Origin: Halomonas cerina
Lineage (GTDB): Bacteria; Pseudomonadota; Gammaproteobacteria; Pseudomonadales; Halomonadaceae
Assembly (NCBI RefSeq): GCF_014192215.1
Contig: NZ_JACHXP010000020.1
Span: 1 to 64,000 of the forward strand
Direction of reading: 5' to 3'
DNA length: 64,000 nucleotides
A program made the position numbers and the translations under genes. The first letter of the stretch is position 1; the number at the start of each line of letters is the position of its first letter. Positions 1 through 64,000 of this stretch are shown piece by piece. The notes beneath the pieces were generated by a model. It did not search any database. It was not told the DNA's origin and saw only the letters and a program-made list of their open reading frames with translations.

Positions 1-7
1 CAGAGAC

Positions 8-45
8 TAAAAGGCCTGAGCCCCGTGCAATACAGGACTCAGGCC
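8..45 (-). terminator. Rho-independent terminator of the TPP-enzyme gene
   Basis: Read on the minus strand, a perfect 8-bp stem (GGCCTGAG / CTCAGGCC, positions 13-20 and 38-45) with a 17-nt loop is followed by TTTTAG. It lies about 115 bp past the stop codon of the minus-strand TPP-enzyme gene. The U-tract is short, so efficiency is uncertain. Confidence 0.65.
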
Positions 46-159
46 ATGGCCGCCGGTTAAGAGAACTAACCGTCCAACGATTGGGGGTCAGTTCAGAAAG
101 CGGGCTCTGGAGGGGCGCTTAGCCCGCATAGGGTATCAGTGTTGCGAGTTAGGCCTGCT

Positions 160-1788
160 TCAGATCCGCATCCGTGGAACATCGTAGGGATCGAGTGGGA
201 GCTCGATCAGCAGCGGGCGGTCACGTGTTTCGATCGCCGCAATCGCAGCCTCGAGTTCCTCGGCTGATTGCACGCGAATCCCCTCGCCACCAAGGGCTGT
301 GGCGACATCGGCGAAAGAGGGCCATTTGAATTGCGACAGGCCCGGATCCATGTCGCGATCCAGGAACTGGATATGCTCGGCGCCGTAGGCACTGTCGTTG
401 CAGACGATGACGATCAGGTTGAGGCCGAGACGGACGGCCGCGTTGAACTCGTTCACCCCGCCCATCATGAACCCGCCGTCGCCGGTGAACAGCACGACCG
501 GCCGGTCCGGGGCGGCGAGGGCGGCGCCGATCGCCTCCTGCAGGCCGAGGCCGATCGCGCCGAAATTCGCCGTCACCAGGAAACTGCGCGGATCGGAAAC
601 GGAGATACGGCACCAGACCTCGGTCATGAAGCGGCCGGCGTCGGTGGTCAGGATGCGGTCCTTCGGCAGTGCCTCTTCCAGCCGGTCGAGTGCATGGATG
701 TAATTGACGCAGCCTGCCGGAGCCTTGTCAGCCTGTCCCGGCGAATGGGCGGTGAGCGTCGCCGCGTCCAGCTCCTCGGTGAAGCCGCTCGGCTCGATCT
801 CGGCCTCGTCAAGCCAGTAGACGATGTTGTCGGCGGTCAGCCCCGCATCGGCCACTAGTGCCGCATCGGGGTGGTAATTGCGTCCAATCGCGGCGGGGTC
901 GTCGTTGATCTGCACGACGCGTTTGCCCTCCATCAGCTTGCCGCGGTCGGTAGTGAAGTAGTGCAGGCTCGCGCCGAAGGCGATCACGCAGTCGGCCTTG
1001 GCGATCACATCATAGGCCGCATCCGTGCTGAGCGTGCCGAAGATATCCATATTGCCGGGGTGGCCATTGAACAGGCCCTTGGCCTTGAGCGTGGTCGCGA
1101 GCGGCGCCTGCAGCCGGTCGGCCAGGCGGATCAGCTTGTCGCGGGCGCCGGTCGCGCCGGCCCCGGCCAGGATGACCGGGCGTCGGGCGGAGGCGATCAT
1201 GCCGATCGCCTCATCGAGGTCGTCGCCTTCAGGCACATAGGCCGGGGTGGTGAAGACCGGATACACGACCTTCTGGTGCGAAGCCTCCTCCCACATGAAC
1301 TCGACTGGCATATTCAGCACGATGGGGCGTCTTTCGACACGGGCGCGGTGGAAGGCGTTGGCGACATCCTCCGCCGCAGTCTGCGCAGAGCGCATCTGTT
1401 CAAATCCTGCCCCGGTCACCGTGACCACTTCGCGCTGGTCGATGCTCTGCAGGTGTTGGGGGTTCATCACCGGGGTGTCGCCGCATAGCAGAACCATCGG
1501 GATGTTGCCGCGGGCTCCCTCGGTCAGTGCGGTGACGCAGTTGGTCAGGCCTGGTCCATGCGTCACCGTTGCCACGCCGACCTGGCCCGAGACATGGGTA
1601 TAGGCCAGCGCCATCAGGATCGAGCTGCCCTCGAAGGCGGCGGGGACAAATGTACCTCCGCACGATCGCACATAGTGATCGACCATGAAGAGGTTCGCGT
1701 CACCCATCAGGCCGAACAATGTATCGACGCCGTGGTCCAGAATGGATTGCGCAATCGATTGGTAGGCGTAGGTTTTTTCGTCAGACAT
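160..1788 (-). CDS. Thiamine-diphosphate-dependent enzyme, acetolactate synthase-like
   Basis: A 542-residue member of the acetolactate synthase / benzoylformate decarboxylase superfamily. It has the usual three parts: an N-terminal pyrimidine-binding domain with the catalytic Glu in AAFEGSSILMALAY (about residue 53), a central domain (about 190-320), and a C-terminal diphosphate-binding domain with GDGGFMMGGVNEFN and the downstream Asn of VCNDSAYG. Acetolactate synthase large subunits carry extra conserved features and usually neighbour a small subunit (ilvH); none is present, so a biosynthetic ilvB role is unlikely. The substrate cannot be told from sequence; a 2-oxoacid decarboxylase or carboligase is the general expectation. 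It is downstream of typA on the same strand but 258 bp away, so it is probably a separate unit. Confidence 0.8.
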   Translation of the reverse strand: MSDEKTYAYQSIAQSILDHGVDTLFGLMGDANLFMVDHYVRSCGGTFVPAAFEGSSILMALAYTHVSGQVGVATVTHGPGLTNCVTALTEGARGNIPMVLLCGDTPVMNPQHLQSIDQREVVTVTGAGFEQMRSAQTAAEDVANAFHRARVERRPIVLNMPVEFMWEEASHQKVVYPVFTTPAYVPEGDDLDEAIGMIASARRPVILAGAGATGARDKLIRLADRLQAPLATTLKAKGLFNGHPGNMDIFGTLSTDAAYDVIAKADCVIAFGASLHYFTTDRGKLMEGKRVVQINDDPAAIGRNYHPDAALVADAGLTADNIVYWLDEAEIEPSGFTEELDAATLTAHSPGQADKAPAGCVNYIHALDRLEEALPKDRILTTDAGRFMTEVWCRISVSDPRSFLVTANFGAIGLGLQEAIGAALAAPDRPVVLFTGDGGFMMGGVNEFNAAVRLGLNLIVIVCNDSAYGAEHIQFLDRDMDPGLSQFKWPSFADVATALGGEGIRVQSAEELEAAIAAIETRDRPLLIELPLDPYDVPRMRI

Positions 1789-2046
1789 GTGCAGTGACCA
1801 TTGCTATTGCCTGCTGGCAGGTCGGCAGATCGGCCCGACGCAGGATTTTCGTTATCGCGGTTGTCCGCCTTCTCCGCGACCATGTTCAGGCCAGAGCCGG
1901 CAACCGTCAAGTAGCCCGCCACCCGAGCCCGATATCACTGCTGCTCCGCTTGCCAGCATGGATTGTCTCAAGGACGTCGGTAGCCATGGCCTCGGTCATG
2001 CCGCGTGACGGGTGGGCATGCTTATTTCGCGATCGGTGGGGGTGTC

Positions 2047-3897
<1,851 letters not shown>

Positions 3898-4038
3898 GAG
3901 GTGTGTCTCACCAATATAATATACGCACCTATGTACACGTTTTGTTAAGTACCCTAGGCGCGGGGCAGGGATGTAGGCGGCGCATTGTACAGACTGCCCG
4001 CGCCTGGGAGTAGCGGATATTGTGTGTACGCCCCTGCG

Positions 4039-5214
4039 CTAGGGGGGCGACCCCTTCGACCCTGGCCCCCCTTGACCCGCCTGCGTCGAGCTGACGCCGT
4101 GTTCGGCGGCGTCTTCGGCACCCTCTTCGACCATCTCCCGGGCCTGCTGCTGCTCCTCGGCGGAGGCCTTCGGCTTCGCGTGGTCCTTCCTCGCGACGGC
4201 GAGGGTGGCGGTGACGGCGAAGTGGTCGGAGCCGAGCACCCTCACCCGGCTCAGGTCGACCAGATGGAAGCCATCGGAGACGAACAGGTGGTCGATCGGG
4301 TATCGCCACAGCGGCCGCTTCGCGTGGTAGGTGCTCAACAGCCGTCGGCCGCGGCGGGGATCCTTCAGGTCGCTCAGATCGGCGAACAGCCGAGTGCTGT
4401 CGGACCACGCGACGTCATTGAAGTCCCCGGTGACGATCCAGCGGTTGTCTGAGTCTCTCCGGATGTGGCGGGCAACGAGCATCAGCTCCGCGTCGCGGAC
4501 CCGGCTGTCCCGCCGCTCGGTCGTCTCGTCGTTGTGGGCGATCCGGTCCCGGAGCCCCGGCGGGACGGGGTGGGTGCCGACGTAGCGTACCGGCCCGATA
4601 CCCGGCACGTCCACGGTCGCGAAGATCGACGGCCGGCGCTCGGAGACCAGGTGCTTGACCTCCTGCTCCAGCAGCGGGAATCGCGACCAGAGCACGATCC
4701 CCAACCCCTCGCTGCGGACCTCCCCAACCCGATGTGCGTAGTGCTGGTCCAGCGGTGCCAGCCCCTCGGCCCATGCGCGATCGACCTCGATCAGCAGCAG
4801 GAGGTCCGGGTCCTCCCGTCGGACCATCGCCAGTACCTCGGGGTAGCGGTCGTTGGTGTAGGTGACATTCGCGCTCAGCACTTTCAGGGTCGTCCGGGCC
4901 CCGCCGGGCTGAATCTCGGCGGCGGGGACCTCGGTTGACCAGGCCGGCGTGAACGGCAGGATGTGCGACAGCTGCCAGGCCCCCGTCGCGAGGATCACCG
5001 CCACCCACGCCGCGTGCTCTGGCCGCGGCCGATTCCACCACGCATGCACCGCCAGCAGCACCAGTGGCACGACCAGCGCCCAAGCCAGCTGAAGCCGCGG
5101 GAACTCCCACAGCCGGGCCCACCACTGACCGCTGGGGATCATCGGCAGTACGCTCACCACCACCATCAGCAGCGTCAGCACGCGGGTGGTCCAGAGGAGG
5201 AGCTTTGCAGCCAT
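4039..5214 (-). CDS. Membrane-anchored endonuclease/exonuclease/phosphatase (EEP) family protein
   Basis: A 391-residue protein. Three hydrophobic segments in the first about 90 residues predict an inner-membrane anchor. The EEP fold follows: LSANVTY, the metal-binding Glu in LLIEVDRAW, the GTHPVPPG strand, GDFNDVAWS, and the terminal IDHLFVS / GSDHFAVTA block with the catalytic Asp-His. The C-terminus is a charged, low-complexity tail after about residue 345 (rich in Glu, Gln, Lys, Ser). The family cleaves phosphodiesters in nucleic acids, phospholipids or inositol phosphates; the substrate is not evident. The catalytic domain probably faces the periplasm, but topology is inferred only from hydrophobicity. 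Confidence 0.85.
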   Translation of the reverse strand: MAAKLLLWTTRVLTLLMVVVSVLPMIPSGQWWARLWEFPRLQLAWALVVPLVLLAVHAWWNRPRPEHAAWVAVILATGAWQLSHILPFTPAWSTEVPAAEIQPGGARTTLKVLSANVTYTNDRYPEVLAMVRREDPDLLLLIEVDRAWAEGLAPLDQHYAHRVGEVRSEGLGIVLWSRFPLLEQEVKHLVSERRPSIFATVDVPGIGPVRYVGTHPVPPGLRDRIAHNDETTERRDSRVRDAELMLVARHIRRDSDNRWIVTGDFNDVAWSDSTRLFADLSDLKDPRRGRRLLSTYHAKRPLWRYPIDHLFVSDGFHLVDLSRVRVLGSDHFAVTATLAVARKDHAKPKASAEEQQQAREMVEEGAEDAAEHGVSSTQAGQGGPGSKGSPP

Positions 5215-5363
5215 GGCACCTCATCAATCGCGCGGCAGCGGCGACCGGCGCAGCCCCGGTCGTACTGGTGTCGACCGCCGCGCCGCTGCCCCAACACGCC
5301 GAAGCAAACGCATCATCAATATAAACCGTCTTGTGTCCGGCGACAGCCGGCGGTTTCACGTGT

Positions 5364-5897
5364 TCACTTGGCCAGGGTATGGATCCGGGCGTGGCAGGCG
5401 TGCAGGCGGGCGATCAGGTCGGGCAGGGCGTGCTCGTCGAGAGTGGTGTCGAAACCGCCGATGCGCTCGAGCCAGCTCCGCTCCACCGCCAGGGTACCGG
5501 CCTGCTGATGACCCAGCAGGTGGTTGAGCAGCCTCAGCGCTTGCGGCAGGGGCCGGGTCAGGACCACAGCCTCCAGGGTCTGGTCGGCCAGGCCCTCGAC
5601 CAGTTCGCTCAACCAGCCGGCCGGCAGGCGCTCCGGGGCCATGGGAAACACCATCACCGTTCCCTGGGCGAGGCTCAAGGCGGCGTTCAGGCGACTACCC
5701 AGCGGTCCGGGCTCGCAGTCGGTGAAGCGCGCCCCATGACGACTGGCCATCACCGGAAGGCGCGGATCACTGGTGTCATCCACCAGCAGCAGCTCCGAAC
5801 GATGCGGGCACTGCCGTGCAGCCTGGCGCAGGGCGTCGAGCTGACGGGGGAGTCGAGCCCCCGAGGTGCGGGCGTCCATGACCAGGCTGATGAACAT
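5364..5897 (-). CDS. Small glycosyltransferase family 2-like protein
   Basis: A 177-residue protein with the start of a GT-A fold: an initial beta strand (MFISLVMDARTSG), a helix, ELLLVDDTSDPRLPV (matching the DDxS element of GT2 enzymes), then GSRLNAALSLAQGTVMVFPMAPERLP, where the usual DxD has no obvious Asp pair. The C-terminal part (WLERIGGFD) matches the acceptor-side GGFDE motif of GT2 enzymes. It is shorter than typical members (often 220 residues or more) and the missing DxD makes activity doubtful. Function unknown. It stands alone, 148 bp upstream of the EEP gene on the same strand. Confidence 0.65.
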   Translation of the reverse strand: MFISLVMDARTSGARLPRQLDALRQAARQCPHRSELLLVDDTSDPRLPVMASRHGARFTDCEPGPLGSRLNAALSLAQGTVMVFPMAPERLPAGWLSELVEGLADQTLEAVVLTRPLPQALRLLNHLLGHQQAGTLAVERSWLERIGGFDTTLDEHALPDLIARLHACHARIHTLAK

Positions 5898-6115
5898 GAG
5901 GGAAGGCGGACTCCGATGCTGGGTGAGCGGGCACTACCCGACGCCGGGCGCGCAGCGGCGGACCAGGCGTGTAAAGAAGCGTAGTGTTCAGTATGAATAA
6001 GTTTCCATCATCGGCCAGGATGAAAATGCCCCATCGGGTCATCCAACTCGGGACCATACCACGGCATCAGCTAATCTAAGTGATCGCTTAAGTGAAAAGC
6101 GTGGCGATATCCTGG

Positions 6116-6132
6116 TGCATTGTCGTGGTGCA
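6116..6132. promoter_or_regulatory. NtrC enhancer box 1 of glnA
   Basis: TGCATTGTCGTGGTGCA matches the 17-bp NtrC dyad (TGCAC-N7-GTGCA type), with one outer base off in the left arm. It lies about 180 bp upstream of the -24/-12 element and is centred 30 bp (about three helical turns) from box 2, as at the E. coli glnA enhancer. Confidence 0.85.
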
Positions 6133-6145
6133 GGGTGGCGTTTTT

Positions 6146-6162
6146 TGCACATAAAGGGTGCA
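6146..6162. promoter_or_regulatory. NtrC enhancer box 2 of glnA
   Basis: TGCACATAAAGGGTGCA has perfect 5-bp arms (TGCAC/GTGCA) around 7 bp, the canonical NtrC dyad. Together with box 1 it should seat phosphorylated NtrC oligomers that contact sigma-54 polymerase by looping. Confidence 0.9.
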
Positions 6163-6242
6163 AAAAAGGAATGAGATGGCCGAACAGGACATGATCGTTG
6201 ATCCTCTTCGGCAATGTCTCTTCAGAGAGGAATGTTTTTTTA

Positions 6243-6256
6243 TTGATATATATCAA
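6243..6256. promoter_or_regulatory. Perfect FNR/Anr-type box upstream of glnA
   Basis: TTGATATATATCAA is an exact match to the FNR/Anr consensus TTGAT-N4-ATCAA. It sits between the NtrC enhancers and the sigma-54 promoter, centred about 69 bp before the predicted start site. The surrounding DNA is AT-rich, so chance or a bending element such as an IHF region remains possible. Confidence 0.55.
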
Positions 6257-6292
6257 TGATTTAATATTTTTTATGCCAGTATGGTGCAATCC

Positions 6293-6310
6293 TGGCATGC
6301 TCCCTGCTTT
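6293..6310 (+). promoter_or_regulatory. Sigma-54 (-24/-12) promoter of glnA
   Basis: TGGCATGCTCCCTGCTTT: the invariant GG and GC dinucleotides are separated by exactly 10 bp as sigma-54 requires. Predicted start is near 6319, leaving about a 125-nt leader before the glnA ATG. Confidence 0.85.
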
Positions 6311-6443
6311 CTTTTGGGCAGCGCCATGTTCGTGCATGGCGGTCGTGGGCAGTAAGCCTGCGGCGTGATACAACACTCGCTGGCCTGACCGGCACCGTAC
6401 ATCATCCTTATGTTACCGAGCCAAACTCACAGTGGAGGACACC

Positions 6444-7850
6444 ATGTCTGCCAAGACGCTCGCCCTGATCGAAGAACACGATGTGAAGTGGGTAGACCTG
6501 CGCTTCACCGATACCCGCGGCAAGGAACAGCACGTCACCATCCCGGCTCGTGACGTCGACGAAGAGTTCTTCGAGAATGGTCAGATGTTCGATGGCTCCT
6601 CCATCTCCGGCTGGAAGGGCATCAACGAGTCCGACATGATCCTGCGCCCCGAAGACGGTACCGCCTTCCTCGACCCCTTCACCGAGGATGCCACCCTGGT
6701 GCTGCGCTGCGATATCATCGAGCCGGCCACCATGCAGGGCTATGAGCGTGACCCGCGCTCCATTGCCAAGCGTGCCGAGGCCTACCTGCAGTCCAGCGGC
6801 CTGGGCGACACCGCCTTCTTCGGTCCCGAGCCCGAGTTCTTCATCTTCGACGAGGTGCACTGGAAGGCCGATATCGAAGGCGCCATGTACAAGATCACCT
6901 CCGAGGAAGGTGCCTGGTCCACCGATCGTCAGCTCGAGGGCGGCAACCTAGGCCACCGCCCGCGCGTCAAGGGCGGCTATTTCCCGGTGCCGCCGGTGGA
7001 CAGCTTCCATGACCTGCGCGGTGCCATGTGCAACACCCTGGAAGCCATCGGCCAGAGCGTGGAAGTGCACCACCATGAGGTGTCCAACGCCGGCCAGAAC
7101 GAGATCGGCGTGAAGTTCAACACCCTGGTCAAGAAGGCCGATGAGCTCCAGGAGATGAAGTACGTGGTCCACAACGTGGCTCACGCCTATGGTAAGACCG
7201 CCACCTTCATGCCCAAGCCGCTGGTGGGCGATAACGGTAGCGGCATGCACGTCCACCAGTCGTTCTGGAAGGAAGGGCAGAACCAGTTCGCGGGTGACGA
7301 GTACGCGGGTCTGTCCGAGATGGCGCTGTACTACATCGGTGGCATCATCAAGCACGCCCGTGCCCTGAACGCCTTCGCCAACGCCTCCACCAACTCCTAC
7401 AAGCGCCTGGTCCCTGGCTTCGAGGCGCCGGTGATGCTGGCCTACAGCGCCCGCAACCGTTCCGCGTCCCTGCGTATTCCCTATACCGCGAGCCCCAAGG
7501 GCAAGCGTGTCGAGCTGCGCTTCCCGGACCCGACCGCCAACCCCTACCTGTGCTTTGCGGCGATGCTGATGGCCGGCATCGACGGCATCAAGAACAAGAT
7601 CCACCCCGGCGACGCCATGGATAAGAACCTCTATGACCTGCCGCCGGAAGAGGGCAAGTCCATCCCGACCGTTGCCGCGAGCCTCGACCAGGCCCTGGAG
7701 GCGCTGGACGCCGATCGCGGTTTCCTCACCGAGGGGGGCGTCTTTACCGACGAGATGATCGATGCCTATATCGAACTGCTCGGCGAGGATGTGGAGCGCC
7801 TGCGCATGACCACGCACCCGGTCGAGTTCGACATGTACTACAGCTGCTGA
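6444..7850 (+). CDS. glnA: Glutamine synthetase type I
   Basis: ATP-dependent amination of glutamate to glutamine; the dodecameric GSI enzyme. The 468-residue product is the family length. Visible signatures: DGSSISGW near the N-terminus, [10 protein letters not shown], the [11 protein letters not shown]-type ATP-binding stretch (here [13 protein letters not shown]), NPTTNSYKR-type motif ([13 protein letters not shown]), and the adenylylation-site region with the Tyr of [10 protein letters not shown]. The ATG at 6444 is chosen because GGAGGA lies just upstream (6434-6439); a GTG at 6432 would swallow that site. Regulated by NtrC/sigma-54 as shown by the upstream boxes, and presumably by adenylylation. 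It heads the nitrogen-control cluster but has its own terminator. Confidence 0.98.
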
Positions 7851-7887
7851 TCCTGCCCGGGACCTCGTCCCGGGGCCACGTCAGCTC

Positions 7888-7920
7888 AGGAGGTCCGCCC
7901 ATGGCGGGCCTCCTGTCTTT
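7888..7920 (+). terminator. Rho-independent terminator after glnA
   Basis: An 11-12 bp stem (AGGAGGTCCGCC / GGCGGGCCTCCT with one G-T pair) followed by GTCTTT, 37 bp after the glnA stop. Confidence 0.8.
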
Positions 7921-8122
7921 GGGGCTGCCCTTGCCTCTGCGGCCTTGCCTGGGGCATTCATGCCAGCGTCACGACGCCCGGCTAGGCCGGTGTTGCGGTC
8001 AGGTGTGGCGGGGGCGCCGTATGCCCGTTCCTCGCGCGGGGCTTCTGGGCTAGGCTTATCCTATCCGGCAGTGGCCGCCGACCGGGCGTCGCTGCTCCCC
8101 TCCGACAAGGCAGGAACGCGGC

Positions 8123-8698
8123 ATGGATAAGCGATGCATGGTGCTGGTGGCGGGGCTGGCGTTGGGTCTGTCGTCGGCGCAGGCCCAGACCATCTATCGG
8201 ACCACCGACGCCCAAGGCAATGTGGTGTTCACCGACAACCCGGCGCGTGGCGGCGAAGAGGTTCAGCTCGAGCCACTCACCGTGGTGCCTAGCCCCGAGG
8301 CCACGACCCTGGCCCCGCCGGAGCGTGGCGACGGCGAGGTGGCCCGTTCTTCCCCCGGCCAGCCATTCATGCCCTATGATCGCTTCGGCATCATTGCGCC
8401 GGATGACGAGTCGACCCTGCCTACCGGTGCCGCCGGCAACGTCCAGGTGCAACTCGGCATCCGGCCGGCACTGCGCGACGATCATCGGGTGCGGCTGCTT
8501 CTCGACGGTCGCATCAGCCAGTCGGCCATGCATACCGATACCTTCCTGCTCAACAACCTGAACCGCGGGGAACACACCCTGCAGGCCGAACTGCTGGATG
8601 CCAGTGGGGCCGTACGCCACCGCACCGAGCCGGTGACCCTCTATGTGCAGCGGGCCAGCGTCAACCTGCCCCAGAACCCCAACAACCCGGCCAATTAG
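8123..8698 (+). CDS. Exported DUF4124-domain protein
   Basis: A 191-residue protein with a signal peptide (residues 1-21, ending SSAQA) and an immediately following DUF4124 domain (TIYRTTDAQGNVVFTDNP), a short sequence common in gammaproteobacterial envelope proteins. The C-terminal half (about 90-180) is beta-rich (VQVQLGIRPALRDDHRVRLLLDG, HTLQAELLDASGAV) and resembles an immunoglobulin-like fold. Its place between glnA and ntrB is shared with Pseudomonas and Halomonas relatives. Molecular function is unknown. AAGGCAGGAA upstream of the ATG serves as ribosome site. Confidence 0.85.
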   Translation: MDKRCMVLVAGLALGLSSAQAQTIYRTTDAQGNVVFTDNPARGGEEVQLEPLTVVPSPEATTLAPPERGDGEVARSSPGQPFMPYDRFGIIAPDDESTLPTGAAGNVQVQLGIRPALRDDHRVRLLLDGRISQSAMHTDTFLLNNLNRGEHTLQAELLDASGAVRHRTEPVTLYVQRASVNLPQNPNNPAN

Positions 8699-8709
8699 CT
8701 GCCCCCGCG

Positions 8710-8745
8710 CCGGACACCCCGGCCGCGGTGTCCGGACGGCTCTTT
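8710..8745 (+). terminator. Probable terminator after the DUF4124 gene
   Basis: Perfect 9-bp stem CCGGACACC / GGTGTCCGG (8710-8718, 8727-8735) followed by ACGGCTCTTT. The U-tract is poor, so termination is probable rather than certain. Confidence 0.5.
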
Positions 8746-8982
8746 CAGGCCCTGTCATCCGCCCCCGGTGCGCGATGACGGGGGCTTCAATGCCTTCGAC
8801 CATGCCGACCGGGTGAAGGAAGGCAGCGCCCTCGAGTACGCCGAGCGGCTGCAGAACGGCGACGGCCTGCGCGACGAGGGCGATCGTGATCGCCAGGAAC
8901 GCCAGCATCGCCCCCGCCTGCGCCATCATCGGAATCCCGACGCGCCCTGAGCCGCCTTGCCGGTGTGCGTGCCCCTGCCTGG

Positions 8983-8999
8983 TGCACTAAAATGGTGCA
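8983..8999. promoter_or_regulatory. NtrC box upstream of ntrB
   Basis: TGCACTAAAATGGTGCA, a perfect TGCAC-N7-GTGCA dyad, about 88 bp before the predicted ntrB start site. Confidence 0.85.
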
Positions 9000-9052
9000 A
9001 AGCTTCCGCACCGATCCACCCTGTCGCGCCGCCCTGCCGCGCCTCGCTGAAG

Positions 9053-9068
9053 TGGCGCGCTTCTTGCA
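9053..9068 (+). promoter_or_regulatory. Sigma-54 promoter of ntrBC
   Basis: TGGCGCGCTTCTTGCA has GG and GC at the required 10-bp spacing and an intact TTGCA. Predicted start near 9079, about 35 nt before the ntrB ATG. With the NtrC box it implies autoregulation of ntrBC separately from glnA. Confidence 0.85.
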
Positions 9069-9113
9069 CCACTTTATGGCCAGTCTTCGACCGATTCTTG
9101 CCGGGAACGCACC

Positions 9114-10152
9114 ATGTATCAACGCTTGATGGAACATCTCACTACTGCCGTGCTGCTGCTGGATGACGAGCTGCGCCTGCGTTGGATGAACCCGGCGGCC
9201 GAAGCATTGCTGGCGATCAGTCTGACCCGGGTACGGGGACAGCCCCTGCCCGCGCTGGTGAGCCATGACAACGCCCTCGGCGAGCTGTTGGGCAAGGCCC
9301 GCGACGAGTTCCATCCCTTTACCCAGCGGGAGGCTCGCTTCACGCTGTCGACCGGCGAGCTGCTAACCGTGGACTACACGGTGACGCCGCTGACCGTCAA
9401 TGAGCTGCTGATGGAGGTGGAGCCCCGCGACCGGCTGCTGCGGATCTCCCGCGAGGAGGCGCTGCAGACCCGTCAGGAGACCATCAAGGTGCTGGCCCGG
9501 GGCCTGGCCCATGAAGTCAAGAACCCGCTGGGTGGCATCCGCGGGGCCGCCCAGCTGCTGGAGCGTGATCTCGAGGATCCCCAGCTGACCGAGTTCACCC
9601 GCATCATCATCGAGGAGGTCGACCGGCTACGCGACCTGGTGGACTCGATGCTGGGCCCCAACCGGGTCAGTCACCAGGAACCGATGAACATCCACAAGGT
9701 GCTGGAACGGGTTCGCTCGCTGCTGACCGTCGAGCAGCCCGAGGTGAGGATCGCGCGTGACTACGACCCCAGCCTGCCGGACCTGATCGGCGACGAGTCG
9801 CAGATGATCCAGGCCATCCTCAACGTGGCCCGCAACGCCGTGGAGGCGATGACCGAGACCACCACCGCCTCGCCACGCCTGGTACTGCGCACCCGGGCGC
9901 GGCGTCAGTTCACCCTGGGCGCCGAGCGCCACCGGCTGGTCTGCGAGGTGACGATCATCGATAACGGGCCGGGGATTCCCGTCGCCCTGCGCGAGACCCT
10001 CTTCTATCCCATGGTCTCCGGCCGCGCCGAGGGCAGCGGCCTGGGGCTCTCCATCGCCCAGTCGATCCTGCACCAGCACCAGGGACTGATCGAGTGCGAT
10101 TCCGAGCCCGGCCACACCGAATTCCGCCTGCTGATACCGCTGGAGAAGCGCC

Positions 10153-10160
<8 letters not shown>
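9114..10160 (+). CDS. ntrB: Nitrogen regulation sensor kinase/phosphatase NtrB
   Basis: The 348-residue cytoplasmic partner of NtrC; it phosphorylates NtrC under nitrogen limitation and, with PII bound, dephosphorylates it. An N-terminal PAS domain (about 5-115) is followed by the H-box LAHEVKNPLGGIRGAAQLLERDL with the phospho-accepting His at about residue 134. The HATPase domain follows, with N-box IQAILNVARNAVEAM, G1 DNGPGIP and G2 GRAEGSGLGLSIA. No membrane segments, as expected. The 3' end overlaps ntrC by 8 bp, implying translational coupling. Confidence 0.96.
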
Positions 10161-11565
<1,405 letters not shown>

Positions 11566-11640
11566 GGCCCAGCAACCTGTCCGGCGCTGGATAGCCGTGG
11601 CTCCCGGGGGCAGAATGGGGGGTTCAAGGAGAGGACGCCC

Positions 11641-12990
11641 ATGATGCAGATGAGCTGGGAGCGGCTGCTCGATCCGGGCCGGCTTCACGATACCCGCGAC
11701 GGCCGTGAGGGCGGTCGCGACGAGATCGGGCGCAGCCCCTTCCACAAGGACCACGACCGGATCGTCTTTGCCGGCTCCTTCCGTCGCCTGGGGCGCAAGA
11801 CCCAGGTGCACCCGCTGACCGACAACGACCATATCCATACCCGGTTGACCCACTCGCTGGAGGTGGGCTGCGTTGGCCGTTCGCTGGGCATGAGCGTCGG
11901 CGAGCTGCTGCGGCCACGGCTGCCGGCCTGGATCACGCCCGCCGATCTCGGCGTCATCGTCCAGGCGGCCTGCCTGGGGCACGATATCGGCAACCCACCG
12001 TTCGGCCATGCCGGGGAATATGCCATTCGCGACTGGTTCAAGCGCGCCGAGGCGGACGGCCATGGCTTTCTCGAGGGGCTCTCGGCCCTCGAGCGCGAGG
12101 ACCTGCTGACCTACGAGGGCAATGCCCAGGGGTTTCGTATCGTCACCCAGATCGAGTACAACCAGTTCCGCGGCGGGATGCGCCTCACCACGGCCACCCT
12201 GGGCACGCTGCTCAAGTACCCCTGGACGGTGGCCCATGGCGGGAGCGCCGGCAAGTACGGTTGCTACCAGAGTGAGGCGGGGCTGCTCGGTGAGGTCGCC
12301 GAGCACTTGGGCCTGCTGGCTCGGGGGCCGGGCCGCTGGTGCCGGCACCCACTGGCCTGGCTGGTGGAGGCCGCCGACGACATCTGCTACGCCCTGCTCG
12401 ACCTGGAGGATGGCCTGGAGATGGGCATCCTGCGCTTCGATGAGGTGGCCGAGATCCTGACCCAGATCGCCGGCGGTGAGCCGGCCGACTATGCCGCCAT
12501 GCAGGCCGGCGGGGTCTCCCAGCGGCGGCGCATCGCCGCCCTGCGGGGCGCGGCCATGGAGCGGGCGGTTAACGACGTGGGCCGAGTGTTCGTGCAGCAC
12601 GAGGCGGCGCTGCTCGGCGGCACCCTGGAGCGCGACCTGCTGGAGCTCTGCCACCCGGATCTGGACTGGGGGGTGAAGGCCGCCAAGCAGCTGGCCCGCC
12701 AGCGTATCTTTCAGAACGAGCGCAAGGCCAAGCTGGAGATCGGCGCCTACACGACGCTGGGCATCCTGCTCGAGGCCTTCATCGGCGCCGCCTTCGAGCT
12801 GCACCATCACGGGCGCTCGAGCTTCAAGCACCAGCGGGTGTTGGCGCTGATCGGCGAGAATACCCCGCGTCCCTCCTGGTCGCTCTACGACAGCTACCGG
12901 CGCATGCTCGACTTCATCGGTGGCATGACCGACCACTATGCCGTGGACCTGGCCCAGGAGATGGGCGGGCGCCTGCGGGGCGAGCGCTAG
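11641..12990 (+). CDS. dgt: Deoxyguanosinetriphosphate triphosphohydrolase (dGTPase)
   Basis: A 449-residue HD-superfamily enzyme hydrolysing dGTP (and possibly other dNTPs) to the nucleoside and triphosphate. The metal-binding HD signature is present: H in RLTHSLEVG (about residue 65) and HD in CLGHDIGNPPFGHAGE (about 115), with the later Asp in EAADDICYALLDLED. The N-terminal GRSPFHKDHDRIVFAGSFRRLGRKTQV block is diagnostic. AAGGAGAGG precedes the ATG. The length fits the E. coli-type Dgt (about 500) loosely and the shorter non-enteric class well. Confidence 0.93.
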   Translation: MMQMSWERLLDPGRLHDTRDGREGGRDEIGRSPFHKDHDRIVFAGSFRRLGRKTQVHPLTDNDHIHTRLTHSLEVGCVGRSLGMSVGELLRPRLPAWITPADLGVIVQAACLGHDIGNPPFGHAGEYAIRDWFKRAEADGHGFLEGLSALEREDLLTYEGNAQGFRIVTQIEYNQFRGGMRLTTATLGTLLKYPWTVAHGGSAGKYGCYQSEAGLLGEVAEHLGLLARGPGRWCRHPLAWLVEAADDICYALLDLEDGLEMGILRFDEVAEILTQIAGGEPADYAAMQAGGVSQRRRIAALRGAAMERAVNDVGRVFVQHEAALLGGTLERDLLELCHPDLDWGVKAAKQLARQRIFQNERKAKLEIGAYTTLGILLEAFIGAAFELHHHGRSSFKHQRVLALIGENTPRPSWSLYDSYRRMLDFIGGMTDHYAVDLAQEMGGRLRGER

Positions 12991-13016
12991 GGATCATCGC
13001 AGGAGGAGGAAGAGCC

Positions 13017-13835
13017 GTGGTGGCAGCAGGCGATGAGCGCCGACGGGGATGGCGCGCGGCAAGGGGCCTTGCAGCGCTGTGGCTGGCCGTGGCGTGGCTG
13101 CTGGGCGGGGCCGGCCTGGCTAGCGCCGAGCCTTCCCTGGAGCGGCTGGAGCGCGACGGCTTCGCCCACTATACCCTGGCGTTGACCTGGCACCCGGGCT
13201 TCTGTGAGAGCCGTAGCCGACCGCCACGGGAGTGCCGGGAGCCGGCCCTGCGCCACGGGGCCGAGGAGGGGTTCGTGCTGCATGGCCTGTGGCCGTCGTT
13301 GCCGTCGCGGTTTCGGGGGCGAGGCACCGACCGGCGCCGCTGGTGGCGGGAAGGCTGCTTCCTCGAGCAGCCCCAGCCCGACGGGGGCTTCTGTCGGGCC
13401 CATCCGCCCCTCGCGCTATCGAAGGCACTGGGCGAGGCCCTGGACGCGGCCATGCCGGGGCGGGCCAGCTGCCTGGACCGCTACCAGTTCGCCAAGCATG
13501 CCGCCTGCCTGTCGCTGCCCGAGACGGACTACTTCGCCGCCGCGGTGACCCTAGTCGAGCGGGTCAACGCCAGTGCCTTCGTCGACTACCTGATGATCCA
13601 CCGGGGCGGGGAGGTGGCGCGCAACGACCTGATCCATGCCTTCGAGGCGGCCTTCGGCACGGGGACCGGGCGGGCGCTGCGCCTGGAGTGCGGCGGGCGT
13701 GGCCATCGCCTGCTCACCGAGATACGCCTCGGCATCGACGCCGAGGCGCTCGGTGACTTCCCGGCCGCCGACAGCCTGGTGCGGCTGGGGCGCGGCCGCT
13801 GCGCCGGCCGGGTGCGCATCGCGGACTTCGATTGA
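13017..13835 (+). CDS. Secreted RNase T2 family ribonuclease
   Basis: A 272-residue protein with a signal peptide (hydrophobic core about 17-33, cleavage near ASA at residue 37). The first active-site block is intact: FVLHGLWP at 86-93. The second block reads YQFAKHAAC (156-164): the Lys-His pair is kept, but the position that is usually Glu in this block is Gln. Six or more cysteines suggest periplasmic disulfides. The family degrades RNA with little base preference. The start is a GTG, chosen for the strong AGGAGGAGGA ribosome site 6 bp upstream; it follows dgt by 26 bp and is probably co-transcribed. Confidence 0.85.
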   Translation: MVAAGDERRRGWRAARGLAALWLAVAWLLGGAGLASAEPSLERLERDGFAHYTLALTWHPGFCESRSRPPRECREPALRHGAEEGFVLHGLWPSLPSRFRGRGTDRRRWWREGCFLEQPQPDGGFCRAHPPLALSKALGEALDAAMPGRASCLDRYQFAKHAACLSLPETDYFAAAVTLVERVNASAFVDYLMIHRGGEVARNDLIHAFEAAFGTGTGRALRLECGGRGHRLLTEIRLGIDAEALGDFPAADSLVRLGRGRCAGRVRIADFD

Positions 13836-13850
13836 GCCGGTTGGCGCGCC

Positions 13851-14762
13851 TCAGATCTCGGGGGCGGCGAGAGACATACTCTGCATCAGCGAGGCCCGCT
13901 GGTGAAGGGCCGCGATCACCGCATCGTGGGTGGCCTTATCGAGGCGTCCCGGCCGGCAGGCGGCGAGCCGCCGCGCCAGGGCCTCGCCGCTGACCACCAG
14001 CAGGTCACCTTCGGTTTCGCCTTCCTCGACGTCCCAGCCGGGTAGCGCCAGCACCCCCTTCACCGGCACCGGCCGCCCGACCTGCGCCTCCAGCCACTCG
14101 GCCAGCCAACGGGTGACCTGACGGGTCTTGCGCTGGGGCTGGCGCTCGCTCCAGCCAGGAAAGCGCAGCCGCTCCGGCTCCACGGTGACCCGGGCGATCT
14201 CGCGGCCGTCGGGGCCGATGGCCGGCGTGCGGGCGCGGGTCTCGACCACGAACACCCCATGGGGCGTGACGGCCACGTGATCGAGGGTGGCGGTGTCGCC
14301 GGGCAGGTCGTGGAAGACAACGTAGGGGTGGGCCTCGGGGCGGATCAGACGTTCCAACTCCTGGCCCACGGCCAGCTCGCAGGCCAGGCCCAGCTTGAGG
14401 CGGCGGATGCGCTGGAAGTCGCGGATCAACCGCAGGCAGAACAGCAGCACCAGCAGGGTGCTCAGGGCCCCGTAGAGGGCCCACTCGAGCCAGTCATGAC
14501 GGCTCGAGAACAGCATCCGGCCCATGCCGTAGACCAGTGGGGCCAGGGTGACGATGGGGCCCAGTGCCCCGTTGAGGAAGAGCCCGGCAAAGGCGCGATC
14601 GAGGCGATCACGCAGGGCCTGGCCCGGTTCGCGCAGGCGGTGGGCATCAAAGGGCGAGCGCACCCGGGCATCGTGCAGGTGGCGCAGGACCAGCACGATC
14701 ACGGCGGTCGCGGCGAGGGGAAACAAAAAGATCAGGGGAAGCAGGTATTCCAGCCAGGCCAT
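13851..14762 (-). CDS. Membrane-anchored NERD-domain protein
   Basis: A 303-residue protein with an N-terminal membrane segment (about 5-25), a second hydrophobic pair (about 55-105), and a NERD (nuclease-related) domain from about 125: AVGQELERLI, HDLPGDTATLDHVAVTPHGVFVVETRAR. In that domain the acidic D-H-V and the E-T-[RK] positions correspond to the restriction-endonuclease-like core (D...ExK; here the last residue is R rather than K). The role is unknown; an involvement in DNA processing is only inferred from the fold. Convergent with the RNase T2 gene, 15 bp between stops. Confidence 0.8.
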   Translation of the reverse strand: MAWLEYLLPLIFLFPLAATAVIVLVLRHLHDARVRSPFDAHRLREPGQALRDRLDRAFAGLFLNGALGPIVTLAPLVYGMGRMLFSSRHDWLEWALYGALSTLLVLLFCLRLIRDFQRIRRLKLGLACELAVGQELERLIRPEAHPYVVFHDLPGDTATLDHVAVTPHGVFVVETRARTPAIGPDGREIARVTVEPERLRFPGWSERQPQRKTRQVTRWLAEWLEAQVGRPVPVKGVLALPGWDVEEGETEGDLLVVSGEALARRLAACRPGRLDKATHDAVIAALHQRASLMQSMSLAAPEI

Positions 14763-14861
14763 CGGCAGTCCTTGCCCTCAGGGAGACCGGCCTATTCTAG
14801 ACAACCCGGCCCCCTGGGGGCCATGCTCTTTGGTCGTGTGGCGTTCGGCGAGGAGCAGGGC

Positions 14862-15740
14862 ATGCAGCAGGCTGAGACCGCAATGGAGCACGACCTGGGG
14901 GCCCTGGCGGCCTTCATCACCGCCCATCCGCGGCTGGCGGTGCTCACCGGGGCGGGCGTGAGTACCGCCAGCGGGATCCCCGACTACCGTGACGACCGAG
15001 GGGACTGGAAGCGTCCACCGCCCATGCAGCACCAGGTGTTCATGGCAAGCCACGCGGCGCGCCAGCGCTACTGGGCCCGGGCGCTGATCGGCTTTCGAAC
15101 CTTGCAGGAAGCGGCGCCCAACCCGGCTCACCGGGCCCTGGCGCGGCTCGAGGCGCTGGGACACGTCACCGGGGTCATCACCCAGAACGTCGACGGCCTG
15201 CACCAGCGGGCCGGCTCGCGACGGGTCATCGACCTCCACGGGCGGGCCGATGTGGTGCGCTGCATGGGCTGTGGCGCGCGGCGCCGGCGCGACGCCCTGC
15301 ATGCCGACCTCGAGGCCCGCAACCCCACCTGGCTGGCCGCTCGGGCCGAGGTGGGGCCCGACGGCGACGCCGACCTAGAGACCAACTTCTCCACCTTTCG
15401 GGTGCCGACCTGCATGCGCTGCGGCGACGGCATCTGGAAGCCCGATGTGGTGTTCTTCGGCGACAGCGTGCCGCGCGCGGTGGTGGAGGACGCCTTCGCG
15501 CTGTTGGCCGACAGCGATGCCCTGTTGGTGGTGGGCTCCTCGCTGATGGTGTTCTCGGGCTATCGCTTCGCGCGTGCCGCGGCACGCCATGGCCAGCCGA
15601 TCGCCTGTCTGAACCGGGGGCGCACCCGGGCCGATGACCTCTATACGTTCAAGGTCCAGGCCCCGGCGGAGGCCCTGGGAACGCTGTGCGAGAGGCTGGA
15701 GGCCGGGGACGGCGCAGCGCTCAGCCGCCGGCCAGCTTGA
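14862..15740 (+). CDS. Sir2-family NAD-dependent protein deacylase
   Basis: A 292-residue sirtuin. Motifs in order: VLTGAGVSTASGIPDYRD (NAD binding), TQNVDGLHQRAGS with catalytic-loop residues, LHGRADVVRCMGCG with the catalytic His, a second Cys pair CMRCG completing the zinc ribbon, PDVVFFGDSVP, and VVGSSLMVFSGYRF. The ATG at 14862 is chosen because AGGAG (14851-14855) precedes it by 6 bp; an in-frame ATG at 14823 lacks such a site. Likely removes acyl groups from lysine side chains of metabolic enzymes. Its last 20 bp overlap the 3' end of the convergent yciH-like gene. Confidence 0.9.
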   Translation: MQQAETAMEHDLGALAAFITAHPRLAVLTGAGVSTASGIPDYRDDRGDWKRPPPMQHQVFMASHAARQRYWARALIGFRTLQEAAPNPAHRALARLEALGHVTGVITQNVDGLHQRAGSRRVIDLHGRADVVRCMGCGARRRRDALHADLEARNPTWLAARAEVGPDGDADLETNFSTFRVPTCMRCGDGIWKPDVVFFGDSVPRAVVEDAFALLADSDALLVVGSSLMVFSGYRFARAAARHGQPIACLNRGRTRADDLYTFKVQAPAEALGTLCERLEAGDGAALSRRPA

Positions 15741-16095
15741 CCGTGTAGCCACGAGACTCGAGTTCGGCCTTGAGCAGCTCGCGTTGGTCGCCCTGGATCT
15801 CGATCACCCCTGCCTTGAGAGCGCCACCGGTGCCACAGCGCTTCTTGAGGGCCTTGGCCAGGATCTTGAGGTCGTCGGCCTTGAGTGGCACGCCCTCGAC
15901 CAGGGTCACCCCCTTGCCCTTGCGTCCCTTGGTCTCGCGGCGCAGCCGCACGATGCCGTCCAGGCCCGCCAGGCGAGCCTCCTCGGCCGCCTCGGCGCAG
16001 CGGCAGTCAGCGATGGGGTAGCCACAGTCGGGGCACAGGTCGCCGTGCTCGGTGGAGTAGACCAGGCCACTGAGCTGGTCCTTGAGGGATGCCAT
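15721..16095 (-). CDS. yciH: YciH/SUI1-family translation factor
   Basis: A 124-residue homologue of E. coli YciH and eukaryotic eIF1. The SUI1 fold occupies about 50-124, with the characteristic GRKGKGVTLVEGV, a GGALKAGVIEIQGDQRE stretch and C-terminal VKLAGG. Before it sits a short Cys cluster (CPDCGYPIADCRC, about 18-30) that looks like a zinc-binding knuckle. The start at 16095 is supported by AGGAGG immediately upstream; longer in-frame starts run through that site. The protein probably affects start-codon fidelity during initiation. The 3' end overlaps that of the sirtuin gene. Confidence 0.9.
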   Translation of the reverse strand: MASLKDQLSGLVYSTEHGDLCPDCGYPIADCRCAEAAEEARLAGLDGIVRLRRETKGRKGKGVTLVEGVPLKADDLKILAKALKKRCGTGGALKAGVIEIQGDQRELLKAELESRGYTVKLAGG

Positions 16096-16355
16096 GTCGG
16101 CCTCCTCGCGTTCGTAGAGTGTCCGGGCGATGATAGCCTCGCCATCGGTGGTCTGCATCCGCGGCAGCTGTCCGCAGGTGGTGTGGCGGGAGGGGCTGGC
16201 CGGTGTCGGTCAGGCTGGACGACATCACCTCGGCGAGCCCGGGACACGCCGGATGCCGAAATCCAGTCGCTACCCGGGCCCATCACGGCGTGGCGTTCGC
16301 GGTCACCGAAGGCTCATGCCTATACTGACGGCGCGTCCCGGTCAGGAGCAGGCCC

Positions 16356-16739
16356 GTGAATCTCGAACGCGTCGTATTCGGCTTTTTTATCGTCCTTACC
16401 CTGAGCCTCAATTACGCGTTCGTCGCGGGTGGTCTCGAGGCACCCGCCCACCACAATGTCTGGATTCTTACGCTCGCCATCATCGTCAATCTGGTCGCGA
16501 TCGGCCTGAAACTGGGGGATCGCTCGCAGACCGGGGCGTTGCTGCTGGCGTCCGGCCTGGTTGCCGGCCTGCTGCTGATCACGGCGCGCGTTGTCTGGAT
16601 CGTCGCAGAACCCGGTGGCGGGGGGGGACTGAGGCCTGAAGACATGGCCGATATCGTCTCGATCGCAACGGGAGCGCTGGTCGCGAACATTGTCGCGGCG
16701 GTGATCCTGGTGGGCGATACGCTGCTCTCGCGGCGCTAG
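16356..16739 (+). CDS. Small four-helix membrane protein, DUF6394-like
   Basis: A 127-residue integral membrane protein with four hydrophobic segments (about 5-25, 33-52, 60-82, 98-120) and a Gly-run/acidic loop between the last two. It looks like the family I recall as DUF6394; that label is from memory. It sits 64 bp before a K+ channel gene on the same strand, and the pair are probably co-expressed, suggesting an accessory subunit, but no function is established by the sequence. GTG start with AGGAG 7 bp upstream. Confidence 0.7.
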   Translation: MNLERVVFGFFIVLTLSLNYAFVAGGLEAPAHHNVWILTLAIIVNLVAIGLKLGDRSQTGALLLASGLVAGLLLITARVVWIVAEPGGGGGLRPEDMADIVSIATGALVANIVAAVILVGDTLLSRR

Positions 16740-16803
16740 CACGGCGCGGACCGGTTCAGCATGGCGGCCGCGATCGGGGACAGGCAGAAGGAGGGGTGAA
16801 CGC

Positions 16804-18564
16804 GTGACGCAGACCTCCGATCTCGATCGTGTGGCGATGATCGTCCTGCGCTATATGCGCCGGCCGCTGTTCGCGCTGCTGTTCGTGTATTCGGTGGGCA
16901 TCATGGGCATGGCCCTGGTGCCAGGCCGGGTCGTCGATGGTGAGACGACGTACATGAATCTCTTCCACGCCTTCTATTTCTTTACCTACACGGCGACCAC
17001 GACCGGTTTCGGCGAACTGCCGGATGGCTTCAGTGACGAGCAGCGCCTGTGGACCATCTTCTGCCTTTATACCGGCGTCATCGCGTGGTTCTATGCGATC
17101 GGATCCCTGATTAGCCTGGTTCAGAATCCCCATTTCATACAGGCCATGGATAGGTTCCGGTTCGCGCGCAAGGTCGAACGCAACGTGGCACCTTTCGTCA
17201 TCCTTTGCGGTTTCGGCGATACCGGCAGTCTGCTGGCTCGGGGCCTGAGCGATCACTATATGCGCGCTGTGATACTCGATTCCGACCCGGAACGTATCAA
17301 GGCACTGGGCGTGCGCGATTATACGGTCGCGATGCCGGGACTGCATGCGGACGCCAGCGCGCCGAAACACCTCCTGGCCGCGGGTGTCGAACACCCCGCC
17401 TGCCGGGCCTTGGTCGCGCTGACGAACGATGACAACGCCAATCTCAAGATCGTGGTGATGGCACGGCACCTGAATCCACGGCTCCGGGTCATCTGTCGTT
17501 CGACCTCGGCCCGTCACGAGGCCAATCTGCGCGCGCTGGACAATGTCACGGTCGTCAACCCGTTCGAGATCTTCGCCCAACTCCTCTACTGGGCGATCGC
17601 ACGCCCCCAGTTGCACAACCTCAATGCGTGGTTCGTGGGGGCACGCGGCGTCCAACTCGGGGTACCGGTACAGGTTCCGCGGGGCAACTGGATTCTGTGC
17701 GGGTACGGACGGATGGGGCACTGCATCCATCGCTATCTCCAGGCCCATGGCGTCGGCGTACGTATTATCGATCCGGAAGTGGACGCCAAAGGGGCGGGAG
17801 ACGATACGGTCATGGTCCAGGCACACGCCGATCATTCGGCCTTGATGACCGCGGGGATTGACGACGCGGCCGGGGTCGTCGCCGCGACGAATCGCGATTC
17901 CGACAATCTCAGTACGCTGTTGGCGGTGACGGAGCTCAATCCGGAGGCGTTCCGTATCGTGCGTCAGAACAGTCATGAGAATCAGGTCGCGTTCGATGCC
18001 GCACGCGCCGACCTGGTCCTCCAGCACAGCCTGACAACAGCGCGCCGGATCCTGAAGCTGCTGATCTCGCCTCTCGTCCAGGAGCTGATCGACTGGCTCG
18101 CGGAACGCGAACCAGCCCTGACGAAAGAACTGGTAGCCCGTCTGCAGGCGGCCGTGGGCGCGGAACCTCCCCACCTGTGGTCGGTCAAGCTGGTCCCGGG
18201 CGAAGCGCCGGCGGTGATCGAATACCTGGATGCCGGGGGGGCCTTGGCGTTGGAGGCGCTGTGTCGCGATGCGCGCTCCTTCCCGGAAGGGCTCCCCTGC
18301 GAAGCACTCGCCGTTCGCCGGGCGGGGCAATCGATCATGTTGCCGGACAAGGATTTTTCGCTTGGCGTCGGCGACGAGGTTCTCTTCTGCGGTGTCCATC
18401 GGGCAGAGCCGTTGCTGCAGGCAACCCTCCATAACCCCTATACGCTTCGGTATGTCGTAACGGGGGTCGATGAACCGCGCGGGTACGTGTTCGCATGGCT
18501 TGCAGACAGGCTGACGCGTCATCGAAGCGAGCATAAGTCGAACGGTCGTCGGCCCCGGCCATGA
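16804..18564 (+). CDS. Two-RCK potassium channel/NAD-binding protein
   Basis: A 586-residue K+ channel. Two membrane helices (about 20-40 and 83-105) flank a pore loop with TATTTGFGE (filter TTGFG at about 66-70; GFG in place of the usual GYG). Two Rossmann-type TrkA-N/RCK domains follow: FVILCGFGDTGSLLARGL (about 125) and NWILCGYGRMGHCIHRYL (about 298), each with a C-terminal subdomain, ending in a TrkA-C-like region. Such architecture gates K+ flow in response to nucleotide or ion binding. GTG start with AAGGAGG upstream. Downstream of the DUF6394-like gene, likely one operon. Confidence 0.85.
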   Translation: MTQTSDLDRVAMIVLRYMRRPLFALLFVYSVGIMGMALVPGRVVDGETTYMNLFHAFYFFTYTATTTGFGELPDGFSDEQRLWTIFCLYTGVIAWFYAIGSLISLVQNPHFIQAMDRFRFARKVERNVAPFVILCGFGDTGSLLARGLSDHYMRAVILDSDPERIKALGVRDYTVAMPGLHADASAPKHLLAAGVEHPACRALVALTNDDNANLKIVVMARHLNPRLRVICRSTSARHEANLRALDNVTVVNPFEIFAQLLYWAIARPQLHNLNAWFVGARGVQLGVPVQVPRGNWILCGYGRMGHCIHRYLQAHGVGVRIIDPEVDAKGAGDDTVMVQAHADHSALMTAGIDDAAGVVAATNRDSDNLSTLLAVTELNPEAFRIVRQNSHENQVAFDAARADLVLQHSLTTARRILKLLISPLVQELIDWLAEREPALTKELVARLQAAVGAEPPHLWSVKLVPGEAPAVIEYLDAGGALALEALCRDARSFPEGLPCEALAVRRAGQSIMLPDKDFSLGVGDEVLFCGVHRAEPLLQATLHNPYTLRYVVTGVDEPRGYVFAWLADRLTRHRSEHKSNGRRPRP

Positions 18565-18699
18565 CATCATCGGCCGCGTGAGCGCGACGGGCTCCTAGGG
18601 CATGAGTCTGGCAATGCCCCCGCATCATCCTCGGCGTGTCCAGCGGCTTCGGGCGAGACACGAGATACCTGGCTTGGGGACTTGTCAGGACCAGGAAGA

Positions 18700-19386
18700 T
18701 CAGGCCTGGGAGGTCGCCAGGGCGCGGGTGGCTTCCAGCCGCGAGATGACGGTAGGTAGCTGGAACATGCTGCTGATCATGATGGCCCCCTCCGGGGTCT
18801 CCTCCGCATCCGGGAAGCGGTTGAGATGGATCACCGTCATGCCGGCGGCCAGGGCGGCCTGCACACCGACCAAGGCGTCATCGATGGCCACACACTCCTC
18901 GGGCGAATAGCCCATTCCGGCGGCGGCATAGCGATAGAGGCAGGGGTCGGGTTTCCAGCAATTGGCGGTGTAGGCACTGAACAGGTGGTCACCGAACACC
19001 TCCGACAGGCCGGTGGCCTCAAGCGAGGTGCGGATCTTGTTTTCCGGGCCGTTGGAGACCACCCCCAAGGGGTGACTGGCCAGGGCCGCGAGGGCCTCGG
19101 TGGCCCCGTTGATGGGCGTGAGCTCGATGGCCAGGCGGCGGTTGAGGTTGGCGCGCATGTCGCGTTCCAGCACCTCGAGCCGGTCCGGGTCGACCTCGCC
19201 ATGTCGGCTCTCCAGTTCGGCGACGATGCGTCGGAAGCGTGCCCCGCGAAACTCTCCCATATAGTCACTGGCCTGAAAAGGCAGACCCGCGGCGGTCAGA
19301 CTGGTCTCCATCTCGGCGGCGAGCAGGGGCTCGCTGTCGACCAGGGTGCCGTCGCAATCGAACAGCAGGCAGAGGGGGCGTGGCAT
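18700..19386 (-). CDS. HAD-IA phosphatase, YieH-like
   Basis: A 228-residue haloacid dehalogenase-type phosphatase. Motif I LLFDCDGTLVDSE with both nucleophile and acid Asp; cap domain about 18-85; motif II VVSNGPENK; motif III Lys in CWKPDP; motif IV AIDDALVGVQAALAAGM. The VSNGPxNK and WKPDP stretches are closest to E. coli YieH, a 6-phosphogluconate phosphatase, but specificity within this family is unreliable. The ATG at 19386 is preferred over the adjacent GTG. Monocistronic as far as can be seen. Confidence 0.85.
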   Translation of the reverse strand: MPRPLCLLFDCDGTLVDSEPLLAAEMETSLTAAGLPFQASDYMGEFRGARFRRIVAELESRHGEVDPDRLEVLERDMRANLNRRLAIELTPINGATEALAALASHPLGVVSNGPENKIRTSLEATGLSEVFGDHLFSAYTANCWKPDPCLYRYAAAGMGYSPEECVAIDDALVGVQAALAAGMTVIHLNRFPDAEETPEGAIMISSMFQLPTVISRLEATRALATSQA

Positions 19387-19535
19387 CACCGGACCTCACG
19401 ATACGGTCATCAGGATATAATGTCAGTCTTGCAGAACCCGAAGCGTCCTGGCCATCATTAAAGCCCAGTTTCCTTACTTTGTGAACAGTGTTTTCCTAGT
19501 GGCGGGCCCGCAACCTTCTTCCTCCCTCCTTTTCC

Positions 19536-20567
19536 TCATCCCTCGCCGGTCATCAGCAGTACCAGGGCGCCGGCCAGGTAACAGGCCATGATGCCCACGC
19601 TCTCGAAGCCGATATGGGCGGGGCCGTGGCGTTCGCGGTGGAGCATGCCCACCAGCAGGATGCCGGTCATCAGCAGCGACAGGGCCACCCATAGCGAGAC
19701 CGAGTCGGGGATGGCGTGATAGATGGAGCCGCCCCGATAGGCGATGTCCGAGGCAGCCACGAACAGGGTGTCGAAGGCGTTGCCGCCGATGATGCCGGCC
19801 ACGGCCAGGGTCAGGGCGCCGCGGCGTACCGCCGCGATCGAGGTGACCAGTTCCGGCAGCGAGGTGACCACCGCGGTCATCAGGGCCCCGACCACCGACT
19901 GTCCGAGCCCCGTCTCGACGGCGATGACCGCGGCACTGCGCTCGAGCAGCCAGCCGCTGACGCCAAGCAGCGCCGCCAGTCCGATGAAGATCAGCCAGAG
20001 GGGCGCTGCCGGACGTTCCCTGGCCCCGGCTTCGGGCACGTCGGGCTGGGTGTCGCGAGTCTGGGCGGGACGCCACATGGGGTCATCGCGGCTACGGTCT
20101 GCCAGGCGCAGGCCGAACAGGTAGACGATCACCAGCAGCGGGGTGACCGGATGTACCTGCCAGAGGGTCCACTCTGGAGCGAAGCGTCCCACCAGCACCA
20201 GCGCCAGCAGGCAGAGCAGCAAACCGCCCTGGAGCAGGTTGCCGAGGGAGGCGGCGGCATGCTCCAGGTTGGCCCGCCGATGGAGGATGTCGGCGATGGT
20301 CAGAAACAGGGTCTGGACCGCGATGCCGCCCAGGGCATTGCTCATCGCCAGGGTCGGTCGGTCGGCCAGCGCCGCCGAGACCGACACCACCAGGCCCGCC
20401 AGCGACGTGGCCATGCCCAGCAGCACGGCGCCGGCGATGGCCTCGCCCAGCCCGGTGCGATCCGCCAGGTCGTCGACGATCCCGGTCAGGCGAGTTCCCA
20501 CGACGCCGATGACCAGGGCGCAGCCGCCAAACAGCAGCAGCGCGGCCCACAGCGGCAAGGTGCTCAC
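19536..20567 (-). CDS. CaCA-family sodium/calcium-type cation antiporter
   Basis: A 343-residue membrane protein with about ten hydrophobic segments in two halves. The two alpha-repeats are visible: [23 protein letters not shown] (about 38-60) and [23 protein letters not shown] (about 226-248). The second repeat has the canonical TSLPE; the first reads ATSLAG and lacks the acidic residue that normally binds the cation, so activity or selectivity may differ from the YrbG/ChaA type. A hydrophilic loop (about 150-195) joins the halves. It is 45 bp downstream of the COG4315 gene on the same strand. Confidence 0.85.
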
Positions 20568-20612
20568 CGCCAGGCGCCTGTGGGTATCAGGCGAGCCTCG
20601 GGGTCGGGCGCG

Positions 20613-21185
20613 TCAGGGGGAGGGATTCTTGCGCTCCCCTTGCTCGATCTTCTCGCCGTCGGGAGACAGCAGATACCACTCGGCCCCCAGGTGGATGACA
20701 TCCTGGCCGAGGGCATCCCCGGCCGCCTTGTCGCCGCTGAAGTAATAGAGTGGCCAGCCTGCATAGGTCACCTGCCGGGTGCCGTCCTCGCGCGTGATAG
20801 TGCCCAACTTGTCGGCATCGACGTGCTTACCGGCCTCGGGTGGCTGCTTCGACGCATAGGGCGGCCAGGCGATGGCACAGGTCTGGTCGCAGAGGCTGTT
20901 CTGCCCATGCCGTTCGTCCTTCTCGAACAGGTAAAGGCTCATGCCGTCCTGGTCGGTGAGATAGCGCCCGAAGGGGGCCTGCTCGCGGGTTTCCAGCCGG
21001 GCCTGCTCGACAGGGTCGGGCCGGCTCTGCAGGTCCTTCGTCGCGGCCTGTGGGCTCTGGCCCGCCACGCCTGCGGCGTCTCCGTCCATGCCGGATGTCT
21101 GTGCGGTGACCATAGTCGGCAGCAGGGCGGCCACGCCGAGCATCAGGGTTGCTGCCAGGCAGCGTGGTAGCGTACTTGCTGTCAT
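20613..21185 (-). CDS. Secreted COG4315-type repeat protein
   Basis: A 190-residue exported protein: signal peptide (about 1-28, ending MVTAQT), a low-complexity linker, then two copies of the short secreted repeat in which an aromatic strand is followed by Asp: [19 protein letters not shown]...CAIAWPPY and [25 protein letters not shown] Cys pair (C...C in [14 protein letters not shown]) is conserved in this family, whose members are periplasmic or lipoproteins of unknown role. There is no lipobox cysteine here, so it is probably soluble periplasmic. Confidence 0.8.
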
Positions 21186-21334
21186 CTCGACCTCCCCCGG
21201 GTGAATACGCTTTCACTCTAGGTAGCTCGGGCGGCAGGTTTCAAGGCGCTTGTTGGGCTAGCATGAAGCGCAGACGGTGAAGAACGGGACGACTCTCCGC
21301 CCGACCAGTCACTTCGAGGATGGCGAGGCAGATG

Positions 21335-21625
21335 ATGAAACAGGAGACCCTCTGGGCCCTGGCGAGCTCCGCGGCAGCGGTGGCCGCCGGGGTGATGGCC
21401 CGAAAGGGCGCGGCCAAGGTGTATCGTCGACAGGTAGGCGAGGCACCGCCGGCGAACCCTGCCGAGCCGGACGTTGGCTGGCGCCAGGCGCTGCTGTGGG
21501 GGGCAGCCACCGGTATCCTGATGGGCGTGGCCCGGGTCGTGGGACGTCGTGCCGGCAGCGAGGCCGTGCGCCGGACCGCCGGTTCGGGCCATCGACGGCG
21601 GGCCCTGCGGCGGCTGGGGCGATAA
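21335..21625 (+). CDS. Small DUF4235 membrane protein
   Basis: A 96-residue protein with two hydrophobic helices (about 3-22 and 48-67) around a basic linker, and the family pattern PANPAEPDVGWRQALLWGAATG; the C-terminus is strongly Arg-rich. Known only as DUF4235, function unknown. I choose the ATG at 21335 because GGCGAGG lies 6 bp upstream; an ATG at 21320 would add five residues but has no spaced ribosome site. Confidence 0.7.
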   Translation: MKQETLWALASSAAAVAAGVMARKGAAKVYRRQVGEAPPANPAEPDVGWRQALLWGAATGILMGVARVVGRRAGSEAVRRTAGSGHRRRALRRLGR

Positions 21626-21719
21626 TCCGGCCGGGGGTTGGGTGAGGTGGTGCCAAGGTCGGCACAGCGACGTGTGCTGAGTGAGACCAGGAAGAAAGCC
21701 TGGCCGGGCGCTGCAGGCC

Positions 21720-22079
21720 TCAGTGGTCGCGGGAGAGCCGGTGAGAGTTGGCCGTGGTGCGACGATGCAGGGGCCCCAGGGTGCGGCGACCCGTCACCCA
21801 CCAAGGGGTGGGACGTCCATTCACCGCCCCGAGTATCGCCCGGTGTAGTTCGACACCGATCTCCAGGCTGGCTTCCAGCTTCTCGCTGACCATGCGCTGG
21901 TTTTCCTGCAGCATCCGGGGGCTGGCAGGGGAGAGGGTGTGCCAGAGCCGGTGCCGCATGGCGATCGTCTCAAGCGAGGTGGTCCATAACTCGAGGGCCA
22001 TGGTGCTGACCCTCCACATATCGACCATCGCGGCGGGGGTGATCGGCACGCCGTGATAAAGCAGAGACGCTGGCAGCAT
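21720..22079 (-). CDS. Phasin-like small protein
   Basis: About 119 residues if translation begins at 22079. The central part is helical and amphipathic (MVDMWRVSTMALELWTTSLE, MLQENQRMVSEKLEASLEIG), with the RMVSEKLEA pattern seen in small proteins linked to polyhydroxyalkanoate granules. The Arg/His-rich C-terminus is unusual. The phasin call is pattern-based inference. No good ribosome site precedes any candidate start (22184, 22133, 22079, 22028). A promoter with a strong palindrome over its -35 lies just upstream, which supports a real, regulated gene. Confidence 0.55.
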   Translation of the reverse strand: MLPASLLYHGVPITPAAMVDMWRVSTMALELWTTSLETIAMRHRLWHTLSPASPRMLQENQRMVSEKLEASLEIGVELHRAILGAVNGRPTPWWVTGRRTLGPLHRRTTANSHRLSRDH

Positions 22080-22146
22080 GGGAAGGTACCGGAGCCGAGG
22101 GAGAGTAGGGGAAGCGTGCCGTGCACATGGCATGCTGTAGGCGGCA

Positions 22147-22175
22147 ATGATACGTTGGCTTATGTTGCAATGCAA
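22147..22175 (-). promoter_or_regulatory. Promoter of the phasin-like gene
   Basis: On the minus strand TTGCAT (22170-22175), a 17-bp spacer and TATCAT (22147-22152). The -10 is 5/6; the -35 is weak and embedded in the palindrome at 22158-22182. Predicted start about 22140. Confidence 0.55.
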
Positions 22176-22182
22176 CATAAGC
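22158..22182. promoter_or_regulatory. 25-bp perfect palindrome, probable operator
   Basis: Arms GCTTATGTTGCA and TGCAACATAAGC (12 bp each, exact) around a single A. It covers the -35 and most of the spacer of the phasin-like gene promoter, so a bound protein would block transcription. The TGCA-rich core recalls PhaR-type operators of phasin genes, from memory. Confidence 0.65.
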
Positions 22183-22261
22183 ATTATTGTGTGGGCGTGC
22201 CCTCACCGCCGAGGCCGGTCGTCGGCCGCGATGGACAAGGAAAGGAAGAGGGCGGAAAGGC

Positions 22262-22287
22262 CAAGACGGCGGAGTGCCGCCGTCTTG
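22262..22287 (-). terminator. fba: Probable terminator of the fba transcript
   Basis: Perfect 11-bp stem CAAGACGGCGG / CCGCCGTCTTG with an AGTG/CACT loop, 47 bp past the fba stop on the minus strand, followed there by GGCCTTTCC. The U-tract is weak. Confidence 0.6.
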
Positions 22288-22333
22288 CCGGTGCTAGCAT
22301 GGGCGCGTGCCGGCCGCTTCGGCGCGGCGTCGG

Positions 22334-23398
22334 TCAGCGGATCTTCGGATCCAGTTCGCCGCGCGCGTAGCGCTCGAACATCTGCTCGAGATTGATCGGG
22401 GTGATCTTCGAGGCGTTGCCGGCGGTGCCGAAGGCCTCGTAGCGAGCCTTGCAGATGTCTTTCATGGCCGCGACGGAGGCCTTGAGGAACTTGCGCGGGT
22501 CGAACTCGGCCGGGTGCTCGGCCAGGAAACGGCGCACGGCGCCAGTAGAGGCCAGGCGCAGGTCGGTGTCGACGTTGACCTTGCGCACGCCGTGGCGGAT
22601 GCCCTCGACGATCTCCTCGACCGGTACGCCATAGGTTTCGGGGATCTTACCGCCGAACTCGTTGATGATCTCCAGCCACTCCTGGGGTACCGAGGAGGAG
22701 CCGTGCATCACCAGGTGGGTCTCGGGGATGCGCTCGTGGATCTGCTTGATGCGCTGGATGGAGAGGGTGTCGCCGGTGGGTGGCTTGGTGAACTTGTAGG
22801 CACCGTGGCTGGTGCCGATGGCGATGGCCAGGGCATCGACGCCGGTGGCCTTGACGAAGTCGGCGGCCTCTTCCGGATCGGTGAGCAGCTGGTCAGGGTC
22901 GAGCTTGCCCTCGGCGCCCACGCCGTCTTCCTCGCCGGCCATGCCGGTCTCCAGACTGCCCAGGCAGCCCAGCTCACCCTCCACGGAGACACCGCAGGCG
23001 TGGGCCATCTCGACGGTGCGCTGGGTGACGTCGACGTTGTAGTCGTAGTCGGCGGGGGTCTTGCCGTCTTCCTTGAGCGAGCCGTCCATCATCACCGAGG
23101 AGAAGCCCAACTGGATGGAGCGCTGGCACACCGCGGGGCTGGTGCCGTGGTCCTGGTGCATGACCACCGGAATGTGCGGGAACTCCTCGACCGCGGCGAG
23201 GATCAGGTGGCGCAGGAAGGGGGCCCCGGCGTACTTGCGGGCGCCGGCGGAGGCCTGCACGATCACCGGGGAGTCGGTCTCGTCGGCGGCTTCCATGATG
23301 GCGCGCATCTGCTCGAGGTTATTGACGTTGAAGGCCGGCACGCCGTAGCCATGTTCGGCGGCGTGGTCCAGCAGTTGGCGCATGCTGATCAGTGCCAT
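22334..23398 (-). CDS. fba: Class II fructose-bisphosphate aldolase
   Basis: A 354-residue zinc-dependent aldolase of the Calvin-cycle/class IIB type, interconverting fructose 1,6-bisphosphate and DHAP plus glyceraldehyde 3-phosphate. The metal site is visible: MHQDHGTS (about residue 80-87), EGELGCLGS, and the later HGAYKFTK and MHGSSSVP His residues; NVDTDLRLA marks the phosphate-binding strand. The N-terminus [27 protein letters not shown] is standard. It follows pgk by 70 bp on the same strand, with a GC-rich hairpin in that gap, and its ribosome site is AGGTAGG. Confidence 0.97.
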
Positions 23399-23420
23399 GG
23401 TCCTACCTTTACGTAAGGAC

Positions 23421-23441
23421 GGCGCGGCCGAGGGCCGCGCC
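23421..23441 (-). repeat. Intercistronic hairpin between pgk and fba
   Basis: GGCGCGGCC / GGCCGCGCC, a perfect 9-bp stem with a 3-nt loop, lying between the pgk stop and the fba ribosome site. No U-tract follows, so it is more likely an mRNA processing or stability element than a terminator. Confidence 0.6.
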
Positions 23442-23468
23442 GGTCATCGGGGTTGAGCGTCGCTTGGG

Positions 23469-24647
23469 TTACGTGGCCTGGGCGGCCTGATAGGCGGCTT
23501 CCAGGGCCGCCACGGCCGGCAGGGTCTTGCCTTCCACGTACTCGAGGAAGGCGCCGCCGCCGGTGGAGATGTAGGAGACGCGATCGGCGATGGCGTACTT
23601 GTCGATGGCCGCCAGGGTATCGCCACCGCCGGCGATGGAGAAGCCGGCGCTCTCGGCGATGGCCAGCGACAGCGCCTCGGTGCCCTTGCCGAACTGGTCG
23701 ATCTCGAACACGCCCACCGGGCCATTCCACAGGATGGTGCCGGCGTCCTTGAGCAGGCCGCCGAGGCGGCCGGCGGTGTCGGGGCCGATGTCGAGGATCA
23801 TCTCGTCGTCGGCCACCTGATCGACAGGTTTGACCACCGCGGTGGCCTGCTCGGAGAACTCGGTGGCCACCACCACATCGCTGGGCAGCGGGATTTCGAC
23901 CTTATCCATCAGCGCTTTAGCCTGGTCGATCAGCTCACGCTCGTGCAGCGACTTGCCGACGTTATAGCCGGCCGCGGCGATGAAGGTGTTGGCGATACCG
24001 CCGCCGACGATCATCTGGTCACACTTCTCGGACAGCGCGCTAAGCACCTCGAGCTTGGTGGAGACCTTGGAGCCGCCGACGATGGCGACCAGTGGTCGCT
24101 TCGGCGTGGCCAGCGCCTGCTCCAGGGCTTCGAGCTCGCGGGCGAGCAGCGGGCCGGCGCAGGCGGCCGGAGCGAAGCGTGCCACGCCGTGGGTGGACGC
24201 CTGGGCGCGGTGGGCGGTGCCGAAGGCGTCCATCACATAGACGTCACACAGGGCGGCGTACTGCTTCGCCAGGGTTTCGTCGTCCTGCTTCTCGCCGGTG
24301 TTGAAGCGCACGTTTTCGAGCAGCACCACCTCGCCGTCGGCGACCTCGACCTCGCCGTCAAGGTACGCCTTGACCAAGCGCACCGGACGGTCCAGCAGTT
24401 CACCCAGACGGTTGGCCACCGGGGCCAGCGAGAATTCCTCGGCCGGCTCGCCCTCGGTGGGCCGCCCCAGATGGCTCATCAGCATCACTCGCGCACCGGC
24501 CTCCAGGGCGGCCCGGATGGTTGGCAGGCTGGCCTTGAGGCGGGCGTCGCTGGTTACCTGACCGTGCTTGATGGGCACGTTCAGGTCCTCGCGGATCAGT
24601 ACCCGCTGGCCGCGGAGGTCGAGGTCGGTCATCTTGTGCACGTTCAT
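23469..24647 (-). CDS. pgk: Phosphoglycerate kinase
   Basis: A 392-residue enzyme transferring phosphate between 1,3-bisphosphoglycerate and ADP. N-domain: [24 protein letters not shown] and [13 protein letters not shown]-domain: [12 protein letters not shown], the GGGIANTF loop, DIGPDTAG and the terminal GGGDTLAAI and [10 protein letters not shown] nucleotide-binding loops. Length and motifs are canonical. It lies between epd and fba in the common epd-pgk-fba order; the gap to epd is 37 bp, so the three are probably one transcript. Confidence 0.98.
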
Positions 24648-24684
24648 GGAAGCAGGTTCCTCGTCTGGGAAAGCCGAAGGGGTG

Positions 24685-25728
24685 TCAGGCGTCGTCGCCG
24701 GCCCCCGGCCGCGCCGAAGGCAAGGCGGCCAGCCGTTGGCTGACGTCGAGCATGCGATTGGCGAAGCCCCACTCGTTGTCGAACCAGCAGAGCAGCTTGA
24801 TCAGGCGGCCACCGGCCACCCGGGTCTGGGTGGCGTCCACGATACCCGAGCGGGGGTCATGGTTGAAGTCGACCGAGGCCATGGGCTCCTCGGTATAGCC
24901 GAGCCGGCCGGCCAGCCGGTTCCGGCTGGCCTCGCGCAGCAGGGCGTTGACGGTGGTGGCGTCGGTGTCGGTGAGTACGCACAGCGACAGGTCCATGGCC
25001 GAGACATTGATCGTCGGCACTCGCATGTGCAGGCACTCGAAACGCCCGTGGAGGTGCGGCATCAGGCGGTCGATGCCGCGGGACAGGCCGGTGTCCACCG
25101 GCACGATGGAGTGCATCGCCGAGCGGGTCAGGCGCAGGTCGGTCTGGTGGTAGGCGTCGATCACCGGCTGGTCGTTCATCGCCGAGTGGATGGTGGTCGT
25201 CACGCCGTGCTCGATACCCAGTGCCTCGTCGAGCACGGTGAGCACCGGTACCAGGCAGTTGGTGGTGCAGGACGCCGCCGAGACGATGCGGTGGTGGGGG
25301 GCCAGGCGCTGGTCATTGATGCCGGAGACGATGGTGGCGTCGACATCGCTCTCCGCCGGCTGGGAGAACAGCAGCCGCCCGGCGCCGGCCGCAAGATGCC
25401 GCTCGGCGGTGGCGCGGTCCTTGAAGCTGCCGGAGCACTCCAGCACCAGGTCGATACCGAGCGCGGCCCAGGGCAGGCGGTCGGGGTCCGGCTCGCAGAG
25501 CACCTGGATCGCGCGGCCGTCGATCACCAGGCGGTCGCCCTCGACCTCGACCCGGCCCGGGAAGCGGCCATGGGTGGTGTCGTAGCGGGTCAGGTAGGCG
25601 ATGGTGTCGAGCCCGGAGAGCTCGTTGATCGCCACCACCTCGAGATGCGGGTCGGCGCGCTCCACGAGGGCACGCAGCACGCACTGGCCGATGCGGCCGT
25701 AACCGTTGATGGCGATGCGATGGGCCAT
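24685..25728 (-). CDS. epd: Erythrose-4-phosphate dehydrogenase (GapB/Epd type)
   Basis: A 347-residue GAPDH-family enzyme. NAD-binding [15 protein letters not shown] at the N-terminus, catalytic Cys in [12 protein letters not shown] (about 155), and the sequences [14 protein letters not shown] and [16 protein letters not shown], which resemble Epd more than glycolytic GAPDH. Epd oxidises erythrose 4-phosphate to 4-phosphoerythronate for pyridoxal phosphate synthesis. The position upstream of pgk agrees. A residual GAPDH role cannot be excluded. Start at the Met of MAHRIAING (25728); longer starts give no family homology. Confidence 0.88.
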
Positions 25729-25799
25729 GGCGGTGACGATGACTCCGAGCCGGATAACAGGAGCCGGCGATTCTAGCGCATTTGCGCCTCGATCGTCTT

Positions 25800-26510
25800 C
25801 TAGGGGCCGACCAGTCGCCACGCCAGCGGCAGGAACAGCGCACTGAAGATGCCGGTCAGGCTCATCCCCAACGAGGCGAAGGCGCCGGCGGTGGGACCGA
25901 TCTCGAAGGCGCGCACCGTGCCCAGGGCGTGGCCGTTGAGGCCCAGCGCCAGACCGAGGATGCGCTCATCGCGAATGCCCAGCTGTCGGGCGAACAGGGC
26001 GACGAAGCCGATGGCCGCCACCCCGGTGACCAGCAGGCCCCCCATCATCAGCGACACCGAGCCGCCGATCTGTTCGGTGATGCCGATGGCGATGGGCGCG
26101 GTCACCGACTTGGGGGCCAGCGAGGCGAGGATCTCGGGCGGTGCGCCGAGCAGCCAGGCGATGCCCACGGCATAGCCGGCGGCGAGCAGGGCCGCCACGG
26201 GCAGGCAAGCCAGCAGCGGGCGCCACAGGGGCCGGACCTGCGGCATCTGCTGATGCAGGGGCAGGCCCAACGCCACGGTGGCGGGACCCAGCAGCAGCAT
26301 CAGCCAGGCGGCGCCCCGGCGGTAGTCCGCATAGTCGATGGACAGGGCGGCCAGCACCCCGGCCAGCAGCAGCGCGGCAACCAGGATCGGGGGGCACCAG
26401 GCCGGGGCGCCGACCGCCCTGAGCAGGCGGATGCCCGCGACGTTGGCGGCCAGGGTCAGGGCGATGGCCAGGATCGGGGTGGCCAGCAGGTGATCGAGCA
26501 GCTCAGGCAT
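25800..26510 (-). CDS. LrgB/CidB-family membrane protein
   Basis: A 236-residue protein with about seven to eight hydrophobic segments and the LrgB core: APKSVTAPIAIGITEQIGG and TGVAAIGFVALFARQLGI, then GLALGLNGHALGTVRAFEIGPTAGAFASLGMSLTGI. Family members act with LrgA/CidA in holin-like control of cell lysis or, in plants and some bacteria, in export of glycolate, pyruvate or related acids. Its start overlaps the cidA stop by 8 bp, indicating coupling. It lies 71 bp upstream of the epd start, in the same direction. Confidence 0.9.
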   Translation of the reverse strand: MPELLDHLLATPILAIALTLAANVAGIRLLRAVGAPAWCPPILVAALLLAGVLAALSIDYADYRRGAAWLMLLLGPATVALGLPLHQQMPQVRPLWRPLLACLPVAALLAAGYAVGIAWLLGAPPEILASLAPKSVTAPIAIGITEQIGGSVSLMMGGLLVTGVAAIGFVALFARQLGIRDERILGLALGLNGHALGTVRAFEIGPTAGAFASLGMSLTGIFSALFLPLAWRLVGP

Positions 26511-26868
26511 CGTGCGGTCCCTCCTGGGGCGCGTCCATCAGGCGGCGCATCAGCCACAGGGTGGTGAGCACGCTGAGCAGGGTGCCGCCGATCAGGGCCG
26601 CCAGGATCGCCGCCCACTGGCTAGCGACGGCGTCGAGCAGGAAGAAGACGCCGACCACGCCGGGCATGATCAGCATCGCCAGCATGGCGATCAGCGGTCG
26701 CGCCGCGGCGGCGATGTCGTCGAATCCGCCGCCGTGAAGCATCAGCCAGGCGGTGAGCAGCAGCATACCCACCACGCCGGCGGAGACCGGCAGGCCCGAG
26801 AGGGTCACCAGGCTCTCGCCGAGCAGCCAAAAGCCGAGCAGCCAGAGAAAACCGCGCAGTGCCGGCAT
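26503..26868 (-). CDS. CidA/LrgA-family holin-like protein
   Basis: A 121-residue protein with four membrane helices (about 4-22, 27-44, 58-82, 87-110) and the family elements LPVSAGVVGMLLL and LIMPGVVGVFF. It partners the downstream LrgB-type gene. The start at 26868 is chosen for AAGGAG with 5-bp spacing; an upstream in-frame start at 26892 would include that site. The promoter region is shared with the divergent small heat-shock gene. Confidence 0.88.
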   Translation of the reverse strand: MPALRGFLWLLGFWLLGESLVTLSGLPVSAGVVGMLLLTAWLMLHGGGFDDIAAAARPLIAMLAMLIMPGVVGVFFLLDAVASQWAAILAALIGGTLLSVLTTLWLMRRLMDAPQEGPHDA

Positions 26869-26906
26869 GGGACTCCTTGTCATCGATGTCAAAGGCGGCG
26901 CGAGGA

Positions 26907-26934
26907 CTTGAAAAGCGCCGAAGCGTTCCTATTG
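26907..26934 (+). promoter_or_regulatory. Sigma-32-like heat-shock promoter of the hsp20 pair
   Basis: CTTGAAA (26907-26913), a 14-bp spacer and CCTATTG (26928-26934), close to the sigma-32 consensus CTTGAAA / CCCATNT. Predicted start about 26941, giving a leader of about 110 nt before the first Hsp20 start codon. Confidence 0.65.
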
Positions 26935-26944
26935 TGCAGATTAC

Positions 26945-27047
26945 GGGGACGGTGTCAGCTTAAGTGTGCCGCTCCCCACCGGTAGGTCATGGCGCCGAGT
27001 CATGACCAACTGGCGACATAAGTCCTTGTGACGTTAGGAGGTGTTCG
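26945..27047 (+). promoter_or_regulatory. Structured hsp20 leader, candidate RNA thermometer
   Basis: Three successive hairpins can be drawn in the leader. First: GGGG (26945-26948) and CGG (26950-26952) pair with CCG (26969-26971) and CCCC (26974-26977). Second: GGTCATG (26985-26991) pairs exactly with CATGACC (27001-27007). Third: UCCU (27023-27026) pairs with AGGA (27036-27039) of the AGGAGG ribosome site, and CGACA (27014-27018) can close it with UGUUCG (27042-27047). The layout resembles ROSE-type thermometers, though the ROSE UUGCU motif is absent. Confidence 0.5.
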
Positions 27048-27049
27048 TG

Positions 27050-27502
27050 ATGTTCGGAGATCTCAGGCGTTTCGATATCGGCCGGCCCCAGGGCCTGGAC
27101 TGGGTTCGGCAGTTGATGGACGAGGTGTTCCCCGAGGGAGGCCCTGCCGATATCCGCTCGGTTCCGCGGGGCAGCTTCCCGATGATCAACGTCGGGCGCA
27201 CCGACGAGGCCGTGCGGGTCTATGTGTTCGCTGCCGGCCTCTCGGCAGGGGAGTTGGACGTGAGCCTCCAGGACAACGTGCTGACCGTGGCCGGCCGGCG
27301 CGAGCCCGCGGCGGAGGAGAAGGCGCAGCAAACCCACTTCCGGCGCGAGCGACCGCATGGGGAGTTCAGTCGCTCCGTGGCGTTGCCCGATGGCCTGGAC
27401 ATCGAGCGGGCCGAGGCACGCTTTCGCAACGGGGTGTGCGAAATCGTGCTGCCCAAGCGCGAGGAGCTCAAGCCGCGCCGGATCGAGGTCCAGGCGTCCT
27501 AA
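27050..27502 (+). CDS. Small heat-shock protein (Hsp20/alpha-crystallin), first of two
   Basis: A 150-residue ATP-independent holdase. The alpha-crystallin domain spans about 45-140: INVGRTDEAVRVYVFAAGLSAGELDVSLQDNVLTVAGRRE, a dimerisation loop, then FSRSVALPDGLDIERAEARFRNGVCEIVLPKRE; the C-terminal anchor RIEVQ supplies the I-x-V motif. The ATG at 27050 follows AGGAGG by 8 bp; in-frame GTGs at 27041 and 27047 overlap or crowd that site. Expected to be heat-induced through the upstream promoter and leader. The next Hsp20 gene starts 36 bp after its stop. Confidence 0.93.
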   Translation: MFGDLRRFDIGRPQGLDWVRQLMDEVFPEGGPADIRSVPRGSFPMINVGRTDEAVRVYVFAAGLSAGELDVSLQDNVLTVAGRREPAAEEKAQQTHFRRERPHGEFSRSVALPDGLDIERAEARFRNGVCEIVLPKREELKPRRIEVQAS

Positions 27503-27538
27503 GTGCCACGGTACCCAGAGACTGGGAGGAGGTGAGAG

Positions 27539-27928
27539 ATGAACGATATCACCAAGCATGAGGCTCCCCGGGAGCCGGCCGAGCGGGAGCCACGACTCGA
27601 GACCCTGCTGCCGCCGGTGGACATCTTCGAGGAGGACAACGCCCTGCACGTGATCGCCGATATGCCCGGCGTGAGCCGTGAGGGGCTGCATATCGAGGTG
27701 GACAACAACGTGCTGAGCCTGGAGGGTGAGGTACAGCTCGAGATGCCGGAGGGGATGCGTGCCCTCTATGCGGAGGTTCGGGCGCAGCGTTTCGCGCGCC
27801 GCTTCACGCTGAGCCAGGAGATCGATGCCGACGCCATCGAGGCGCGCATCGACAATGGTGTCTTGCATCTGGTACTGCCCAAGAAGGAGGTCCATCGGCG
27901 GCGGCGCATCGAGGTCCAGACGACCTGA
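27539..27928 (+). CDS. Small heat-shock protein (Hsp20/alpha-crystallin), second of two
   Basis: A 129-residue paralogue of the preceding gene with a shorter N-terminal arm. Alpha-crystallin domain about 22-125: PPVDIFEEDNALHVIADMPGVSREGLHIEVDNNVLSLEGEV, then FARRFTLSQEIDADAIEARIDNGVLHLVLPKKE and terminal RIEVQ. Sequence differs enough from the first copy to suggest hetero-oligomer partners rather than a fresh duplication. The ribosome site GGGAGGAGG partly overlaps the 3' arm of a small hairpin (CCCAG/CTGGG, 27514-27526). Same operon as the first. Confidence 0.93.
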   Translation: MNDITKHEAPREPAEREPRLETLLPPVDIFEEDNALHVIADMPGVSREGLHIEVDNNVLSLEGEVQLEMPEGMRALYAEVRAQRFARRFTLSQEIDADAIEARIDNGVLHLVLPKKEVHRRRRIEVQTT

Positions 27929-27941
27929 GCCGCCCCTGGCT

Positions 27942-27977
27942 CGCCGGCGCCCACCTCTGACGAGGTGGGCGCCGGCG
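27942..27977 (+). terminator. Strong hairpin terminator after the hsp20 pair
   Basis: A 16-bp exact stem (arms 27942-27957 and 27962-27977) with a 4-nt loop, 14 bp after the second hsp20 stop. No U-tract follows. A further small hairpin (GGCATGC/GCATGCC, 27984-28002) comes next. Confidence 0.6.
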
Positions 27978-28058
27978 TTGGCCGGCATGCCTCCCGCATG
28001 CCAGACTCGTCCGCTACGCTAGGAAGAGCGTCTTCGAGCACCCAAGGAGAGGAACGAC

Positions 28059-29111
28059 ATGACCGACATTGCCACGCTGCTGGGCGACCAGGCCGAGGAT
28101 CTGCTGGGACACACCTGCACCGGTATCCCCAAGGAGCAGCTGCACCTGCCGGGGGCGGATTTCGTCGACCGGGTGATGACCGACAGCGATCGCAGCCCCC
28201 GTGTGCTGCGCAACATGCAGGCGCTGTTCGATCACGGGCGGCTGCGGGGGACAGGGTATCTGAGCATCCTGCCGGTGGATCAGGGCATCGAGCACTCGGC
28301 GGGTGCCTCCTTCGCTCCCAACCCCCTCTACTTCGACCCCGCCAACATCGTCGAACTGGCCCTCGAGGGGGGCTGCAACGCCGTGGCCTCGACCCTGGGC
28401 GGGCTGGCCTCGGTGGCGCGGCGCTATGCCCACCGCATCCCGATGATGGTCAAGCTCAACCACAACGAGACCCTGAGCTATCCCGCGGTGTACGACCAGA
28501 CCCTGTTTGCCCGGGTCGAGCAGGCCTTCGACATGGGCTGTGTGGCGGTGGGGGCGACCATCTACTTCGGGTCAGCGGAAAGCCGCCGCCAGATCATGGA
28601 GGTCAGCGAGGCCTTCGAACGGGCCCATGAGCTGGGCATGGTCACGGTGCTGTGGGCCTACCTGCGCAACCCGGCCTTCAAGCACGAGGGCACCGACTAC
28701 CATGTGGCCGCCGATCTCACCGGCCAGGCCAACCACATGGCGGCGACCCTCAAGGCCGATATCGTCAAGCAGAAGCTGCCCGAGATCAACGGTGGCTACC
28801 GCGACATCGGCTTCGGTCACACCCATGACAAGGTCTACAGCGAGCTGACCTCGGACAACCCCATCGACCTGGCCCGCTACCAGGTGGCCAACTGCTATCT
28901 GGGGCGCGCGGGGCTGATCAACTCCGGCGGCGGCTCCAAGGGTGCCTCGGACCTGGGCGAGGCGGTGCGCACCGCGGTGATCAACAAGCGCGCCGGTGGC
29001 ATGGGCCTGATCTCAGGACGCAAGGCGTTCCAGAAGCCAATGAAGGAGGGCGTGGCGCTGCTCCATGCCATCCAGGACGTGTACCTGTCACCGGATGTCA
29101 CCCTCGCCTGA
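28059..29111 (+). CDS. fbaB: Class I fructose-bisphosphate aldolase (FbaB/DhnA type)
   Basis: A 350-residue Schiff-base aldolase of the bacterial/archaeal DhnA class. The active-site features include [15 protein letters not shown] near residue 70, the catalytic-Lys strand around MMVKLNHNE (about 130) and [14 protein letters not shown] (about 195-208), and the phosphate loop [14 protein letters not shown]. coli FbaB (about 350 residues) is the comparison. It provides a metal-independent alternative to the class II enzyme encoded 5 kb away and is often used in gluconeogenic growth. AAGGAGAGG precedes the ATG. Its own terminator region is shared with tkt. Confidence 0.93.
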
Positions 29112-29129
29112 CGGCGCCAATCGCGCCAT

Positions 29130-29158
29130 AAAAAGGGCGCGGCCAACGCCGTGCCCTT
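29130..29158. terminator. Bidirectional terminator between fbaB and tkt
   Basis: An 11-bp stem with one G-T pair (AAGGGCGCGGC / GCCGTGCCCTT) and loop CAAC. On the minus strand it is followed by TTTTTATGG, a good U-tract for tkt, whose stop is 24 bp away; on the plus strand GTCTCTG follows, weaker for fbaB. Confidence 0.75.
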
Positions 29159-29181
29159 GTCTCTGCCGTGCCAGGCAACGA

Positions 29182-31185
<2,004 letters not shown>

Positions 31186-31508
31186 GGGGTCAGCTCCTCG
31201 CCTGCGGCAGATATAGTATGCGGTGACACGGTCTGGCCAGGGGGCGTGGCCGGACGTGGATTCTGGCTGGGATGCGCCGCAGGACGGGAAGCGGCGCAGT
31301 CGAATTCGGGCGCCTATTGTCGCCGACTTGCCGCCCTGCATCAAATCGCGGGTGCCAGGTGCGGGAGCAGCGTGTAGACTCGGGCCCTCGATACCGGTCG
31401 CCCGCGACGGCCATTGCCCTGACCGTGGCACCGTGCCGGGCGACGTCTAGACTGCGCCGCGGTGCCTCGCGGTTTCAGACTGCTGCTACACAAAGGGCCG
31501 AGAACGCC
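31186..31508. other. tkt-metK divergent intergenic region (323 bp)
   Basis: Must hold the promoters of tkt and metK. I see no convincing -35/-10 pair for metK and no SAM-riboswitch-like structure. A partial resemblance to a MetJ operator (CGACGTCTAGAC near 31441) is noted but not accepted. Confidence 0.5.
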
Positions 31509-32729
31509 ATGAGCGAATACTCCCTGTTCACTTCCGAATCCGTCTCCGAGGGCCATCCCGACAAGATCGCCGACCAGATCTCCGATGCGGTGCTCGATGC
31601 CCTCATCGCCCGGGACAAGCAGGCTCGCGTCGCCTGCGAGACGCTGGTCAAGACCGGCGTGGCCATCGTCGCTGGCGAGATCACCACCGCGGCCTGGGTC
31701 GACCTCGAGGATCTGGTGCGCCGGGTGATCACCGACATCGGCTATACCTCCTCCGACGTCGGCTTCGACGGCGAGACCTGCGGGGTGCTCAACCTGATCG
31801 GCAAGCAGAGCGTGGATATTGCCCAGGGCGTCGATCGCGTGAAGCCCGAGGATCAGGGAGCCGGCGACCAGGGGCTGATGTTCGGCTACGCCACCGACGA
31901 GACCGAGAGCTACATGCCGGCGCCGATCCACTACGCCCACCGGCTGGTGGAACGCCAGGCGGAACTGCGCAAGCATGGCCTGCTGCCCTGGTTGCGCCCG
32001 GACGCCAAGAGCCAGATCACCTTCCGCTACGACGAGCACGGCAAGCCCTGTGCTGTGGATGCCGTGGTGCTCTCTACCCAGCACGACCCGGAGATCGACC
32101 AGGAGGAGCTGCGCAAGATGGTACGTCGCGAGATCATCGAGCAGGTGATTCCCGCCGAGTGGCTGACCGACTCCACCCAGTACCACATCAATCCCACCGG
32201 CAAGTTCGTGATCGGTGGTCCGGTCGGCGACTGCGGCCTGACCGGCCGCAAGATCATCGTCGACACCTATGGCGGCATGGCCCGCCATGGTGGTGGCGCC
32301 TTCTCCGGCAAGGACCCTTCCAAGGTCGACCGCAGCGCCGCCTATGCGGGGCGCTACGTGGCCAAGAACATCGTGGCCGCGGGACTGGCCGAGAAGTGCG
32401 AGATCCAGGTCTCCTATGCCATCGGCGTGTCCGAGCCCACCTCGGTATCGATCAACACCTTCGGCACCGGCAAGATCAGCGATGCGCGCATCGTCGCCCT
32501 GGTCCGTGAGCACTTCGACCTGCGGCCCAACGCCATCACTCGCATGCTCGATCTGCTGCATCCCATGTACCAGCTCACCGCCGCCTACGGCCACTTCGGT
32601 CGTGAGCCCTTCGAGACCTCCTACACCTGGACCGACACCCACGGCGAGACCCACACCGAGACCTTCACCGCCTTCCCTTGGGAGAAGACCGACCGGACCG
32701 AGGCGCTGCGCGCCGCCGCCGGTCTGTAG
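31509..32729 (+). CDS. metK: S-adenosylmethionine synthetase
   Basis: A 406-residue enzyme making SAM from methionine and ATP. Canonical stretches: [25 protein letters not shown] with the ATP-binding His, [25 protein letters not shown] (methionine-binding hexapeptide GYATDE), the P-loop-like [29 protein letters not shown]. Start set at the usual [10 protein letters not shown]; upstream in-frame sequence has no homology. It begins an activated-methyl group of genes in this window (metK, ahcY, metF), though ligB intervenes. A strong terminator follows. Confidence 0.97.
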
Positions 32730-32750
32730 GCGATCGCCTACGGCATCTTG

Positions 32751-34509
<1,759 letters not shown>

Positions 34510-34584
34510 GCGTTGGTTGTCCGGTTCTGGGCTCACTGCCTATAGTGAGGAGACGCTTTTCGTCCGTGAAGGAGATGTCCATCC

Positions 34585-35991
34585 ATGAACCAGCCCGCCG
34601 TTTCCGCGCCCGCCACCGACTACAAGGTCGCCGACCTCTCGCTGGCCGATTGGGGGCGGCGCGAGATCCGCATCGCCGAGACCGAGATGCCCGCGCTGAT
34701 GGCGATCCGCGAGAAGTATCGGCAGGCCCAGCCGCTCAAGGGGGCGCGCATCGCCGGCTGCATCCACATGACCATCCAGACCGCGGTGCTGATCGAGACC
34801 CTCGTCACCCTGGGAGCCACGGTGCGTTGGTCGTCGTGCAACATCTTCTCCACCCAGGATCATGCCGCTGCCGCCGTTGCGGCCGCCGGTACCCCGGTGT
34901 TCGCCTGGAAGGGTGAGACCGAGGAGGAGTTCTGGTGGTGCATCGAGCAGACCGTGGAGGGGCCGGACGGCTGGACCCCCAACCTGGTGCTCGACGACGG
35001 CGGTGACCTGACGGCCCTGCTCCACGACAAGCGTCCGGAGCTGCTCGACGCGGTGCACGGCATCAGCGAGGAGACCACCACCGGCGTGCATCGCCTGCAG
35101 GAGATGCTGCGCGCCGGCTCGCTGCGGGTCCCGGCGATCAACGTCAACGACGCCGTGACCAAGTCGAAGAACGACAACAAGTACGGCTGTCGCCACAGCC
35201 TCAATGACGCCATCAAGCGCGGCGTCGACCACCTGCTGGCCGGCAAGCAGGCCCTGGTGGTGGGCTATGGCGACGTGGGCAAGGGCTCGGCGGCCTCGCT
35301 GCGCCAGGAGGGCATGATCGTCAAGATCAGCGAGATCGACCCCATCTGTGCCATGCAGGCCTGCATGGATGGCTTCGAGGTGGTCTCCCCCTATGCCGAC
35401 GGCCTCAACCGGGGCAAGGAGAGCATCGACCGCGACCTGCTGTCGCGCATCGACCTGGTGGTCACCGCCACCGGCAACATCGACGCCTGTGATGCGGCCA
35501 TGCTGCATGCCCTGAAGAAGGGCGCCGTGGTGTGCAACATCGGCCATTTCGACAGCGAGATCGACACCGCCCACATGCGCCGCCACTGGCACTGGGAGGA
35601 GGTCAAGCCCCAGGTCCACAAGGTCTATCGTGACAGCAAGCCCGGCAAGTTCGACCCGGAGAGTCGCGACTACCTGATCCTGCTCTCCGAGGGGCGCCTG
35701 GTGAACCTGGGCAACGCCACCGGTCATCCCTCTCGGATCATGGACGGCTCCTTTGCCAACCAGGTGCTGGCGCAGATCCACCTCTTCGAGGGAGGCTTCG
35801 CCGAGTTGCCCGAATCGGACCGGCGCGACGCCCTCGATGTGACCGTGCTGCCCCGTCACCTGGACGAGGAGGTGGCCCGCTACATGGTGGAAGGCTTCGG
35901 CGGGGTGATCACCCGCATGAACGAGGCCCAGGTGCACTACACCGGGGTGCCAGCCGAGGGGCCCTACAAGCCGGGTGACTATCGCTACTAG
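34585..35991 (+). CDS. ahcY: S-adenosylhomocysteine hydrolase
   Basis: A 468-residue NAD-containing enzyme splitting SAH to homocysteine and adenosine, removing the product inhibitor of methyltransferases. Substrate domain: [48 protein letters not shown] domain: [17 protein letters not shown] and TATGNIDAC; conserved [10 protein letters not shown] and C-terminal [10 protein letters not shown]. The length corresponds to the long bacterial form with the about 40-residue insert. AAGGAGAT precedes the ATG. Working with MetK and MetF it completes the methyl cycle. Confidence 0.97.
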
Positions 35992-36009
35992 CGGCTTGCG
36001 TCTCGCGGA

Positions 36010-36468
36010 TCAGACGAAGGCCAGGAAGCGGCCGGCGGCCAGGGTGGCGAGCCACAGGGCCAGGGAGAGGCCCCCGGCCAGGCGCAGACGTCGGAGGGAA
36101 GCGTGGGCCAGGCCCGGCCCCAGATTGAGCAGCAGCGCATTGGCGATGGCCAGCACGGCCAGGGCCAGCTTGATCCAAAACAGCGGCATGGCCGTATAGC
36201 CGGTGGGGTCGGCGAGAAACAACAGGGTGCCGGTGGTCAGCGCCAGCAGCAGGCCGGTGATGGCCACCGGTTGCAGAAGGCGGGCCAGGGCGGGCAGGGC
36301 AAGCTGGCGCTGCCAGCCCAGCAAGCGAAGATCGAGGGCGGTGATCGCGCCGACCAGCAGGGCGATGCCCAACACGTGCAGGGTGTTAACGCTCGCATAG
36401 CCCCAGCGTGACTGACCCATCCAGACGGCCGGACCCGTCTCCGCCAGCCAGGCCAGCAGCGCGGCCAT
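36010..36468 (-). CDS. Small four-helix membrane protein
   Basis: A 152-residue protein with four clear hydrophobic helices (about 27-45, 65-85, 93-115, 128-150). A Trp/Gly-rich N-terminus (VWMGQSRWGYASVNTLHVLGIALLVG) with one His in the first helix and a Pro-Thr loop between helices 2 and 3 recall small uncharacterised membrane proteins (DUF6644-like, from memory). It starts 6 bp after the stop of the DUF6152-like gene, so the two surely form an operon. Function unknown. Confidence 0.75.
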   Translation of the reverse strand: MAALLAWLAETGPAVWMGQSRWGYASVNTLHVLGIALLVGAITALDLRLLGWQRQLALPALARLLQPVAITGLLLALTTGTLLFLADPTGYTAMPLFWIKLALAVLAIANALLLNLGPGLAHASLRRLRLAGGLSLALWLATLAAGRFLAFV

Positions 36469-36474
36469 GGGGCA

Positions 36475-36831
36475 TCAGATGCGATCTGGATAGAGCACGA
36501 AATGCTCGTCGCCGATCCATAGCTGCTCGACCTTGAGCAATCGCTCGCCGGAGTGTTCTCCGGAGACGCGGACCTCGACGCCCGTGGCGAGGTCGCCCTC
36601 ACCCAGACCGGCCCGGTCGTTGCGCCAGGGCTGGCCGACCTCTACCGTCCAGGTCTCGCCGTCCACGTCCAGGATGAGCACACCGTGGGGATTGCCTAGC
36701 TGGACGTCGGTAATCACACCGACGAGCTCGCGGGTCTCGCCACCGGTCCAGCCGTGGTGGGCCTGGGCCTGGGAGAAGGCCAGCAGCAGGGCGAGTGCCG
36801 CCGTGGCCAGCAGGAAGTGTCGTCGTTGCAT
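36475..36831 (-). CDS. Exported DUF6152-like protein
   Basis: A 118-residue protein with a signal peptide (about 1-24, MQRRHFLLATAALALLL...QAQA) and a mature beta-rich domain starting HHGWTGGE, containing GVITDVQLGNPHGVLILDVDGETWTVEV. This HHGW... NPHG pattern matches small periplasmic proteins called DUF6152; the paired His could bind metal, which is speculation. The start is placed at 36831 with GGAGGAG upstream. Upstream partner of the membrane protein. Confidence 0.8.
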   Translation of the reverse strand: MQRRHFLLATAALALLLAFSQAQAHHGWTGGETRELVGVITDVQLGNPHGVLILDVDGETWTVEVGQPWRNDRAGLGEGDLATGVEVRVSGEHSGERLLKVEQLWIGDEHFVLYPDRI

Positions 36832-36922
36832 GATCGGCTCCTCCGGGGACGACTCTCCTCTCAGGCTAGTGGGGCATGCGCCGGTTGCAAGGCCTGGACC
36901 GTCCAACCCTCGCTGTGCCCCC

Positions 36923-37864
36923 TCATGGCAGTCCGGCAAGGTCCATCAGCAGTCCCAGGTAGAACGGGAGCAGCAGGGGCGCGGCGAGGGTGGTGAGCAG
37001 TACCGCCAGCGCGCCCTTCTCCGGCGCGATGCCGAGTTCCATGGCCACCACCACCACGTTGGCGGCCATGGGCACCACGCCGATCAGCAGCAGGGCCAGG
37101 GCGAGCTCCGGCGAGAGCTTGATCATGGCCTGGAGCCCGATCACGGCGGCCAGGGCCAGCAGCGGCCAGAGCCCATAGCGGATCACCACGCCGATGCCGA
37201 TGAATCGCCAGTCCAGGTGGTGGATCGTGACCCGGCCCAGCGTCATGCCGATGAGCATCATGCCAAGCAGGGTATAGGTGGCCGGGAAGACCGTGAGACC
37301 CTCCATGACTGCCGCTGGCACCTCGAGCCCGGCGGTCTCGCTAAGCAGCGCGGCGAGGAAAGCATAGACCAGCGGCAGGCGAGCGATCCGGGTCAGGCTC
37401 TGGCGCACCGAGAAGCGTCCCCGGGCACTGAGGTAGAAGCCCACCGTGAACTCGTAGAGCGTCACCCCCAGCAGGCAGAAGAGATAGAGGGTCACGCCCG
37501 TCGGGGGCAGCAGTACCAGCGCTACCGGCAGGCCGAAGTAGCCGGTGTTGCCGGTCCCCGAGGAGAAGGCCAGCAGGGCGCTTTCCTCGCTGCCCAGACG
37601 GTGTCGGGCCAGGCGATGCACCGCCAGGGCGATCAGGCTTGCCGCGATGAAGAGGCTCGCGGTGAGCAGCAGGTCGGCCGGGGTGGGGCCACCCTGCACC
37701 AGGGCGCGGAAGAAGGTCAGGGGCGCGATCAGGTAGATCAGCAGGGTGGCAATGGGGCGCGGATCCACGGTCAGGCGTCTGGCCGCCAGCCAACCGAGCG
37801 CCACGAAGGCCAGCAGAGTCCAGAGAGGCCCCATCAGGGCGCTAGGGTCGATTACAGTCATCAT
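36923..37864 (-). CDS. AEC-family transporter (auxin efflux carrier type)
   Basis: A 313-residue membrane protein with ten hydrophobic helices in two inverted halves of five. Characteristic elements: APLTFFRALVQGG in the first half with the Pro that breaks the helix, FSSGTGNTGYFGLPVALVLLPP near the middle, and LIGVVPMAANVVVVAMELG in the second crossover. Bacterial AEC members move malate, malonate, lactate or other carboxylates; the substrate here cannot be read from sequence. Two Met codons occur in tandem (37864, 37861). Divergent from metF. Confidence 0.88.
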   Translation of the reverse strand: MMTVIDPSALMGPLWTLLAFVALGWLAARRLTVDPRPIATLLIYLIAPLTFFRALVQGGPTPADLLLTASLFIAASLIALAVHRLARHRLGSEESALLAFSSGTGNTGYFGLPVALVLLPPTGVTLYLFCLLGVTLYEFTVGFYLSARGRFSVRQSLTRIARLPLVYAFLAALLSETAGLEVPAAVMEGLTVFPATYTLLGMMLIGMTLGRVTIHHLDWRFIGIGVVIRYGLWPLLALAAVIGLQAMIKLSPELALALLLIGVVPMAANVVVVAMELGIAPEKGALAVLLTTLAAPLLLPFYLGLLMDLAGLP

Positions 37865-38013
37865 CCTTGCCTGTCAGAGCACACGAGGCCCGATGCCTAT
37901 CGGGCGCTAACGTGAAGCATATTGATGCAGCAGCGCGAAACTTTCATTGGTCGACGGCCCAGGCGAGGCGGCACAATGGCACCAACATGCAAACGCTTCA
38001 ACAAGGTGAGCCG

Positions 38014-38856
38014 ATGAGCACGCAGGAACATCCGCTGGGGATCAGCTTCGAATTCTTCCCGCCCAGCACCGAGGCCGGACACGACAAGCTGATGCGCACC
38101 CGCGATGCCCTGGCTCGTCGCCAGCCGCGCTTCTTCTCGGTCACCTACGGGGCCGGCGGCTCCACCCAGCATCGCACGCTCAACAGCGTACGGGCGGTGC
38201 GCGAGTCCGGAATCACCACCGCGCCGCACCTTTCCTGCATCGGCAGCGAAAAGGCGGTGCTGCGCGACCTGCTGACGGGCTACCGCGAGGAGGGGATCGA
38301 CAGCCTGGTGGCCCTGCGCGGTGACCTGCCTTCCGGGATGGGTGGTATCGGCGAGTTGCGCTATGCCAACGAGCTGGTCGAGTTCATCCGCGAGGAGACC
38401 GGCGAACACTTCGAGATCGCCGTGGCCGCCTATCCGGAATCGCACCCCCAGGCGCCGAGTCTCGACCGAGACCTGGAGAACTTCGCCCGCAAGATGAAGG
38501 CCGGGGCAAACTTCGCCATCACCCAGTACTTCTTCACCGCCGACGCCTATTTCCATTTCGTCGAGCGGGCCCGCGCCCTGGGCGTCGAGGCCCCCATCGT
38601 GCCCGGCATCATGCCGATCACCAACTATGCCAAGCTGGCGCGCTTCTCCGATGCCTGCGGCGCCGAGATCCCGCGCTGGATCCGCAAGCAGCTCGAGGCC
38701 TACGGCGACGACAGCGAGGCCATCGCGGCCTTCGGCGAGGAGGTGATCTCGCGGCTCTGCCAGCGCCTGCTCGACGGCGGGGCCCCGGGTCTGCACTTCT
38801 ATACCCTTAACCAGGCCGAGCCGACCCTGAAGGTGCTGAATAATATCTCCGCCTGA
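38014..38856 (+). CDS. metF: 5,10-methylenetetrahydrofolate reductase
   Basis: A 280-residue FAD enzyme reducing methylene-THF to methyl-THF for methionine synthesis. The TIM-barrel signatures are SFEFFPPSTEAGHDKL with catalytic Glu, FFSVTYGAGGSTQHRT, ALRGDLP, EIAVAAYPESHPQAP and FAITQYFFTADAYFHF. The start at 38014 is chosen for AAGGTGAG spaced 3-4 bp upstream and because it gives the usual short N-terminus; an ATG at 37987 adds nine residues. Third methyl-cycle gene of this region. Confidence 0.95.
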   Translation: MSTQEHPLGISFEFFPPSTEAGHDKLMRTRDALARRQPRFFSVTYGAGGSTQHRTLNSVRAVRESGITTAPHLSCIGSEKAVLRDLLTGYREEGIDSLVALRGDLPSGMGGIGELRYANELVEFIREETGEHFEIAVAAYPESHPQAPSLDRDLENFARKMKAGANFAITQYFFTADAYFHFVERARALGVEAPIVPGIMPITNYAKLARFSDACGAEIPRWIRKQLEAYGDDSEAIAAFGEEVISRLCQRLLDGGAPGLHFYTLNQAEPTLKVLNNISA

Positions 38857-39022
38857 ACCGGGCGGGGCGGTCGTGCCGCCGGGCTGCACTTGCCTCTCTA
38901 CGCCGGCCTCAACAGGACGGCGGATCCTCGATCACCGAGCCCGACGCTGCCTTGGCGGTCCGGCGGATCTGGGGCTAGCCTGTTTCTGACATGTCCATGG
39001 AATCAGGAGCAGGAGACGCCAG

Positions 39023-39553
39023 ATGCGCCATGCCAATATGATTGCGGGAGCCCTTGCCTCCCTGCTGCTCGCCGCGGGTCTCGGCCAGGCTCAGGCCAGC
39101 GAGCACCAGGAGGTCGAGATCAACAAGGTCAATGCCGATGGCGTCGGGGAGGCCATCGGTACCGTCACACTCGAGGACACCGACTATGGCCTGCTGCTGA
39201 CGCCGGATTTGAGCGGACTGTCCCCCGGCCCCCACGGCTTCCATGTCCACGAGAACGCCAGCTGCGGGCCGGATGATAAGACGGCAGCCGCCGAGGCGGG
39301 CGGTCACTACGATCCCGACGAGACCGGGAGCCATGAAGGTCCCTATGGCGATGGCCATCTCGGTGATCTGCCGGTGCTGATTGTCAACGCGGACGGGAAG
39401 GCGACGCTGCCGGTGTTAGCGCCTCGGCTCAGTCTCGACGACCTGAAGGCGCGTAGCCTGATGATCCACGAGGGCAGCGACAACTACGCCGACGAGCCGA
39501 AGCCGCTGGGCGGCGGTGGCGCTCGCGTAGCCTGCGGTGTGCTCGCTTCCTGA
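39023..39553 (+). CDS. sodC: Periplasmic Cu/Zn superoxide dismutase
   Basis: A 176-residue SodC with a signal peptide (about 1-25, ending AQA). Copper ligands are seen in GPHGFHVHEN (two His), the bridging His and zinc ligands in GGHYDPDETGSHEGPYGDGHLGDLP, and the final copper His in LMIHEGSDNYAD; the disulfide Cys pair is SCGPDD and VACGVLAS, and the C-terminal Arg is in GGARVACG. All catalytic ligands are present. It detoxifies superoxide in the periplasm. Monocistronic, with a strong hairpin after it. Confidence 0.95.
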   Translation: MRHANMIAGALASLLLAAGLGQAQASEHQEVEINKVNADGVGEAIGTVTLEDTDYGLLLTPDLSGLSPGPHGFHVHENASCGPDDKTAAAEAGGHYDPDETGSHEGPYGDGHLGDLPVLIVNADGKATLPVLAPRLSLDDLKARSLMIHEGSDNYADEPKPLGGGGARVACGVLAS

Positions 39554-39591
39554 GCAGGGCGCTAGCCAGCGCCGACATCGACCAGGACGCA

Positions 39592-39620
39592 GAAGGGCCC
39601 CGCCAGTGGCGGGGCCCTTC
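39592..39620. terminator. Hairpin terminator between sodC and the TRAP permease
   Basis: Perfect 13-bp stem GAAGGGCCCCGCC / GGCGGGGCCCTTC with AGT loop, lying between two convergent genes. Neither side has a U-tract, so it may act in both directions as a stable 3' end. Confidence 0.65.
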
Positions 39621-39642
39621 GCACTCCGGTGGACGAGACGGA

Positions 39643-41832
39643 TCAGCCGGCGGAGACCGGTTGGCCACCACCGCCATGGCGACCGCGCTGCATCATGAAC
39701 AGCACTGCCCCGATGGCAAGTCCCACGACATCGGTGTAGATGCCACCATAGATCATGCATAATGCCCCGACCAGCATCACCAGGCGCTGCCAGGCCTTCA
39801 CCGGCCCGAAGAACCAGGCCTGGACGGTAGCGGCCAGCAGCACGATGCCCAGGGTGGCGGTCACGCCCACCCTCAGGATCTGCATCCAGCTGCCCTCCAT
39901 CAGCATGGCCGGGCTGTAGAAGAACATGAAGGGCACGATGAAGGCGGCCAGACCGACCTTGAAGGAGGCCACCGACGTCCCCATGGCGTTGTCGCCGGAA
40001 ATGCCCGCCGCCGCATAGGAGGCCAGCGCCACCGGCGGGGTGATGGCCGAGACCACCGCGAAGTAGAACACGAAGAAGTGCGCCACCAGCGGCTGGATGC
40101 CGATCTCGATCAGGCCCGGGGCGACCACCGAGGCGGCCACCGCATAGGCGGCGGTGGTGGGCATGCCCATGCCCAGCAAGATCGAGATGCACATGGCGAA
40201 GAACAGCGCCAACAGCTGGCTGACACCGGCCAGACCGAGCAGCAGTGAGGAGAAGCGCGCGCCCACGCCGGTCATGGCGATGACGCCGACGATCAGGCCG
40301 GCACAGGCACACACGGCGATGATCTGGATCGCCATGGTGCCGGCCAGATGCAGCGCTCGCAGGATGGCGAGCAGACCCATCTTGTTGGGCGAGAACCAGC
40401 TCACCACGGCGGCCGAGGCGGTGGCCAGGGTGCCGGCGCGGATCACCGAGTAGCCCATGAACAGCGCGGCGATCAGGATGATGATCGGTGCGAACAGATA
40501 GACATGCTTGACCAGGCGGCGGAACTTGGGAATTTCCTCCTTGGGCATGCCGCGCATGCCCTTGCGGGCCGCCTCGAAGTCCACCATGCAGTAGACCGAC
40601 AGGAAGTAGAGGATGGCCGGGATCAGCGCCGCCACGGCGATCTCGGTATAGGGGATGCCGGTGACCTCGGCCATGATGAAGGCCCCCGCGCCCATGATCG
40701 GCGGCATGATCTGCCCGCCGGTGGAGGCGGCGGCCTCGATGGCCCCGGCGCTGCGGCCCGGGTAGCCCACTTTCTTCATCAGCGGGATGGTCAGCGAGCC
40801 GGTGGAGACCACGTTGCCGGCACTGGTGCCGTTGATCATGCCCATCAGCCCGGAGGCGAAGATCGCGACCTTGGCCGGGCCGCCTCGCGCGCGTCCGGCG
40901 GCGGCGAAGGCGAAGTTGATGAAGTACTCCCCTACCTTCGAAGCCTGCAGGAAGGCGGCGAAGATGATGAACAGAATGATGTAGGTGGATGATACCGCGG
41001 TGGTCGGACCCAGGATGCCGGTGTCGGTGTAGACCTGGCTGAAGAAGCGCCCCACCGAGAGGCCCGGGTAGCCGAGGAAGCCCGGCAGGTAAGGGCCGGC
41101 GAACACATAGGTCAGGAAGATCGCCGAAATGATCACCAGTGCCAGGCCGGCCACGCGACGGGTCAGCTCGAGGATCAGCAGCGAGCCGGCGATGCCCGCC
41201 CAGGTGAGGCCCACCGGGGCGAAGGAGGTGCCGGTGGAGGCACGCAGCGGGCTGTTGAATATCACCAGCAGGTAGCCTGCCACCGCGAGCGCGCAGACCA
41301 TCAGCACCAGGTCGGCCGGGTTGATCCGGTGGCGGGCCTCGCGCAGGCCCCAGGAGAGTACGATCGCCCCTGCGGTGGCAAGTATCAGTGGGTAGCCGAA
41401 GTGCCAGGTCTCCACCTCGGGGGCGATGCGCATCGCCCCCGCCTGCATCTCCTGATACATCATGACGGTGCGCACCAGGGCGTAGCCTGCCGGTACCAGC
41501 AGCACATAGCCGAGTGAGGTGAGCACGCGTCCGGCGGGGGCCCCCGGCTGATCGGCGAAGCGTGCCCCCGCATAGAAGCCGAAACCAAGGATCAGGGCAC
41601 CGGCGATGTGAATGATGCGGAACGACCAGGTCTCCATGGGGAACATGTTCAGGGTGACCAGGTGGAAGACGCAGTAGGCGATGGCCAGGCCGGCAAACAG
41701 TAACCATCGCCAGCCGCCATACAGGCGTCGATTCGATTCGACGACTTCGTCGTCGGCCCCGTCGGCAACGGACTCGGACGCCGCGGCGACGGGTTCCTCG
41801 TTGCCGGGGCGGTTCTCGGGTGTGTGATTCAT
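39643..41832 (-). CDS. TRAP transporter fused permease (TAXI type)
   Basis: A 729-residue permease joining the small and large TRAP membrane subunits: a hydrophilic N-terminus (1-45), about five helices, then the DctM-like part with repeated amphipathic hairpins. Marker stretches are GMINGTSAGNVVSTGSLTIPLMKKVGYP, AAASTGGQIMPPIMGAGAFIMAE, and later GMGMPTTAAYAVAASVVAPGLIE and TPPVALASYAAAGISG. TRAP systems use ion gradients and a periplasmic binding protein to import carboxylates. It follows the binding-protein gene by 110 bp on the same strand, almost certainly one operon. Confidence 0.95.
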   Translation of the reverse strand: MNHTPENRPGNEEPVAAASESVADGADDEVVESNRRLYGGWRWLLFAGLAIAYCVFHLVTLNMFPMETWSFRIIHIAGALILGFGFYAGARFADQPGAPAGRVLTSLGYVLLVPAGYALVRTVMMYQEMQAGAMRIAPEVETWHFGYPLILATAGAIVLSWGLREARHRINPADLVLMVCALAVAGYLLVIFNSPLRASTGTSFAPVGLTWAGIAGSLLILELTRRVAGLALVIISAIFLTYVFAGPYLPGFLGYPGLSVGRFFSQVYTDTGILGPTTAVSSTYIILFIIFAAFLQASKVGEYFINFAFAAAGRARGGPAKVAIFASGLMGMINGTSAGNVVSTGSLTIPLMKKVGYPGRSAGAIEAAASTGGQIMPPIMGAGAFIMAEVTGIPYTEIAVAALIPAILYFLSVYCMVDFEAARKGMRGMPKEEIPKFRRLVKHVYLFAPIIILIAALFMGYSVIRAGTLATASAAVVSWFSPNKMGLLAILRALHLAGTMAIQIIAVCACAGLIVGVIAMTGVGARFSSLLLGLAGVSQLLALFFAMCISILLGMGMPTTAAYAVAASVVAPGLIEIGIQPLVAHFFVFYFAVVSAITPPVALASYAAAGISGDNAMGTSVASFKVGLAAFIVPFMFFYSPAMLMEGSWMQILRVGVTATLGIVLLAATVQAWFFGPVKAWQRLVMLVGALCMIYGGIYTDVVGLAIGAVLFMMQRGRHGGGGQPVSAG

Positions 41833-41942
41833 GAGGGGAAACCCCTTGATGTGGGAACGGTGGGGAGCGGGTCACGCCCCGTGCCGAGGGCGACACGGAG
41901 CATGGGGTCAGGCGCTAGGCGGCCCGGCCTTTCGGACAAAAT

Positions 41943-42932
41943 CTAGTCGAGCTTGAGCTCGTCAGGGATTTCGTAGCCGTTCTCCTCGTACCAGCGCACG
42001 GCACCCGGGTGGAAGGGCAGTACGGTGTTGTACTTGATGTTTTCCGGGACCGTCGTCTCGGCGGAGCGGTGTACGTTACGCATCTTGTCGTTGTTTTCCA
42101 TGGTGACCTTGGTGACCTCGTAGACGAAGTCCTTCGGCAGGTCACAGCCGGCGATAGCGAAGTTCCACATGGAGACGGCGCGAGCATCCTCCTCGAGGGT
42201 CTGGTAGGTGCTGGCCGGGATCGAGAACGCGGAGACCGGGAACTCCTCTAACACCTTGGCCTGCTCCTCTTCGGTGAACTCGATGATGTTGACGTCGGTC
42301 TGCACCTCGAGTTGGCTGATGGCCGGGATCGGGATGCCGGCGGCGAAGGCGATGACGTCGATCAGGCCGTCCTGCAACTGGCCGCCGAGGTCGGACCAGC
42401 CACCATTGCGACGGTCGAACTCCACGCCCAGGGTCTCCAGGATGGCGGGAAAGTACGTATCGGAGGTGGAGGCCGCGGGGCCGAAACCGATGCTCGCGCC
42501 GTCGGGAATATCGGAGATCGACTCGATGCCGCTGTCGGCCAGGGCGGCGATGGAGAACGGTGTCTCGTACATCGGGAACAGCGCGCAGACGTTGTCCATT
42601 GCCACGCCCGGGGCCAGCGGGCTCTCGCCTTTCACGGCGTCGGCGGCCGGCCCCATGGTGGTCAGGCCGAAGGCCACATCGCCACCATGCACCAGGGCCA
42701 GGTTCTGGGTCGGGCCGCCGGTGACCTCGCCGCCACCGGAGATGCCCAACTCGTCGGCGATCAGGTTGGCCCAGCCGGAGCCATAGACATAGTAGGTGCC
42801 GCCCTGGCTGGCGGTGCCCACGGTGAAGCTCTCCGGCCAGTCGCTGCGGTCGGACTGGGCCGAGGCCGAGGCGGCCACCAGCAGGGAGCCGGCGAGAGTG
42901 CTGGCGAGCAGTTTGGTGGAAAGAAGACGCAT
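41943..42932 (-). CDS. TAXI-family TRAP solute-binding protein 1
   Basis: A 329-residue periplasmic binding protein. Signal peptide about 1-25 (MRLLSTKLLASTLAGSLLVAA, then ASAQ). The TAXI signature region is GTASQGGTYYVYGSGWANLIADELG; then TGGPTQNLALVHGGDVAFGLTTMGPAA, LFPMYETPFSIAALADSGIESISDI, and C-terminal LPFHPGAVRWYEENG. TAXI substrates include glutamate and other acids; not predictable here. GGAGAG upstream of the ATG. Expression is probably from the minus-strand sigma-54 promoter at 43076-43091. Its signal-peptide region is duplicated upstream of aceE. Confidence 0.95.
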   Translation of the reverse strand: MRLLSTKLLASTLAGSLLVAASASAQSDRSDWPESFTVGTASQGGTYYVYGSGWANLIADELGISGGGEVTGGPTQNLALVHGGDVAFGLTTMGPAADAVKGESPLAPGVAMDNVCALFPMYETPFSIAALADSGIESISDIPDGASIGFGPAASTSDTYFPAILETLGVEFDRRNGGWSDLGGQLQDGLIDVIAFAAGIPIPAISQLEVQTDVNIIEFTEEEQAKVLEEFPVSAFSIPASTYQTLEEDARAVSMWNFAIAGCDLPKDFVYEVTKVTMENNDKMRNVHRSAETTVPENIKYNTVLPFHPGAVRWYEENGYEIPDELKLD

Positions 42933-43075
42933 GATGTCTCTCCTGTTGCTGTTGTGCTCTTGTTAAATGCCCGGGCGGTCGTGCCCCGGGGCTGCATGCC
43001 GTCGTCCCCCAGTATGGTCACCGGTTGCGGGACCTGCCGTGATCCTGGCCGGGGTGGCATCAACGTCCATTATCC

Positions 43076-43091
43076 AGCAATGGTCATGCCC
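43076..43091 (-). promoter_or_regulatory. Sigma-54 promoter of the TAXI TRAP operon
   Basis: On the minus strand GGGCATGACCATTGCT: GG and GC are separated by exactly 10 bp and TTGCT matches the -12 element; only the first base departs from TGGCA. Predicted start about 43065, 130 nt before the binding-protein start codon. Confidence 0.7.
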
Positions 43092-43127
43092 ATTTATTGG
43101 AACATCTTGCATTTCATTCAGTTGCGA

Positions 43128-43159
43128 GATCATGCTTCGACCTTGGTCGAAGCATGATC
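43128..43159. repeat. 32-bp perfect inverted repeat with TCGACCTTGGTCGA core
   Basis: Arms GATCATGCTTCGACC and GGTCGAAGCATGATC (15 bp each) around TT. The core TCGACCTTGGTCGA (43137-43150) recurs with small changes upstream of aceE and lldE. Being between divergent genes, it is more likely a protein-binding site than a terminator. Confidence 0.75.
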
Positions 43160-43170
43160 GGCCGAGTGGG

Positions 43171-43219
43171 GCCGGGATCCCGCACGGAGCAGGTGTCGTG
43201 GTATGCGGATTTCCGCACA
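43171..43219. promoter_or_regulatory. DctD-type tandem boxes upstream of the TAXI operon
   Basis: Strong dyad TATGCGGATTTCCGCACA (43202-43219; exact arms TGCGGA/TCCGCA at 43204-43217). A weaker, half-matching copy GCCGGGATCCCGCAC (43171-43185) is centred 32.5 bp away. The form resembles, from memory, the upstream element of rhizobial DctD. The strong site is about 145 bp above the sigma-54 start, a usual enhancer distance. Confidence 0.6.
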
Positions 43220-43322
43220 GGTCCTCGCGCCAGGGGTGCCGTCAGGCGTCGGCGGCACTCGGCCAGATAGTCAGCTAGGTTTGTGGAAAGAAGTGATCCA
43301 CACCTCAATCGAGAGACATGCC

Positions 43323-44396
43323 ATGACTGACGAACGCGTTTTCTGCCTTCCCACCCTTGTCGCGGCCGGTGGCCTGCTGATCGGGGGGACCACGGCCATG
43401 GCCCAGGAACGTGCGGACTGGCCGGAGCGGATCAGGGTGGCTACTGCCTCCATCGGCGGCACCTACCATATCTACGGCCACGGCCTGTCCGCGCGCATCA
43501 CCGATGAGTTCGACATACTCGCCGATACGCGTACCACCGGCGGGCCCTACCACAACATGATCCTGGTCCACACGGGTGAAGCGGAGCTGGGCTTTGTCAC
43601 CCTGGGGCCGGCAAAGGAGCTTTGGGAGGGCGAGGCCGAGTTCGCCGATGGTGAGAAGATGCGCAACGTGCGTGCCCTCTTTCCCATGTACCGAACCCCC
43701 TTCCACATAGTCACCCAGGCCGATTCAGGCATCGAAAGCATCGATGACCTCAGTGGGGCCCGTGTCGGGGTGGGACCCATGGGCGGCACCTGCGCCACCT
43801 ATTGGGAGCGGTTCTTCGATGAACTGGGGGTTGAGGATGTCCGCCTGCAGTATGCCGGCGCCAGCCTGTCGGCGGATTACATGCTCGGCGGCCTCAGCGA
43901 TGCCTTCGCCTTCTGTGCCGGCCTGCCTATCCAGGCCTTCGAGCATGTGGAGAGTCGCCAGGCGGTACGGATGTTCGGCCTGACCGAGGAGCAGCAGGCG
44001 ACCCTGGTGGACGCCTTTCCGGTGACTCCCTACGAGATCCCTGCCGACACCTATGCGTCGATGGATGCCCCCCAGGCCTCGGTGGCCTTCTGGAATTTCG
44101 CCATCGGCCACAAGGATCTCGATGAGGGTTTCGTCCATGAACTCATGGCACTGGTGCTCGAGGACAACGACGCCATGCAGGAGATCCACCCCGCAGCGGC
44201 CGAGACCCGGCCGGAGCACATGGAGAAGAACAATGTGATCTGGTTCCATCCCGGCGCGGTGCGCTATTACCGGGAGCAGGGGCTCGAGGTGTCCGAGGCG
44301 ATGATGCCGCCCGAGATGCGCCAGCAGGGAGAAGAAGAGGAGGCCGAAATGGAAGGCGAAACGGGGGGCCGGGCCGAGGAGAGCGCCGAGCAATAA
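43323..44396 (+). CDS. TAXI-family TRAP solute-binding protein 2
   Basis: A 357-residue homologue of binding protein 1 encoded divergently. Signal peptide about 1-27 (LPTLVAAGGLLIGGTTAMAQ). The TAXI core is ATASIGGTYHIYGHGLSARITDEF, TGGPYHNMILVHTGEAELGFVTLGPA, LFPMYRTPFHIVTQADSGIES, and C-terminal WFHPGAVRYYREQG. It ends in an acidic tail (about 325-357, mostly Glu) absent from protein 1. No permease lies beside it, so it may share the fused permease of protein 1. The start at 43323 is chosen by the signal peptide; the ribosome site (GAGAGA) is weak. Confidence 0.9.
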   Translation: MTDERVFCLPTLVAAGGLLIGGTTAMAQERADWPERIRVATASIGGTYHIYGHGLSARITDEFDILADTRTTGGPYHNMILVHTGEAELGFVTLGPAKELWEGEAEFADGEKMRNVRALFPMYRTPFHIVTQADSGIESIDDLSGARVGVGPMGGTCATYWERFFDELGVEDVRLQYAGASLSADYMLGGLSDAFAFCAGLPIQAFEHVESRQAVRMFGLTEEQQATLVDAFPVTPYEIPADTYASMDAPQASVAFWNFAIGHKDLDEGFVHELMALVLEDNDAMQEIHPAAAETRPEHMEKNNVIWFHPGAVRYYREQGLEVSEAMMPPEMRQQGEEEEAEMEGETGGRAEESAEQ

Positions 44397-44669
44397 TAGC
44401 CCCGGCAGCCTTTTACGAAGCCAGTAGGATGCCCATGTCGCTCGATAGCTGCCAGGGAATCCTGCTTCCCGATGGCGGGCCGGATGACGACGAGTGGGAG
44501 GCGTGCCAGATGGCACACAACCGTGTACCTGGCCATTCGATGATGACAGGCGTCTGCCCGCCAGGTCGTCAGTGGGGCAACCGGGCGGCGCCGCGTCGTA
44601 CCGGGCAAGAGCCTGTCACGGCACCACCCACCACCGGGGGATCAGAACTGCAGCCCGATGATAGTCACC

Positions 44670-46775
44670 TTATCGCTTCTTCTGTGGCGGCAGATCGGTG
44701 CACACGCCTTCGAACAGTTCGGCGGCCATCCCCACCGATTCGCCCAGGGTCGGATGCGGGTGGATGGTCTTGCCGATGTCGACCGGGTCGCAGCCCATCT
44801 CGACGGCCAGACACAGCTCGCTGATCAGATCCCCCGCCTGGGTGCCGACGATCGCCCCACCGATGATGCGGTGGGTGTCTTCGTCGAACAGCAACTTGGT
44901 GAAACCTTCGTCACGCCCGTTGGCGATCGCCCGTCCGCTGGCCGCCCAGGGAAAAATCGCCTTGCCGTACTTGATGCCTTCGGCCTTGCATTCGGTCTCG
45001 GTCTTGCCGGCCCAGGCGACTTCCGGGTCGGTGTAGGCCACCGAGGGGATCTGTCGGGCATCGAAGAAGCTCTTGTGTCCGGCCGCGGCCTCGGCGGCGA
45101 CATGCGCCTCGTGCACCGCCTTGTGGGCCAGCATCGGCTGGCCGATGATGTCGCCGATGGCGAAGATGTGCCCGACGTTGGTGCGCAACTGCTTGTCAAC
45201 ATTGATGAAGCCGCGCTCGTCGACCGCCACGCCGGCGTTTTTTGCACCGATCTTGTTGCCGTTAGGGCTGCGCCCGACCGATTGCAGGACCATGTCGTAC
45301 AGCTGTGGCTCGGCGGGGGCGTTGTCGCCCTCGAAGCTGACCTTGAGGCCGCTCTTTTGGGCTTTCACGGCGGTGGTCCGGGTCTTGAGCATCACCTTGT
45401 CGAAGCGTGGCGTGTTGACTTTTTCCCAGACCTTGACCAGATCGCGGTCGGCGCCGGTCATCAGCCCGTCGAGCATCTCGACCACGTCGATGCGGGTGCC
45501 CAGGGAAGAATAGACCGTGGCCATCTCCAGGCCGATGATGCCACCACCGATGACCAGCATGCGCTTCGGGATGGAGGTCAGTTCCAACGCGCCGGTGGAG
45601 TCGACCACCCGGGGGTCGTCGGGAATGAAGGGCAGTTTCACCGACTGCGAACCAGCGGCGATGATGCACTTGTCGAACTTTACCACTTGCTTGTCGCCGG
45701 TCTGCTCCTGGCCGTCGCCGGTCGTCAGGGCCACTTCCAAGTGATGCGGGTCGAGGAAGGTCCCGACCCCGCGCACGACCTGGACCTTGCGTGCCCTGGC
45801 CATGCCGGCCAGACCCCCGGTGAGCTGGCCGACGACCTTTTCCTTCCAACCGCGCAGTTTGTCGAGATCGATTTTCGGCTTGCCGAAGGCGATGCCGTGA
45901 TCGGCCATGGCATTGGCCGCGTCGGTGACCGCCGCGACATGCAGCAGCGCCTTGGAGGGGATGCAGCCGACGTTTAGGCACACCCCGCCGAGGCTGGCAT
46001 AGCGCTCCACCAGCACGGTCTTCATCCCCAGATCGGCGGCCCGGAAGGCGGCCGAGTAGCCGCCCGGGCCGGCGCCGAGCACCAGCATCTCGCACTCGAT
46101 ATCGGCCCCGCCGGTATGGGTGGCCGCTTGTGGGGCGGGCGCGGCGGCTGCCTTCTCTCCCGTTCCCTGCGCGACAGAGGGTTGGGAGGCAGAGCCTTTC
46201 CCTTCCGCTTCCAGCATCAGGATTGCCGTGCCTTCCGAGACCGTGTCGCCGACTGACACCAGCACCTCGCTGACCTTGCCGGCCTTGGGCGCGGGCACGT
46301 CCATCGAGGCCTTGTCGGACTCCAGGGTGATCAGTGGGTCCTCGGCACGGATCGTGTCGCCTGCGCGTACCAGCACTTCGATGATCGGAACATCACCGAA
46401 ATCGCCGATGTCCGGCACCCGAACCTCTTCCAGGCTGCCGCCGCCATAACCACCGCCGGCATCGCCGGGCGCTGCGGAGCCAACCCCTTTTTCATGGACC
46501 GCTGGATGCGGGTCGTGGTCCGCCACCCGGGACCCGGTCTCGGCCGGTTCCAGCATCAGAATGGTCGAGCCTTCGGAGACCTTGTCCCCCTCCTTGACCT
46601 TGAGTTCTCCAACCGTGCCCGACTGCGGGGACGGCACGTCCATGGAGGCCTTGTCGGTCTCCAGGGTGATCAGCGGCGTCTCGATGTCGATCGCATCGCC
46701 CGGCTTGACCAGCACCTCGATGACCTCGACGTCCTTGAAGTCACCGATGTCGGGCACCTTGATTTCGATTGCCAT
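44670..46775 (-). CDS. lpd: Dihydrolipoyl dehydrogenase (E3) with two N-terminal lipoyl domains
   Basis: A 701-residue E3 of pyruvate dehydrogenase. Two lipoyl domains come first: Lys42 in ETDKASMDVP and Lys155 in ESDKASMDVP, joined by a flexible Gly/His-rich linker; a second Ala/Pro linker leads to the flavoprotein. FAD site GAGPGG (about 234), redox disulfide GGVCLNVGCIPSK (Cys266/Cys271), NAD motif GGGIIGLEMATVYSSLG, and catalytic His in HPHPTLGE. Ordinary E3 proteins (about 475 residues) have no lipoyl domain; some beta- and gammaproteobacterial PDH E3s have one. It starts 14 bp after aceF and is the last gene of the cluster. Confidence 0.95.
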   Translation of the reverse strand: MAIEIKVPDIGDFKDVEVIEVLVKPGDAIDIETPLITLETDKASMDVPSPQSGTVGELKVKEGDKVSEGSTILMLEPAETGSRVADHDPHPAVHEKGVGSAAPGDAGGGYGGGSLEEVRVPDIGDFGDVPIIEVLVRAGDTIRAEDPLITLESDKASMDVPAPKAGKVSEVLVSVGDTVSEGTAILMLEAEGKGSASQPSVAQGTGEKAAAAPAPQAATHTGGADIECEMLVLGAGPGGYSAAFRAADLGMKTVLVERYASLGGVCLNVGCIPSKALLHVAAVTDAANAMADHGIAFGKPKIDLDKLRGWKEKVVGQLTGGLAGMARARKVQVVRGVGTFLDPHHLEVALTTGDGQEQTGDKQVVKFDKCIIAAGSQSVKLPFIPDDPRVVDSTGALELTSIPKRMLVIGGGIIGLEMATVYSSLGTRIDVVEMLDGLMTGADRDLVKVWEKVNTPRFDKVMLKTRTTAVKAQKSGLKVSFEGDNAPAEPQLYDMVLQSVGRSPNGNKIGAKNAGVAVDERGFINVDKQLRTNVGHIFAIGDIIGQPMLAHKAVHEAHVAAEAAAGHKSFFDARQIPSVAYTDPEVAWAGKTETECKAEGIKYGKAIFPWAASGRAIANGRDEGFTKLLFDEDTHRIIGGAIVGTQAGDLISELCLAVEMGCDPVDIGKTIHPHPTLGESVGMAAELFEGVCTDLPPQKKR

Positions 46776-46789
46776 GGTGTCGTTTCCCC

Positions 46790-48340
46790 TTACATGATGA
46801 TGCGCCGCATATCGGCGAGCAGGCTGGCGAAATGGACGTTGAAACGGGCCGCGGCGGCGCCGTCGATCACCCGGTGGTCCCAGGACAACGACAGGGGCAG
46901 CATGAACCGCCAGTCCGACTGCTTGCCGTCCGGCGAGACCTGCTTCCAATAGGAGCGGCATACGCCCATGATGGCCACCTCGGGGGCATTGATGATGGGC
47001 GTGAAATAGTGCCCGCCGATCCCGCCCAGCGAGGAGATGGTGAAGCAGCCGCCCTGCATCTGATCGGGCTTGAGCTTGCCGTCGCGGGCCAGCTTGGCCA
47101 GCGCCCCCATTTCCTGGGCGATCTCGGCCACGCTCTTCTGATCCGCATCGCGGATCACCGGCACCACCAGACCCTGGGGCGTGTCGGCGGCGAAACCGAT
47201 ATGGTAGTACTGCTTGAATATCAGATTGTCGCCGTCCAGTGAGGCATTGAACTCGGGGAACTTTTTCAAGGACGCGACCGCAGCCTTGATCATGAACGCC
47301 AGCATGCTGACCTTGATGCCCGCCTTCTCGTTGTCCTTGTTGAACTGCACGCGGAAGGCTTCCAGGTCGGTGATGTCGGCCTCGTCGTGGTTGGTGACGT
47401 GGGGAATCCTCACCCAGTTGCGATGCAGATTGGCACCGGAGATCTTCTTGATGCGTGATAGCGGCTGGGTTTCCACCGGACCGAACTTGCTGAAATCGAC
47501 CTTGGGCCAGGGCAGTAGATCCATGCCCTCCCCGGCAGCCGGAGCACCGGCCGGGGCCGCCGCCGGGGCGCCGCCCTTGGCGAAGTTCTGAATGTCCTCC
47601 TGGGTGACTCGGCCCTTGAGGCCGGTCGGCGGCACGCGGGTCAGATCCACCTCCAGTTCGCGGGCCAGGCGGCGAGCCGAGGGGCTGGCGTGAACCCGGC
47701 TGAAATCCGCAATCTGGCCGGTCGAAGGTGCGCTGGAGGGGGCAGTCGCCGGTTGCGGTGGCTTCTCTGCTTCGTCGGCGGGTGGCGCGCTCTTTTCTTC
47801 CGCTCCTGCCTCGCTCTCCAGCAGCAGTATCGGGCTGCCTTCGGATACCGTGTCACCGACCTTGACCTTGACCTCCTTGACGGTGCCGGCCTGGGGCGCG
47901 GGCACGTCCATGGAGGCCTTGTCGGACTCCACGGTGATCAGCGGGTCCTCGGGCTGGACGCTGTCGCCGGCCTGGACATGGATCTCGATGATCGGCACAT
48001 CGCTGAAGTCGCCGATGTCGGGGACCTTGATCTCCTCCACCCCGCCGCCGGACGGTGCCGATGCCTTCTCTCCCTCGGCGGGGGAGGGTGAGCCACCCTC
48101 ACCCTCCGACTCCAGCATCACAATCGTCGAACCCTCGGAGACCGTGTCACCGACCTTGACCTTGACCTCCTTGACGGTGCCGGCCTGGGGCGCGGGCACG
48201 TCCATGGAGGCCTTGTCGGACTCCACGGTGATCAGCGGGTCCTCGACCTGGACGCTGTCACCGGCCTGGACATGGATCTCGATGATCGGCACATCGGTGA
48301 AGTCGCCGATGTCCGGTACCTTGATTTCTTGGATGGCCAC
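46790..48340 (-). CDS. aceF: Dihydrolipoyllysine acetyltransferase (E2) of pyruvate dehydrogenase
   Basis: A 516-residue E2. Two lipoyl domains with lipoylation Lys43 and Lys141 (both VESDKASMDVP), separated by 98 residues; then a peripheral subunit-binding domain (VHASPSARRLARELEVDLTRVPPTGLKGRVTQEDI, about 218-255) and the catalytic core ending in LSLSWDHRVIDGAAAARFNVHF with the active His and Asp. It transfers acetyl groups from E1 to CoA. The two lipoyl coding segments share 105 identical bases in a row. Starts 17 bp after aceE. Upstream GGAG on the minus strand gives the ribosome site. Confidence 0.96.
   Translation of the reverse strand: MAIQEIKVPDIGDFTDVPIIEIHVQAGDSVQVEDPLITVESDKASMDVPAPQAGTVKEVKVKVGDTVSEGSTIVMLESEGEGGSPSPAEGEKASAPSGGGVEEIKVPDIGDFSDVPIIEIHVQAGDSVQPEDPLITVESDKASMDVPAPQAGTVKEVKVKVGDTVSEGSPILLLESEAGAEEKSAPPADEAEKPPQPATAPSSAPSTGQIADFSRVHASPSARRLARELEVDLTRVPPTGLKGRVTQEDIQNFAKGGAPAAAPAGAPAAGEGMDLLPWPKVDFSKFGPVETQPLSRIKKISGANLHRNWVRIPHVTNHDEADITDLEAFRVQFNKDNEKAGIKVSMLAFMIKAAVASLKKFPEFNASLDGDNLIFKQYYHIGFAADTPQGLVVPVIRDADQKSVAEIAQEMGALAKLARDGKLKPDQMQGGCFTISSLGGIGGHYFTPIINAPEVAIMGVCRSYWKQVSPDGKQSDWRFMLPLSLSWDHRVIDGAAAARFNVHFASLLADMRRIIM
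47847..47951. repeat. 105-bp exact direct repeat, copy in second lipoyl domain
   Basis: Identical over 105 bases to 48141-48245, offset 294 bp (98 codons, in frame). It encodes part of the second lipoyl domain of AceF. Confidence 0.9.
48141..48245. repeat. 105-bp exact direct repeat, copy in first lipoyl domain
   Basis: Identical to 47847-47951. Identity at third codon positions points to recent gene conversion or duplication rather than protein-level selection alone. Confidence 0.9.
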
Positions 48341-48357
48341 TGTTGTTCTCCTCCGGC

Positions 48358-51021
<2,664 letters not shown>

Positions 51022-51057
51022 GGATCGTCTCCCTTGGTTGGGTCGGCATTGTTTTCG

Positions 51058-51213
51058 TTATCGATCGGTCCGTGCCTCGACCACGGCGAAGGCGCTCATG
51101 TTGGCGATACCTCGTGCGGCGACCGTGTGGTTGAGCTCATGTACCGGCTTGGCGGCCCCCTGCAGGGAGCCGGCCAGGGTGCTGGCGAGCAACTTGGGAG
51201 AAAGAAGACGCAT
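51058..51213 (-). pseudogene. Truncated TAXI binding-protein start, fused to unrelated sequence
   Basis: A 51-codon frame opening MRLLSPKLLASTLAGSL, identical to residues 1-17 of TAXI binding protein 1 except Pro for Thr. DNA homology covers about 51162-51239 against 42881-42958. After residue 17 it runs into QGAAKPVHELNHTVAARG and further residues unlike the binding protein, to a TAA at 51058. The good ribosome site of the parent is lost. I read it as a remnant signal-peptide segment left by a rearrangement that placed aceE behind this promoter; translation as a leader peptide is possible. Confidence 0.65.
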
Positions 51214-51404
51214 GGTGTGACTCCATTGCTGTTGTCGTTGGTGATGTTCTCGACGGACATGAAAGGCCGTGAGCCTGCTGCATCAGTCTGGCAGCTATGT
51301 CGCGACTAGCCGCCATCGAGTGGATGCGACTTTCAACGAACACTAGAGCAATGGGGGGAGGGGAGAAATTCTTTCTCTTTCATCAAGTGGATAGCAGTTG
51401 TGTG

Positions 51405-51420
51405 CTCGACCTTGATCGAG
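51405..51420. promoter_or_regulatory. TCGACCTTGATCGA palindrome upstream of aceE
   Basis: CTCGACCTTGATCGAG, matching the core of the 43128-43159 repeat in 13 of 14 bases, 67 bp from the DctD-type dyad exactly as in the TAXI region. Confidence 0.6.
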
Positions 51421-51439
51421 ATGCGTGGCGCGGGGATGT

Positions 51440-51490
51440 TCCGGATTCTCGCACCCTGCTGCCAGGCAGCTGTGCGGAAGTCCGCACAGC
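51440..51490. promoter_or_regulatory. DctD-type tandem boxes upstream of aceE
   Basis: Strong dyad CTGTGCGGAAGTCCGCACAG within an exact 10-bp-arm inverted repeat (51469-51490), and a weaker TCCGGATTCTCGCAC (51440-51454) centred 32.5 bp away. The strong dyad is a fuller match to the DctD form than the TAXI one. Confidence 0.6.
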
Positions 51491-51562
51491 AAGCCTGGCG
51501 GTGTTGGGTCAGACAGCACGTTGCCGGCGTCGCTGGTCGGGCGGAGAGGGTGTGGCGAGGTC

Positions 51563-51808
51563 TCAGTGGCCCTTGGGGTCGAGGATCTTCACGGTCTGAA
51601 GGTCGGAGGCCTGTTGCTCCTCGTGTTCCCGGTTGACCCGGGTCTCGAGCTCCGGCAGGACCTCGTCTTCGATGGGCAGTTGCTCGAAGAAGTCGCAGCT
51701 GACGCACTCGCGGTAGCGGATGCCGTTCTGTTCCCAGGCGCGGATGCGATCCATCTCGGCGCAGCGGGGACAAACGACACCGGCGATAAAGCGTTTCTGG
51801 ACGGCCAT
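51563..51808 (-). CDS. yheV: YheV-family zinc-ribbon protein
   Basis: An 81-residue protein. Two Cys pairs, VCPRC and CVSC (about residues 13-16 and 36-39), form a predicted zinc ribbon (RFIAGVVCPRCAEMDRIRAWEQNGIRYRECVSCDFFE). The remaining acidic C-terminal half is probably flexible. This matches YheV/DUF2387, a gammaproteobacterial family of unknown function. It starts 51 bp after prlC on the same strand and may be co-transcribed. Confidence 0.85.
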   Translation of the reverse strand: MAVQKRFIAGVVCPRCAEMDRIRAWEQNGIRYRECVSCDFFEQLPIEDEVLPELETRVNREHEEQQASDLQTVKILDPKGH

Positions 51809-51859
51809 GGGGACTCCTGAAAGGGGGCCGCCGGGGGATCCCGGCGGCGTGACGTTTGG

Positions 51860-53908
51860 TCAGGCGGCACGAATGCCGCTGTGGCGAAGCAGCGGCTCGA
51901 CGCTGGGCTCGCGGCCACGGAAGGCGCGGAACAGTTCGGCGGCGTCGCGGGAGCCGCCGCGCTCGAGGATCTCGGTGCGAAAGCGCCGCCCGGTCTCGGG
52001 GTCGAAGATACCCGCTTCCTCGAAGGCGCTCCAGGCGTCGGCGGAGAGCACCTCGGCCCACTTGTAACTGTAGTAACCCGCCGCATAGCCACCGGCGAAG
52101 ATGTGGCCAAAGCCGTTCTGGAAGCGGTTGAAGTTGGCTCGCGGCACCACTGAGATGGCGTCGCGCACTTCGTCGAGCAGCGCCTGGATCTGGGCCGCCG
52201 TAGGCGCGGCGAGTTCCTGGTGCAGGCGGAAGTCGAACAGCGAGAACTCCAGCTGGCGCACCATGCCCATGGCCGACTGGAAGTTCTTGGCCGCCTGCAG
52301 CTTCTCGAACAGGGTGTCGGGCAGCGGCTCGCCGGTCTCCACGTGGCTGGCGATCAGGTCCAGGCCCTCGCGCTCCCAGCAGAAGTTCTCCATGAACTGG
52401 CTGGGTAACTCCACCGCGTCCCAGGCCACGCCATTGATGCCGGAGATATCGGCGACGGTCTGGCGGGTCAGCATGTGGTGCAGGCCGTGGCCGAACTCGT
52501 GGAAGAGGGTGGTGACCTCGTCGTGGGTCAGCAGCGCCGGCGTATCTCCCACCGGGCGGGTGAAGTTGCAGGTCAGGTAGGCCACCGGTAGCTGCAGGGT
52601 ATCGCCGTCCCGGCGGCGCACCCGGCACTCGTCCATCCAAGCACCGCCGCGCTTGCCCTCTCGGGCATAGAGATCGAGATAGAAGCCGGCGATCGGCGCG
52701 TCGTCCTCCATGATGCGGAAGTAGCGCACGTCGGAATGGTAGCGCGGCGCCTCCCGGTCCTCCTCGAAGCGGACCCCGTAGAGCCGCTCGACCACCTGGA
52801 ACAGGCCGTCCACCACCCGGGGAGCCGGGAAGTAGGGGCGCAGCTGCTCCTCGGAGATGGCGTAGCGGGCCTCGCGCAGCTTCTCGCTGGCGTAGCCCAC
52901 GTCCCAGGGGGCCAGCGCGTCCATGCCCAGGGTGTCGCGGGCGAAGGTCGCCAGCTCGGCGTACTCCTCTCGGGCCTGGGGTATGGCGCGTGCCGCCAGA
53001 TCCTCGAGGAAGGTGATCACCTGCTCGGGGGAGTCGGCCATCTTGGTGGCCAGCGAATAGTCGGCGTAGGTGGTAAAGCCCAGCAGCTCGGCGAGCTCTC
53101 GACGTAGGGCGAGAATCTCCTCCATGAGCGGGGCGTTGTCGAACTGCCCGGCCCGGGGACTCTGGTCGGAGGCGCGGGTGACGAAGGCGGTGTAGACCTC
53201 TTCGCGCAGCGCGCGATCGTCGGCGTAGGTCATCACCGGGAAGAAGCTGGGGAAGTCCAGGGTGATGCGATAGCCCTCCTGCCCCTTGGCCTCGGCGTTG
53301 GCTGCCAGTGTCGCCAGGGCGCTGTCGGGCAGGCCGCCGAGCCGGCGGGTATCGGGCAGATCCCGGTACCAGGCCTGGGTGGCATCCAGCAGCTGGTTGG
53401 AGAAGGTGTTGGCGAGTTCGGAGAGGCGCGACTGAATCTCGCCGTAGCGGCGTTTCTGCGCCGGGGGCAGGTCGACGCCGGCCAGGCGGAAATCACGCAG
53501 GGCGTTGTCCACGGTGCGCCGCTGGCCCTCGTCGAGCTCGACCCAGGCGGGGCCGTCCTTCAATGCCTGCCAGGCCTGGAACAGCCCCTCATGCTGACCC
53601 AGCCAGGTGCTGTAGTCGGAGAGCTTGCCCAGGCAGGCCTGGTAGGCCTCGCGCAGTTCGGGGCTGTTCATGGTGCCGTTGAGGTGCGAGACCGGCGACC
53701 AGGTCCGCGAGAGGCGGTCATTGAGCGCCTCCAGCGGGGCCGCCAGGCTCTCCCAGGTGGGCGCCTGCTCAGCAGCCTGCGCGACGAGCCGTTCGATGGC
53801 GGTGCGGTTCTCTTCCAGCAGTTCCTCGATGGCCGGCACCACGTGTTCGGCGCGGATCTCGGCGAAAGGGGGCAGCTCATGGGGTTCGAGCAACGGGTTG
53901 CGGGACAT
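51860..53908 (-). CDS. prlC: Oligopeptidase A
   Basis: A 682-residue M3-family metallopeptidase degrading short peptides, including cleaved signal peptides, in the cytoplasm. The zinc motif HEFGHGLHH (about 470) with the downstream Glu in DAVELPSQFMENFCWE is present, as are N-terminal LLEPHELPPFAEIRAEHVVPAIEELL and GGYAAGYYSYKWAEVLSADAWSAFEE. Length matches E. coli PrlC (680). The ATG at 53908 follows GAGG; a GTG two codons upstream overlaps that site. Divergent from the NSS transporter gene. Confidence 0.96.
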   Translation of the reverse strand: MSRNPLLEPHELPPFAEIRAEHVVPAIEELLEENRTAIERLVAQAAEQAPTWESLAAPLEALNDRLSRTWSPVSHLNGTMNSPELREAYQACLGKLSDYSTWLGQHEGLFQAWQALKDGPAWVELDEGQRRTVDNALRDFRLAGVDLPPAQKRRYGEIQSRLSELANTFSNQLLDATQAWYRDLPDTRRLGGLPDSALATLAANAEAKGQEGYRITLDFPSFFPVMTYADDRALREEVYTAFVTRASDQSPRAGQFDNAPLMEEILALRRELAELLGFTTYADYSLATKMADSPEQVITFLEDLAARAIPQAREEYAELATFARDTLGMDALAPWDVGYASEKLREARYAISEEQLRPYFPAPRVVDGLFQVVERLYGVRFEEDREAPRYHSDVRYFRIMEDDAPIAGFYLDLYAREGKRGGAWMDECRVRRRDGDTLQLPVAYLTCNFTRPVGDTPALLTHDEVTTLFHEFGHGLHHMLTRQTVADISGINGVAWDAVELPSQFMENFCWEREGLDLIASHVETGEPLPDTLFEKLQAAKNFQSAMGMVRQLEFSLFDFRLHQELAAPTAAQIQALLDEVRDAISVVPRANFNRFQNGFGHIFAGGYAAGYYSYKWAEVLSADAWSAFEEAGIFDPETGRRFRTEILERGGSRDAAELFRAFRGREPSVEPLLRHSGIRAA

Positions 53909-54012
53909 GCGCACCTCGGATCCGATGATAGTCAGGAAGGTTAGATGCGGGCGGCCGCGGCAGGTTTCAATGTGCTAGGCTTGCGGCCCCTTGCAAGCCA
54001 AGCCGGAGTGGC

Positions 54013-55356
54013 ATGATGAACGAGACCCTGGAGCGCTGGAGCAGCCGGCGCGCCTTCATACTAGCCGTGACCGGGGCCGCGGTGGGGCTGGGCAATATCT
54101 GGCGTTTCCCCTACATCACCGGCGAGAACGGCGGGGCCATCTTCCTGCTGCTCTACGTGGCCTTCGTGGTGCTGCTGGGCCTGCCGGTGATGATGGCCGA
54201 GATTTTGATCGGTCGCGCCGGGCGACGCAGTCCCATGCAGTCACTGGGGCATCTGGCGGTCCAGGCAGGAGCCACCCCTCACTGGCGCTGGCTGGGGCTG
54301 TTCGGGGCCCTCACGGTGTTCTGTATTCTCTCCTTCTACTCGGTGGTCTCGGGCTGGTCCATCGAGTTCCTGGTGGCGTCGATCAGCGGCGGCTTCGTTG
54401 GCGCCAGCGCGGAGGAGGTCGGCGCGGGCTTCGCGGCCTTTCTCGCCGATCCCACCCGGCTGACCCTCAACCACAGCCTCTTCCTGCTGATGACCATGCT
54501 GGTGGTCGCCGCCGGGGTGGCCAAAGGGCTGGAGCGGCTCAATAATCTGCTGATGCCGCTACTCTACGCCTTGCTGCTGGTGCTGGCCGGCCACGCCGCC
54601 ACCACCGAGGGTTTCGGCTCGGCCCTGGCCTGGCTGTTCCTGCCTAACCTCTCGGCGTTCTCTCCTCTGGTCATGCTGCAGGCCATGGGCCACGCCTTCT
54701 TCACCCTGGCGGTGGGCGCCTGTGCGCTGATGGCCTACGGCGCCTACATGCCCGATCACCAGAGCCTGCCCCGGGCCGTCGCCGCGGTGGCGGTGCTGGA
54801 CGTGACCGTGGCGCTGCTGGCCGGGATTGCCATCTTCTCGGTGGTGTTCGCCCAGGGCATGGACCCGGGCGAAGGGCCGGGGCTGATGTTCGTCACCCTG
54901 CCGGTGGCCTTCGCCGAACTGCCCGGCGGGGCGCTGTGGCTGTCGCTGTTCTTTTTGTTGTTGCTGCTGGCCACTTGGACCTCCTCGATCAACCTGGCCG
55001 AGCCGATGGTCGCCACCCTGCAGGGCTGGGGGCTGGGTCGTATCGCGGCCACCGCCGTCGTCGGGGTGGCCGTGTGGGGTCTGGGCATGCTCTCGGTACT
55101 CTCCTTCTCGAGCCTGGCCGAGGTCCGAGTGCTATTCGGCATGAACCCCTTCGAGCTGGTCAGCACCATTCCACCGGAGCTTTTTCTGCCGGTGGGCGGG
55201 CTCTTGATCGCCGTCTTCGCTGCCTGGGTGCTGCCCGAGCCGGTCGCCCTGAGGGCCCTGGGCGCCGGCACAGGCGGCTTTCGCGCCTGGCGGATCCTGG
55301 TGCGCTGGGTGTCGATCCCGCTGACGCTGGTAGTATTGGCATCGGGACTGATCTGA
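54013..55356 (+). CDS. Neurotransmitter:sodium symporter (NSS) family transporter
   Basis: A 447-residue membrane protein with about eleven helices. The first unwound helix carries the sodium/substrate motif AAVGLGNIWRFPYITGENGGAIF (about 20-42); helix 6-8 stretches include FFTLAVGACALMAYGAYM and ATWTSSINLAEPMVATL. Bacterial relatives such as LeuT and MhsT transport amino acids with Na+. The specific substrate is unknown. It precedes the gamma-carbonic anhydrase gene by only 16 bp, so they share a transcript. Two Met codons in tandem (54013, 54016); GGAG lies upstream. Confidence 0.93.
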   Translation: MMNETLERWSSRRAFILAVTGAAVGLGNIWRFPYITGENGGAIFLLLYVAFVVLLGLPVMMAEILIGRAGRRSPMQSLGHLAVQAGATPHWRWLGLFGALTVFCILSFYSVVSGWSIEFLVASISGGFVGASAEEVGAGFAAFLADPTRLTLNHSLFLLMTMLVVAAGVAKGLERLNNLLMPLLYALLLVLAGHAATTEGFGSALAWLFLPNLSAFSPLVMLQAMGHAFFTLAVGACALMAYGAYMPDHQSLPRAVAAVAVLDVTVALLAGIAIFSVVFAQGMDPGEGPGLMFVTLPVAFAELPGGALWLSLFFLLLLLATWTSSINLAEPMVATLQGWGLGRIAATAVVGVAVWGLGMLSVLSFSSLAEVRVLFGMNPFELVSTIPPELFLPVGGLLIAVFAAWVLPEPVALRALGAGTGGFRAWRILVRWVSIPLTLVVLASGLI

Positions 55357-55372
55357 TGACTGGAGGTACACG

Positions 55373-55924
55373 ATGAGCGAGACGATGGCCATTCGATCCT
55401 GGAAGGGCACGACCCCGCAGCTGGGCGAGCGGGTCTATCTCGACCCGGCCGGCCTGGTACTGGGCGATGTGGTGCTGGGCGACGACTGCTCGGTGTGGCC
55501 CATGGCGGTGATTCGCGGGGATATGCACCGCATCCGTATCGGCGCGCGGGTCAGCATCCAGGACGGCAGCGTGCTGCACATCACTCACGCCAGCGACTTC
55601 AATCCTGACGGCTTCCCGCTGACCATCGGTGACGACGTCACCATCGGCCACCGGGTAATCCTGCATGGTTGCACCCTGGGCAACCGGGTCCTGGTGGGCA
55701 TGGGGGCCATTGTCATGGACGGTGCGGTAGTCGAGGACGAGGTGATCATCGCCGCCGGCGCCGTGGTCACCCCGGGCAAGCGACTGGCGGGCGGCCATGT
55801 CTATGCCGGCAACCCGGCCAAGGTGTTGCGACCGATCAAGGAATCGGAGCGGGCCTTCTTCCCCTATACCGCCGGTAACTACGTCAAACTGAAGGACCAG
55901 TACCTGGCGGCCCAGGCCGGCTGA
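55373..55924 (+). CDS. Gamma-carbonic anhydrase family protein
   Basis: A 183-residue left-handed beta-helix hexapeptide-repeat protein (VVLGDDCSVWPMAVIRGDMHRIRIGARVSIQDG). The zinc-ligand histidines are present: HITHAS and TIGHRVILHGC. Similar to E. coli YrdA/CaiE-type proteins; actual carbonic anhydrase activity varies within the family. ATG at 55373 with GGAGG upstream, in the operon with the NSS transporter. Confidence 0.92.
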   Translation: MSETMAIRSWKGTTPQLGERVYLDPAGLVLGDVVLGDDCSVWPMAVIRGDMHRIRIGARVSIQDGSVLHITHASDFNPDGFPLTIGDDVTIGHRVILHGCTLGNRVLVGMGAIVMDGAVVEDEVIIAAGAVVTPGKRLAGGHVYAGNPAKVLRPIKESERAFFPYTAGNYVKLKDQYLAAQAG

Positions 55925-56017
55925 AACACTGTCGCCGTTTGGCAACTGATTGTTTTATCTCGCCATGTTGCGCATAATCTGGATTTGTATCCAGTGTTAT
56001 TGTCGAGTGTGTCACGC

Positions 56018-56664
56018 ATGGCCGGTTTTCGTACCCACCTGAGTTTCGCCGTCGGTGGCGGCGCGCTACTGGCCGTCGGTGGCTGGCAGGCCGGACTCTG
56101 GACGCCGAGCGAGGCGTTGCCGCTGGCGGTGCTCACCGCCTTCGGCGGCATCCTGCCGGACATCGACTCCGACCACTCCCGTGCCGTGCGCCTGATCTTC
56201 ACTGTGGCGGCCGTGCTGGCGGTGGTGGCCGGGGCCCTGCTGCTGCGTCCCTGGCTCGGGCCGGGTGCTCTGCTGGCGGTGTGCGGCGGGCTCTATGTCG
56301 GCGTGCGCTATCTCCTCAGCCGGGTCTTCAAGCGCTTCTCCGTTCATCGCGGCATCTGGCATTCGCTGCTGGCGTCCCTGCTGTGCGGCATGACGGTCAG
56401 CGCGGCCAGTTATCAGTTCCTGGCGCAAGACGCGAGCCTGGCCTGGGCCCAGGGGCTGGCCCTGATCGTGGGCTGCCTGATTCATCTGCTGCTCGATGAG
56501 CTCTACAGCGTCGATCTGGTCGGCGCGCGCATCAAGCGCTCCTTCGGTACCGCCTTCAAGCTGTTCGTCTACCGTCAGCCGTGTAATGCCATGCTGATGC
56601 TGATCATGGCGGCCGGCCTGGTGCCCTGGTTGCCGCCTTGGGAGCCGTTGCTGGTGTTGATGGC

Positions 56665-56689
<25 letters not shown>
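56018..56689 (+). CDS. YdjM-type inner-membrane metal-dependent hydrolase-like protein
   Basis: A 223-residue membrane protein starting MAGFRTHLSFAVGGGALLAV, with five hydrophobic segments. Conserved His/Asp residues lie in RTHLSF, GGILPDIDSDHSRAV, SVHRGIWHSLLA and IHLLLDELYSVD, the pattern of the YdjM/DUF457 family (LexA-regulated membrane protein in E. coli), thought to be a metal hydrolase. The start at 56018 is preferred over one 33 bp upstream because it gives the family N-terminus. Its last 25 bp overlap the convergent dctD gene. Confidence 0.82.
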
Positions 56690-58039
<1,350 letters not shown>

Positions 58040-58047
<8 letters not shown>

Positions 58048-59959
58048 GGGCGTGTGGCTCCTCGGTGTGCGCCTGGCCGGCCGCCTCGGGACCGAAGTCG
58101 CGGGGCAGGGTGATGGTGAAGGTGGCGCCCCCACCCGGAACGTTGGCGGCCTCGAGTCGCCCACCCAGATCATCGATGATGCGGGCCGAGATCGACAGCC
58201 CCAGCCCCAGGCCGCTGCCCGTGGACTTGGTGGTGAAGAAGGGCTCGAATAGCCTGGGAAGGTCCGCCTCGGCGATACCCGGGCCGTTGTCGATCACCGC
58301 GATGCGTACTCGCTTGCCTTCAGGGACGATGGTCAGGGTCAGCCGGGGCTCGGTCGTCTCGGCCATGGCCTGCAGGGCATTGCCGATCAGGTTGACCAGG
58401 ACCTGCTCGAGACGCACCGGTTCGGCGCGTACCCAGACCGCCTCGTCGGGCCAGTGCCGTTCGACGCTGACTACCCCTTCATTCAACCGAGCCTGAAACA
58501 GGCGCAGGGCGTAGTCGAAGCAGGAAGCCACCGAGACCGGGGTGAGCGTATCACCGCTCTTGCGTGAGAACTGGCGCAGCTGGGCGCTGATCTGGGCCAT
58601 CCGCTCGGTGAGCTCGACGATCTGGCCGAGGTTGGCATCGGCGACCTCGGTTCGGCTTCTGGACAGGAAGGTGCGCGCGTTCTCGGCATAGGCACGGATC
58701 GCCGCCAGCGGCTGATTGAACTCATGATTGATGCCGGCGGCGAGCTGGCCAAGCACGGCGAGCTTGGCGGCCTGGATCAGCTCGTCGCGGGTCTGGCGCA
58801 GCCGTTCCTCGGCCCGACGGCGCTCCTCGATCTCGGCGGAGAGGCGCTGGTTGGTCGCCACCAGGTCCCGGGTCCGCCGTTCCACGTTGCGTTCGAGCTC
58901 GTCCCGGGCCCGGGCCAGGGTCTCCCGCTCCCGCGCGGCGAAGCGCTCGCGCTCCCGGCGCAGTCGCCAGCGCTGCCAACCGACGCCACCGCCCAGCGCC
59001 ACCAGCCCGTACAGGCCGCCGGCCAGCAGCGCCGACAGCCACTGGGTCCGGACCACCGGGTCCAGCGACTTGAGAATGTGCATCTCCCAGCCAAGGGTGG
59101 GCATGGGGCGCGACAGGTTCAGGAAGTGGCCGTCGGCCAGGGGGCCGTGACTGAAGCGAACCAGCCGGCTGCGCGCTCCGAGAGTCTCCAGTTCCTGGAG
59201 ACCGGAGGAGGGCAGTGACTCATCGGCATAGCGCCGTGTGGCCAGCAGGTCCTCGCGCTCTTCCGGCGCGAGCGCGTTTAGGGCACTCAGGCGCAGGGCC
59301 GGATGGCTGGCCATGAAGATGATGTCGTCGGGCCCGATGACCAGCAGTTCGGCCTCCTGTTCGGCCCAACTCGCCTCCACGGCATCGAGCAGCACCTTCA
59401 CCACTATCACGCCATCGGGTGTTGCGTCCGGAGCGGTCTCGTCCAGCCAGACCGGTGCCGAGAAGTAGTAGCCGCGCTCCTGGGACTGGGTGCCCAGGCC
59501 GTAGAAGCGTCCCTGGCGACCGGCGATGGCCTCACGGTAGTAGCTGCGGAAGTGGTAGCTCTGGCCGATGAAGGTATCGGGCCGGTGCCAGTTGCTGGCC
59601 GCCAGGGTTTCGGCCTGGCGGTCGAGCAGATAGATGTCCGAGACGTCGGCGGTGGCCCGGAAGCGGTCGAGCAGGCGATTCAGCGGCATGGCGTCTTGCT
59701 GCTCGGGGGCGGCCAGGAAACGCTTGACCATCTCCCGTGAGGCGAGTAGCTGAGGCAGGTATTCGTGGCGCGACAGATGGCCATTCAGGCCGGCCGCAGA
59801 AAGGCGCAGCTCGTTCTCGGCGTCCCGCTGAAGGGTCTGCAGGGCCTGGTCGCGGGTTACTTGGGCGGTCTGCCACATGCACAGGGTGAGTCCCAGCGGC
59901 AGCAGCACCCACAGCAGGCGGCGCAGGATGCGATGGCGGTGTACGGCGCGAGTCGCCAT
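58040..59959 (-). CDS. dctB: DctB-type sensor histidine kinase
   Basis: A 639-residue membrane kinase. One helix at about 11-30, a large periplasmic sensor (about 31-300; double-Cache/PAS-like, with RFRATADVSDIYLLDRQAETLAASNW and SYHFRSYYREAIAGRQGRFYGLGTQSQERGYYFSAPV), a second helix at about 308-328, a coiled-coil linker, then H-box AGINHEFNQPLAAIRAYAENA and HATPase motifs NLIGNALQAM, DNGPGIAEADL and GSGLGLGLSI. In DctB the sensor binds succinate, malate or fumarate; lactate or another acid is possible. It begins 3 bp after the lldR stop. Confidence 0.9.
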
Positions 59960-59962
59960 GGT

Positions 59963-60736
59963 TCAGCCAGCCCGGGGGGGCATGACCTGAGCACGACGCA
60001 AGGCGCGTTGGGCCCGCGTCTCGGCCCGCTCCAGCTCGAGCAGCCCCTCCTCGACGAACACCAGGTGCTCGTGGGCCCGGGCCCGGGCCTCCTCGGCGTG
60101 CCCCTCGAGGATGGCGTCGAGCAGGGCACGGTGTTGCTCCATCAGGCGGGGGCGAGAGTCGGCCTTCTCGAAGAGGTAGGCCAGGTTATCGACGATGCTC
60201 TTCTCCAGCAGATGGAAGATGCCGCGGATGGTATGCAGCAGCAGCACATTGTGGGCGGCTTCGGCGATAGCCAAATGGAAGGCGGCGTCGGCCTTGGCCT
60301 CGAGCACCGGGTCGCGGCCCTTGAAGCTGGCCTCGAGCTCCTCGAATCGGCTGATTAACATGGCCTTGTCGGTGGGGGTGGAGCGCAGGGCGGCATAGTA
60401 GGCGGAGAGGCCTTCCATGGCGTCACGGAATTCCAGCAGGTCGAGATGGAATTCTCCGTGACGGGCCAGCATCTCCAGCAAGGGGTCGCTGTAGCCGCTG
60501 TTGAGCTCCTCGGTGATGAAGGTGCCGCCTCCCTGGCGGCTGGTGAGCAGACCGCGGGCCGCGAGCTTCTGGATCGCTTCGCGCAGCGAGGGACGCGAGA
60601 CGCCGAAGCGTTCGGCAAGCTCCCGTTCGGGCGGCAGGCGCTGGCCGGGCTTGAGGCTGCCCTCGAGGATCATGCCTTCGAGACGCTCGGTGATGACATC
60701 GGCGAGGCGGGGTTGGCGGACGGTCTGATAGGCCAT
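59963..60736 (-). CDS. lldR: FadR-type GntR regulator, LldR-like
   Basis: A 257-residue regulator: winged-helix domain about 8-75 (LEGMILEGSLKPGQRLPPERELAERFGVSRPSLREAIQKLAARGLL) and a FadR-type all-helical FCD effector domain from about 95, with metal-site residues in FRDAMEGLSAYYAA and FHLAIAEAAHN. It resembles E. coli LldR/PdhR; the adjacent lactate genes favour LldR. Operators of the expected form (ATTGGT-N3-ACCAAT) lie over its own -35 and just after the lldE start site. It is followed by dctB and dctD with 3-bp and overlapping junctions, implying an lldR-dctB-dctD operon. Confidence 0.88.
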   Translation of the reverse strand: MAYQTVRQPRLADVITERLEGMILEGSLKPGQRLPPERELAERFGVSRPSLREAIQKLAARGLLTSRQGGGTFITEELNSGYSDPLLEMLARHGEFHLDLLEFRDAMEGLSAYYAALRSTPTDKAMLISRFEELEASFKGRDPVLEAKADAAFHLAIAEAAHNVLLLHTIRGIFHLLEKSIVDNLAYLFEKADSRPRLMEQHRALLDAILEGHAEEARARAHEHLVFVEEGLLELERAETRAQRALRRAQVMPPRAG

Positions 60737-60770
60737 GATGAACGTTCCTAGCGTGTCTCGTGATACTGGA

Positions 60771-60799
60771 ATGATATCTCATTCAATTGGTATTACCAA
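60771..60799 (-). promoter_or_regulatory. lldR promoter
   Basis: Minus strand TTGGTA (60794-60799), 17-bp spacer, TATCAT (60771-60776). The -35 lies inside operator O1, predicting autorepression. Confidence 0.65.
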
Positions 60800-60800
60800 T
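60786..60800. promoter_or_regulatory. LldR/PdhR-type operator O1
   Basis: ATTGGTATTACCAAT, an exact ATTGGT-N3-ACCAAT dyad over the lldR -35. Confidence 0.8.
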
Positions 60801-60866
60801 AGTCTGAAGGAGCGCGGCAGAGACGGGTCTCTTGTGGTCGCCGGCAATAGGCATGACATGATCCTG

Positions 60867-60880
60867 TCGACCAAAGTCGA
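60867..60880. promoter_or_regulatory. TCGACCAAAGTCGA palindrome upstream of lldE
   Basis: Reverse complement TCGACTTTGGTCGA matches the TAXI and aceE palindromes in 13 and 12 of 14 bases. Centred about 64.5 bp before the predicted lldE start, a usual place for an upstream activator. Confidence 0.55.
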
Positions 60881-60902
60881 GGCGCTTTCCCGGGCTCGCG
60901 GT

Positions 60903-60931
60903 TTGACACGCCACGGGAAGCACCATATTGT
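60903..60931 (+). promoter_or_regulatory. Sigma-70 promoter of lldEFG
   Basis: TTGACA (60903-60908), 17-bp spacer, TATTGT (60926-60931). The -35 is exact and the -10 matches 4/6. Predicted start about 60938, about 104 nt before the lldE ATG. Confidence 0.75.
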
Positions 60932-60950
60932 TCGCCAATGACTGTCTGTC

Positions 60951-60967
60951 AATTGGTTTTACCAATT
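60951..60967. promoter_or_regulatory. LldR/PdhR-type operator O2
   Basis: AATTGGTTTTACCAATT, exact 7-bp arms around 3 bp, at about +13 to +29 of the lldE transcript; a bound repressor would block initiation or early elongation. Confidence 0.85.
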
Positions 60968-61041
60968 TTCCAGGAAGTTGTTTTTCGTGATCACGGCCAT
61001 GCGGTGCCTCCTGTGCCGCACCCTGGCGCCGAGGAGACATC

Positions 61042-61797
61042 ATGACGCCCGTCAAGCTCTACCCCACGAAGCCCGATAAGGTGTACTTCTACGGCACCTG
61101 TCTGGTCGACATGTTCTTCCCCGAGGCGGGCCTGGATGGCATCCGCCTGCTCGAGCGGGAGGGCATCGAGGTGCTCTTTCCCGAGGATCAGACCTGCTGT
61201 GGTCAGCCGGCCTACACCTCCGGCTACCATGACGAGGCCCGGGCCGTGGCGGCGGCCCAGCTCGACCTCTTCCCCAAGCCCTGGCCGATCGTGGTGCCTT
61301 CCGGCTCCTGTGGCGGCATGATGCGTACCCACTATCCGTCGCTGTTCGCTGGCACCGAGCATGAGGCTCGGGCCGAGGAACTGGCTGGCCGGGTCTTCGA
61401 GCTGACCGAGTTCCTGGTCCATGTCTGTCACCTGAAGCTCGAGGATCGGGGGCATCTGGAGAAGGTGGCCATGCACACTTCCTGCAGTGCGCGGCGCGAG
61501 ATGGGGCTGGCCGAGACCGGCCCGGCTCTACTGGCGAAACTGGGTCAGGTGGAGCTGGTGGAGCAGGCCCGCGCCGCCGAGTGCTGCGGCTTCGGCGGCA
61601 CCTTCGCGGTTCGTCATCCCGAGGTCTCGGCAGCCATGGTCGAGGATAAGGCCTGTGCCATCGAGGCGGCCGGGACCGCACGCTTCGTCACTTCCGACTG
61701 CGGTTGTCTGATGAATATCGCCGGGCGCCTGGAGCATCAACAGAAGACGGTGAAGGGCGAGCATATCGCCAGCTACCTGTGGCGGAGGACCTCATGA
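61042..61797 (+). CDS. lldE: L-lactate utilisation protein LldE/LutA (Fe-S oxidoreductase)
   Basis: A 251-residue protein with two CCG-type Cys-rich domains: DQTCCGQPAY (about 52-61) with upstream GTCLVDMFFPEAG, and AAECCGFGGTFA (about 179-190) with upstream HTSCSARREMG, plus a DCGCLMN stretch. This is the LutA/LldE subunit of the three-part, FMN-independent L-lactate oxidising complex. Its TGA overlaps the lldF ATG by 4 bp. Controlled by the lldE promoter and operator O2. Confidence 0.95.
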   Translation: MTPVKLYPTKPDKVYFYGTCLVDMFFPEAGLDGIRLLEREGIEVLFPEDQTCCGQPAYTSGYHDEARAVAAAQLDLFPKPWPIVVPSGSCGGMMRTHYPSLFAGTEHEARAEELAGRVFELTEFLVHVCHLKLEDRGHLEKVAMHTSCSARREMGLAETGPALLAKLGQVELVEQARAAECCGFGGTFAVRHPEVSAAMVEDKACAIEAAGTARFVTSDCGCLMNIAGRLEHQQKTVKGEHIASYLWRRTS

Positions 61798-63233
61798 ACG
61801 TACAGACCTTCACTCCTCGTGAGTTCCATCGCCAGGCCCACGAGGCGCTGGCGAGCCCCCAGATCCGCGCCAACTTCCGCAAGGCCATGGACGGGCTGAT
61901 GATCAAGCGCCGTGACGTCTTCGGCGACTGGGACCTGGAGGCTCTGCGCGAGCTCGGGGCCAACATCCGCCTGCGGGCCCTGGCCAAGCTGCCTGATCTG
62001 CTCGAACAACTGGAGGCTAACTGCGAAGCCAACGGCATCCGAGTCCACTGGGCCGAGGACGGCGAGCAGGCCTGCCGGGTCATCCGAGAACTCTGCGAGG
62101 CGCGCAATGCCCGGTCGGTGATCAAGGGCAAGTCGATGGTCTCCGAGGAGATGCACCTCAACGCCCACCTCGAGGCAGCGGGGATCGAGGCGCTGGAATC
62201 GGACCTCGGCGAGTACTTGGTGCAGCTCAACGAGCAGACGCCGTCGCATATCATCATGCCGGCGATCCATCTCAATACCGATGAGATCTCCGGGATCCTG
62301 CACGACAAGACCGGGCTCGAACGCACCCGGGACGTGGACATCATGACCGCGGCGGCGCGAGCACAGCTGCGCGAGCGTTTCATGGCCGCCGACGTGGGCG
62401 TCTCGGGCGTCAACTTCGCGGTGGCCGAGACCGGCACCCTGTGTCTCGTCGAGAATGAGGGCAACGGCCGCATGACTACCACGGTGCCGCCGGTACACAT
62501 CGCCGTCACCGGCATCGAGAAGGTGGTGGAGCAGCTGCGCGACGTGCCGCCGCTCTATGCGTTGCTGACCCGCTCGGCGACCGGCCAGCACGTCACCACC
62601 TACTTCAACATGATCAGCTCGCCACGCCAGGAAGAAGAGCACGACGGGCCAAAGGAGGTCCACTTGGTACTGGTGGACAACGGACGCTCGCGCATCTATC
62701 AGGACAATGAGTTGCTCGATACCCTGCGCTGCATCCGCTGCGGTGCCTGCATGAATCACTGCCCGGTCTACACCCGGGTGGGTGGCCACACCTACGGCAC
62801 CACCTATCCCGGCCCCATCGGCAGCATCCTCTCGCCCCATCTCATGGGTCTGGAGGAAACCCAGGACCTGCCGACGGCCTCGAGTCTGTGCGGGGCCTGT
62901 GGTGAGGTCTGCCCGGTGAAGATTCCGATTCCCGACCTGCTGGTGCGGCTGCGCAAGGAGTCGGTGGGCGAAGGACGTGGCAACGTGCCGGGGGCCGGCG
63001 TAAAACGCACGAGGAAGGAGGTCGCCGCCTGGAAGGGCTTTCAGTGGCTGGCGACCCATCCGGCGGCCTGGCGAAGCGGCGTGGCGGTGGCCGGTAAGCT
63101 CAGGGCGCTGATGCCCACGCGACTCGGCCCCTGGACCGACTACCGCACGGCGCCCAGGCCCGCCGGCACCTCGCTGCATGCCCTGGTCAAGCAGCATCAG
63201 GCGAAGAAGCCCGCCAGGGAGGAGAGCCAATGA
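61794..63233 (+). CDS. lldF: L-lactate utilisation protein LldF/LutB (Fe-S protein)
   Basis: A 479-residue subunit. An LUD domain occupies about 60-300 (INFAVAETGT-like stretch GVNFAVAETGTLCLVENEGNGRM split here for length), followed by two 4Fe-4S sites: RCIRCGACMNHCPVY (about 320-334) and LCGACGEVCPVKIPIPDLL (about 365-383). The start at 61794 overlaps the lldE stop; longer in-frame starts enter lldE. It passes electrons from lactate toward the respiratory chain with LldE and LldG. The stop overlaps the lldG start by 4 bp. Confidence 0.95.
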   Translation: MNVQTFTPREFHRQAHEALASPQIRANFRKAMDGLMIKRRDVFGDWDLEALRELGANIRLRALAKLPDLLEQLEANCEANGIRVHWAEDGEQACRVIRELCEARNARSVIKGKSMVSEEMHLNAHLEAAGIEALESDLGEYLVQLNEQTPSHIIMPAIHLNTDEISGILHDKTGLERTRDVDIMTAAARAQLRERFMAADVGVSGVNFAVAETGTLCLVENEGNGRMTTTVPPVHIAVTGIEKVVEQLRDVPPLYALLTRSATGQHVTTYFNMISSPRQEEEHDGPKEVHLVLVDNGRSRIYQDNELLDTLRCIRCGACMNHCPVYTRVGGHTYGTTYPGPIGSILSPHLMGLEETQDLPTASSLCGACGEVCPVKIPIPDLLVRLRKESVGEGRGNVPGAGVKRTRKEVAAWKGFQWLATHPAAWRSGVAVAGKLRALMPTRLGPWTDYRTAPRPAGTSLHALVKQHQAKKPAREESQ

Positions 63234-63898
63234 GTGTGCGTGATGCCATTCTCAAGCGCCTGCGCGAGCGTGCCGATGGCGCCCTGGTGGCCCCGGAAAG
63301 CGACTTTGCCGTGGTCACGAATCGAGGCTGGAGCCGGGGTGAGCGCCTCGAGCGATTCGAACGGCTGCTCACCTCGGTGCATGGCGAGGTGGTCCACGCC
63401 TCGCGAGATGGTTGGACGACGGCCCTGGCGAAGGTGCTGGTCGACAAGGGGGTTCGGCGGCTGACGCTAGGGCGTAAGCACCCGGTAGCCGTCGAGGCGC
63501 GCGAAGCGCTGGTCGGTGGCGAGGTCGAGCTGGTGGATGCGGATCGTGACATCGAGACCTGGCAACGGGAGCTGTTCGAGACGGTCGAGGCCGGCCTGAC
63601 CTCCACCCGCGGCGCCATCGCCGAGACCGGCAGCCTGTGGCTATGGCCGACACCGGATGAGCCGCGACTGGTCAGCCTGGTGGTGCCGCTGCATATTGCG
63701 GTGTTGGATGCTGAGGCGGTTGAGGACACCTTGTTCGACGTGATTGAGCGCCATGGCTGGGCCACTGGCATGCCCACCAACGCCCTACTGATCTCCGGCC
63801 CCAGCAAGACCGCCGACATCGAGCAGACGCTCGCCTACGGGGTGCATGGGCCCCGCGAACTCGTGGTGCTGGTGCGCCACGCCGAGGAGACCATATGA
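63230..63898 (+). CDS. lldG: L-lactate utilisation protein LldG/LutC
   Basis: A 222-residue LUD-domain protein, the third subunit of the lactate complex. The domain core is GLTSTRGAIAETGSLWLWP (about 123-141) followed by RLVSLVVPLHIAVLDAEAV and a C-terminal GPSKTADIEQTLAYGVHGP. It overlaps lldF by 4 bp at its start and the next gene by 4 bp at its end (ATGA junctions), so the whole set is translationally coupled. Confidence 0.94.
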   Translation: MSVRDAILKRLRERADGALVAPESDFAVVTNRGWSRGERLERFERLLTSVHGEVVHASRDGWTTALAKVLVDKGVRRLTLGRKHPVAVEAREALVGGEVELVDADRDIETWQRELFETVEAGLTSTRGAIAETGSLWLWPTPDEPRLVSLVVPLHIAVLDAEAVEDTLFDVIERHGWATGMPTNALLISGPSKTADIEQTLAYGVHGPRELVVLVRHAEETI

Positions 63899-64000
63899 CG
63901 ATAGTCCACGAGCCTGCTGCCTGGGCCGAGCTGAAGGCCGCGCTGGCCGACACGATTCCGGAAGAGCGCTTGATCGACGATCCGCTGCGCACCCTCGCCT
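63895..64000 (+). CDS. FAD-linked D-lactate dehydrogenase, N-terminal fragment (cut by window edge)
   Basis: Only 35 codons are present. The ATG at 63895 overlaps the lldG stop. The visible peptide includes LADTIPEERLIDDPLRTLA, which resembles the start of large FAD-binding/Fe-S D-lactate dehydrogenases (Dld-II type) that commonly follow lldEFG. With it the operon would oxidise both lactate isomers. The call rests on this short stretch and context. Confidence 0.7.
   Translation, partial: MTIVHEPAAWAELKAALADTIPEERLIDDPLRTLA

What the first reader, a model, noticed from the sequence alone, without database searches (positions are those of the whole stretch)
43171..51490. Identical enhancer architecture upstream of the TAXI transporter and of pyruvate dehydrogenase
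Both regions contain a strong TGCGGA-N2-TCCGCA dyad (43204-43217; 51469-51490), a weak copy centred 32.5 bp to its left, and a TCGACCTTGRTCGA palindrome centred 67 bp to its left. The spacings are the same to the half base. The dyads look like DctD binding sites as I remember them. This suggests one activator, probably the DctD encoded at 56665-58047, controls uptake of an acid and its entry into acetyl-CoA.
Basis: partly seen in the sequence, partly recalled or inferred. Interest (0 to 1): 0.75.

Follow-up and report, generated by a model that had tools for sequence, protein, structure and literature searches.

The report
TAXI transporter enhancer captured by pyruvate dehydrogenase
Two control regions in this Halomonas-type genome look alike because both descend from the switch of one nutrient-uptake gene; one still looks whole in front of that gene, while the other, in front of a spare pyruvate dehydrogenase, has kept its enhancer but lost the promoter that the enhancer needs.

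Summary
The dyad TGCGGA-N2-TCCGCA occurs exactly twice in the 4.17-Mb genome, with a palindrome 67.0 bp away at both places. It matches the printed Rhizobium DctD site at 17 of 18 (TAXI) and 16 of 18 (PDH) positions.

In the genus, 82 of 88 promoters of this TAXI gene carry a dyad plus a sigma54 box 124-127 nt downstream (126, 12 helical turns, in 62); Markov control 1 of 3520. DctD lies near TAXI in 75 of 81 genomes.

The PDH copy is not an independent PDH enhancer. It is a native TAXI promoter into which a cassette with an accessory PDH recombined, leaving a 51-codon scar: TAXI signal-peptide start joined to a malic-enzyme tail. In 8 of 19 other genomes such a promoter precedes the accessory malic enzyme-PDH operon. 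Here malic enzyme is lost from the locus and the -24 GG is CC, so DctD-sigma54 control of this PDH is probably lost.

DctD at TAXI: well supported. Co-control of PDH: likely in relatives, unlikely here. No binding or expression data.

The parts
43202..43219 (-). UAS1 of TAXI1: strong DctD-type dyad TGTGCGGAAATCCGCATA
   Evidence: 17 of 18 identical to the R. meliloti DctD site quoted in PMC11077940
43172..43184 (-). UAS2 of TAXI1: weaker copy, centre 32.5 bp from UAS1
   Evidence: sequence; conserved GTGCGg..t.CCgg block in 62 anchored promoters
43136..43151 (.). palindrome TTCGACCTTGGTCGAA, 67 bp from UAS1, regulator unknown
43106..43129 (-). conserved block, IHF-like (name by recall)
   Evidence: AAc....TGA block in the anchored profile
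43076..43091 (-). sigma54 -24/-12 box GGGCATGACCATTGCT of TAXI1, 126 nt from dyad start
41943..42932 (-). TAXI1 solute-binding protein
   Evidence: TIGR02122, 185.2 bits, cutoff 84.35
39643..41832 (-). fused TRAP permease
   Evidence: TIGR02123, 625.9 bits, cutoff 320.65
43323..44396 (+). TAXI2, a second TAXI solute-binding protein, divergent
   Evidence: TIGR02122; adjacent to lpd also in G074 and G027
51471..51488 (-). PDH-side UAS1 TGTGCGGACTTCCGCACA, DctD-type dyad, perfect but for the two central bases
51441..51453 (-). PDH-side UAS2, weak copy
   Evidence: 11.6 bits, equal to the family minimum
51405..51420 (.). PDH-side palindrome, degenerate
51347..51362 (-). sigma54 box remnant CCCTCCCCCCATTGCT: -12 kept, -24 GG replaced by CC, 2 bp closer to UAS1
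   Evidence: -9.6 bits; family 8.1 to 25.1; 95% point of background -2.4
51058..51213 (-). 51-codon scar ORF: TAXI1 start fused to malic-enzyme C-terminus; junction at CCTGC(A/T)GG near 51159-51166
48358..51021 (-). accessory aceE
   Evidence: TIGR00759, 1432.5 bits; 94-98% matches (first 300 residues) in 19 of the 89 other genus genomes, housekeeping copy 60% identical
46790..48340 (-). aceF
   Evidence: ORF; colinear with aceE and lpd in sister cassettes
44670..46778 (-). lpd with lipoyl domains (start chosen by eye at MAIEIKV)
   Evidence: ORF; colinear in sister cassettes
51860..53914 (-). M3 peptidase, native left neighbour of the TAXI1 promoter in relatives
   Evidence: Pfam PF01432, 517.4 bits; synteny
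56665..58047 (-). DctD response regulator
   Evidence: receiver matches DctD structures 1qkk and 1l5y; full-length orthologue in 81 of 90 genus genomes
58040..59959 (-). DctB sensor kinase
   Evidence: periplasmic part matches DctB structures 3e4o and 2zbb, and 3by9, listed as 'Sensor protein'

Best explanation
Both regions descend from one kind of promoter, that of the TAXI1 transporter: tandem DctD sites, a palindrome for an unidentified regulator, an IHF-like block and a sigma54 box about 12 helical turns from the strong site. At TAXI1 (43076-43219) it is whole and is most likely switched on by phospho-DctD from the neighbouring dctBD. The PDH-side copy (51347-51488) is the native TAXI1 promoter of this locus. 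A cassette of accessory PDH genes, TAXI2 and a second promoter-TAXI1-TRAP unit recombined into the native TAXI1 gene near codon 17, at a short CCTGCNGG match with the malic-enzyme gene. That left a TAXI/malic-enzyme scar ORF before aceE and nothing else of malic enzyme at this locus. In sister genomes such promoters are intact and probably give DctD control of malic enzyme-PDH (malate to pyruvate to acetyl-CoA). Here the -24 GG is gone, so the enhancer has no recognisable promoter to act on. Shown: sequences, synteny, spacings, scar, loss of -24. Inferred: DctD binding, sigma54 dependence, substrate, order of events.
For: Exact dyad twice in the genome. UAS + sigma54 at 124-127 in 82 of 88 TAXI1 promoters, Markov control 1 of 3520. 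Dyad matches the printed DctD site. DctD and TAXI1 on one contig, within 14 kb, in 75 of 81 genomes with full-length DctD (G027 by its C33 copy). In two other genera dctD lies directly upstream of the UAS-TAXI1 unit (L268, L270). Scar junction: 5' part aligns to the TAXI1 start, 3' part at 139 of 146 positions to the G074 maeB end. Window 44650-51166 is 92% identical to the G074 cassette, the native flank 51737-59851 83%. The G052 native locus aligns to both sides of the insertion, overlapping at the TAXI1 start. PDH-side promoter is closest to G052's TAXI1 promoter (0.72) and only 0.54 to the window's own TAXI1 promoter, which is closest to G074's second one (0.86). Sigma54 score at PDH -9.6. 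A sigma54 factor gene is present.
Against: No binding or expression data. Across the genus the bare 14-base dyad is not much commoner than its reversed control (45 versus 34 of 90 genomes); only its place and spacing carry the weight. G034 has DctD but no UAS at TAXI1, and G055 has the UAS but no DctD found (87% complete, 400 contigs). The DctD-absent genomes G038, G068 and G080 have nearly the same promoter, so they may be one event. The cassette's history is mosaic: within TAXI1 (about 42970-42130) the window is no closer to G074 (0.81-0.94) than to G052, G053 or G018, whereas from 42010 to 41290 G074 is clearly closest; the order of events is not resolved. A non-canonical sigma54 box or another promoter at PDH cannot be excluded; the sigma70 scan found none, but such a scan is weak in G+C-rich DNA. 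PDH-side UAS1 is nearly perfect, which could mean that it is still selected.
Confidence: 0.8

Rival explanations
1. The PDH-side enhancer still works: DctD bound at 51471-51488 activates aceE through a divergent sigma54 box, so uptake and acetyl-CoA entry are co-controlled in this organism.
For: UAS1 26.2 bits, inside the family range; UAS2, palindrome and IHF-like block above the 99.9% background point at the expected place. Eight of 19 sister operons have the architecture with a sigma54 box.
Against: Best sigma54 score at PDH is -9.6, below all 62 family members and below the 95% point of background; -24 GG is CC.
Confidence: 0.12
2. Another enhancer-binding protein of the DctD group (AauR- or MifR-like) binds the dyad, not this DctD.
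For: The genome encodes many regulators of this type (18 scored matches among 50 candidates); the sensor's ligand was not tested.
Against: The AauR motif is TTCGG-N4-CCGAA (PMC7386598, passages), unlike this dyad; the dyad matches the R. meliloti DctD site; synteny and co-occurrence with this dctD.
Confidence: 0.08
3. The two regions are a recent tandem copy of one promoter within this genome.
For: Same architecture, same TAXI1 start codons.
Against: The two regions are only 54% identical, and each is closer to TAXI1 promoters of other species (0.72 and 0.86).
Confidence: 0.05
4. The PdhR/LldR-like GntR regulator (59963-60736) controls PDH and TAXI through the TCGACC palindrome.
For: A third palindrome lies at 60867-60880 between gntR and the lut genes.
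Against: The same intergenic region has two matches to the PdhR/LldR operator as I recall it (AATTGGTNNNACCAATT, 60785-60801 and 60951-60967), and there is no other match with up to 3 mismatches in the window, so none at PDH or TAXI1.
Confidence: 0.05

Closest known systems
DctD/sigma54-activated dctA promoter of Rhizobium (tandem upstream activation sites; PMC11077940, passages)
   Same: 18-bp dyad TGTGCGgaaatCCGCACA, two sites; sigma54 promoter and dctB-dctD pair (partly recalled)
   Different: Here the target is a TAXI-TRAP transporter, with a nearly fixed 126-nt spacing and an added palindrome; in relatives also a malic enzyme-PDH operon
AauR motif upstream of hrpRS in Pseudomonas syringae (PMC7386598, passages)
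   Same: A transporter-type enhancer site found in front of an unrelated operon, possibly by recombination
   Different: Different motif and target; here the recombination scar is visible and the captured promoter is broken in this genome
C4-dicarboxylate to acetyl-CoA route by malic enzyme plus PDH in rhizobia (recalled; PMC4960864 seen as a search listing)
   Same: Same enzymes joined downstream of dicarboxylate uptake
   Different: In the Halomonas relatives the enzymes form one operon, in 8 of 19 behind an uptake-type promoter; my searches found no report of this
Vibrio cholerae glutamate-specific TAXI-TRAP (PMC11574862, search listing; TAXI chains such as 8s4j match)
   Same: TAXI solute-binding protein family
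   Different: Substrate of the window's TAXI1 not tested

Membership tests
DctD-activated sigma54 promoter (TAXI1 side) | dyad matching the DctD site TGTGCGgaaatCCGCACA | tested here: met
   17 of 18 identical
DctD-activated sigma54 promoter (TAXI1 side) | second, weaker site nearby | tested here: met
   43172-43184, 22.2 bits
DctD-activated sigma54 promoter (TAXI1 side) | -24/-12 box with GG-N10-GC | tested here: met
   43091-43076, 10 of 12 consensus positions
DctD-activated sigma54 promoter (TAXI1 side) | DctD binds and activates | not testable with these tools
   needs footprint and expression data
DctD-activated sigma54 promoter (PDH side) | dyad matching the DctD site | tested here: met
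   16 of 18 identical
DctD-activated sigma54 promoter (PDH side) | -24/-12 box with GG-N10-GC | tested here: not met
   CC at -24, -9.6 bits
DctBD two-component system | sensor periplasmic domain like DctB | tested here: met
   3e4o E 1.8e-25, 3by9 E 3.3e-32
DctBD two-component system | receiver like DctD plus sigma54-activator domain | tested here: met
   1qkk E 1.7e-42; sigma54-activator domains match; no NCBIfam model shown reached its cutoff
DctBD two-component system | responds to C4-dicarboxylates | not testable with these tools
   no ligand assay
TAXI-type TRAP transporter | TAXI solute-binding protein plus fused permease | tested here: met
   TIGR02122 and TIGR02123 above cutoff
homodimeric pyruvate dehydrogenase E1 | AceE equivalog above cutoff | tested here: met
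   TIGR00759 1432.5 bits, cutoff 859.9

The most novel reading that the evidence does not exclude
In Halomonas and its relatives the DctBD-sigma54 switch has spread from dicarboxylate uptake to the whole route malate - pyruvate - acetyl-CoA. A mobile, probably foreign-born malic enzyme-PDH operon has more than once landed behind a TAXI1 enhancer, and this genome holds a decaying case. A second, unidentified regulator reads a palindrome kept in fixed helical phase between enhancer and promoter.
Probability: 0.5. Interest if true: 0.6.

Novelty: new variant of a known kind. Interest (0 to 1): 0.5.

Why it matters
It gives a readable natural series of enhancer capture: ancestral-type promoter-transporter (G052), promoter-transporter-malic enzyme-PDH (G074), promoter on malic enzyme with the transporter gone or reduced to a remnant (G027, G006, G036), and a scarred copy with its promoter box lost (the window). 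It predicts DctD targets beyond transport that can be tested by deletion, and a strict enhancer-promoter phase (126 nt) that can be tested by spacing changes in a reporter. It also warns that two matching enhancers in one genome can reflect shared descent, not present-day co-regulation.

Tried and rejected
Chance: rejected. Recent duplication inside this genome: rejected. PdhR/LldR operator at PDH: none found; around the housekeeping aceE only one 2-mismatch match, fewer than chance, and no UAS upstream of it. Palindrome as a site of a known regulator: the CRP/FNR-like geometry (TTCGA-N6-TCGAA) is my recall only. Of 9 non-TAXI palindrome loci looked at by ORF list, 6 got a Pfam or NCBIfam check of one or more ORFs (L005; L102, L110, L111, L113, L118): in L110 the palindrome lies 11 bp from the start of an AraC-family regulator gene, in L111 it lies inside an ORF with a cyclic-nucleotide-binding domain, and in L102 and L118 about 175 bp upstream of an NAD-type glutamate dehydrogenase gene. 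No candidate recurs enough to name the regulator. Sigma70 promoter and terminator near PDH: none found. My first sigma54 scan had an indexing error and printed nothing; it was replaced. NCBIfam puts DctD nearest NtrC and AtoC, below every cutoff shown, so the DctD name rests on structure matches, motif and synteny. Literature: searches listed no paper that I could see reporting DctD control of PDH or of a TAXI transporter in Halomonas; I read passages of only three papers, and the library lacks most subscription papers.

Rows dropped before counts: the survey covers 88 promoters from 87 of 90 genomes; G033, G088 and G072 had no TAXI1 orthologue; G058's hit is a 51% paralogue that was kept and lacks the architecture. 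The profiles use the 62 promoters with offset 126. One search was given 34 loci (5 own, 29 relatives) because could return at most 30. The random control (150 pieces) drew on L079, which carries a real copy; its maximum, 33.7, equals that copy's score, so I take it to be that copy. In one search G074 was scored upstream of TAXI1a, not of maeB. Fisher's p is not corrected for relatedness.
Full report
WHAT IS THERE. The two dyads are at 43204-43217 and 51473-51486. Searching the whole 4.17-Mb genome for TGCGGA-N2-TCCGCA finds these two places only, with 0 for the reversed control. The palindromes are centred 67.0 bp away in both and the weak copies 32.5 bp away (read). In both cases the genes lie to the left on the minus strand: TAXI1 starts at 42932, aceE at 51021. 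The 18-base minus-strand forms are TGTGCGGAAATCCGCATA (TAXI1) and TGTGCGGACTTCCGCACA (PDH). The DctD site of Rhizobium meliloti is given as TGTGCGgaaatCCGCACA in PMC11077940 (passages read); that is 17 of 18 and 16 of 18 identical.

A COMPLETE PROMOTER AT TAXI1. On the minus strand a sigma54 -24/-12 box, GGGCATGACCATTGCT, starts at 43091, exactly 126 nt from the start of the dyad. In the genus 45 of 90 genomes have the exact 14-base dyad, against 34 of 90 with the reversed control, so the bare dyad says little there. Of 29 relative loci read, 20 have the TAXI1 gene beside the dyad and 9 do not. I then took the TAXI1 upstream region from 87 of 90 genomes (88 regions; loci). A dyad with at most 4 mismatches of 16, followed by a sigma54 box at 124-127 nt, is present in 82 of 88; the offset is 126 in 62, 127 in 10, 125 in 9 and 124 in 1; a first-order Markov control gave 1 of 3520. 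126 bp is 12 turns at 10.5 bp per turn. The anchored profile of 62 promoters shows five conserved blocks: UAS1, UAS2, palindrome, an IHF-like AAc....TGA block and the sigma54 box. The genome has a sigma54 factor gene.

WHY DCTD. dctB and dctD (56665-59959) lie in the same block; their sensor and receiver parts match DctB and DctD structures. A full-length DctD orthologue (at least 81% identical) is in 81 of 90 genus genomes; G084 has it in two pieces. In 75 of the 81 it is on the same contig as TAXI1, within 14 kb; in the other 6 (G013, G061, G062, G069, G070, G082) the contigs differ (G027 by its C33 copy). Of 87 genomes with a TAXI hit, the architecture is present before the best hit in 80 of 82 with DctD (exceptions G034 and G036; G036 has it before its second TAXI gene, offset 126) and in 1 of 5 without (G055, an incomplete genome). 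Fisher p for 80/82 versus 1/5 is 3.3e-5, uncorrected for relatedness. In G038, G068 and G080, which have TAXI1 but no DctD, the dyad and the sigma54 box are gone, palindrome-like half-sites remain only in a wider inverted repeat, and an FNR-like TTGATTCAAATCAA (motif recalled) stands in the promoter. Across 293 genomes of the order, the exact 18-base dyad occurs in 6: the window's, 4 of other genera of the family, and G192. In all 4 of the other genera it precedes TAXI1 with a sigma54 box at 126 or 127 nt, and in 2 of them dctD is the next gene upstream. The 3-kb G192 locus shows none of these genes.

WHY THE PDH REGION LOOKS THE SAME. Between UAS and aceE there is a 51-codon ORF, 51058-51213 minus. 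Its start matches the TAXI1 start and signal peptide and its end matches the C-terminus of an NADP-type malic enzyme (malic-enzyme model PRK12861 at 1069.9 bits, under its cutoff of 1178). The switch lies at CCTGC(A/T)GG. Three comparisons explain it. (a) G052 has the simple native locus: it aligns to window 39685-42955 and to 51151-58633, with overlap at the TAXI1 start, so the material between is an insertion into TAXI1. (b) G074 has dctB-dctD-...-M3 peptidase-UAS-TAXI1a-maeB-aceE-aceF-lpd-TAXI2-UAS-TAXI1b-TRAP; the window matches this cassette at 91-92% but the native flank at 83%. (c) The PDH-side promoter is closest to G052's TAXI1 promoter (0.72), the window's TAXI1 promoter to G074's second (0.86), and the two are 0.54 to each other. 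So the architectures are alike by descent, but the two copies have different recent histories. The picture is not fully clean: inside TAXI1 the window is no closer to G074 than to G052, G053 or G018, while from 42010 to 41290 G074 is clearly closest, and metF beyond the cassette also matches G074 at 91%. The region is a mosaic and the order of events is open.

THE PDH SIDE HAS LOST ITS PROMOTER BOX. Scored with profiles from 62 relatives, the PDH side keeps UAS1 (26.2 bits; family 18.1-34.3), UAS2 (11.6, the family minimum), palindrome (14.9; family 10.0-28.2) and IHF-like block (12.0; family 3.4-26.9), all at the expected place. Its best sigma54 score is -9.6 (family 8.1-25.1; 95% of background below -2.4): the -24 GG is CC and the -12 is 2 bp too close. 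No sigma70-like promoter was found there either.

THE PDH IS AN ACCESSORY, MOVING OPERON. The window's AceE is 60% identical (first 300 residues) to the housekeeping AceE on contig C8; matches at 94-98% occur in 20 of 90 genus genomes including its own. Among the 80 best of 190 matches in named genomes, the nearest after the Halomonas and Billgrantia records are mostly Thiothrix and Competibacteraceae at 68-71%, which suggests transfer. In 17 of the 19 other genomes malic enzyme lies directly before aceE; in G041 malic enzyme is reduced to its first codons, and in G078 the operon follows lutABC. Of these 19 operons 8 have the UAS/sigma54 architecture upstream: 4 strong (G074, via TAXI1a; G027; G036; G006; sums 58-75) and 4 diverged (G071, G001, G024, G020; 34-43). 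Eleven have none (-14 or lower; 95% point of 150 random pieces -14.4). In G036 a shrunken TAXI1 remnant lies between promoter and maeB. The window genome keeps accessory malic-enzyme pieces at the ends of contigs C17, C42 and C46; the two upstream regions seen by eye (C42, C46) show no UAS.

VERDICT. DctD-sigma54 control of TAXI1 is well supported by sequence. Control of PDH by the same switch is likely in several relatives but probably lost here. None of this has been tested by experiment.

Noticed in passing
43136-43151, 60867-60880; G000:C25:20617-20630 (L005): Palindrome TTCGAC-N4-GTCGAA sits 66-68 bp from the dyad in the DctD-type TAXI1 promoters; a looser form also lies between gntR and the lut genes and on contig C25. 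Its regulator is unknown.
   Followed up: partly
L102 and L118 (G019, G054): The palindrome with the same centre as at TAXI1 lies about 175 bp upstream of an NAD-type glutamate dehydrogenase gene (Pfam GDH domains), a hint at the second regulator's other targets.
   Followed up: partly
L110 (G038): A palindrome copy lies 11 bp upstream of an AraC-family regulator gene.
   Followed up: partly
60785-60801 and 60951-60967: Two AATTGGTNNNACCAATT operators (PdhR/LldR type as I recall it) lie between the GntR gene and the lut genes, probably an autoregulated lactate operon.
   Followed up: partly
L074 (G078): The accessory PDH operon lies directly behind lutABC, so it seems to be placed behind different pyruvate-producing routes.
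   Followed up: partly
L133, L138, L139 (G038, G068, G080): Genomes without DctD have a different TAXI1 promoter: FNR-like TTGATTCAAATCAA and a long TTCGACC...GGTCGAA inverted repeat.
   Followed up: partly
L132 (G034): Has DctD and TAXI1 but no UAS or sigma54 box at TAXI1: an exception to the association.
   Followed up: no
L265, L266, L267 (G000 contigs C17, C42, C46): Pieces of accessory malic enzyme at contig ends, as if two or more copies broke the assembly; no DctD-type enhancer seen upstream of the two 5' ends.
   Followed up: partly
43323-44396: TAXI2 is divergent from TAXI1 and shares its intergenic region; on its strand the scan gave only a weak sigma54-like match (7 of 12, at 43169).
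   Followed up: no
G084:C1:542239-543617: DctD matches in two overlapping pieces there and the TAXI1 match is short (residues 3-297), as if the pair is decaying together.
   Followed up: no
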